Shown here piece after piece: positions 1 through 34,026 of a stretch of DNA of 34,026 bases (positions within the stretch are counted from its first letter, which is position 1; each line of letters begins with the position of its first letter). The position numbers and the translations under genes were made by a program. The stretch lies in assembly GCF_007829435.1 (NCBI RefSeq), contig NZ_VLJN01000007.1, forward strand, positions 53,802-87,827, read 5' to 3'. The notes beneath the pieces are model-generated. The model had not been told where the DNA came from and ran no database searches. It saw nothing but the letters and a program-made list of their open reading frames with translations. The stretch comes from Cupriavidus gilardii J11 (GTDB lineage Bacteria > Pseudomonadota > Gammaproteobacteria > Burkholderiales > Burkholderiaceae).

Positions 1-339
1 CCCCGGCCGATCGCCGGGGTAGAACTGCGACATCCACGCTTTCAAGTCCACGTGGCGCACGGTCAACTCGGGGTCGTCGAGCGCCGGCCGCTGCGAGTCC
101 AGCACGATGCCGGCCTTGCCACCGGGCAATTCGCCATGCGTCAGCGCGTCGAAGATGCGCTCGGCATACAGGCGCAGCAGCGGCCAGCGCGGGAATTCGC
201 CGGGCTCCGGCATGGCACGCTGCTCCAGCGCTTCCAGAATACGCTGCTCGAAGCGCAGGAGACCGCACCAGCGGACGGCCGCCTCGATCGGTCGGTAGTA
301 CGTCTTTGCGCCAAAGGCGTGGCTGCTCGATTTCGGCAT
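1..339 (-). CDS. Conserved genomic-island hypothetical protein, partial (N-terminal 113 residues)
   Basis: An open frame on the minus strand begins at ATG 339-337 and runs without a stop to the left edge, so the C-terminus is outside the window. A GGGAAGAG ribosome-binding site lies about six bases upstream of this ATG. The protein begins MPKSSSHAFGAKTYYRPIEA and contains the stretches FPRWPLLRLYAERIFDAL and LTVRHVDLKAWMSQFYPGD. Coherent helical composition and third-position GC bias support real coding. From memory, proteins of this type lie in integrative elements of the clc/PAGI-2 family and next to stress-tolerance islands, but I know no function. An in-frame GTG upstream is an alternative start. 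The competing reading frames over the same bases look like shadows. Confidence 0.6.
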   Translation of the reverse strand, partial: MPKSSSHAFGAKTYYRPIEAAVRWCGLLRFEQRILEALEQRAMPEPGEFPRWPLLRLYAERIFDALTHGELPGGKAGIVLDSQRPALDDPELTVRHVDLKAWMSQFYPGDRPG

Positions 340-878
340 ATCGCGCTCTTCCCATCGTCGGATCGACACATGGCAAGCGCGCGCGGCCCACATGGGCGCA
401 GCGATTGCCCAAAGAACCCGATGAAGCGCGAGCCGGTCGGCATCGTGGTGGACGTTGGGTGCGGCGATGTCGCCGAGCGTTACGCAGGGGGCAAACCTCC
501 TTGCGGTGCCCGCTACACCTCAACCATAATGCACCTGCGAAAAATCTTGTTACCGGCGCAACGGTCTGAAAAGCCGCGCATCCAAGTTCGATCAGGAAGG
601 GATGCCGCGCTTTACCGGAAAACCAGGGCAAAGTTTTCGTAGGAATACGGGCGGGGTAAAGCGCCAATGCGACTTCCGGCTGAGCCGGTTTGCATCCAGC
701 AAGGGCTCATGCGTTCTGCGTCACTGCTGTGACCTCGACAGCTTGAAGGTGCCTTGCTTGATGCCGGGTGGATAGGCCCGATTCGCCATCCATGCCCGTG
801 ACGCAAAAGGTCGGCCGCCGATGCAATGCGGGTCAAGGTCCAGACCGAAAGGGAATCGTACCGTCCAAAATCCCCGCG
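340..878. other. Gene-free stretch between the island gene and lysR
   Basis: I see no convincing gene here. Open frames on both strands have arginine- and serine-rich translations typical of random high-GC frames and no good ribosome-binding sites. The left part should hold the promoter and leader of the minus-strand gene ending at the window edge. The right part lies downstream of the minus-strand lysR gene. No clear T-tailed hairpin was found after the lysR stop. Confidence 0.5.
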
Positions 879-1787
879 TCACATCGGGCGTTGATCGGTG
901 CCTTGCGGGCGTCCGACACGCTCCACGCGGTCGATGAACTGCCGCAGCGGCTCCATGATTTCGCCTTCGGGTCGCAGTAGATAGGTCGTCAGCGAAGCGG
1001 TCTCGTCGGCCAGCGGCCGCACGACGACATCGGCCTGATGGCAACCCGCCAGATGCGCCGCGCTCGAAAAGCCCACGCCGTAGCCGGCGGCCACGAGGGC
1101 CAGCATCAGGGAATGGGTCTTGACGTACTCGGCTACCGTCGGCTGCGCATCCACCGTGCGGAGCAGCCGTTCGCGCTGCCGGCTGCAACCTTCGCAGACC
1201 TGGGGATCGCACAGCACCAGCGGATAGCTCGCCACTTCCTCCAGCGGCACTTGCTTGAAAGCCAGCAGCGGATGCCTGGCGGGCAAAGCCACCACCAGCG
1301 GGTCTCGCCACACCGGCATGGCGACGATGCCGGCGTCCATTTCACCAGCCAATGCAAAACCTGCGTCATACAAGTCGTTGCGCAGTCCAGTCACCAACTG
1401 CGCCAGTGCAGTTTCAAATATCCGAATGCCGACCTGTGGTGCCTCCTCGCGGCAAAGCGCAAGCAACGCCGACAAGCGGGCCTGCCCCATGTCACCAGAT
1501 AGTGCGATGCGCAGCGTGTTCCGCTGGTTCGCTGCGGCGCGTGCCTTGGTCTGCGCTTGCTCGAAGGCCAGCAGTACGCGCCGGGCTTCTTCGAGGAAGA
1601 CCTGTCCCGCCGGTGTGACACGAACACTGCGTGGCAAGCGGTTGAGCAGCGGCACCCCTAAATCCGCCTCCATCTGGCGGATCGTGCGCGACAGTGGAGA
1701 CTGTTCGATGTGCAGCCGTCGAGCAGCCCGGCCGAAGTGCAGTTCCTCGGCTACGGCGATGAAGCAGCGAAGATGGCGTAAGTTCAT
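879..1787 (-). CDS. LysR-family transcriptional regulator (left copy)
   Basis: A 302-residue LysR-type regulator. The N-terminal winged helix-turn-helix covers roughly residues 1-60 (LRHLRCFIAVAEELHFGRAA, then SPLSRTIRQMEADLGVPLL). It is followed by a linker helix and a periplasmic-binding-protein-like effector domain (about 90-295). Length and start are normal for the family. It is a paralogue of the LysR gene at 19578-20486: both have 302 residues and align almost without gaps, so they bracket the stress island. The ATG at 1787-1785 is followed upstream (1793-1831) by an imperfect dyad that may be its own operator. The effector ligand and target genes cannot be inferred. The neighbours on the other side are transposase debris, so the usual divergent target gene may have been lost. 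Confidence 0.9.
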   Translation of the reverse strand: MNLRHLRCFIAVAEELHFGRAARRLHIEQSPLSRTIRQMEADLGVPLLNRLPRSVRVTPAGQVFLEEARRVLLAFEQAQTKARAAANQRNTLRIALSGDMGQARLSALLALCREEAPQVGIRIFETALAQLVTGLRNDLYDAGFALAGEMDAGIVAMPVWRDPLVVALPARHPLLAFKQVPLEEVASYPLVLCDPQVCEGCSRQRERLLRTVDAQPTVAEYVKTHSLMLALVAAGYGVGFSSAAHLAGCHQADVVVRPLADETASLTTYLLRPEGEIMEPLRQFIDRVERVGRPQGTDQRPM

Positions 1788-1792
1788 GCTTT

Positions 1793-1831
1793 CTCCCTAC
1801 CGATGTGATCAGTCCATATCATCGTAGGGAG
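1793..1831. promoter_or_regulatory. Imperfect inverted repeat upstream of left lysR (candidate autoregulatory operator)
   Basis: CTCCCTACCGATG (1793-1805) is mirrored by CATCGTAGGGAG (1820-1831), twelve paired positions with one bulged base, separated by 14 bases. It starts six bases upstream of the lysR ATG. LysR proteins commonly bind dyads next to their own start, so an operator role is inferred from position and symmetry. Confidence 0.45.
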
Positions 1832-1919
1832 CCGAATAGTGCGGAGGATTCACCTCTGTATCGAGATGAGAGCCATCCTGGGGGGGTGATGCTCGGATGC
1901 TTTTCGCCCATGTCAGCGC

Positions 1920-2400
1920 CTACGGCGAAGCTCTCGTTCGAGATCGCCCAGCTGCGACGCCTGAAGTTCGGCAAGAAGAGCGAGCAGCTCGATGCCGAAC
2001 AACGCGCGCTGTTCGACGAGGCTCTGGACGCCGACCTTGCCGCGGCTGAGGCGCAGCTCCAGGAACTGCTGGGCAAGAAGAAGCCGCCGGCTACGCCTGG
2101 CGCGATGCCTAAGCGCACCGCCTTGCCGGCGGACCTGCCGCGCGTGGACTGCCACCACGAGCCCGAGAACACCCGCTGCGCGTGCGGCTGTGCGCTCAAG
2201 CGCATCAGCGAGAAGCTGGACTACACGCCGGGCGTGTTCACGGTCGAGTGCCACATCCGCGGCAAGTGGACCTGCGCATAGATGCCGAACGCTGACCCAG
2301 GCGCCGGTCCCGGCGGAGATCATCGCCAAGGGCATCCCCACCTCCGGGCTGCTCGCGTAGGTGCTGGTCGCAAAGGACTCCGACCATCTGCCGCTTACAT
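1920..2400 (+). pseudogene. IS66-family transposase TnpC, N-terminal remnant
   Basis: The frame reads KLSFEIAQLRRLKFGKKSEQ, then an acidic/alanine linker, and the zinc-finger-like HEPENTRCACGCALKRI segment followed by LDYTPGVFTVECHIRGKW. This is the typical N-terminal third of IS66 TnpC. It is broken by TAG at 2279-2281 where the family has glutamine, by a one-base insertion just after it, and by a second TAG at 2358-2360, again in place of glutamine. Similarity ends after the VLVAKDSDHLPL stretch near 2397. The beginning of TnpC, the DDE catalytic domain, tnpA/tnpB and the terminal inverted repeats are absent, so this is an inactive scar. Confidence 0.85.
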
Positions 2401-2449
2401 GGTCGTCCCCTAGGCAAGCAGGAATAAGCTGCGTGAGTGAATCGGGAGG

Positions 2450-2833
2450 TTTGCGTAGCTGATGGCTGGCCAGCAGCGTCTGCGCCGGCGGCTTCACCGG
2501 CACGAAGCGCATGTGCGGGCGGGTTGCCGCCTCGCAGATCGCTGCGGCATCGGCCGCACCATTCTTGCGTCCCTTGCCGGCCATGCGGTAGGGCGTGACG
2601 AAGTGGCCTGCAATCAGCCGCGCATCCAGCCCATAGCCGCGCAGCTTGCGTGCCCAGTGATGCGCACCGCCGCAGGCCTCCAGGGCCACCAGGCAGCCGG
2701 GAGGCAGCTCCGCGCACCAGGCCGCAAACTTGTCAGCGGCCAGCGCCTTGGCAACCACCACGCGCGCATCCTCCGCATGCACCTAGACAACCCGCTTGGC
2801 CAGATCCACCCCGACTCGGGCAATCTCGTTCAT
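2450..2833 (-). pseudogene. IS110-family transposase, N-terminal remnant
   Basis: From ATG 2833-2831, with an upstream GGGGAAGTCC ribosome-binding region, the minus strand reads MNEIARVGVDLAKRVV, then a TAG stop at 2785-2783 where IS110 proteins have glutamine. It continues in the same frame with the DEDD-type N-terminal region (CLVALEACGGAHHWARKLRG, RKNGAADAAAICEAATRPHM, RFVPVK). Similarity stops near 2450, roughly residue 128 of a protein that is normally about 340 residues. The transposase-20 domain with its catalytic serine is missing. It abuts the IS66 remnant, forming a graveyard of insertions at the left edge of the stress island. Confidence 0.85.
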
Positions 2834-2957
2834 GGACTTCCCCTTTCACATGGCAGCAGATTGATGACTTGGGGAGCACCATCGCGGTGGCAGCCAACAT
2901 TTGTTTCCTGGCTGCTTACGATTGAGTCACATCAATCGGCCAGCAGATCGCTGGATG

Positions 2958-2995
2958 TTGACTCTTGACTTTCGGCATGTTAGGCGCAGTATCTT
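2958..2995 (+). promoter_or_regulatory. Candidate promoter region of the stress-tolerance array
   Basis: Two overlapping -35-like hexamers, TTGACT at 2958-2963 and 2965-2970, lie upstream of weak -10 candidates (TAGGCG at 2981 or TATCTT at 2990). They sit about 90 bases upstream of the first gene of the array and directly before a perfect inverted repeat. The -10 match is poor, so the exact promoter is uncertain. No sigma-32 consensus was recognised. Confidence 0.3.
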
Positions 2996-3011
2996 GCAAA
3001 GTCTTGCAAGA
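2992..3011. promoter_or_regulatory. Perfect 8-bp inverted repeat, likely operator
   Basis: TCTTGCAA (2992-2999) and TTGCAAGA (3004-3011) form a perfect inverted repeat with a 4-base spacer. Because of its composition it can also be read as a tandem TCTTGCAA repeat. It lies 46 bases upstream of the ATG of the HTH protein and overlaps or follows the candidate promoter. This is where an autoregulator or a stress regulator would be expected to bind. Confidence 0.5.
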
Positions 3012-3057
3012 ACTTCCTCAGGCGAGGCCGCGTGACGACGGAACTTGTGGGGGTGGT

Positions 3058-3339
3058 ATGACAGCGCGCCAGCAGGCGATCTTCACACTCGACGAGTTGG
3101 CTGCCTACTTGAAAGTCGGCAAGCGGACGCTTTACCGGCTCGCCTCGCACGGGGAGATTCCGGCCTTCAAGGTCGGCGGGACGTGGCGGTTTCGTCAAAG
3201 TGAAATCGATCGATGGATCAATGATCAGATCCAAGCAGGCAGAAAGAAGGAGGTGATACGCACAGATGAGCAGCCAAAGTCAGCGGAACACTCCGTGTCG
3301 TCTGGGCGCGCTGTCCGTCGCCGCAGGCAAACGGAGTGA
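3058..3339 (+). CDS. Excisionase/MerR-like helix-turn-helix DNA-binding protein
   Basis: A 93-residue protein with one HTH_17 (excisionase-type) domain at residues about 8-60: FTLDELAAYLKVGKRTLYRL, then IPAFKVGGTWRFRQSEIDRW. The arrangement of helix-turn-helix, wing and W-x-F-x-x-x-x-I-D-x-W is characteristic of this family. The C-terminal 35 residues are basic and probably disordered. It is the first gene of the stress-tolerance array, 35 bases ahead of hsp20. In related islands a small HTH gene occupies the same place, so a role as local regulator is likely. A recombination directionality role, as in true excisionases, is the alternative. The TCTTGCAA inverted repeat upstream is its best candidate binding site. 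Confidence 0.8.
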   Translation: MTARQQAIFTLDELAAYLKVGKRTLYRLASHGEIPAFKVGGTWRFRQSEIDRWINDQIQAGRKKEVIRTDEQPKSAEHSVSSGRAVRRRRQTE

Positions 3340-3374
3340 GCGAGAGTCTTCAATTTTTCTTCTGGAGGTGTGAC

Positions 3375-3944
3375 ATGGACATTGATTTCAAGAAATTGGC
3401 TCCCTGGAACTGGTTCAAGAAGGAGCAGGAAGAACAACAGAGCACTGCCTCGCTCCCGGTGCAGCGCAATGACCTGCCGGTGGCGGGCGGGCTCGTCAGT
3501 CCCATCCTGCAATTGCATCGGGAGATCGACCGCCTGTTCGACGACGCGTTTCGAGGCTTCGGTTTCCCGACGCTGGCCATGCCACGCTGGCCGTCGGACT
3601 GGCCGGGCATGCTGAAGCCGGCGCTGGACATCCAGGAGACCGACAAGCAGTACAAGATCGCCCTGGAAGTACCCGGCATCGAGGAAAAAGACATCCAGAT
3701 CACGCTCGACAACGACGTGCTGCTGGTGCGCGGTGAAAAGCGTCAGGAGCAGGAAACGAAAGACGGCGGTTTCCACCGGGTGGAGCGCTCCTACGGCAGC
3801 TTTCAGCGCGCTCTGAACCTGCCGGCCGATGCCAACCAGGACACGATCAAGGCCGCTTTCAAGAACGGCGTGCTCACGATCACGATGGAAAAGCGCGAGG
3901 CCAGTACGCCCCAGCAGGGGCGCTCGATCCCGATCAACGGCTGA
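3375..3944 (+). CDS. hsp20: Small heat-shock protein Hsp20 (first copy, next to clpK)
   Basis: A 189-residue small heat-shock protein: an ATP-independent holdase that keeps unfolding cytosolic proteins soluble for disaggregation. The N-terminal arm (1-75) is rich in Trp/Phe/Pro. The alpha-crystallin domain covers about 78-175 (LDIQETDKQYKIALEVPGIE, then GGFHRVERSYGSFQRALNLP), and a short tail carries the I-P-I motif (SIPING) used for oligomer contacts. The ATG at 3375 has GGAGG at 3364-3368. An ATG further upstream would add residues not usual for the family. It precedes clpK, with a hairpin between the two. In characterised clpK islands this pair acts together in thermotolerance. Confidence 0.93.
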   Translation: MDIDFKKLAPWNWFKKEQEEQQSTASLPVQRNDLPVAGGLVSPILQLHREIDRLFDDAFRGFGFPTLAMPRWPSDWPGMLKPALDIQETDKQYKIALEVPGIEEKDIQITLDNDVLLVRGEKRQEQETKDGGFHRVERSYGSFQRALNLPADANQDTIKAAFKNGVLTITMEKREASTPQQGRSIPING

Positions 3945-3983
3945 CGCGGGGCAGCGCGTTTTTCTCAAAAACCACAAAGAGAT

Positions 3984-4008
3984 GAGGCACCGTGATCGGC
4001 GGTGCCTC
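3984..4008 (+). promoter_or_regulatory. Hairpin between hsp20 and clpK
   Basis: GAGGCACCG and CGGTGCCTC form a perfect 9-bp stem around a 7-base loop. It is not followed by a T tract, so it is not a standard intrinsic terminator. It ends 15 bases before the clpK ribosome-binding site (ACAGGAG, 4024-4030). It could stabilise the hsp20 transcript, attenuate read-through or tune clpK translation. Confidence 0.5.
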
Positions 4009-4037
4009 GTCAGATCAATCTTTACAGGAGCATCAGC

Positions 4038-6887
4038 ATGGCCAGAAAACAATGCCAAGTCTGCGGCCAGCCCGCCACGGTGCGGGTGGAAGCCAATCTC
4101 AATGGTCGCCACAGCACCATGCTGTTGTGTGACGATCACTATCGCCAACTGGTGCGCCAGCAAAAGCGCACCGTCTCACCGCTGGAAGCCTTGTTCGGCT
4201 CGCGCAGCGGGCTGTTCGAAGACTTCCTTGGCAGCGACTTCTTCCGCATCGGTGACGACGCACCGTCCATGGCGGCCGATACCGACGAGGTCGTCGATGC
4301 CTCGTTCGGCGAACCCGCCCCGGCCGGTACGGGCACCGCGCGCCGTCGCGGCAGTGGGCTCGCCAGCCGTATCAGCGAACAGTCCGAGGCCCTATTGCAG
4401 GAGGCCGCCCGACACGCTGCAGAGTTCGGGCGCGCCGAAGTCGATACCGAACACCTGCTGCTGGCGCTATCCGACAGCGACGTGGTCAAGACCATCCTGG
4501 GGCAGTTCAAGATCAAGGTCGATGACCTCAAGCGCCAGATCGAATCCGAAGCCAAGCGCGGCGATAAGCCGTTCGAGGGCGAGATCGGCGTGTCGCCCCG
4601 GGTCAAGGACGCGCTCAGCCGTGCTTTCGTGACCTCCAACGAACTCGGCCACTCTTATGTCGGGCCGGAGCATTTCCTGATCGGGCTCGCCGAGGAAGGC
4701 GAAGGTTTGGCGGCCAACCTGCTGCGCCGTTACGGCCTCACGCCGCAAGCGCTGCGCCAGCAGGTAAGCAAGGTGGTCGGCAAAGGGGCCGAGGATGGCC
4801 GCGCCGAGACGCCGACCAACACGCCGGAACTCGACAAGTATTCGCGCGACCTCACCAAGATGGCGCGCGAGGGCAAGCTCGATCCGGTCATCGGCCGCGC
4901 GCAGGAGATCGAGACGACCATCGAAGTGCTGGCCCGGCGCAAGAAGAACAACCCGGTGCTGATCGGCGAGCCCGGCGTCGGCAAGACCGCCATCGTCGAA
5001 GGGCTGGCGCAGCGCATGGTCGCCGGCGAAGTGCCCGAGACGCTGCGCGACAAGCGTCTGGTCGAACTCAACATCAACGCCATGGTGGCAGGCGCCAAGT
5101 ACCGCGGCGAGTTCGAGGAGCGCGTGCAGAAGGTGCTCAAGGAAGTGACCGAGCACCAGGGCGAGCTGATTCTCTTCATCGACGAGGTGCACACCATCGT
5201 CGGTGCAGGCCAGGGTGGCGGCGAAGGCGGGCTGGACGTGGCCAACGTGTTCAAGCCGATGATGGCGCGCGGCGAACTGAACCTGATCGGCGCCACCACG
5301 CTCAACGAGTATCAGAAGTACATCGAGAAGGACGCCGCGCTGGAGCGTCGCTTCCAGCCGGTGATGGTGCCCGAGCCGACGGTAGCGCAGACCATGATGA
5401 TCCTGCGCGGCCTGCGCGACACCTTCGAGGCGCACCACAAGGTCAGCATCACCGAGGATGCGATCATCGCTGCCGCCGAGTTGTCGGACCGCTACATCAC
5501 CGCGCGCTTTTTGCCTGACAAGGCCATCGACCTGCTCGACCAGGCGGCCGCACGCGTGAAGCTGTCGGCCACGGCCCGCCCGGTGGCGGTGCAAGAGCTG
5601 GAGTCCGAACTGCACCAGCTGCGGCGTGAGCAGGACTATGTGGCCTCGCGCAAGCAGTACGACAAGGCCGCCGAGCTGGGCAAGCACATCGAGGCCAAAG
5701 AGGCCGAACTCAAGAAGCTTGTCGAGGAATGGGAACGCGAGCGCGCCTCGGGCAGTGCCGAAGTCAAAGCCGAGCATGTCGCGCAGATCGTCTCGCGCCT
5801 GACCGGCATTCCGGTCAACGAGCTGACGGTGGAAGAACGCGAGAAGCTGCTGCATCTGGAGCAGCGGCTGCACGAGCGCCTCGTGGGCCAGGACGAAGCG
5901 GTGCGCGCGGTGGCCGATGCCGTGCGGTTGTCGCGCGCGGGCCTGCGCGAAGGCAGCAAGCCGGTGGCGACTTTTCTGTTCCTCGGGCCGACCGGCGTGG
6001 GCAAGACCGAGCTCGCCAAGGCGCTGGCCGAGTCCATCTATGGCGATGAAGGTGCGCTGCTGCGCATCGACATGTCCGAGTACGGGGAACGCCATACCGT
6101 GGCACGCCTGGTGGGGGCGCCTCCGGGTTACGTCGGCTACGACGAGGGTGGCCAGCTCACCGAGAAGGTGCGGCGCAAACCCTACAGCGTGTTGCTGCTG
6201 GACGAGATCGAGAAGGCTCACCCCGACGTCTACAACATCCTGCTGCAGGTGTTCGACGACGGGCGGCTCACCGACGGCAAGGGCCGGGTGGTGGATTTCA
6301 CCAATACCATCATCATCGCCACCTCGAACTTGGGCTCGGACATCATCCAGCGTCGGCTGAAGGCCCGTGGCGCCGCCGGCGAGGAATACGAGAAGACCAA
6401 GGGCGAGGTGATGGACGTGCTGCGCGGACACTTCCGCCCCGAGTTCCTCAACCGCATCGACGAGATCATCGTCTTCCATGCGCTGGGCAAGGAGGAGATC
6501 CGCCATATCGTCGGCCTGCAGCTCGATCGTGTGGCCCGCAACGCCGCCAGCCAGGGCGTGACGCTGACCTTCGATCAGACCTTGATCGATCACTTCGCGG
6601 AGGAAGGCTACAAGCCCGAGTTCGGCGCGCGTGAGCTCAAGCGGCTGATCCGCAGCGAGCTGGAAACTGCTCTGGCGCGCGAGATGCTGGGTGGCGGTAT
6701 CGGCAAGGCCGATCACGCCAGCGCCCGCTGGGACGACAAGGCCGAACGGGTGGTCTTCGAGCGCCAGGAGCCACCCGCGAAGCCGGCCGAGCCTGAGAAG
6801 CCCGATGCCGCGAACGTGGCCGAGACGCCGCCGAGCGACGCGAGCAAGCCTGCGCGCAAGAAGAAGTCAGCGGGCGGCGAATCTTGA
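4038..6887 (+). CDS. clpK: ClpK/ClpG-type AAA+ disaggregase
   Basis: A 949-residue HSP100 protein. Residues 1-40 form a small zinc-binding module (C6, C9, C31, H34) typical of ClpK/ClpG and absent from ClpB. After it come a Clp N-type domain (about 110-255), AAA-1 (Walker A GEPGVGKT about 310, Walker [11 protein letters not shown] about 380), a shortened middle domain (about 515-590), and AAA-2 (Walker A GPTGVGKT about 650, Walker [12 protein letters not shown] about 720). An extended Pro/Ala/Lys-rich tail follows. Characterised relatives are stand-alone disaggregases that dissolve heat aggregates without DnaK or ClpP. No ClpP-docking tripeptide loop was recognised. The start at 4038 is supported by ACAGGAG and the cysteine module. 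It is the hallmark gene of the island and overlaps or abuts the next gene. Confidence 0.96.
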
Positions 6888-6904
6888 GTCATGGGGAGGC
6901 TGTC

Positions 6905-8335
6905 GTGTCCGACCCCAACGGGCTGACATGGGCAGCCACCCTCGTGTCGCTGGCGGTCGCTATCCCCACAGCGGGGCACGCGGTCATCTACAAGCGTGAC
7001 CCTCGATCGGCCACGCTGTGGGTGCTGCTGATCGCGCTGTTGCCGCTGGGCGGTTCGCTGCTGTATGGGCTGTTCGGCATCAACCGTTACCAGCGGCGGG
7101 CGCGGCGGCTGTTTCCGGGGGCAGATCCTGCTGTTCGGCAGGACCTCGCGCCTACGATGCCCCAGGCCGTATCGGCGCCGTTTGCCGGCCTGGCGCACCT
7201 GGTGGGACGTGCCACCGGCCAGTCGCTGACCAGCGGCAACCGCATCGAGCCGCTCGTCGATGGCGAGCAGGCCTACCCGGCCATGCTCGCTGCCATCGAG
7301 TCGGCGCGGCACAGCGTCGCGCTGGCTTCGTACATCTTCGACAGCCAAGGCATCGGGGCGCAGTTCGTCGATGCGCTGCGCCGGGCTCATGAGCGCGGCG
7401 TGCAAGTGCGGGTGCTGATCGACGACGTCTATGCCCGCTGGAGGCCCCGCAGCGCTTACCGCGCCTTGCAACGCGCCGGCGTTCCGGCGGCGACGTTCAA
7501 CCCGACGTTGATTCCCGCGCGCCTGCATGCCGCGCATCTGCGCAATCACCGCAAGCTGCTGGTGATCGATGGCGAGACGGGTTTCACCGGCGGCATGAAC
7601 ATCTTCAGCCCGTATTGGCGGCCCGATGCGCCGGAGCAGGCCTGTCACGATTTGCACTCTCGTCTGCGCGGGCCGGTGGTTGCGCATCTGATGCGGTGCT
7701 TCACCGATGATTGGTGCGATACCACGGGCGAACGGCTCAGCAAGGGTTTCTGGGGCGAACCGCCCGCAACGGCTGATGAGCAAGGAACCTCTTGGGCGCG
7801 CGGCATCGAGGCCGGTCCCGATGAGGCCCTGGACAGGATGCGCTGGACCTTCATGGGCGCTTTGAGCGCGGCGAAGCATTCGGTGCGCATCTGGACACCT
7901 TACTTCGTGCCCGATCAGCCGATGATCGCGGCGCTGAGCACGGCCGCGTTGCGCGGCGTGCGCGTCGAGGTGCTGACGCCCGCAAACGGCGACCATCCCA
8001 CGGTGCAATGGGCCGCGCGCGCCCACTACTGGCAGGTGCTGGAGCACGGTGTACGCATCTTCGAACGGCCTGGCCCGTTCGACCACAGCAAGCTGATGCT
8101 GATAGACGGCCAGTGGTGCTGCCTGGGTTCGGCCAATTGGGATGCGCGCAGCCTGCGCCTGAACTTCGAGTTCAATGTGGAGGTGTACGACACCGCGCTG
8201 TCTACGCGGCTGGAATCCCTTTTTGATGCCGCTCGTGATGCGTCGGGCGAGATATCGGCGAAGGCGTTGCGCGCCCGCCCGCTGGCCATCCGCTTGCGCG
8301 ACGGGGTGGCCCGTCTGTTCACCCCCATTCTCTAG
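6905..8335 (+). CDS. Phospholipase D-family cardiolipin synthase
   Basis: A 476-residue membrane-associated phosphatidyltransferase. Two N-terminal transmembrane helices (about 7-25 and 37-57) are followed by two phospholipase D catalytic motifs: HRKLLVID near residue 215 and HSKLMLID near residue 394, each with the H-x-K-x4-D signature, and downstream GSANWD. Family members join phosphatidylglycerol molecules into cardiolipin. GTG 6905 is preferred, because GGGGAGG lies at 6893-6899 with five bases of spacing. A TTG at 6884, overlapping the clpK stop, is the alternative. In the stress array it presumably adjusts membrane lipids under heat or chlorine stress, which is inferred from the context. 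Confidence 0.9.
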   Translation: MSDPNGLTWAATLVSLAVAIPTAGHAVIYKRDPRSATLWVLLIALLPLGGSLLYGLFGINRYQRRARRLFPGADPAVRQDLAPTMPQAVSAPFAGLAHLVGRATGQSLTSGNRIEPLVDGEQAYPAMLAAIESARHSVALASYIFDSQGIGAQFVDALRRAHERGVQVRVLIDDVYARWRPRSAYRALQRAGVPAATFNPTLIPARLHAAHLRNHRKLLVIDGETGFTGGMNIFSPYWRPDAPEQACHDLHSRLRGPVVAHLMRCFTDDWCDTTGERLSKGFWGEPPATADEQGTSWARGIEAGPDEALDRMRWTFMGALSAAKHSVRIWTPYFVPDQPMIAALSTAALRGVRVEVLTPANGDHPTVQWAARAHYWQVLEHGVRIFERPGPFDHSKLMLIDGQWCCLGSANWDARSLRLNFEFNVEVYDTALSTRLESLFDAARDASGEISAKALRARPLAIRLRDGVARLFTPIL

Positions 8336-8362
8336 CGACACGACTTGCGAGGAACATTGCCC

Positions 8363-10192
8363 ATGGAAAAGAAAGATCAATGGAACATGGGCTACTGGAT
8401 CGTCGCCGGCCTGTTGCTGCTGACGCTGCAGAACTACTGGCAGGCGGCCAAGACCGTCGAGCCCGTGCCCTACAGCGAATTCGAGAAGGCGCTGGCCGAG
8501 GGGCGCGTCGCCGAAGTGCTGGTGTCGGACCGCACGGTCACCGGGCGCCTGAAATCGCCGGACAGCCGGGGCAAGACCACCATCGTGGCCACCCGTGTCG
8601 AACCCGACCTGGCCGAGCGGCTGTCCAAGTACGACGTGCCCTATGCGCGGGTGGTGGAAAGCACCTGGCTACGTGATGTGCTCTCCTGGATTCTGCCGGC
8701 GGTGGCCTTCTTCGGCGTCTGGTTCTTCCTGTTCCGCCGCTTCGCCGAGAAGCAGGGCATGGGTGGCTTCCTGAGCATCGGCAAGAGCCGTGCCAAGGTA
8801 TTCATGGAGAAGAACACTGGCGTGACCTTTGCCGATGTCGCTGGCGTCGATGAAGCCAAGGCGGAGTTGGTTGAGATCGTCGATTTCCTCAAGAATCCGC
8901 AGGAGTATGGACGGCTCGGGGCGCGCATCCCGAAAGGTGTGTTGCTGGTTGGCCCGCCCGGCACGGGCAAGACCCTGCTGGCCAAGGCCGTGGCGGGCGA
9001 GGCCGGGGTACCGTTCTTTTCCATCTCAGGCTCGGAGTTCGTCGAGATGTTCGTCGGCGTGGGTGCAGCGCGCGTGCGCGACCTGTTTGAGCAGGCCCGC
9101 GGGCAGGCGCCGGCCATCATCTTCATCGACGAGCTCGATGCGCTGGGCCGCGCGCGCGGCGTCGGCGGCCCCATCGGCGGCCACGACGAGCGCGAGCAGA
9201 CCCTCAACCAGCTGCTCACGGAGATGGACGGCTTCGACAGCTCGGTCGGGCTGATCATCCTCGCCGCAACCAACCGCCCCGAAATCCTCGACCAGGCGCT
9301 GCTGCGCGCCGGTCGCTTCGACCGTCAGGTGCTGGTGGACCGGCCCGACAAGAAGGGACGGCTGGACATCCTGAAAGTCCACGTCAAGAAGGTGACGCTG
9401 GCTCAGGATATCGATCTCGAACAGGTGGCTGCGCTGACCACGGGCTTTTCGGGTGCAGACCTCGCGAACCTGGTCAACGAGGCCGCGCTGGCCGCGACCC
9501 GGCGCAAAGCGTCCGCCGTGGAGTTGCAGGATTTCACCGCCGCCATCGAGCGCATCGTGGCGGGCCTGGAGAAGAAGAACCGAGTGCTCAATCCCAAGGA
9601 GCGGGAAACCGTGGCCTATCACGAGATGGGCCATGCGCTGGTGGCGCTGGCGCTGCCCGGCACCGACCCCGTGCACAAGATCTCAATCATCCCGCGCGGC
9701 ATCGGCGCGCTGGGCTACACGCTGCAACGCCCCACCGAAGACCGCTTCCTGATGACGCGCGCCGATCTGGAACACAAGATCGCCGTGCTGCTGGGCGGTC
9801 GTGCGGCCGAGAAGCTCGTGTTCGGCGAGCTGTCCACCGGGGCTGCCGATGACCTCGCACGGGCCACCGACATTGCCCGCGACATGATCACCCGCTTTGG
9901 CATGGACGAAGGACTGGGCTACATCGCCTTCGAGGCGCAGCGGCCACGCTTTCTCGATACACCGGAACTGGCCCACGGCGGCTGCCGGGTGGCCGAATCT
10001 ACCCAGGCGCGCATCGATCAGGCCATCCGCGACATCGTGATGGGCGTGTTCGAGCGCGCCTACCGGATCCTCGACACCAACCGCTCGGTGCTGGAGCGTT
10101 GTGCGCGCGAACTGCTGGCGCGGGAAACGCTCGACGAGAACGACATCCTTCAATTGACCCAAGGACTTGTTCTTGATGGAAACGAAAAGTAG
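8363..10192 (+). CDS. ftsH: Accessory FtsH membrane AAA+ zinc protease
   Basis: A 609-residue FtsH. It has two transmembrane helices (about 9-25 and 107-128) flanking a short periplasmic domain, then the AAA+ module with Walker A GPPGTGKT (about 196), Walker [11 protein letters not shown] (about 252) and a second-region-of-homology stretch with [20 protein letters not shown]. The M41 peptidase follows, with HEMGH at about 420-424 as zinc site. FtsH extracts and degrades misfolded membrane proteins and some regulators. This is the island-borne copy found in clpK loci. It has the usual length and all catalytic residues. GCGAGGAA precedes ATG 8363. It lies 27 bases after the phospholipase D gene and 78 bases before the second hsp20. 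Confidence 0.95.
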
Positions 10193-10270
10193 TAGGCGCT
10201 ATTCAGAGTAAGCCGACGGCTCTGTTCAGTGCGTCATCCAATTCGTCCGCATTGTTCAAGGAGAACCGAT

Positions 10271-10729
10271 ATGTCTGCATTGACTCCGTGGGACCCCTTC
10301 CGGGAACTGGATGAATTGCAAAACCGCCTGGCGACGATGTTCGGACGAATACCCCAGCGACAGGGCGCCCGTACCGGCAACGAAGCCATGACCACGGCGG
10401 ACTGGGCACCAATGGCGGACATCAGCGAGGATGAGAACGCATTCCTCCTCAAGCTGGATCTGCCGGAGGTCCCCAAGGATGCCGTGCGCGTCAGCGCGGA
10501 AAACGGTGTGCTCACCATCAGCGGCGAGCGCAAACTGGAAAAAGAGGAGCAGGGCAAGAAGTTCCACCGCATCGAACGTGCGTATGGCCGCTTTGTGCGC
10601 AGCTTTGTCTTGCCTGACAACGTTGATCCGACCAAGGTGACGGCTTCCATGAAAGACGGCGTGCTGGAAGTGCGGCTTGTCAAGGCCGAGCAAGCCAAAC
10701 CGAAACAGATTGAAATCTCAGTCAACTAA
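10271..10729 (+). CDS. hsp20: Small heat-shock protein Hsp20 (second copy)
   Basis: A 152-residue small heat-shock protein with the class-A start MSALTPWDPFRELDELQNRL and an alpha-crystallin domain at about 45-140 (WAPMADISEDENAFLLKLDL, then KFHRIERAYGRFVRSFVLPD). The tail ends KQIEISVN, an I-E-I version of the I-x-I anchor. It is much shorter than the copy beside clpK and clearly a different subfamily, so the two were acquired separately rather than duplicated in place. AAGGAG lies seven bases before ATG 10271. The 78-base gap after ftsH could hold an internal promoter, but I see no strong one. yfdX1 follows after 22 bases. Confidence 0.93.
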   Translation: MSALTPWDPFRELDELQNRLATMFGRIPQRQGARTGNEAMTTADWAPMADISEDENAFLLKLDLPEVPKDAVRVSAENGVLTISGERKLEKEEQGKKFHRIERAYGRFVRSFVLPDNVDPTKVTASMKDGVLEVRLVKAEQAKPKQIEISVN

Positions 10730-10751
10730 CTTCAATCAAGAGCCCAAGATC

Positions 10752-11666
10752 ATGAATATCAAACAGCCACAATACACCTTCTCCGCACTTGCCCTGGCGG
10801 TCGTCGTCGGACTGAGCGGACCGGCTCAGGCCCAATCGGCGGCAGGTTCTAGCCCAGGTGCTGCAGCACCCTCTGCCGCATCCAAGGCGGCGCAGCCACA
10901 GGTAGATGACAAGGCCGCCCGGGAAGCCGAAAAAAAGCGTGCTGAGCTCACTCAGGACGCCATCACGGCGCTCACCAAGACCCAGGAGGCTTTGACACTC
11001 CTTGATGCAAAGAAGACCAAGGAGGCGCTCGCTGCGCTGGAACTGGCCAGCGGAAAGCTGGAACTGGTATTGGCACGCGACGCCAAACTTGCTTTGGCGC
11101 CGGTCGATGTACGCGTCATCACCCACGATATCCACGCCAACGTGGAATCGGTGAAGAAAGCGGTCAAGTTGTCTCGGGAGTTGTTGGGTGATGGCGAGGT
11201 GCAAAAGGCCCGGCCCATCGTCGCCAATCTGGCCAGCGAAATCGTGATCGAAACCGACAACCTGCCGATGGCAACGTACCCGGCAGCGATCAAGTCGGCC
11301 GCACGGCTCATCGACAGCGGCAAGATCGACGACGCCAAGGCGGAACTCGCCCGAGCACTGAACACGCTGGTGGTGACCTCGGTCGCCTTTCCTCTGCCCA
11401 TGCTACGGGCTGAAGCCGCGATGGCAAAAGCTGAAAAGCTGGCCGAGACCGACAAGCGCGATGCCAAGCAGAACGAGGAGCTCAGCACCTTGCTGTCGTC
11501 CGTGCGCACGGAGATCGAGATGGCGCAGATCCTGGGTTATGGCAAGAAGGCGGATTTCAAACCCATCTTCGATCAGGTGAAGTCCATTGAGCAAAAGACG
11601 GCTGGTGGCAAAAGCGGCAAGGGATGGTTCGACGAGTTGAAGACGCGCATCCAAAATCTGTTTTGA
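10752..11666 (+). CDS. yfdX1: YfdX family protein, exported copy
   Basis: A 304-residue YfdX protein. The start MNIKQPQYTFSALALAVVVG followed by GPAQAQ is a classic signal peptide with cleavage near residue 27, so the mature protein is periplasmic. An alanine-rich linker precedes the helical YfdX domain (about 70-290), which has the conserved ATGKLE-like helix, ASEIVIETDNLP, and a C-terminal GYGKKADF...QKTAGG...GW block. YfdX proteins are stress-induced and are thought to act with HdeD-like proteins and periplasmic chaperones, but no precise biochemistry is established. The gene is paired with a paralogue 102 bases downstream that lacks the signal peptide. The ribosome-binding site (CAAGAG) is weak. 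Confidence 0.92.
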   Translation: MNIKQPQYTFSALALAVVVGLSGPAQAQSAAGSSPGAAAPSAASKAAQPQVDDKAAREAEKKRAELTQDAITALTKTQEALTLLDAKKTKEALAALELASGKLELVLARDAKLALAPVDVRVITHDIHANVESVKKAVKLSRELLGDGEVQKARPIVANLASEIVIETDNLPMATYPAAIKSAARLIDSGKIDDAKAELARALNTLVVTSVAFPLPMLRAEAAMAKAEKLAETDKRDAKQNEELSTLLSSVRTEIEMAQILGYGKKADFKPIFDQVKSIEQKTAGGKSGKGWFDELKTRIQNLF

Positions 11667-11675
11667 GGTGATGAA

Positions 11676-11724
11676 GGGGCTGACTGCTCTGTCGGTCAGT
11701 CTCGCGATGTTCGCATTCAGCCCC
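11676..11724 (+). repeat. Long-armed inverted repeat between the two yfdX genes
   Basis: GGGGCTGA (11676-11683) pairs with TCAGCCCC (11717-11724) across 33 bases. Inside it, CTGAC and GTCAG offer a competing smaller hairpin. There is no T tract. It may be an mRNA processing or stabilising structure that sets the ratio of the two YfdX proteins. This is an inference from structure only. Confidence 0.35.
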
Positions 11725-11768
11725 AATAGATTCGCCTATTTTCACTATCTCATACGAGGCATATCACC

Positions 11769-12656
11769 ATGAATGAGCAAACACCGAATCCCAATGCGAC
11801 GAACGAAGGAATAAACGAACAGGCCGCGGTAAGCAGCCTTCCTGTCAGTCCAGAGTCCAAGCCTGAAGTCGTCACGGAGGTACAGCCTGAGGTTCAGAAA
11901 GAAACGGACTCGCAGGCGGCAGACAAACGTAAACAAGTCCTCGATGAGGCAGTCTCGGCCTTGTCGCTGACCAAATCAGCGCTGGCCGCACTTGACGGCA
12001 AGGACACTGCACGCGCATTGGCAACGCTGGCCGAAGTGACGGGAAAGCTGGAGCTGATCGTTGCGCGCGAACCCACGCTCGCCCTGGCTGGCGTTGATGT
12101 GCGCACCATCGTGCACGACTTGTTCGCCAACACGGAAACCATTGAGGCGATGACCGACGAGGCGCTGGATGCCCTCAAACATGGCGAGGTGCAACAGGCT
12201 CGCCACGTGCTGGCTTTGCTGGCCAGTGAAATCGTGATCACGGTCACCAACATCCCTTTGGCGTCCTATCCCGCAGCCGTGAAGGCAGTCGTGCCGCTGA
12301 TCGATCAGGGCAAGATCGAAGAAGCCAAAGCCGCGCTGCAGTCAGCGCTCAGTACGCTGGTCGAGGAGCGCAGCGTGCTTCCGCTGCCCGTCCTGCGTGC
12401 GAAGCTGCTCCTGAAGCGCGCCGAGACCTTGGTAGAAGATGGTCAGCGGAGCGAAGCGTCCAATGAGCGCCTGGAGACATTATTGAACGAAGCGCGGCAG
12501 CAGTTGGAAATGGCAGAACTGCTGGGCTATGGAAAGAAGAAGGACTTTGAGCCCCTGTATGCTGAACTCAAGAAAGTCAAGCAAAAGACGGCTGGGGGAG
12601 GCGGCGGAAAAGGCTGGCTCGATGAAATCAAGGCAAAGCTGTCCAAGTTGTCCTGA
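11769..12656 (+). CDS. yfdX2: YfdX family protein, non-exported copy
   Basis: A 295-residue paralogue of the preceding gene. Instead of a signal peptide it has a hydrophilic, Glu/Pro/Asn-rich N-terminus (about 1-55, probably disordered). The YfdX domain then follows (KRKQVLDEAVSALSLTKSAL, ASEIVITVTNIPLASYPAAV, and the C-terminal GYGKKKDFEPLY...QKTAGGGGGKGW block). The closely matching C-terminal blocks show that the two genes arose by duplication. The product should stay in the cytosol unless another export route is used, so the pair would serve both compartments. GAGG precedes ATG 11769 by about nine bases. A GC-rich hairpin follows the stop. Confidence 0.92.
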   Translation: MNEQTPNPNATNEGINEQAAVSSLPVSPESKPEVVTEVQPEVQKETDSQAADKRKQVLDEAVSALSLTKSALAALDGKDTARALATLAEVTGKLELIVAREPTLALAGVDVRTIVHDLFANTETIEAMTDEALDALKHGEVQQARHVLALLASEIVITVTNIPLASYPAAVKAVVPLIDQGKIEEAKAALQSALSTLVEERSVLPLPVLRAKLLLKRAETLVEDGQRSEASNERLETLLNEARQQLEMAELLGYGKKKDFEPLYAELKKVKQKTAGGGGGKGWLDEIKAKLSKLS

Positions 12657-12675
12657 AACCGCTGGATAGGGCGTA

Positions 12676-12700
12676 AGAGGGGCGCGTCGCGCCCCCTCTC
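12676..12700 (+). terminator. Terminator-like hairpin after yfdX2
   Basis: AGAGGGGCGCG, then T, then CGCGCCCCCTCT form a strong stem with one bulge. The following bases are TTGTCCC, and a real T-rich run begins only about 18 bases later, so termination may be partial. hdeD begins at 12753, and the T/A-rich stretch before it may also hold a promoter. Confidence 0.5.
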
Positions 12701-12752
12701 TTGTCCCATGAGTGTTTGATTTTTTATTTTGTAGATCTTTAGGAGATATTGC

Positions 12753-13364
12753 ATGAACACAGACACCATCGCCAATTCCAATGCGGATGACCCCACCAAA
12801 GCACTGTGTTCGCTGAGCCAAAATTGGTGGCTTTTTGTGCTGCGCGGTGTCTTGGCATTGATTTTTGCAGCCCTCGCGTTCTGGATGCCACAATCGGCTC
12901 TGTTGGCCATGACCATCATGTTCGGCGCATTTTCCTTGGTCAATGGCGCGTTCAACTTGTTTGCAGCGGTGCGCCATATCCAGAAAAAAGAGCGCTGGGG
13001 CTGGCTGCTGTTCAGCGGCATTGTCGGCATACTTACGGGCGTCGTCGTCCTGGTTGCTCCTTGGGTCGCCACGATAGTCTTGGCTTCTTTTTTATGGGCT
13101 AGCGTGGGCTTCTGGGCGATTTTCACCGGTGTGCTGGAGATATCCGCCGCCGTTCGGCTGCGTCGGGAAATCAAGGGTGAAATCTGGCTTGCCGTCAGTG
13201 GACTGCTCTCGATTATCCTTGGCGCTATCGTCTTGTGGATATTTTTTACCCGTCCGGTCGAGTCATTCGTGGCCGCAGGCTGGCTGTTGGGCTTCTATGC
13301 GGCAGTCTATGGTGTCACGCTTTTGTTCTTGAGTTGGCGTCTTCGCAAAACGCGCCAGGGATAA
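12753..13364 (+). CDS. hdeD: HdeD family membrane protein
   Basis: A 203-residue integral membrane protein with about six predicted helices in three pairs (for example WWLFVLRGVLALIFAALAFW, GWLLFSGIVGILTGVVVLVA and the final LLGFYAAVYGVTLLFLSWRL). This is the DUF308/HdeD fold. HdeD of Escherichia coli contributes to acid resistance at high cell density. In stress islands the protein accompanies YfdX and is thought to help protect the envelope. AGGAG lies close upstream of ATG 12753. GC content is lower here than in clpK or ftsH, hinting at a different origin within the mosaic island. Confidence 0.9.
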   Translation: MNTDTIANSNADDPTKALCSLSQNWWLFVLRGVLALIFAALAFWMPQSALLAMTIMFGAFSLVNGAFNLFAAVRHIQKKERWGWLLFSGIVGILTGVVVLVAPWVATIVLASFLWASVGFWAIFTGVLEISAAVRLRREIKGEIWLAVSGLLSIILGAIVLWIFFTRPVESFVAAGWLLGFYAAVYGVTLLFLSWRLRKTRQG

Positions 13365-13381
13365 GAGCGGGTCAAACTAGA

Positions 13382-13422
13382 TTCTATGGATATGAGCATT
13401 TTCGGTTCGTGCCTCCATAGAA
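13382..13422 (+). promoter_or_regulatory. Leader hairpin upstream of the HPF-like gene
   Basis: TTCTATGGA (13382-13390) and TCCATAGAA (13414-13422) form a perfect 9-bp stem around a 23-base loop. It ends eight bases before the AAAGGAG ribosome-binding site of the next gene. It has no T tract. A mainly A/T stem this close to a ribosome-binding site could be a temperature-sensitive or protein-binding leader element. Confidence 0.4.
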
Positions 13423-13443
13423 ATGACATCAAAGGAGTCATGC

Positions 13444-14589
13444 ATGCAGATTCAATATAGATTTCGAGCTATCGACAAAGAGTTTCATGAACCATGGCAG
13501 AGAGCTTTGGGAAATGTGATCGAGCACGCCCTCAAGCCATTGCTCGACAAACACACTAAAGATTCAGCGCAACTTCAAATCGTCCTTGATCGCGACAAGA
13601 TCAAGCGGCAATTTCTGGCCAGTGGCTATATGCACCTGCCCGGCAAAAAGATTGTCAGCGTTACTGCATCACATGACGAGCTGACGCCCCTCGCGCAGAT
13701 GCTCGCACAGTCGTTGTTCCGTCAGGCCAAGAAGCATTTTGACCGGCTGCATGCTCAGGATCAAATCAAGCGCAAAGCACGACGCGAGCGCTTGCGCGAG
13801 CTCAAGGTGCGAATTGCTGCAAAACCCGCGTCAGCCGCCCATGAGGCCAAAGAGACCCGAATGCCTCTACTGTCGAAACTTGAGGCTGTCGCAAGGCGTG
13901 AGCTGGCTTATCTGCGGGCCGTCGGCGATTTACCGCGCGATTATCCGACGCTGCGCGACGTGGTGGATGAAGCGATTGTCCGAGCTGAGGTGGAATGGCA
14001 ATCCGTGCCGGGGGAAAAAGAGGCTTACACCGGTCTTTTGAAGCATCTGTTCGCCGTCCTGGATAACGAAGTGGCAAGCAGCCGGCAATTTGGCGAATTC
14101 GTTTCTCTGGACGCGCCGGTCGAAGCGGATGCCCAGGACGTGGCCGAGGCCATGGTGGAAGAGGAAATCTTCGAATTTTATCAGCCCGATGACACACTCA
14201 GGCTGGCCGATATTATCGCTGACAGTCAGCATCCCGATGCCGCAACGATCGCGGAACAGGAGGAGCTAGTTGATCGGTCGAGCGAGTTCGCTTTTGCATT
14301 CGACCTGCTGAAGGACATGCCGCGTTTGTGGCGGCGCGTTTTTCTGCTTCTCCGTGTGGACGGGCTGGATGCCAGCAGCGTCTCTGAAATCCTGCTGATT
14401 CCTAGTAAGGAAGATACTGTCCAAAGGTGGCTGATGCAGGCCGAAGCGTTTATCGCTGCTCATTTGGAAGAGGCCGGAGTAAGCAAAGACGGGAACGATT
14501 GGCTCCAAGGCGTTGATTGGTCGGCATTGTCTGTGACCCGAAGCGCGGCAGCCTCACTGTGGTCCAAGGAGGCGAACCATGAAGAATGA
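13444..14589 (+). CDS. Two-part protein: HPF/RaiA-like N-terminus and sigma-like helical C-terminus
   Basis: A 381-residue protein. Residues 1-110 resemble ribosome hibernation factors of the S30AE/HPF class: an opening strand MQIQYRFRAID, helix, strand LQIVLDRD, strand FLASGYMHLPGKKIVSVTAS, and a final basic helix (AKKHFDRLHAQDQIKRKARR). Residues 150-381 are helical and acidic. Near 285-340 (FAFDLLKDMPRLWRRVFLLL, then DASSVSEILLIPSKEDTVQR) they look like sigma-70 region 4, with a helix-turn-helix. Ribosome-directed stress silencing combined with a transcription-like domain is therefore suggested, but neither function is proven. AAAGGAG six bases before ATG 13444 decides the start over an in-frame ATG at 13423. 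It overlaps the thioredoxin gene by 11 bases. Confidence 0.75.
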   Translation: MQIQYRFRAIDKEFHEPWQRALGNVIEHALKPLLDKHTKDSAQLQIVLDRDKIKRQFLASGYMHLPGKKIVSVTASHDELTPLAQMLAQSLFRQAKKHFDRLHAQDQIKRKARRERLRELKVRIAAKPASAAHEAKETRMPLLSKLEAVARRELAYLRAVGDLPRDYPTLRDVVDEAIVRAEVEWQSVPGEKEAYTGLLKHLFAVLDNEVASSRQFGEFVSLDAPVEADAQDVAEAMVEEEIFEFYQPDDTLRLADIIADSQHPDAATIAEQEELVDRSSEFAFAFDLLKDMPRLWRRVFLLLRVDGLDASSVSEILLIPSKEDTVQRWLMQAEAFIAAHLEEAGVSKDGNDWLQGVDWSALSVTRSAAASLWSKEANHEE

Positions 14590-15019
14590 TCTTCACCTCG
14601 TCTGTCCGCATTGCCAGTCCATCAACCGCGTACCGACTGCGAAGCTATCGGAACATCCCAACTGCGGCCGCTGCCAGCAGCCCTTGTTCACGGGCGAACC
14701 CATCGAGTTGACCACGGCGACGTTCTCGCGCCACGTGGAGCGCAGCGACCTGCCACTGTTGGTCGATTTCTGGGCACCTTGGTGCGGGCCGTGCAAGATG
14801 ATGGCCCCGCAGTTCCAGCAAGCGGCGCGCCAGCTCGAACCCAGGGTCAGGCTGGCCAAGGTCAATACCGAGGCAGAACCCCACCTGGCCGCGCAGTTCG
14901 GCATCCGCAGCATTCCGACGCTCGCCCTGTTCCAGGGTGGGCGGGAGATCGGGCGTCAGGCTGGCGCCTTGGGCGCGCAGGACATCGTGCGCTGGGCATC
15001 TGCACAGGTGGGGCGCTGA
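14579..15019 (+). CDS. trxC: Zinc-binding thioredoxin (Trx2/TrxC type)
   Basis: A 146-residue thioredoxin. The N-terminal zinc ribbon has CPHC (about residues 10-13) and CGRC (about 30-33), as in thioredoxin 2. The thioredoxin fold follows, with active site WCGPC (about 68-72) and the cis-proline segment IRSIPTLALFQGG. It reduces disulfides in oxidised cytosolic proteins. Zinc-type thioredoxins are linked to oxidative and chlorine stress, which fits the island. A strong AAGGAGG lies before ATG 14579 although the start is inside the preceding gene (11-base overlap), indicating translational coupling. The kefB-like gene starts three bases after its stop. Confidence 0.94.
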   Translation: MKNDLHLVCPHCQSINRVPTAKLSEHPNCGRCQQPLFTGEPIELTTATFSRHVERSDLPLLVDFWAPWCGPCKMMAPQFQQAARQLEPRVRLAKVNTEAEPHLAAQFGIRSIPTLALFQGGREIGRQAGALGAQDIVRWASAQVGR

Positions 15020-15022
15020 CCG

Positions 15023-16738
15023 ATGCAGGACTTGCTCGGCGCCACCCTGATCCTGCTGGCGGCATGCAGCCTCGCGGATGTGGCGACGGCGGCGTTCAGA
15101 GTACCCGCCTTGCTGGGTTACCTCGCCGTCGGCGCCTTGCTGGGCCCGTCGGTCAGCGGTGTAGTCGCGCCGGGAGAAGCGCTTGATTTTCTGTCCGAGC
15201 TGGGCGTGGCCCTGCTGCTGTTCATGGTTGGGCTGGAGTTCTCCCTCGGGCACTTCTGGCTTTCCCGTAAAACCGTATTGGCGGCCGGCAGCTTGCAGAT
15301 GATCGCTGTCGCCACGCCACTGACCTTGATGTTGATGTGGCTGGGACAGCCAGTTCAGCGCGCTGCGTTGCTCAGCACTGCGGCGGCCATGTCGTCCACG
15401 GCGCTGGTCAGCCGACAGCTGGCCGACCAAGGCGAGCTCACCACCCGCCACGGCCGCAGCGCCATCGCCGTGCTGGTCTTTCAGGACCTGGCCAGCGTGC
15501 CCCTGCTGGCCCTGCTGGCGATCTGGGCGCGCGGCGAGTCGCCGAAGATCGAGAGCGTGCTGCTCGAAGTGTTGGGCGTGCTGATGTTGTTCGCGGCAGC
15601 GGCCCTCGCCTCCCGTCGTCTGTTGCATGGCCTGCTGGGCTGGGTGGCGCGGCAGGGCCACGAAGAATCCTTCGTGCTGGTTTCCTTGTGCGTGGTGGTG
15701 GCTGCCGCCGCTGCTGCACACGCGGTCGGCGTATCCGCCGCCCTGGGTGCGTTTTTGGCCGGCATGGTGCTGGGCGAGAGCGACTTCCGTCACCACATGG
15801 AAAGCCACCTCAAACCGTTTCGCGATGTGTTGTCGGGGGTGTTCTTCGTGACCATCGGCCTGCAGTTGGACGGAGCGCAGATTCTTTCGGCACCACTGGC
15901 GGTGTTCGCGTGGCTGGCAGTGCTGGTACCGGTCAAGATCGGGCTCAACACCCTGGCCTTGCGGGCGACGCGCCTGTCCGCCCTCGATGCCTGGCGCACG
16001 GGCATAGCGTTGGGGCATGGCGGCGAGTTCGCCCTGCTGTTGTTGGGCATGGTCTTGCAGCAGCATCTGATTCCCGCGACCGTCGTACAACCCATGCTGG
16101 TCGCGCTGGTGCTCAGCATGGCCTTGGCACCGCTGCTGATCCGCCATCACGATGTACTTGCCCGGTTCTTGAGCCGCACCGGCGGCGTCATTCAGCCACC
16201 CCAGGCTGAAGAAGTTGAGATCACCGCGCAGACAGCGCGATTTCGAGACCACGTCATCATCTGCGGCGCGGGCGAGCTTGGCCTGACCGTCAGTGAGATT
16301 CTTCGCCACGCCGGCGTGGCGCATCTGCTGCTGGAAGCAGACGAGCAGAAGGTAGAGGCCGAGCGTGCCGCCGGCGTGCCGATGTTCCATGGCGATGCGA
16401 GTCGGCCCGATACCCTGCTGGCTGCCGGGTTGGCGCAAGCGCGTCTGGTGGTGCTCACGTTCGCCCATGCCCAGCAAGTGCTGCGCATCGCCCAGGCGAT
16501 TGCCGAGCGCCGTCCGGCGCTGACCTTGTGGGTGTCATGCAGAAGTACGACCGCGGCCGATGCATTTCGCGCGATGCCCAACGTGCGTGTGTACCAGCAA
16601 TCCTTTGCCGCAGGCCTTGGGCTGGCGGAACAAGTGATGTCGTCGCTTGGCATGTCGGCCGAGCTCGTCGAACGAAACATCAGTGCGATGCGCCGCCGTC
16701 TCGACAGCGGCAATGTCGCAGGGAGTCCATCTGCATGA
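15023..16738 (+). CDS. kefB: KefB-like CPA2 cation/proton antiporter with RCK domain
   Basis: A 571-residue monovalent cation:proton antiporter-2 family protein. Residues about 1-385 hold some twelve transmembrane helices (LLFMVGLEFSLGHFWLSRKT and ALGAFLAGMVLGESDFRHHM are family hallmarks). A cytosolic Rossmann RCK_N/TrkA-N domain follows at about 408-525 with HVIICGAGELGLTVSEIL. Members of this family export potassium in exchange for protons, acidifying the cytosol to protect against electrophiles. That suits a locus with a thioredoxin next to it. No ancillary KefF/KefG gene is present. ATG 15023 follows the thioredoxin stop by three bases. The stop overlaps the psiE start as ATGA. Confidence 0.93.
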   Translation: MQDLLGATLILLAACSLADVATAAFRVPALLGYLAVGALLGPSVSGVVAPGEALDFLSELGVALLLFMVGLEFSLGHFWLSRKTVLAAGSLQMIAVATPLTLMLMWLGQPVQRAALLSTAAAMSSTALVSRQLADQGELTTRHGRSAIAVLVFQDLASVPLLALLAIWARGESPKIESVLLEVLGVLMLFAAAALASRRLLHGLLGWVARQGHEESFVLVSLCVVVAAAAAAHAVGVSAALGAFLAGMVLGESDFRHHMESHLKPFRDVLSGVFFVTIGLQLDGAQILSAPLAVFAWLAVLVPVKIGLNTLALRATRLSALDAWRTGIALGHGGEFALLLLGMVLQQHLIPATVVQPMLVALVLSMALAPLLIRHHDVLARFLSRTGGVIQPPQAEEVEITAQTARFRDHVIICGAGELGLTVSEILRHAGVAHLLLEADEQKVEAERAAGVPMFHGDASRPDTLLAAGLAQARLVVLTFAHAQQVLRIAQAIAERRPALTLWVSCRSTTAADAFRAMPNVRVYQQSFAAGLGLAEQVMSSLGMSAELVERNISAMRRRLDSGNVAGSPSA

Positions 16739-17232
16739 AGTCAACAGGCCGCAATCCATTTCAGGTCTTCCGTGGCCAATGGGCCATCATGAGTTTATAC
16801 GAGCGCTTCGAGCAGGTCGTCGCCCTCGTTCTGTCGGCGGTAATTGCCGTCATCGTCGTGGTGTCGCTGTTCCAGCTCATCGCCATCGTCTTTACGCTGC
16901 TGGTCCTCAATGCCTTCAATCCCCTGGATCACAAGGTATTCCAGAGTGTGTTCGGCATGATCATGACGCTCTTGATCGCGATGGAGTTCAAGCATTCCAT
17001 CGTGCGCGTGGCGCTGCGTCGGGACAGCATCATCCAGGTCAAGACCGTGATCCTCATCGGTCTGATCGCGCTGGCGCGCAAGTTCGTGATCCTTGACCCC
17101 GAGGCGAGCCCAGCAAAGATAGCCGCGCTGGCAGGCGCCACGCTGGCTCTGGGTGCGACCTACTGGCTGCTGCGCGAGCGCGGCGACCGCGCCGCCGAGA
17201 CCTCTGAGCATGACCCGTCATCATCCCAGTGA
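16735..17232 (+). CDS. psiE: PsiE family membrane protein
   Basis: A 165-residue membrane protein with about four helices (VALVLSAVIAVIVVVSLFQL, FTLLVLNAF, FGMIMTLLIAMEF, and VKTVILIGLIALARKFVI) and a polar C-terminus. The pattern MEFKHSIVRV and the ARKFVILD motif are typical of PsiE (phosphate-starvation-inducible E), whose function is unknown. The ATG at 16735 forms an ATGA overlap with the kefB stop, supporting coupled translation and this start. Its 3' end overlaps the next gene by 23 bases. PsiE is a constant passenger of stress-tolerance islands. Confidence 0.88.
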   Translation: MKSTGRNPFQVFRGQWAIMSLYERFEQVVALVLSAVIAVIVVVSLFQLIAIVFTLLVLNAFNPLDHKVFQSVFGMIMTLLIAMEFKHSIVRVALRRDSIIQVKTVILIGLIALARKFVILDPEASPAKIAALAGATLALGATYWLLRERGDRAAETSEHDPSSSQ

Positions 17233-18175
17233 TCCGCGGACGGCGCTGTTGCAACACCGCTGGCTCAACCGCCTGCAGACCGGGCTGTTGGTCCTGACCC
17301 TGGTCGGGATCGCAGCCGCCGCAGGAAGCCTGCTGTTCGGGGAAAGCGGCCTGTGGCTCGCGCTGTTTGCCGTTGCAGGTGCGTTGCTGCTGGAACCGGT
17401 AGCCGCGTCGGCGCTGAGCTTGCGCCTGTACCGCGTACGGGCCTTGCACCCGCAAGAAGCCCACGAGATGTGGGCCCTGTTGCGCGAGCTGCCCGCCCGT
17501 GCCGGTTTGCCCGCCACGCCGGTGCCGCACTATGTGCCCAGTGCCGTCGTCAACGCCTTCGCCACCGGATCGAAGCAGGAGGCATCGATCGCCCTCACCG
17601 ATGGCCTGCTGCGCAGCCTGAGCCCACGCGAGCTGGCGGGTGTGCTCGCGCACGAGATCGCGCACATCACCAATGAGGATCTGCGCGTCATGGGGCTGGC
17701 GGATTCCGTCAGTCGCCTCACGAGCCTGCTGGCCCTTATGGGACAGATCGCGATCCTGCTGAGCCTGCCCGCGCTGCTGGTTGGCGCGGCGGAGGTCTAT
17801 TGGCCTGGTTTATTGTTATTGGCCGCATCGCCCCAGCTGGCCCTGCTCGCACAGCTCGGCTTGTCTCGCGTGCGTGAGTTCGACGCTGACCGCCTCGCTG
17901 CGGAACTGACTGGCGACCCGCAGGGGCTTGCGTCCGCGCTGGCGAAAATCGAGCTGGCCAGCCGCTCCTGGCGTGCCTGGTTGTGGCCGGGATGGGGCAA
18001 TCCCGAACCCTCCTGGTTGCGCACGCATCCGGCCACGCAAGAACGCATCTCACGCCTACTGACGTTGGCGTCTGGGCCAGCATCGGCGTTGCCACTCCAC
18101 GCGCCCCATTTCTTGCCGGAATCCGCTTTGACGCCGCGCCCACCGCGCTGGCGCCCGAGCGGGCTGTGGCGCTGA
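17210..18175 (+). CDS. M48 family membrane zinc metallopeptidase (HtpX-like)
   Basis: A 321-residue peptidase. Two N-terminal membrane helices (about 20-60) are followed by the M48 catalytic region with ELAGVLAHEIAHITNEDLRV (H-E-x-x-H at about 148-152) and, after two further membrane helices (about 180-225), EFDADRLAAELTGDP, which provides the third zinc ligand. HtpX-type enzymes cleave misfolded membrane proteins and work beside FtsH. The C-terminal stretch with RTHPATQERISRLL is also standard for M48B. The start at 17210 lies inside psiE, a 23-base overlap. degP follows after 24 bases. The symbol htpX is not given because this island copy is distinct from housekeeping HtpX. Confidence 0.92.
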   Translation: MTRHHPSDPRTALLQHRWLNRLQTGLLVLTLVGIAAAAGSLLFGESGLWLALFAVAGALLLEPVAASALSLRLYRVRALHPQEAHEMWALLRELPARAGLPATPVPHYVPSAVVNAFATGSKQEASIALTDGLLRSLSPRELAGVLAHEIAHITNEDLRVMGLADSVSRLTSLLALMGQIAILLSLPALLVGAAEVYWPGLLLLAASPQLALLAQLGLSRVREFDADRLAAELTGDPQGLASALAKIELASRSWRAWLWPGWGNPEPSWLRTHPATQERISRLLTLASGPASALPLHAPHFLPESALTPRPPRWRPSGLWR

Positions 18176-18199
18176 TTGCCTATCAACAGGAGACTTCTC

Positions 18200-19345
18200 A
18201 TGGCCTACCCCGACCCGTACCAACGTCCCGCGCCGGACCACTTCGTCCGGCGCTGGCTCTTCATCACCGCCTGTATTGCCGCGCTCATGCTGCTGTGGCA
18301 GTTCCTGCCCGCCATCGAGGCCTGGTTCAGTCCGCGCGAGGCGGCAGAACGCACTGTGACGGCGCGTGGCGATCTGGCGGCGGACGAGAAAGCCACCATC
18401 GAACTGTTCGAGAAATCGCGCGCCTCGGTGGTCTACATCACTACCGCACAATTGGTACGCGATGTCTGGACGCGCAACGTCTTCTCCGTGCCGCGCGGCA
18501 CTGGCTCGGGCTTCATCTGGGACGACGCCGGCCACGTCGTCACTAACTTCCACGTCATCCAGGGCGCGTCCGAAGCCACCGTCAAACTGGCCGACGGCCG
18601 CGACTACCAGGCCGCACTGGTGGGGACGAGCCCCGCGCACGACATCGCTGTGCTCAAGATCGGCGTCAAGCGCCCGCCGGCCGTGCCGGTCGGCACCAGT
18701 GCCGACCTCAAGGTGGGTCAGAAGGTGTTCGCTATCGGCAACCCCTTCGGCCTGGACTGGACGCTCACCACCGGCATTGTCTCCGCGCTCGACCGCTCGT
18801 TACCCGGAGAAGCGGGCGGCCCGGCCATCGATCACCTGATCCAGACCGACGCCGCCATCAACCCTGGCAACTCCGGTGGGCCGCTGCTCGATTCGGCAGG
18901 AAGGCTCATCGGCATCAACACGGCGATCTATAGCCCCTCCGGCGCCTGGGCCGGGATTGGTTTCGCCGTGCCGGTGGACACCGTCATGCGCGTAGTCCCG
19001 CAACTCATCAAGACCGGGAAGTACATCCGTCCGGCGCTGGGCATTGAGGTGGACGAACAGCTCAATCAGCGCCTGCTGGCGCTGACTGGAAGCAAGGGCG
19101 TGTTCGTGTTGCGTGTTACCCCTGGTTCGGCAGCGCACAAGGCCGGCCTCGCGGGTGTCGAAGTCACGCCGCAAGGCATCGTGCCGGGCGACCGCATCAT
19201 CGATGTTGATGGCCAGGCGACGGACGATGTGGCCAAGCTGCTCGCGCGGCTAGACGAGAGGAAGGTCGGCGATGTGGTGGTCTTGTCATTGGAACGGGCC
19301 GGCAAATCGCGCGAGGTGCGTGTGGAGCTGCAACCCGGGAATTGA
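18200..19345 (+). CDS. degP: DegP/HtrA-like S1C serine protease, membrane-anchored
   Basis: A 381-residue trypsin-like periplasmic protease. An uncleaved N-terminal anchor (RRWLFITACIAALMLLWQFL, about 18-37) precedes the chymotrypsin-fold domain with catalytic His near 118 (VVTNFHVIQ), Asp near 148 (AHDIAVLKI) and Ser near 225 (GNSGGPLL). One C-terminal PDZ domain follows (about 285-375). It degrades or holds misfolded envelope proteins. A single PDZ and a membrane anchor make it closer to DegS in layout, though DegP is the usual island name. CAGGAG precedes ATG 18200 by seven bases. It is the last gene of the 16.3-kb array. Confidence 0.93.
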   Translation: MAYPDPYQRPAPDHFVRRWLFITACIAALMLLWQFLPAIEAWFSPREAAERTVTARGDLAADEKATIELFEKSRASVVYITTAQLVRDVWTRNVFSVPRGTGSGFIWDDAGHVVTNFHVIQGASEATVKLADGRDYQAALVGTSPAHDIAVLKIGVKRPPAVPVGTSADLKVGQKVFAIGNPFGLDWTLTTGIVSALDRSLPGEAGGPAIDHLIQTDAAINPGNSGGPLLDSAGRLIGINTAIYSPSGAWAGIGFAVPVDTVMRVVPQLIKTGKYIRPALGIEVDEQLNQRLLALTGSKGVFVLRVTPGSAAHKAGLAGVEVTPQGIVPGDRIIDVDGQATDDVAKLLARLDERKVGDVVVLSLERAGKSREVRVELQPGN

Positions 19346-19456
19346 TTGAACTGAACCTGTGGATCAGGCGGTAGTGCAGCGTCGCGGCGATTGAGGTTCT
19401 CAGGTCTTCGGCCAGGTAGCGTTCCGCCTCAACCTCCGTAATTTTCGGATGCGATC

Positions 19457-19474
19457 TGCCTATCCGAATAGGCA
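19457..19474. promoter_or_regulatory. Inverted repeat upstream of right lysR
   Basis: TGCCTAT and ATAGGCA form a perfect 7-bp inverted repeat around CCGA, about 104 bases upstream of the TTG start of the LysR gene. The short dyad in the interval between degP and lysR is the best candidate for a LysR recognition site here. The rest of 19346-19577 shows no gene and no clear terminator. Confidence 0.35.
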
Positions 19475-19577
19475 AGCATGCAACGCCGGAACCTCTTGCC
19501 AATCATCGAAGGAGAAAGCGAGGCGCAATCCGCATGAGGTGGACGCAGGCCAGGAACGAGGCAAACAGGAGGCCGCA

Positions 19578-20486
19578 TTGGAACTCAGACTACTGCGCTA
19601 TTTCGTTGCGGTCGCGGAAGAACTGCATTTCGCGCGAGCGGCCGAGCGCCTTGGCGTAGAACAATCGCCTGTGTCGCGCGCAATGCGAAATCTCGAAGCC
19701 ACGCTCGGCGTGCAGTTGTTCGACCGCAGCGCGCACCAGACGCGACTGACCTGGGCCGGTCAAGTGTTCCTCGGTGAGTGCCGGCGCGTGCTGGCCACCG
19801 TGGAGCAGGCGGTGAGTGCCGCAAAGGCGGCGGCGCAGGGCTATCAGGGTTATCTGCGCATCGCCATCTGCGACAGCTTGGCGCAGCCCCACATTGCCAC
19901 CTTGCTGGCGCGCAGCCGCGAGGAAGAGCCCGAACTGGAGATTCGCGTCTTCGAGCTGCCTTTCGCGCAGCAGCTCAAGGGCCTGCACAACGATCTGCTG
20001 GACATCGGTTTTGCGCTGTCGGACGCGGTGAGCGAAGGCCTTGTCGCCGAGCCCGTGTGGACCGATCCTCTGTCGGTGATCGTGCCCGTGCGCCACCCCT
20101 TGTTGGCGCACGCGGAAGTGCCATTGGATGAAGCCTTGAAGTTTCCGTTGGTACTGTGCCATCCGGACGCGGGATCGGGCTGCCACCACCAGATCCAGGC
20201 GGTGCTTCAAGGTGCGTCCAAGCCGCTCAAGCTGGTAGATCAGGTGACGAGCCTAGGCGTGATGCTGACTCTGGTCGGTGCCGGTTATGGCCTAGGTTTC
20301 GCCATTGCCTCGCAGGTGCAGACCCTGAACCGCCCCGACATAACCGTTCGCCCCTTGGCCGGCACGCCGCCCATGCTGTCCACCTACCTGCTGCGCCGCA
20401 GCGCCGAACCCTCTGAGCCCATGAAGCGGTTTCTGCAGCGCGCCCGCGAGGAGTTCCTGCCAAAGGGAGATGAACCGGCCTCGTGA
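19578..20486 (+). CDS. LysR-family transcriptional regulator (right copy)
   Basis: A 302-residue LysR regulator with the winged HTH at about 1-60 (LRLLRYFVAVAEELHFARAA, then SPVSRAMRNLEATLGVQLFD) and an effector-binding domain to the C-terminus. The start is TTG 19578: AGGAGG lies at 19567-19572 with five bases of spacing, and the translation from it has exactly the length of the left LysR paralogue. Longer frames upstream would add about 40 residues that are not typical. It reads in the same direction as the stress array. Whether it controls the array, or is simply the host sequence into which the island inserted, cannot be told from sequence. Confidence 0.9.
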   Translation: MELRLLRYFVAVAEELHFARAAERLGVEQSPVSRAMRNLEATLGVQLFDRSAHQTRLTWAGQVFLGECRRVLATVEQAVSAAKAAAQGYQGYLRIAICDSLAQPHIATLLARSREEEPELEIRVFELPFAQQLKGLHNDLLDIGFALSDAVSEGLVAEPVWTDPLSVIVPVRHPLLAHAEVPLDEALKFPLVLCHPDAGSGCHHQIQAVLQGASKPLKLVDQVTSLGVMLTLVGAGYGLGFAIASQVQTLNRPDITVRPLAGTPPMLSTYLLRRSAEPSEPMKRFLQRAREEFLPKGDEPAS

Positions 20487-20649
20487 CGTTGAGCGCTCGG
20501 GTACATTGGCTACTGCTGGCTGTCCATGGCTCGCACTGGACTTGCTCGGAGCGCGCGTTGACCAAGCGTGGTTTTTCAGTCCATAATTATGTCCATCTCG
20601 GTTCGCCGACTGCGGAAAACTCGTTATCAATCAACGAGTTGGGAACACG

Positions 20650-20806
20650 ATGATGTTCCCATCGCCGGCGTGGAAACACGCCACCTAGATGCGATTCCCT
20701 GGACGGCGACACACTCTCGTTCGAGCTGTATGGGCGTCGCTACAGGTTCAAGGTTACCCGCCCGGTGGTGGTAGACGCGTTGTCGGCGCGCTTCACCCCC
20801 CGGTAA
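20650..20806 (+). pseudogene. Possible degraded short gene (DUF1488-like)
   Basis: From ATG 20650 one frame reads MMFPSPAWKHAT and stops. A second frame over 20690-20806 reads DSLDGDTLSFELYGRRYRFK and ends ARFTPR. Joined by one frameshift, the pieces resemble small DUF1488-type proteins (FPSPAW start followed by a GRRYR-V-TR strand pair). Similarity is judged by eye and is weak. It may equally be chance. Confidence 0.3.
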
Positions 20807-21186
20807 CGGAGGCGCCCATGGGCACCAGCGCACGCGCCAACGGCTGCCAGCACCGCATTGCAACCGCCGCGCCGGCGCCTGCGGCAAACGGCATTCTGGC
20901 CCAGGTTCCTGGGCACTACGTGGCGGCCGCGAGCGGCCAGTTACCGCCGCCAAGGCTCGATGGCCCCGAACCCCAGGAGGAAATCGATGCCTGGCACGTC
21001 GGCCGGGTGCGGCTCTTTTTCGAGCGCAAGACAGCTCGCCGGGCCAAGCATTCCCACCATTTCGGATCGCCTACCGGCCCGAGCTGGCGCACGGCGACTG
21101 GGATATGGACACCCGTCAGACGTGACCTGATAGCGGACTGCGGCCGACCGGCCTACAACGGAACAAACACACTTCCGGAGACGGCA
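20807..21186 (+). other. Uncertain coding stretch before the DUF2188 gene
   Basis: An open frame from ATG 20818 runs into the DUF2188 gene in the same phase. Its middle part (EEIDAWHVGRVRLFFERKTA) looks protein-like, whereas both ends are low-complexity and no family was recognised. It could be a decayed small gene. No promoter or RNA structure stands out. Confidence 0.3.
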
Positions 21187-21411
21187 ATGGCAGGCAATAT
21201 CCACGTGGTGCCGGCCGACGGCAATGGCTGGTCGGTCGAGGTCGAGGGCGGTGGCCAGGCAGCTACCCGCTTTGACTCACAGGAAGAAGCCATCAAGGCG
21301 GCCACCGAGCGCGCGAAGCAGAACAAGGTCGAGCTGTTCATCCACGGCCGCGACGGGCGCATCCGGGAGCGAAACAGCTTCGGCAACGATCCGCGCGATA
21401 TCAAGGGGTAA
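21187..21411 (+). CDS. DUF2188 small protein
   Basis: A 74-residue protein beginning MAGNIHVVPADGNGWSVEVE and containing ATRFDSQEEAIKAATERAKQ and ELFIHGRDGRIRERNSFGND. This is the complete DUF2188 pattern of two beta hairpins around one helix. No function is established. The family is frequent on genomic islands and plasmids. CGGAGA (21175-21180) supports ATG 21187, although the same frame stays open further upstream. The DNA-ligase-domain gene follows after three bases, so the two are co-transcribed. Confidence 0.85.
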   Translation: MAGNIHVVPADGNGWSVEVEGGGQAATRFDSQEEAIKAATERAKQNKVELFIHGRDGRIRERNSFGNDPRDIKG

Positions 21412-21414
21412 GCC

Positions 21415-22044
21415 GTGCCCCGGGCGCCGGCGGCGCCGGCACCAGCGTTGGCCGAGCTCATGCCAATGCTGCTGTGTGAGCGCAAGACCGTCCCCACCGG
21501 CGAATGGCACTTCGAGATCAAGTACGACGGCTACCGGCTGCTGGCGGCAACGAGCCCCGCCCAACTGAAAACCCGTAATGGCCACGATGCTACGACCTGG
21601 TATCCCGAGGTCGCGGCCGCGATGGCAAGCCTGGCGCCCGGCTGCATCATTGATGGCGAGGTGTGCGTGCTGGACGAATTCGGCCGCAGCAACTTCGAGT
21701 TGCTGCACCGACGATCGGCACGCCGCGGCAAACCGCCCGGCTCACACCACGTCGCCTACTGCGCGTTTGACCTGCTGGTACATCGTGGGCGGGACATCCG
21801 CACGCAGCCCATCGAGAAGCGCAAGGCGGCGCTGCGCCGCATTCTGGACTGCTGCCGAGAGACGCTGCTTTTCGTGGACTGGGTGGACGACGGCAACTGG
21901 CTGTATCGTCAGGCATTGGCCCTCAGCCTTGAGGGCATCGTCGCCAAGCGCGCGGGCAGCGCCTATGCCGCCGGAACGCGTTCGCGCGACTGGGTCAAGA
22001 TCAAGCGGCCCGGCGCCGTCCCCGCTGAACGGTTCAAGCGGTGA
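21415..22044 (+). CDS. Stand-alone ATP-dependent DNA ligase adenylation domain
   Basis: A 209-residue protein from GTG 21415. It carries the nucleotidyltransferase motifs of ATP-dependent DNA ligases: motif I EIKYDGYR with the adenylated lysine near residue 36, motif III-like YCAFDLLVH, motif IV EGIVAKR and motif V DWVKIKRPG. It ends right after motif V, so the C-terminal OB-fold domain (motif VI) is absent, as are the polymerase and phosphoesterase modules of LigD. It may be a self-adenylating partner protein, or a truncated ligD derivative kept as a short gene. The frame is intact with a normal stop, so recent decay is not obvious. It appears co-transcribed with the DUF2188 gene. Confidence 0.85.
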   Translation: MPRAPAAPAPALAELMPMLLCERKTVPTGEWHFEIKYDGYRLLAATSPAQLKTRNGHDATTWYPEVAAAMASLAPGCIIDGEVCVLDEFGRSNFELLHRRSARRGKPPGSHHVAYCAFDLLVHRGRDIRTQPIEKRKAALRRILDCCRETLLFVDWVDDGNWLYRQALALSLEGIVAKRAGSAYAAGTRSRDWVKIKRPGAVPAERFKR

Positions 22045-22088
22045 CAGAAATCAAGAACAAAGCCGGCCGCTTTAGCGCGGCCGATAGG

Positions 22089-22113
22089 CAAAACGCCCCC
22101 CAACAAGGGGGCG
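22089..22113 (-). terminator. Intrinsic terminator, minus strand
   Basis: CGCCCCC (22094-22100) pairs with GGGGGCG (22107-22113) around CAACAA. Read on the minus strand the stem is followed by TTTT (22093-22090). No T tract follows on the plus strand, so it ends a minus-strand transcript, most simply that of the small ORF at 22128-22199. Confidence 0.7.
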
Positions 22114-22127
22114 ATGTCTGTAGGGTC

Positions 22128-22199
22128 TTAGAAGCTGCAGCCGTGGGCCAACCACATGGCCAACACGATTATGACGCAAAGGCGCCAGTCGTCTTTCAT
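22128..22199 (-). CDS. Putative 23-residue membrane micropeptide
   Basis: On the minus strand ATG 22199-22197 opens a 23-codon frame: a charged start MKDDWR, then a hydrophobic helix LCVIIVLAMWLAH and the end GCSF. It is followed 14 bases later by a convincing intrinsic terminator on the same strand. That is the main reason to take it seriously. The possible ribosome-binding site (GAGA) is weak. It is too short for family assignment. It could be a leader peptide, a small membrane toxin or a chance frame. Confidence 0.4.
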   Translation of the reverse strand: MKDDWRLCVIIVLAMWLAHGCSF

Positions 22200-22424
22200 G
22201 GCAAGTCTCGGTGTGTGCGCCGACCTGGCAGCGAAGGATAGCCACGGGATTGTCGCTATGTGTCGTATAGCGCGCTGATTTCCGCCGATCCACATAAAAG
22301 TGCCTTTTAGGTTCTTTGTTACATTTTGTTTCAATGTTTTGGATGGAGCCCATGGCTGCGGGTCCGGTAAGCTACCTCCCCGTGCCATGTGGTGCGGGCA
22401 ACCCTTCGTCTAAGGAGCGTCCAA

Positions 22425-22646
22425 ATGAAGGATTCTTGGTGCAGCAAGTATGAAATGCCGGATGGCACAGTCGTGTCCGGCGGGGCAGCGCGGGAAGCGC
22501 GGTTCAAGGCAGCCGGCGGGGCAGAAGCGCATCTGCGTCGTATTGTGAATGAGGCGGTGCAGCAGGCTTTCCAGGTCGGCGTGCGGACGGCTTCCGCGGT
22601 CCCTGCGAACGACAAGATTGTGCGGAGGTTGCGCCGCGCCTTATGA
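22425..22646 (+). CDS. Small hypothetical protein
   Basis: A 73-residue basic protein (MKDSWCSKYEMPDGTVVSGG, then GGAEAHLRRIVNEAVQQAFQ, ending KIVRRLRRAL). AAGGAG at 22412-22417 is ideally placed before ATG 22425, and an intrinsic terminator begins 35 bases after the stop, so it is probably a self-contained gene. I do not recognise the family. The A/T-rich 22296-22345 region upstream is a plausible promoter area. The amphipathic helix and basic tail would fit a nucleic-acid-binding or toxin-antitoxin-type protein, but there is no direct evidence. Confidence 0.6.
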   Translation: MKDSWCSKYEMPDGTVVSGGAAREARFKAAGGAEAHLRRIVNEAVQQAFQVGVRTASAVPANDKIVRRLRRAL

Positions 22647-22680
22647 GCTACAACGCCACACTTCGATATCCCATCCACCG

Positions 22681-22703
22681 AAGCCGCTTCCGAGCGGCTT
22701 TTT
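22681..22703 (+). terminator. Intrinsic terminator after the 73-residue gene
   Basis: AAGCCGCT and AGCGGCTT form a perfect 8-bp stem around TCCG, followed by a short T run (22699-22703). The position just after the small gene ending at 22646 fits a plus-strand terminator. Confidence 0.8.
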
Positions 22704-22813
22704 CATGTTCCGCGCCATTGCAGATCACTGTAGAAAACGCCCCTCCGGGCTGGGCCATCGACCTGAGCAGGTGTGGCATAATGCTCCGGAGGTTGTTTAG
22801 GTCAGGGGCGGCT

Positions 22814-23059
22814 GTGGGTAGTTCGACCCTACTGGGTGCCTCATACTTAGCCATTTACTTTCTGATTGTCCTTGGCGTTGGTATTGCCAAGCTGATTTGT
22901 ACGACAAAAATCAACCCGACATCTTGGGATGTCGGAAAGGGTAAAGGTGATGGTATGGGTAAAAACTCTCTTGGATTTGTGAAGCTTTCGGTTGCCGCGT
23001 TGTTGGAAACTGTTCACGGGCTAAGTATGAATGCACTTGTGGCTGTAGCGCTGCCCTAA
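22814..23059 (+). CDS. Putative small membrane protein in an AT-richer patch
   Basis: An 81-residue frame from GTG 22814. It has one hydrophobic helix (LLGASYLAIYFLIVLGVGIA), then a polar Gly/Lys segment (GKGKGDGMGK) and a second mildly hydrophobic stretch. AGGGG lies five bases upstream of the GTG. An in-frame ATG at 22781 is the alternative, but a -10-like CATAAT at 22777-22782 would make it untranslatable. A strong terminator follows the stop. The patch is visibly lower in GC than its neighbours, suggesting recent acquisition. The family is not recognised. Confidence 0.45.
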   Translation: MGSSTLLGASYLAIYFLIVLGVGIAKLICTTKINPTSWDVGKGKGDGMGKNSLGFVKLSVAALLETVHGLSMNALVAVALP

Positions 23060-23084
23060 GCGACTTCGATTTAGTGACAAGAGA

Positions 23085-23106
23085 GCCGCCTGCGGGCGGC
23101 TTTTTT
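23085..23106 (+). terminator. Intrinsic terminator
   Basis: GCCGCC and GGCGGC pair around TGCG and are followed by six T residues (23101-23106). It closes the small membrane ORF upstream and insulates it from the imuA region. Confidence 0.85.
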
Positions 23107-23142
23107 GCGGCCGGTTGGCAATGCCGCTAACTCTTATTAGCG

Positions 23143-23308
23143 GCATTGCTCCGACCCTGGCGGCCACCGGCCCGCGGACTACGCGCCCTCCGGTGGAAGA
23201 GCGGAGGCGTTCCATCCTTTCCCACCTGCCCCGCCGGAGATAGCCGATAGCTACTTGGTAGCTTCCGCAATCGGCTCGCTGCCCTGCATGCGGCAACTGC
23301 GCCGGATG
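23143..23308. repeat. Region upstream of imuA, repeated in diverged form at 31773-31918
   Basis: This leader is matched, with substitutions and small gaps, by 31773-31918. The best-conserved part is a 26-base block at 23237-23262, which has one mismatch to 31873-31898. The block contains the palindrome AGCTAC-TTG-GTAGCT (23249-23263). Similarity ends just before the LexA box. The other copy is joined instead to the end of a dnaE2 remnant. Confidence 0.7.
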
Positions 23309-23310
23309 CA

Positions 23311-23330
23311 CACTGTATGGATATACAGTA
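23311..23330 (+). promoter_or_regulatory. LexA (SOS) box upstream of imuA
   Basis: CACTGTATGGATATACAGTA matches the proteobacterial SOS box (CTG, ten bases that are mostly alternating T and A, CAG) almost completely. Its core is 23313-23328 and it ends 24 bases before the imuA ATG, so LexA bound here would block transcription of imuA-imuB-dnaE2 until DNA damage. Confidence 0.9.
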
Positions 23331-23354
23331 CACTGGTTAACAGGACCTCCTGCT

Positions 23355-24059
23355 ATGCCAGTCACCGATCCCGAAACTATCCATCCCGCTCTCTGGCGCG
23401 CCTCCCAGCTTGCACGGGGCTCCGGTCGCACCATCGCTGCGGGAGACAAGGCGCTCGCCGGAGAACTGCCGGGGGGCGGCTGGCCCCTCGGCACACTGGT
23501 GGAACTGCTGGTCCAGCAACCAGGCGTCGGCGAACTTCGCTTGCTGCGAGACGCCCTCCTGGCGCTAGGGGAAAGGCCGGTCGCCCTGCTCTCCCCACCC
23601 CATCCGCCCCAGGCGCTGGCTTGGGAGAATTGGGGTATTCCGGCTGACCGGCTGCTGTGGCTCCGGCCGCAACGGACCGCCGACCTGCTGTGGGCCGCTG
23701 AGCAGCTGCTACGCGCGGGCACGTGCGGTGCGGTGTTGTGCTGGCAGCAGCATGTTCGGGGCGAGTCGTTGCGCCGTTTGCATCTGGCGGCGCAGACCAG
23801 CGAGACGCTCTTCTGTCTGGTACGCCCTTCTGCTTGCGCTCGCGATAGTTCGCCAGCGCCACTGCGCGTGGCTATAGCACCGGCGCCCGGTGGCGTGGAT
23901 CTGACGTTTATTAAGCGCCGAGGGCCTCAACAGGAGGTGCCGCTCCGGCTCGCCCTGGAGCCATCACCGATTCTCTTGTCTCGTCATGCAGCACCTGTGG
24001 ATTTGCCTGCGCCTGCCGTCGCTACCCCTCGAAGTCTTCCGGCCGAACTGGTCAATTGA
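23355..24059 (+). CDS. imuA: ImuA, SOS mutagenesis accessory protein
   Basis: A 234-residue RecA-like protein that starts PETIHPALWRASQLARGSGR and contains ELPGGGWPLGTLVELLVQQP and ENWGIPADRLLWLRPQRTAD. These are diagnostic of ImuA from beta- and gammaproteobacteria. It works with ImuB and DnaE2 in error-prone translesion synthesis. The Walker A region is degenerate (no G-K-T/S), as is usual for ImuA. Expression should be LexA-controlled through the box at 23311. Its 3' end overlaps imuB by 74 bases in another frame, a long overlap that implies tight coupling. Confidence 0.93.
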   Translation: MPVTDPETIHPALWRASQLARGSGRTIAAGDKALAGELPGGGWPLGTLVELLVQQPGVGELRLLRDALLALGERPVALLSPPHPPQALAWENWGIPADRLLWLRPQRTADLLWAAEQLLRAGTCGAVLCWQQHVRGESLRRLHLAAQTSETLFCLVRPSACARDSSPAPLRVAIAPAPGGVDLTFIKRRGPQQEVPLRLALEPSPILLSRHAAPVDLPAPAVATPRSLPAELVN

Positions 24060-25449
24060 GCTGCCGGCGGTTGTGCTCGAACAGGAAAAGGTCATCCACG
24101 CTTCGCCGAGCGCTCGCGCCGGTGGTGTGCGGCATCTGATGCGCCGCGGTGGCGTGCAGACGATCGCACCCAACACCCTGCTCTTCGACCGCGCGCCAGC
24201 GAAGGAAGAGGAGACCCTCAACCGCGTCGCCATCGCGCTGCTGCAGTATTCCCCGCACGTCGTACCCGCCGACGAAGCGGCGGTGCTGATCGATGTGTAC
24301 GCGAGCCTTCGGCTTTTTGGCGGCATCCGCAAGCTGAGGCGACGCATGCGTCGAACGGTGGAGACCATGGGGTTCTCCTGTTGGCTCGGCTGCGCCCCAA
24401 CTGCTCAGGGCGCCTGGCTGCTGGCCGCCGCGGGCGGCGGCACGGCGCTGTCGCCCGCCTCGTTGGCCCGGCAACTGGCGTCTTTGCCGGCCGGCCTGTT
24501 GCCAGCAGCGCGCGCACATCGTGACTGGTTCGATGGCTTGGGATGCCGAACACTGGGCCAGATCCGGCAACTGGCCCGCGCAGGCCTGCAGCGCCGTTGC
24601 GGCGATGCGATCAATGACGCTCTCGACCGCGCGCTGGGTGAGGCACCGGAAATATTCGACTGGCTCCAGACGCCTGCGTCCTTCACGGCTCGCGTTGAGT
24701 TGCCCGACCGCATCGAGCACGCGGAGGCCACGCTCGCCTACGCCAATAGCCTGATCGCGCAGCTGATCGGCTGGCTGACGGCGCGTCAGCTCGCGCTGAC
24801 CCGCTTTGTCGTGGCCCTCGAGCACGAACGCGGCCGAGAGGCGCTGGCGCCGACGGAAATCGATATCGCGCTGGCCGAGCCGGCTTGGCACGACGAGCAC
24901 CTGACGCGGCTGCTGCGCGAGCGGCTGGCGCGCCTGGAGGTCGCGGCGGCCATGATCGCGGTCCGGTTGACGGTCACCGACGTGCAGCCAATGGCGCCGC
25001 CGAGTGAGACGCTCTTTCCCGAGCCCGGCGGCAAGCCGGAAGACCACGCGCGCGTGATGGAGCTGCTGGTCGCGCGGCTGGGTGCCGAGCATGTCCTGAA
25101 ACCCGCGACGCGTGCCGACTACCGACCGGAGCACGCGAACGCATGGGTCCCCATCACCGAAGCGGCCGCGCCGGTGCCGCCGCCATCCGGTCTGCCCCGG
25201 CCTGCCTGGCTGCTCGCCAAGCCGGTGGCCCTGCTGACTCGAAACAACCGCCCATTCTATGGCTCCCCGCTGCGTCTTGTTTCCCCACCCGAGCGCATTG
25301 AGGCGGGCTGGTGGGATGGCCAGTTGGTGACCCGTGATTACTTCGTCGCGGAGGGCGGCGACCACAGTCACTATTGGATCTACCAGGAACGCCTGGGCAG
25401 CCGTGACGGCGACGCGGTGCGCTGGTATTTGCACGGCCTCTTCGGTTAG
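23986..25449 (+). CDS. imuB: ImuB, catalytically dead Y-family polymerase-like adaptor
   Basis: A 487-residue Y-family-like protein. It starts MQHLWICLRLPSLPLEVFRP, where active polymerases have an aspartate-containing motif. The later S-x-D-E motif is replaced by LIDVYASLRLFGG. The loss of metal-binding carboxylates is the family norm: ImuB acts as a scaffold linking the beta clamp, ImuA and DnaE2. The palm/fingers-like part covers about 1-230, a little-finger-like region follows, and the C-terminal block holds YGSPLRLVSPPERIEAGWWD, then RDYFVAEGG and WYLHGLFG. It starts inside imuA and ends eight bases before dnaE2. Confidence 0.94.
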   Translation: MQHLWICLRLPSLPLEVFRPNWSIELPAVVLEQEKVIHASPSARAGGVRHLMRRGGVQTIAPNTLLFDRAPAKEEETLNRVAIALLQYSPHVVPADEAAVLIDVYASLRLFGGIRKLRRRMRRTVETMGFSCWLGCAPTAQGAWLLAAAGGGTALSPASLARQLASLPAGLLPAARAHRDWFDGLGCRTLGQIRQLARAGLQRRCGDAINDALDRALGEAPEIFDWLQTPASFTARVELPDRIEHAEATLAYANSLIAQLIGWLTARQLALTRFVVALEHERGREALAPTEIDIALAEPAWHDEHLTRLLRERLARLEVAAAMIAVRLTVTDVQPMAPPSETLFPEPGGKPEDHARVMELLVARLGAEHVLKPATRADYRPEHANAWVPITEAAAPVPPPSGLPRPAWLLAKPVALLTRNNRPFYGSPLRLVSPPERIEAGWWDGQLVTRDYFVAEGGDHSHYWIYQERLGSRDGDAVRWYLHGLFG

Positions 25450-25457
25450 GGGCGACC

Positions 25458-28400
25458 GTGCCTTCTCCAAACACAGGCGAGCTTGGCGCCCTGCCCGGCT
25501 ACGCCGAACTGCAGTGCCGCTCGAATTTCAGTTTCCTGGAGGGTGCCTCTCGCGCCGAAGAACTGGTCGAACGCGCCGCAGCACTGGGCTACCACGCGCT
25601 GGCGATCACGGATGAGTGTTCGCTGGCGGGCATTGTCCGGGCGCACACTGAGGCAAAGACGCATGGCCTGAAACTGTTGGTGGGTTCTTCGTTCCGACTC
25701 GTGAACGCGGACGGCAGCCCTGCCCTGTCGTTCGTTGCGCTAGCTCGCAATCGCGAAGGCTACGGCAATCTATGCGAGCTCATTACACTGGGGCGAACAC
25801 GCACCGCCAAGGGCAGCTACTGGCTGACGCCACGCGACCTCGAGGCACCAGAAGGCGATGCGGCGCACCTACGAGGCCTGCCCGACTGCCTGATCGTGTT
25901 CACCCCCGAGTACGGCACGGCGCCGGAGCGCCTGCACGCGCAGGCGGCGTGGGTCGCGCGGACCTTTGCCGGCCGCGCATGGATGGGCCTCAGCCTGCTG
26001 CATCGCCCGCTCGACGACCTGCATCGTGCCGCCGTGTACGAGGCGGCAGCAGCGAACCATCTTCGGCTGGTGGCCACCGGCGACGTGGTGATGCACGTGC
26101 GCTCGCGCAAGCCGCTGCAGGACGTGCTCAGCGCGATTCGGATCGGCAAGCCAGTCGGTGATTGCGGCTACGCGCTGATGCCCAATGCGGAGCGCCATCT
26201 GCGCTCGCGCCTGCGACTGGCGAACCTTTACCCCAGCCGGCTGCTAACCGAGTCGGTCCATATCGCGAACCTGTGCCAGTTCTCACTGGATGAGCTGCGC
26301 TACGAGTATCCCGACGAGGTGATCCCGGACGGCACCACGCCCACAGACTATCTGCGGCGCGAGACTTATATCGGTGCCCACCGTCGCTTTCCGTTGGGCA
26401 TTCCGCACACGGTGCAGGAACAGATCGAGCACGAGCTCGCGCTGATCCGCGACATGGCCTACGAGCCCTACTTCCTGACTGTCTACGATATCGTTCGCTT
26501 CGCTCGCTCCAACGGCATCCTGTGTCAGGGGCGCGGCTCGGCCGCCAACTCGGCGGTGTGCTACTGCCTTGGCGTTACGGAGGTCGATCCAGCGCGCGGC
26601 AACTTGCTGTTCGAGCGCTTCATTTCCAAGGAGCGTGGTGAGCCGCCCGATATCGACGTCGACTTTGAGCACCAGCGCCGCGAAGAGGTGATCCAGTACC
26701 TGTACCGCAAATACGGACGCGACCGCGCCGCGTTGGCGGCCGCGGTATCCACCTACCGGCCGCGCGGGGCGCTACGTGAAGCTGGCAAGGCCTTAGGTGT
26801 CGATCCCGCCATCGTCGACCTGGTGGCGAAGTCTCACCATTGGTTCGATAGCCAAGCCGACCTGCTCAAGCGCTTTGCCGAGAGCGGCGTTGACATGGAA
26901 AGCGAGCTGACCCAGCGCTGGGCCGCGATGACCGTCCAGATGTTGGGCTTTCCGCGACATCTGTCACAGCATTCTGGCGGCTTCGTGCTGGCGCGCGGCA
27001 AGCTGTCACGGCTTGTGCCGATCGAGAACGCGGCGATGCCGGATCGCAGTGTCATCCAGTGGGATAAGGACGACCTGGACGCCGTGGGCTTGCTCAAGGT
27101 CGACGTGCTGGCGTTGGGGATGCTGTCGGCCATTCGGCGCGCGCTGGATGTCGTGGCTGCGCAGCGCGGTGAGGTTTTTGAACTGCAGGACATCCCTGCC
27201 GAGGACCCTGAGACGTACGAGATGCTGTGCCGCGCCGATTCGATGGGTGTCTTTCAGGTCGAATCGCGGGCGCAAATGTCGATGCTGCCCAGGCTGCGGC
27301 CGCGTACTTTCTACGACCTGGTGATCGAGGTGGCCATCGTGCGCCCAGGCCCAGTCCAAGGCGGAATGGTCCATCCCTACCTGCGCCGGCGGCAAGGAAA
27401 GGAACCGGTTTCCTATCCCAGTCCGGCCATGGAGAAGGCATTGTCCCGGACGTTGGGCGTGCCGATTTTTCAGGAGCAGGTGATGCAGGTTGCCATGCTG
27501 GCCGCGGGCTTTTCAGCCGGGGAAGCGGACCAGCTGCGCCGGGCAATGGCGGCGTGGAAGCGCAAAGGCGGATTGGGCGGTTACCATGAACGCATCGTGT
27601 CGGGCATGCTGGAGCGGGGGTATGACCGTGAGTTCGCCGAGGGCATATTTCAACAGATTCAAGGGTTCGGCGAGTACGGCTTCCCGGAGAGCCATTCGGC
27701 CAGCTTCGCGCTGCTCGTGTACGCAAGCGCCTGGCTGAAATGCCATGAGCCAGCGGCCTTCCTTTGCGCTCTGCTCAATAGCCAGCCGATGGGGTTTTAC
27801 ACCCCCTCGCAGCTGATCCAGGACGCACGTCGTCACGGCATCGAGACGTTGCCTGCCGACGTCACGATCAGCGACTGGGACTCCGCGCTGGAAGGCGGCC
27901 CGCCGCCGGCAGTGCGACTCGGCTTATCGTTGGTGAGAGGCATGCGCCAGGATGCCGCGCGCCGCATCGTCGAGGCGCGCGCGGTGCAGCCTTTCGCCTC
28001 CGTCGGTGACATGGCGCGCCGCGCCCGGCTCGATCGGCACGACCTTCAGGTGCTGGCCGCGGCCAATGCACTGGAAGGTCTGGCGGGCGATCGCCGGCAG
28101 GCGCTGTGGCAAGCGAGCATTGCGGTGCCGGACAAGGATCTCTTGCGCCCGACGACAATAACCGAGGATGCCCCTTCCCTGTCATCGCCAACAGAGGCGG
28201 AGAGCATCGTTGCGGATTACCGCACGATGGGACTGACGTTGCGGCGCCACCCGCTTTCTCTGCTTCGCGGCAGACTGGCCGCGCAGCGTTTCGAATCAGC
28301 GGCAATACTATCGGCCTATTCAGACAGGCAGATCGCCCGCTGCGCCGGCTTGGTGACGGTGCGCCAGCGACCGGGGACGGCAAATGGCGTCATGTTTATG

Positions 28401-28610
28401 ACGCTCGAGGATGAAACCGGCACGGTGAACGTGATCGTTTGGCCCAGCATCCTGGAGAAATTCCGCAAGGAGTTCCTTGGGGCGTCACTAATCGGAATCT
28501 ATGGACAGTGGCAAGCCGATGGCGACGTGAAGCACCTCGTCGCGCAGAGGGCCGTTGACCTGTCCATGATGCTCGGAGCCTTGGATACCCGTAGCCGCAA
28601 TTTCTGCTGA
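25458..28610 (+). CDS. dnaE2: DnaE2, error-prone DNA polymerase III alpha-like subunit
   Basis: A 1050-residue C-family polymerase from GTG 25458. It has an N-terminal PHP domain ([20 protein letters not shown], about 14-290), a polymerase core with the catalytic [16 protein letters not shown] near 397 and the [15 protein letters not shown] loop, a tandem HhH region, and a C-terminal OB fold ([20 protein letters not shown]) ending RSRNFC. Length and order are normal for DnaE2. It is the polymerase of the ImuA-ImuB-DnaE2 mutasome induced by DNA damage. A frameshifted copy of its last 125 or so codons lies at 31919-32325, so this is the intact member of what were two loci. No clear terminator was seen after the stop. 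Confidence 0.96.
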
Positions 28611-28817
28611 TACACACCCCACCCGCTACTTGTGACCGAATTCCTCATTGCAGAGCTTTCGACAGGGCCGCTCGTGGCAGCCACATTCGGTCGCAAAATG
28701 GCATCGGAGCGCCGCGAACAGGTTCGGCACTGGCTGAGGCGGCCGGAGGCAAGGATGCTCGCCTCTCGAGCGTGACGAGTGGCCAGTAGCCATTCACCGG
28801 TCGCGTAGTTGGAGGTA

Positions 28818-29165
28818 TCAGCAAATGGCGAGCCCGTGTAATGTCGGCAACAGTATCCCAACGTTGGCCAATGACTTGTCCCATTGGCGTAGCTGCCCTG
28901 CGTCCAAAACACCGCCGAGGATGAGCCCGGTCAGCTGGCCGTCCACCAAGGCCTGCGCGCGCTCCATGTCGGCGAGGGGAACTGGATCTTCAGCGGCGAG
29001 CAGCTTGAGCCAAGCGTCTAGCGCGTCAAGAGTCTCCGCCACCGCCTCGTCAGATGGCGTCTCGACGTAGCGCCGGAGGTCGGCCACTTGCTGACGGATG
29101 CCGTACACCACCTTGTGGTTTGGGACCTCCAATGCCGTCGACGCTTTAGGCTCTCGGCGTTTCAC
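28818..29165 (-). CDS. Hypothetical helical protein
   Basis: A 115-residue protein from GTG 29165. It is largely helical and acidic (GIRQQVADLRRYVETPSDEA, then ETLDALDAWLKLLAAEDPVP and VDGQLTGLILGGVLDAGQLR). No family was recognised. The GTG overlaps the stop of the upstream exported protein gene as GTGA, the main evidence for this start and for co-translation. A longer frame reaching 29219 would add residues antisense-like in character. It converges on dnaE2 with 207 bases between the stops. Confidence 0.6.
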   Translation of the reverse strand: MKRREPKASTALEVPNHKVVYGIRQQVADLRRYVETPSDEAVAETLDALDAWLKLLAAEDPVPLADMERAQALVDGQLTGLILGGVLDAGQLRQWDKSLANVGILLPTLHGLAIC

Positions 29166-29437
29166 TGCTTGTCCCGTGGCGGCTCTTTGCTTGCCTGCTC
29201 CGGCGCTTGATCGACACACTTCAGCATGCGTGCAGGCGACGTATCAGAAGCTGGAATCCAACGGGGGTCAACAATACGAAAGCCGGATCTGTAGATGAGG
29301 TCATAAGCCAGGCCATCCACGCACAACACTAGTTTGCCTTGCTCATCTATCCCCATGTGTTCCTCTCGTTTGGCAGACTGACTAGCGGAAGCCTGCCATG
29401 CGGCAAAAAGAAGGATGACGGAGAGAGTCTTTTGCAT
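29162..29437 (-). CDS. Small exported hypothetical protein
   Basis: A 91-residue protein with a signal peptide (MQKTLSVILLFAAWQASASQ, probable cleavage near residue 19). A mature region follows with two cysteines (LVLCVDG and LKCVDQ) that could form a disulfide in the periplasm. No family was recognised. The stop overlaps the GTG of the next gene. Just upstream (29460-29490) is a stub of an hns start (ACGACGTACAAA after a mutated ATG), showing that this pair was joined to the repeat unit at the hns start codon. The ribosome-binding site is weak. Confidence 0.6.
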   Translation of the reverse strand: MQKTLSVILLFAAWQASASQSAKREEHMGIDEQGKLVLCVDGLAYDLIYRSGFRIVDPRWIPASDTSPARMLKCVDQAPEQASKEPPRDKQ

Positions 29438-29462
29438 CGCGAGGTCTGGAAGCGGTGAATTT

Positions 29463-29710
29463 GTACGTCGTAATGTGACTCACGAGAGGTAATAAGGCTT
29501 GCCACAGGGCGAGTCTAAGGAATCCATTCCCCATCCGAAAGGCAGTCAAAGTGGGCCGCCGCGTAAAGCGAGTTGCAACCCCACACTTCTCGACCGTCGC
29601 GAAAAAAGACGCACCATTTACCATCGCTGACGCACTGAGCCTCGGGGAAGATCTCGCTATGGCCGTTAGCGGCTGCCGAAAGGAGCGTCGGCTCGTGTGT
29701 GTACCGTTGG
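29463..29710. repeat. Diverged direct repeat, left copy (partner 33820-34026)
   Basis: This stretch matches 33820-34026 over the 3' half of a small gene, the intergenic gap (GAGAGGTAAT) and the first codons of hns (TACGTCGT on the plus strand). Stretches of 20 and more identical bases alternate with changes. The left copy loses similarity inside the hns start. The right copy continues into an intact hns. Confidence 0.75.
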
Positions 29711-29775
29711 CCGACTTCACCCAGGGACCTTGATGGGATATCCGACGTTGTCAAGAACACTGTAGCGGTCGCCAC
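29515..29775 (-). CDS. Small hypothetical protein (full-length relative of the right-edge gene)
   Basis: An 86-residue protein from GTG 29775 whose first base pair overlaps the stop of the Abi-like gene (TAGTG). The conserved core is GHSEIFPEAQCVSDGKWCVF followed by DGREVWGCNSLYAAAHFDCL. It is nearly identical to the partial protein at 33880-34026, which supports real coding. Three cysteines in the core suggest a disulfide or metal site. Its function is not known. It seems to be the second gene of a minus-strand operon led by the Abi-like gene. The N-terminal 35 residues are less certain, and a later start is possible. Confidence 0.6.
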   Translation of the reverse strand: MATATVFLTTSDIPSRSLGEVGQRYTHEPTLLSAAANGHSEIFPEAQCVSDGKWCVFFRDGREVWGCNSLYAAAHFDCLSDGEWIP

Positions 29776-30653
29776 TATTGCTCGTTGGTGCTGGACCGGT
29801 CTTCGCTAGATTCGCAGCGCAGTTGGGGCGTTTGATTGGTCTCCCCTTGCAAGGCTTGGATCCGCCCACGCATGGCTTCCGCTCGATCGTGCAGTTCGGC
29901 CATCTCCGGCTGAAGCAACTTCTCCAGTGGCGTCGCTCCGTCGATGCCGCGCACGCCAAGATGCCGGGCAACGAAATCGAACGCCGCTTCGGTCTCCCGT
30001 AGGCGGCGCCCATAGACAGGCTCGTGATGGGCGATCCGATTGCGGCATTGATAGATTGCCTCCAAATGGCGGGCGACCTCAGGCCGTGTGATAGCCTTGT
30101 GCGGGAAGACGCGTTTAAGCGCGGGCCTCCACAGCGATTGTTCGTAGTCGGGCGAGAACAGGCGCTTCCAGAAGTACATGGTGAGTTGCGCGACCACTTG
30201 CCCCATCGGCACTTGTATCGCGGCCTGCCGAGCCTTGGACTGTTCATCATCCGGGGTGCCAGGCGGCGCGACGCCACCTTGATTCTCATATGCAACGGCA
30301 TCTAGGGAACGCTTCTGCTCCTGGGTCAGCTTCGCGTAGGCCGCCTGTCGCGCACTCTTCTCCGCGCGTCGGATCTTTTGCCGCTCCTCCCCGCCCCACA
30401 CGAAGCGCTCGGGCGGGTTTCGAAGCCAATCTGCCGTGCCAAAATGCTCGGTGAGCTGGTCGCAGACCGCGTTGCGCAGCGCGATCTCCACGACGGCCGT
30501 GACGGTCATCAGGGCGGCGGCCAGGCGCAGCATCTCTTGATGCAGCGCGATCGCGCCGCGGTTGGAACCGGCAAGGCGCTCGAAGGTGCTGAGTCGCTCG
30601 CTCGACAGCAGTGCTGACACCGCAGCCAGTTCTTCGTCGTTCAGATGGTCCAT
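29775..30653 (-). CDS. Abi-like HEPN-domain protein
   Basis: A 292-residue protein of the Abi-like (abortive infection) class. The N-terminal helical part has SERLSTFERLAGSNRGAIAL and VTAVVEIALRNAVCDQLTEH. The C-terminal half carries LEAIYQCRNRIAHHEPVYGR, in which R204-N-R-I-A-H209 is an R-x4-H HEPN ribonuclease motif. HEPN proteins of this type typically cleave RNA upon phage infection or act as toxin halves. The target is unknown here and no antitoxin was recognised, although the small gene behind it is tightly coupled. ATG 30653 with GGAAG four bases upstream is preferred. A start at 30686 is possible. A candidate small RNA is transcribed away from it. Confidence 0.8.
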   Translation of the reverse strand: MDHLNDEELAAVSALLSSERLSTFERLAGSNRGAIALHQEMLRLAAALMTVTAVVEIALRNAVCDQLTEHFGTADWLRNPPERFVWGGEERQKIRRAEKSARQAAYAKLTQEQKRSLDAVAYENQGGVAPPGTPDDEQSKARQAAIQVPMGQVVAQLTMYFWKRLFSPDYEQSLWRPALKRVFPHKAITRPEVARHLEAIYQCRNRIAHHEPVYGRRLRETEAAFDFVARHLGVRGIDGATPLEKLLQPEMAELHDRAEAMRGRIQALQGETNQTPQLRCESSEDRSSTNEQ

Positions 30654-30674
30654 TGAACTTCCGTGGACATTCCC

Positions 30675-30703
30675 TTGACTCCGCAAGCAAAATTCCTTAC
30701 ATT
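30675..30703 (+). promoter_or_regulatory. Candidate sigma-70 promoter for a small RNA
   Basis: TTGACT (30675-30680) and TACATT (30698-30703) are separated by exactly 17 bases. The expected start of transcription is about 30709-30711, directly before the structured region ending in a T-rich hairpin. Confidence 0.5.
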
Positions 30704-30708
30704 AGGAA

Positions 30709-30805
30709 CCGAAAAGTCGGGACCAGGTTGGCAGCCGCCTCTAGGGGTGGGCGGACCCCCGACTTCCTGCTTTTGGGGCGCTCTGCGGAGCGCCCTTCTC
30801 ATTTT
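30709..30805 (+). ncRNA. Candidate structured small RNA between the two Abi genes
   Basis: After the promoter, AAGTCGGG (30714-30721) pairs with CCCGACTT (30758-30765). Inside, CCGCC (30735-30739) pairs with GGCGG (30750-30754). Ten bases later a perfect 8-bp hairpin (GGGCGCTC, TGCG, GAGCGCCC; 30776-30795) is followed by TTCTCATTTT, a moderate terminator. Frames over this stretch are short and unconvincing as protein. The layout reminds me, from memory only, of the C4/CI-type immunity RNAs of P1- and P4-like phages. It lies antisense to the gap between two minus-strand genes, so it is transcribed against them. Confidence 0.5.
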
Positions 30806-30812
30806 GCGGCGC

Positions 30813-31721
30813 TCACGACAGACCGAGATAGGCCGCAATGGCCTTGGCAATGCCGGCGGCAGCCACCTCGACGGCGATCCCCGAGGCGCCAGTGGCGGCC
30901 TTGCCGATGAGTGTGCCCAGCCAACGTAGCGGCTTGCCTTCCATCCCGGACGCGGTCTGTCGCGCCTCATCCAGATCTGCTTGCAGCCCCGCCAGGTCGG
31001 CGTCCTTTAGACCGAGCGACTGCAGTGAGCGCCGTAGCGCGTCCCAATCCCCCGCCTCGGCGTTCACCTGAGCATGCTGCGAGAAGCCGATGCTGCCGTT
31101 GGAGATATTGCCAACGTGGCCGGTGATGTTAGTGTTAAATATCTGTGTCATTCTCGGCTCACTAATGGGCTGAGCACCGATGGGAGACTCCCCCGCCTCT
31201 GGGTCCTCCTTCTCGATGTCGATTGCAAATCCAAGCACCCGCGTCTTGATGGCATCGAGAAGGCTGTCAATGAGCCCCGCGGGCAACAGCTTCCACGCCT
31301 TGATGCACTGCATGTCAACAGCAGCTTTCGAGCCGTACCGGACTGCGAATTCGCTGGGCCACTCCTCTCTCGGGTTTTGCCCCGGCTCGGCGGCAGCTAG
31401 CCGCTGATAGGCGCTTACCGGCGCATTCAACCTAGCCGCACTGAACAGTTCGCGAAGGTCGGAAGGCAGCACGCTGAGCGGAATCTGCAGCGTGCATTGG
31501 CGGCCGAAGGCGCCGACAAAGTGCCCGAACGACAACACATTGGCCCGCCGATAGTCGGGCAGCTCGACGTCTTTCGGATATCCGTTCAACTCATAGTCGA
31601 CCCACTGCGCAAACTGAGCGTGGCCCAGCCGCGCCGCCAACAGCTTACACATGCGCAAGAGACGAGAAACGTCCGTCGAGGGGCCGATTGCCGCAGCCTG
31701 GATATCTTGGATCAGTGTCAT
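30813..31721 (-). CDS. AbiTii-domain protein with hydrophobic C-terminal segment
   Basis: A 302-residue protein. Residues 1-200 match the AbiTii domain, starting MTLIQDIQAAAIG, then LLRMCKLLAARLGHAQFAQW, ELNGYPKDVELPDYR and a second half with MQCIKAWKLLPAGLIDSLLD. AbiTii is named after a lactococcal abortive-infection determinant. Around 220-240 there is an Asn/Gly-rich segment (FNTNITGHVGNISNGSIGFS), and the last 38 residues are Gly/Ala-rich and hydrophobic (GTLIGKAATGASGIAVEVAA), suited to membrane insertion or assembly. A defence role with a membrane effector is inferred. ATG 31721 is chosen because the family begins there. The frame stays open for 50 further residues inside the imu-leader repeat. 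Confidence 0.8.
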   Translation of the reverse strand: MTLIQDIQAAAIGPSTDVSRLLRMCKLLAARLGHAQFAQWVDYELNGYPKDVELPDYRRANVLSFGHFVGAFGRQCTLQIPLSVLPSDLRELFSAARLNAPVSAYQRLAAAEPGQNPREEWPSEFAVRYGSKAAVDMQCIKAWKLLPAGLIDSLLDAIKTRVLGFAIDIEKEDPEAGESPIGAQPISEPRMTQIFNTNITGHVGNISNGSIGFSQHAQVNAEAGDWDALRRSLQSLGLKDADLAGLQADLDEARQTASGMEGKPLRWLGTLIGKAATGASGIAVEVAAAGIAKAIAAYLGLS

Positions 31722-31772
31722 GGGGCCGTCATGGCGAAGTTTCAGCGATTCTACATGGTGACATCTCGACAC

Positions 31773-31918
31773 GTTGCGCCAGCCGCGGCGGCCGGCTGGG
31801 CCTCGAACTACCCGCCCCGTGGCGTCAGAGCACATCCGTCCCACCCTTTTGCAACCACTACCCCGTCGCAATGAGATAGCCGATAGCTACCTGGTAGCCA
31901 TGCATCCGGCAGCTCCAG
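31773..31918. repeat. Diverged copy of the imuA upstream region
   Basis: This matches 23143-23308 with gaps, including a 26-base block at 31873-31898 (one mismatch) and the palindrome GCTAC-CTG-GTAGC. After GATGCAC the copy goes directly into dnaE2-like coding sequence. The LexA box, imuA, imuB and most of dnaE2 are missing. Confidence 0.7.
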
Positions 31919-32325
31919 ATGCACGTTACCGACTATCGAACTATGGGGCTCTCGTGGCGACGCCATCCCCTATCCCCGCGTCGCGGCAGGCTGGCCGCGC
32001 ACCGCTCCAAACCGGCGGCAACGCTTTCGGCGTATGCCAACAGGCAGTTCGCCCGCGGCGCCGGCTTGGTGACGGTGCCCCAGTGGCCCGGTACCACGAA
32101 TGGCTCAGTTTAATGACGCTGGAGGATGAGACCGGCACGGTGAACGTAATCGTGTGGTCGAGTCTTCTGGAAAAATTCCGTAAGGAGTTCCTTGGGGCAT
32201 CGCTCATTGGAATATACGGCCAGTGGCAAGTCGACGGCGACGTGGGACACCTTGTCGCGCAGCGGGCCGTCGACCTCTCCACAATGCTCGGAGCCTTGGA
32301 TACGCGTAGCCGAAATTTCTCCTGA
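31919..32325 (+). pseudogene. dnaE2 3'-terminal remnant (frameshifted)
   Basis: The frame from 31919 reads VTDYRTMGLSWRRHPLSPRR and, further on, GAGLVTVPQWPGTTNGSV before a stop. One base is missing relative to intact dnaE2 near 32107. From about 32110 the next frame continues [20 protein letters not shown], then GIYGQWQVDGDVGHLVAQRA, and ends RSRNFS. Together this is the C-terminal region and OB fold of DnaE2 (about codons 918-1050 of the intact copy), clearly diverged from the gene at 25458-28610, so the two loci separated long ago. It is joined to an imuA-type leader. Confidence 0.9.
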
Positions 32326-32359
32326 CACTCTGCAATAGCATATTTCGGCCAAGAGGCCC

Positions 32360-33310
32360 TTATGCCTTACGCGCCAACGGGTACACCTTGGTTTCAAAAT
32401 ACGGGACGGCTGGATCATCATCGGGAATCACTGAAATCAACTCATCGATGATGCTCGATGTAAGAGGTTCACCCTTGATGTGAATTTTTGGGTGCTCGTG
32501 GATGGGGGTTATCGCTTCAGTAGCCGAGGTTGGGTGAATATCCCACCCCTCCGTCACAATACCCGCCAGCCCCCAACCATCGCGACATGTCCAAAGAATT
32601 GGGCCGCCGCTCATACCGCTGAGATTGTTCGCTTCGGGCAGACTTTCAAGCTCGGCCTGTAGCCGCAATGACGATTCGCACGCTGCTTCAAACGGGGCAA
32701 CTGCGACTACCGTCGGCATGCTAAGCTTCTGCACATTCCCGTCGCTTTTACGAGAAATCCGACTTTGCTCCGGGAAACCAGTAGCTATTCCGCCCAAGTG
32801 AGGTAAGGAATTATCAGGCGGCATACCGATCCGATTGAATGGAATAGCTTCCCGCCCAATCTTAGCAAAGGTCTCGCTCGTAATGCGCGCTATTGCCAGA
32901 TCCTTCCCTTGGTCGGTAAAGTTATCGATCCAGGCCGGATAGAACTTCGCGTTGATGTGAATCTGCTCGGTCAGCGTCGGATATCGGAATCCAAGAAAGC
33001 CACCCACTGGCGGAACGATCTTGGGTAAGGTCTTACGGAAACTGGCCTCCTCTTTCTCCAATGCATCAAGCACGTGCCGGCATGTAATTCCATACACCTG
33101 ATTGTCGCGCTGGACAAACGTTAGGGTGCCGCTCCTTACTTTCGGCTGCTGACCCGCCGTGGCAATAAGGTCGCCCTCTCTTCTCAAGTTGAGACCGAAT
33201 GAATTGGTGATGTAGATCGGAATGCAAAATCGATAGCTGTTGACCTGGCCGGACCCATCTTCGAGGTCGTCGTGAATGCAGATTTTATCGCTCGTTGTAT
33301 CAGTGGTCAT
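32360..33310 (-). CDS. Cytoplasmic trypsin-like serine protease
   Basis: A 316-residue protein without signal peptide or membrane helix. The trypsin-fold catalytic residues are visible: His79 (YGITCRHVLDAL), Asp137 (QGKDLAIARI) and Ser234 (NLSGMSGGPILW). No PDZ domain follows, unlike DegP. The rest is a strand-rich body and a short C-terminus ending VYPLARKA. GC content is visibly lower than in the flanking genes, indicating horizontal transfer. Stand-alone trypsin-like domains of this sort occur among phage-defence and stress genes. A defence role is only suggested by the AbiTii and HEPN neighbours. ATG 33310 is chosen. A TTG twelve bases upstream is less likely. It is convergent with the dnaE2 remnant. 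Confidence 0.75.
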   Translation of the reverse strand: MTTDTTSDKICIHDDLEDGSGQVNSYRFCIPIYITNSFGLNLRREGDLIATAGQQPKVRSGTLTFVQRDNQVYGITCRHVLDALEKEEASFRKTLPKIVPPVGGFLGFRYPTLTEQIHINAKFYPAWIDNFTDQGKDLAIARITSETFAKIGREAIPFNRIGMPPDNSLPHLGGIATGFPEQSRISRKSDGNVQKLSMPTVVAVAPFEAACESSLRLQAELESLPEANNLSGMSGGPILWTCRDGWGLAGIVTEGWDIHPTSATEAITPIHEHPKIHIKGEPLTSSIIDELISVIPDDDPAVPYFETKVYPLARKA

Positions 33311-33434
33311 TTTAACGTCCAAGTGCGGAGCACCAGCAGGGAGGCAGCGGCTTTGAGTAGCGCAAGGAAGAGAGCCGCGATCGAATGGCCTACGTCACCT
33401 GCGATATATCTGCCTAATGGAGTTAGGGCACGAC

Positions 33435-33458
33435 GTCCAAGAATTGGACAGCGCTGTC
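33435..33458. promoter_or_regulatory. Two overlapping palindromes between hns and the protease gene
   Basis: GTCCAA-GAA-TTGGAC (33435-33449) overlaps the perfect palindrome GACAGCGCTGTC (33447-33458). They lie in the leader of the minus-strand protease gene just after the hns terminator, a typical operator position. No known regulator motif was matched. Apart from these, 33311-33530 contains no convincing gene, although one frame there ends in an ATGA overlap with the protease start. Confidence 0.4.
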
Positions 33459-33469
33459 TCCATGGGATC

Positions 33470-33501
33470 AAAAAAGGACGTCCCGCTATGTAGAGCGGGA
33501 C
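33470..33501 (-). terminator. Intrinsic terminator of hns
   Basis: On the minus strand GTCCCGCT, a six-base loop and AGCGGGAC form a perfect 8-bp stem, followed by GTCC and six T residues (33475-33470). It is 29 bases beyond the hns stop. Confidence 0.9.
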
Positions 33502-33530
33502 CGACGATTCAGGCCTTCCGCCACCTGGAC

Positions 33531-33830
33531 TTAACCTTGCTCGATGCGAAATTTCTCGCGATTCTTTCCCAGCCAACCAGGAGCACGACCACGACCTGAC
33601 CAAGTCTTTCCAGTTTTCGGGTCTTGATACATAGGGACGGACTCGGATGGTGCCTTGCTACGCGGGCGGCCCCGCCCGCGACGGCGGGTCAGGTCGTCAA
33701 CCGTCAGACCATACAGGTCCATGAGACCGTGGATCTGCTGGATTGCCGCACCCACTTCAGCCTTGCGCGCCTCTTCCAATTGTGCTTCCAGTGCTTCCTT
33801 TTGTGCCAATAGCTCTTTATACGTCGTCAT
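33531..33830 (-). CDS. hns: H-NS family nucleoid protein
   Basis: A 99-residue H-NS-type protein. An N-terminal coiled coil for oligomerisation (YKELLAQKEALEAQLEEARK) is followed by a linker and the C-terminal DNA-binding domain. It carries an AT-hook-like RRRGRGRPRSK and the signature YQDPKTGKTWSGRGRAPGWL, common in betaproteobacterial H-NS. Such proteins bind AT-rich foreign DNA and silence it, so this one probably silences the AT-richer protease and Abi region beside it. GGAGA is well placed before ATG 33830. A strong terminator follows. The upstream 50 bases and the neighbouring gene recur at 29463-29710 with hns lost. Confidence 0.9.
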   Translation of the reverse strand: MTTYKELLAQKEALEAQLEEARKAEVGAAIQQIHGLMDLYGLTVDDLTRRRGRGRPRSKAPSESVPMYQDPKTGKTWSGRGRAPGWLGKNREKFRIEQG

Positions 33831-34026
33831 ACTATTCTCCGAGAGGTAATGGAGTGTAGCCACGGGCGGTCTAAGGGGTTTATTCCCCATGCGAGACGAA
33901 GTCAAAGTGGGCCGCCGCGTAAAGCGGATTGCAACCCCACACTTCTCGACCGTCGCGATAAAAGACGCACCACTTACCATCGCTGACGCACTGAGCCTCT
34001 GGGAAGATCTCGCTATGGCGTTGGCG
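33820..34026. repeat. Diverged direct repeat, right copy (partner 29463-29710)
   Basis: The small gene, the GAGAGGTAAT gap and the hns start region are matched by 29463-29710. The alignment reaches the window edge, so the right copy may extend further. Confidence 0.75.
33880..34026 (-). CDS. Small hypothetical protein, C-terminal part (runs off right edge)
   Basis: The last 48 codons of a minus-strand gene end at TAA 33880-33882. The product reads HSEIFPEAQCVSDGKWCVFY, then DGREVWGCNPLYAAAHFDFV and ends SHGE. It is nearly identical to the 86-residue protein at 29515-29775, differing in few positions and at the extreme C-terminus. The N-terminus is outside the window. It lies 49 bases upstream of hns in the same direction, so the two may be co-transcribed. 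The function is not known. Confidence 0.65.
   Translation of the reverse strand, partial: RQRHSEIFPEAQCVSDGKWCVFYRDGREVWGCNPLYAAAHFDFVSHGE

Follow-up and report, generated by a model that had tools for sequence, protein, structure and literature searches.

Within the window analysed here, a stretch of 34,026 nucleotides from Cupriavidus gilardii J11, two genes of the Abi type on the minus strand are separated by a short interval that carries a promoter, inverted repeats and a T-rich hairpin on the plus strand. This arrangement raised the questions of whether the element is a genuine RNA gene, to which gene it belongs and what its product may do. A first-pass annotation had read it as a structured small RNA with its own promoter and terminator, and had considered a phage-derived immunity RNA, a satellite remnant or an antitoxin-like control of the neighbouring HEPN gene as possible roles. 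The features referred to below are the following:

29775-30653, minus strand: HEPN RNase gene, AbiF/Abi_2/PD-T4-5-like, encoding a proposed toxin of 292 aa with the motif RNRIAHH
30675-30703, plus strand: sigma-70-type promoter, TTGACT-17-TACATT, identified by site scan; its hexamers are kept across loci and its spacer drifts
30711-30800, plus strand: small RNA gene, predicted product of ~90 nt, called by fold, covariation and a score of 94.5 bits to covariance model R1, a score that is not independent because the model includes this very RNA sequence
30714-30721 with 30758-30765, plus strand: stem P1, 8 bp, closing the RNA body; 99.3% of alignment cells paired, two-sided changes in 4/8 pairs
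30722-30725, plus strand: 5' bulge, candidate protein-contact site; identity 0.96 over 12 loci although unpaired
30726-30731 with 30752-30757, plus strand: stem P2, with GGCAG kept on its 5' side; 97.8% of cells paired, two-sided changes in 3/5 pairs
30735-30740 with 30745-30750, plus strand: variable hairpin P3; 89.5% of cells paired, two-sided changes in 5/6 pairs
30775-30804, plus strand: intrinsic terminator, a GC-rich hairpin (30775-30796) followed by a T-rich tail; 95.8% of cells paired
30813-31721, minus strand: AbiTii gene (AbiTii E 1.2e-37), a non-obligatory neighbour

The promoter scan retrieved the two hexamers described before, TTGACT (-35, 30675-30680) and TACATT (-10, 30698-30703), separated by 17 nt on the plus strand, with a predicted transcript start at ~30709-30711 on the same strand. 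Promoter-like sites amounted to 2 in 3 kb, as compared to 0.5 ± 0.6 in shuffled sequences; terminator-like sites overall showed no clear excess (4 versus 2.4 ± 2.0 in shuffles). The predicted fold of the RNA was better than that of dinucleotide shuffles (z -2.58; 2/200 equally good). As annotated previously, the RNA is encoded on the plus strand and both adjoining genes, HEPN and AbiTii, on the minus strand. The HEPN start codon of the window lies 21 bp before the -35 box of the RNA promoter; in 16/22 loci read, the window not being one of these 16, the -35 box overlaps the HEPN start codon itself (CATTGAC).

To judge the element by its conservation, we compared it among relatives. The RNA is found in soil and plant bacteria, namely in Cupriavidus, Paraburkholderia, Rhizobium/Shinella/Agrobacterium, Methylobacterium and Xanthomonas. 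A DNA search of 60 Cupriavidus genomes yielded 11 RNA copies in 8 genomes, and one copy was found on a Cupriavidus oxalaticus plasmid (81% identity over 84% of the 261-base query). The genome of the window itself holds a second copy (L016:9275-9361, minus strand, contig C4), the structure of which is kept and which is accompanied by an apparent HEPN stub only. Over 12 chosen loci, mean pairwise identity was 0.91 at the -35 box, 0.38 in the spacer and 0.71 at the -10 box; it reached 0.94-0.96 in the outer stem, the second stem and the bulge, 0.72 in the third hairpin, 0.76 in the 10-nt linker and 0.91 in the terminator stem, and dropped to 0.44 just past the terminator. Because promoter hexamers, stems and terminator are kept while the spacer and the downstream flank drift, the element is not a chance arrangement. 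The 8-bp outer stem of the first-pass annotation (strands AAGUCGGG/CCCGACUU) was confirmed, and its hairpin with T-rich tail was identified as the terminator at 30775-30796. The bulge reads ACCA in the window and AUCA in most alignment rows, and the loop and length of P3 differ among relatives. A consensus promoter was present in 17/19 loci of the window's group (group A, window included); terminator-like hairpins on the opposite strand were also present in 7/19 of them.

Covariation provided a further line of evidence. Using RNAalifold on 18 distinct sequences, we obtained 27 pairs, 15 of which showed changes on both sides with pairing kept. Pairing was observed in 95.9% of cells, and structures slid by 1-3 columns reached at most 53.0%, a comparison that favours the unslid structure as it was derived from the same 18 sequences. 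On none of five measures did any shuffle reach the observed value (0/500). Seven later sequences outside the model, the alignment of which leans towards the model as it was fitted to it, were paired in 95.7% of cells, again with 15 pairs carrying two-sided changes. Compensatory changes of this kind were found for P1 (including AU to CG and GC, CG to UA and GC to AU), P2 and P3. The CCGCC/GGCGG inner stem that had been proposed did not hold, since it pairs in 75.6% of cells (18 sequences) and 268/500 shuffles show an equal number of pairs with two-sided changes or more; the inner structure that is supported instead consists of P2 and the variable hairpin P3.

We also considered that the site may not specify an RNA at all but encode a small protein or act as a DNA operator, given that an 88-aa GTG open reading frame spans it on the plus strand and that the stems are also palindromes in the DNA. 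Translation of six loci showed the frames to be broken by in-frame stops and by length differences that are not multiples of three, and the small open reading frame was therefore discarded, its reading frame not being kept among relatives. Furthermore, the G-U pairs within P1-P3 and the conserved terminator point to an RNA rather than a DNA palindrome, and we regard this explanation as very improbable. Taken together, covariation and conservation profile strongly support a structured small RNA with its own promoter and terminator, and judged by its conservation the element is a genuine RNA gene.

Next, we asked whether this RNA belongs to a described family, in particular to the phage immunity RNAs it had been likened to. 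No Rfam family (release 15), C4 included, reached its gathering score in the window. At the site (301 bases, E<=10), seven Rfam matches were obtained, all far under their cut-offs and neither C4 nor abiF among them. A covariance match to the abiF RNA (RF03085; 37 bits) was found neither in the window nor at the site, nor in the loci of nine relatives, nor in L056 and L060 at E<=0.1. The RF03085 model itself works, as it scores phiC2 at 37.6 bits and L095 at 50 bits; over 21 genomes of the genus it gave no match, a result that is uninformative alone as the controls were also blank.

A C4/CI-type phage immunity RNA or a P4-satellite remnant would order promoter, stems and terminator in a similar way, and the C4/CI antisense RNAs of P1/P7 and P4 are, like the RNA described here, short, structured and followed by a terminator. 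The window RNA differs from them by the lack of a covariance match and by its linkage, as it follows the HEPN gene and not phage genes. When viral contigs were scanned once with the RNA core pattern, 0 exact matches were returned; two relatives at 19% identity were found in the viral contigs scanned, and the longest match of the element to phage records spanned 24-27 bases. The Rfam covariance search having given no C4 match, and the core motif having no exact match in viral contigs, we consider both the C4/CI-type and the P4-like readings of the first-pass annotation unsupported and extremely unlikely. Among the best matches in the open-access literature, judged by title and start of abstract, neither this RNA nor a divergent RNA beside Abi_2 genes was described, and none combined 'PD-T4-5' with 'non-coding RNA'. 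By the searches made, the RNA family is thus absent from Rfam release 15; an earlier mention in the abiF-motif or PbAbiF papers is possible.

Which gene the RNA belongs to was analyzed from both sides. Starting from the HEPN protein, a scan of genome contigs gave 13 loci, 10 of which, Paraburkholderia included, carry the RNA divergently upstream. In the other three (L050, L052 and L054) the protein matches begin at residues 17, 130 and 212, respectively, so that the HEPN N-terminus, where the RNA would adjoin, is missing or unmatched; the RNA model found nothing there save a weak terminator-like match in L052. Plasmid records with HEPN relatives numbered 207, and the RNA was divergently upstream in 7/7 records chosen for reading, namely the C. 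oxalaticus record, five of the seven with 45-48% identity (leaving out H9 and H14, the identity of which is much like that of H8 and H13) and one Xanthomonas record at 40%. The RNA is divergent from the HEPN gene in all 19 group-A loci.

Starting from the RNA, we searched overlapping draws of 369 class, 398 phylum and 249 family genomes with nothing but the covariance model. This yielded 21 distinct places, five of which hold sequences of the model (L072, L076, L111, L114 and L124) and one of which (L112) was known beforehand. A divergent HEPN gene, detected by the HEPN profile, lies beside 9/21. By score, it is present at 9/12 places with at least 52 bits and at 0/9 below, the 52-bit line having been set after the result was seen. 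Four of seven new motif-bearing places (L113, L115-L118, L120 and L077) have the HEPN gene. No HEPN gene was found at the nine places below 52 bits (L073-L075, L078 and L119-L123); among these, L120 carries the core motif and L074 and L078 show parts of it. The latter two may be diverged members of the RNA family, and the others look like terminator matches. RNAs devoid of an adjoining HEPN gene are those of L076, L117, L118, L120, L018 and L025. The link between RNA and HEPN gene is hence not absolute.

Several HEPN genes beside the RNA are broken: the one of L112 is in pieces, L116 retains an N-terminal part, L077 ends ahead of the catalytic motif, the frame is interrupted in L058, L060 is annotated as two pieces, and in L024/L010 and L019/L006 the gene is in two frames. 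Three of the HEPN-less RNAs have an apparent first-codon stub in place (residues 1-23 in L016/L076, 1-21 in L118 and 1-13 in L025), a call that rests on position as the protein matches have E values of about 0.1-0.2; the L025 stub additionally gives a 33-nt DNA match (E 5e-6). No stub was found beside the RNAs of L117, L120 and L018. The RNA thus seems to persist where toxin genes decay, as would be expected for a toxin and its antidote, though a mere relic would look alike.

By contrast, the gene that flanks the RNA on its other side varies. AbiTii adjoins the pair in the window, L023, L044, L049, L053 and partly L043; SIR2 takes its place in L003 and L045. No gene of either kind was found in L042 and L077, nor in the stretches examined from Paraburkholderia, Rhizobiaceae, Methylobacterium and Xanthomonas. 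AbiTii was therefore rejected as the partner: as the HEPN gene stays with the RNA while the other neighbour varies, the RNA belongs to the HEPN gene.

Regarding the genomic setting, an imuA, Y-family polymerase and error-prone dnaE2 cassette is found at 23355-28610 (plus strand) of the window, and this cassette is also present ahead of the HEPN-RNA pair on the C. oxalaticus plasmid NZ_CP032520, which suggests a common insertion hot spot with interchangeable AbiTii and SIR2. Further away, 4002-19345 (plus strand) encodes a ClpK-like AAA+ protease subunit, a phospholipase D, FtsH, two YfdX proteins, a Na/H exchanger, an M48 protease and trypsin/PDZ proteases, a region that presumably corresponds to a transmissible locus of stress tolerance. 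On the other side, 32360-33322 (minus strand) has a weak LmuA match (PADLOC E 1e-4) and is a possible further defence gene, and an H-NS-like protein is encoded at 33531-33980 (minus strand), adjoining the defence genes; an H-NS gene is near the pair in L003 as well.

The HEPN protein was then compared with known families. On the longer, TTG-start reading of 303 aa, it scored 24.6 bits (E 3.6e-5) against Pfam Abi_2 (PF07751), the gathering score of 25.6 not being reached; its relatives in L046, L057 and L056 scored 18.0-19.7 bits and that of L077 gave no match. The best PADLOC match was PD-T4-5 (E 8.9e-10, 36.3 bits, residues 12-216 to positions 10-207 of the 309-position profile), and AbiD was matched at E 1.4e-4. 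The HEPN RNase motif R(N/H/D)xxxH is present as RNRIAH at residues 204-209 (core R204-H209), and RNRxAH is kept in 14/15 aligned HEPN proteins, L077 stopping before the motif. Neither the protein nor alignment A2 gave a match when searched by sequence against the PDB.

We therefore turned to structure prediction. An AlphaFold2 model built on 8 sequences had a pLDDT of 83.6 and a pTM of 0.73. When 950 chains were aligned to it with VIA-align 2, the top match was PbAbiF bound to its ncRNA (8vz6_A; Z 11.3, rmsd 4.1, 209 residues), followed by a match with Z 7.0; values below about 13 can be common among helical proteins. The two proteins share 12% identity over the structural alignment. Foldseek returned no match at E<=0.001 for the model and likewise ranked 8vz6 first (probability 1.00, E 9.7e-3, TM-score 0.39, rmsd 10.8). 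The lead of the AbiF structure by 4 Z units is persuasive, a Z of 11.3 alone being no proof for a helical protein, and the HEPN protein is predicted to adopt an AbiF-like fold.

The AbiF fold raises the possibility that the RNA acts as a cofactor or guide which activates or directs the HEPN RNase in a Cas13-like manner, as AbiF proteins are proposed ancestors of Cas13 according to the portion of a review considered here (PMC12737573). EsCas13d indeed appeared among the VIA matches, at Z 5.1 and rank 12, below several unrelated proteins. The RNA is devoid of a variable guide segment, its less conserved parts being the paired P3 (0.72) and the 10-nt linker (0.76), and it outlasts decayed HEPN genes, which is more in keeping with an antidote or a relic than with an activator. 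A cofactor or guide function is accordingly quite unlikely.

What is established here is that promoter, structure and terminator form a conserved unit, that this unit is linked to the HEPN gene, and that the protein has the HEPN motif and an AbiF-like predicted fold. Together with the published AbiF systems (PMC12373285, in the part considered here), the linkage and the predicted fold favour the antitoxin-like control of the HEPN gene that had been put forward among other options. We thus propose that the RNA is probably the antitoxin of a divergent toxin-antitoxin defence module, in which it would bind an AbiF-like HEPN RNase and silence it; transcription as drawn, toxicity, RNA-protein binding and release upon infection are inferred from the published AbiF systems. 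In this model, the sigma-70-type promoter would produce a ~90-nt RNA composed of P1, the conserved 5' bulge, P2 and the variable hairpin, ahead of a strong terminator. The RNA would bind the HEPN RNase encoded back-to-back and keep the enzyme inactive, presumably contacting the HEPN dimer via the conserved bulge and the stems, by analogy with PbAbiF and RCd22; the bulge is thus a candidate site of protein contact. Given the position of the RNA promoter on or near the toxin start codon, RNA synthesis should interfere with toxin transcription, and strong synthesis would limit it, the divergent layout thereby replacing leader-terminator control. Phage infection or another insult would reduce synthesis or stability of the RNA, and the freed toxin would cleave cellular RNA and stop growth (abortive infection).

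The same promoter arrangement could serve a regulator of HEPN expression only, that is, a divergent promoter or an antisense 5'-leader RNA of a type I-like kind acting devoid of protein binding. Mutual transcription interference is indeed to be expected from a promoter that overlaps or is near the HEPN start codon, and the whole of the RNA would be complementary to any HEPN transcript coming from the AbiTii side. However, antisense action needs complementarity, which is automatic in cis, and not structure, so that the covariation and the unpaired bulge call for another reason; moreover, there is no overlap between the RNA and the HEPN coding region. We consider regulation of expression alone improbable, albeit the most serious competitor of the antitoxin model.

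Eleven more distant Abi_2-like loci were also read. Model R1 gave no match over them except for a weak one in L062 (L062:1379-1453, minus strand; 20.5 bits, E 0.015), the divergent RNA of an Acetobacter Abi_2 gene, which is a possible distant link between RNA families. A strict divergent terminator within 250 nt upstream was found in 7/11 of the distant loci (11/550 in shuffles), five of the seven having a consensus promoter on the same strand too, and in 17/19 loci of the window's group (18/950 in shuffles). At typical long Abi_2 genes, it occurred in 2/28, near the shuffled rate (26/1400); a divergent terminator is therefore not a general trait of typical Abi_2 genes. The typical set comprised 30 loci, of which L104 and L108 were dropped for want of a start; shuffles were mononucleotide shuffles, and the loci within each group are related, so that the counts are not independent. 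On the toxin's own strand, terminator-like hairpins were present in 7/19 loci of the window's group, 3/11 distant and 2/28 typical loci.

In six of the distant loci (L065, L066 and L068-L071), the divergent RNA shares the core GCGGGC-loop-GCCUCCCC, or a near form of it, inside a closing stem whose letters differ among the six. This second unit adjoins shorter Abi_2-like HEPN genes in Rhodobacterales, Pantoea, Burkholderia, Marinobacter, Herbaspirillum and Zymomonas. Rfam searches at E<=0.1 of the distant loci and two group-A loci returned PtaRNA1 only, elsewhere in L069. The few sequences at hand are suggestive of a second divergent RNA family beside smaller Abi_2-like genes, and a third kind of RNA is possible at L061, L062 and L064. 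Tentatively, and with more doubt than confidence, one may extend the model to Proteobacterial AbiF-like HEPN toxins being served by several antitoxin RNA families that are unrelated in sequence, divergent and equipped with a promoter on the toxin start codon. If so, orphan RNAs could be anti-addiction antidotes, and both the RNA partner and the gene order would have been exchanged repeatedly in the AbiF-to-Cas13 lineage.

Overall, these results add an RNA family that, by the searches made, is not in Rfam release 15 to the small set paired with AbiF-like HEPN RNases, and its layout departs from the same-strand leader of the described abiF RNA. The pairs offer ready material for studying the recognition of structured RNA by HEPN RNases, the strongly covarying RNA can serve as a marker for HEPN toxins that are otherwise poorly annotated, and the orphan copies prompt the question whether such RNAs act in anti-addiction. 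Most likely, the RNA acts as antitoxin to an AbiF-like HEPN toxin, and what is new is its RNA family and its divergent orientation.

Classical type III antitoxins consist of tandem repeats located upstream of the toxin gene on the same strand. The pair described here would resemble ToxIN and its kin in that an RNase toxin is bound by its RNA antitoxin; the window RNA differs from them by being a single unit and divergent, and no tandem repeats were evident in an own-genome search with the 191-bp element, which gave one match at this locus. PD-T4-5 is related through the protein model only, as the best PADLOC match of the HEPN protein.

The closest solved fold is that of PbAbiF-AbiFr from Prevotellaceae (PDB 8VZ6), a HEPN RNase with an RNA antitoxin, in which, following the part of the review considered here, one AbiFr is bound per monomer and nucleotides of a single-stranded bulge inhibit the RNase (PMC12737573); the two pairs were compared here by protein fold, at the 12% identity given above. 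In the AbiF system of Clostridioides difficile prophages, as far as the available portion of the report describes it (PMC12373285), RCd22 consists of two abiF motifs located upstream of abiF and co-transcribed with it, most transcription ending before the toxin; it neutralises AbiF-Cd by direct binding, in cis as well as in trans, and AbiF-Cd toxicity requires R202 and H207 of the HEPN motif. Like the abiF RNA (RF03085) and RCd22, the window RNA is a small structured RNA with promoter and terminator that adjoins an Abi_2/AbiF HEPN gene, and the association with an AbiF-type HEPN gene is thus common to both. RF03085 covers 37 positions and has no match to the window RNA. In the two abiF RNAs examined (L026 and L095), the RNA lies upstream on the toxin gene's own strand, in C. 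difficile as a leader, a layout that the window RNA does not share (RNA plus, HEPN minus). In contrast to the two motifs of RCd22, the window RNA is a single, divergent unit with its own promoter and a bulge on its 5' side.
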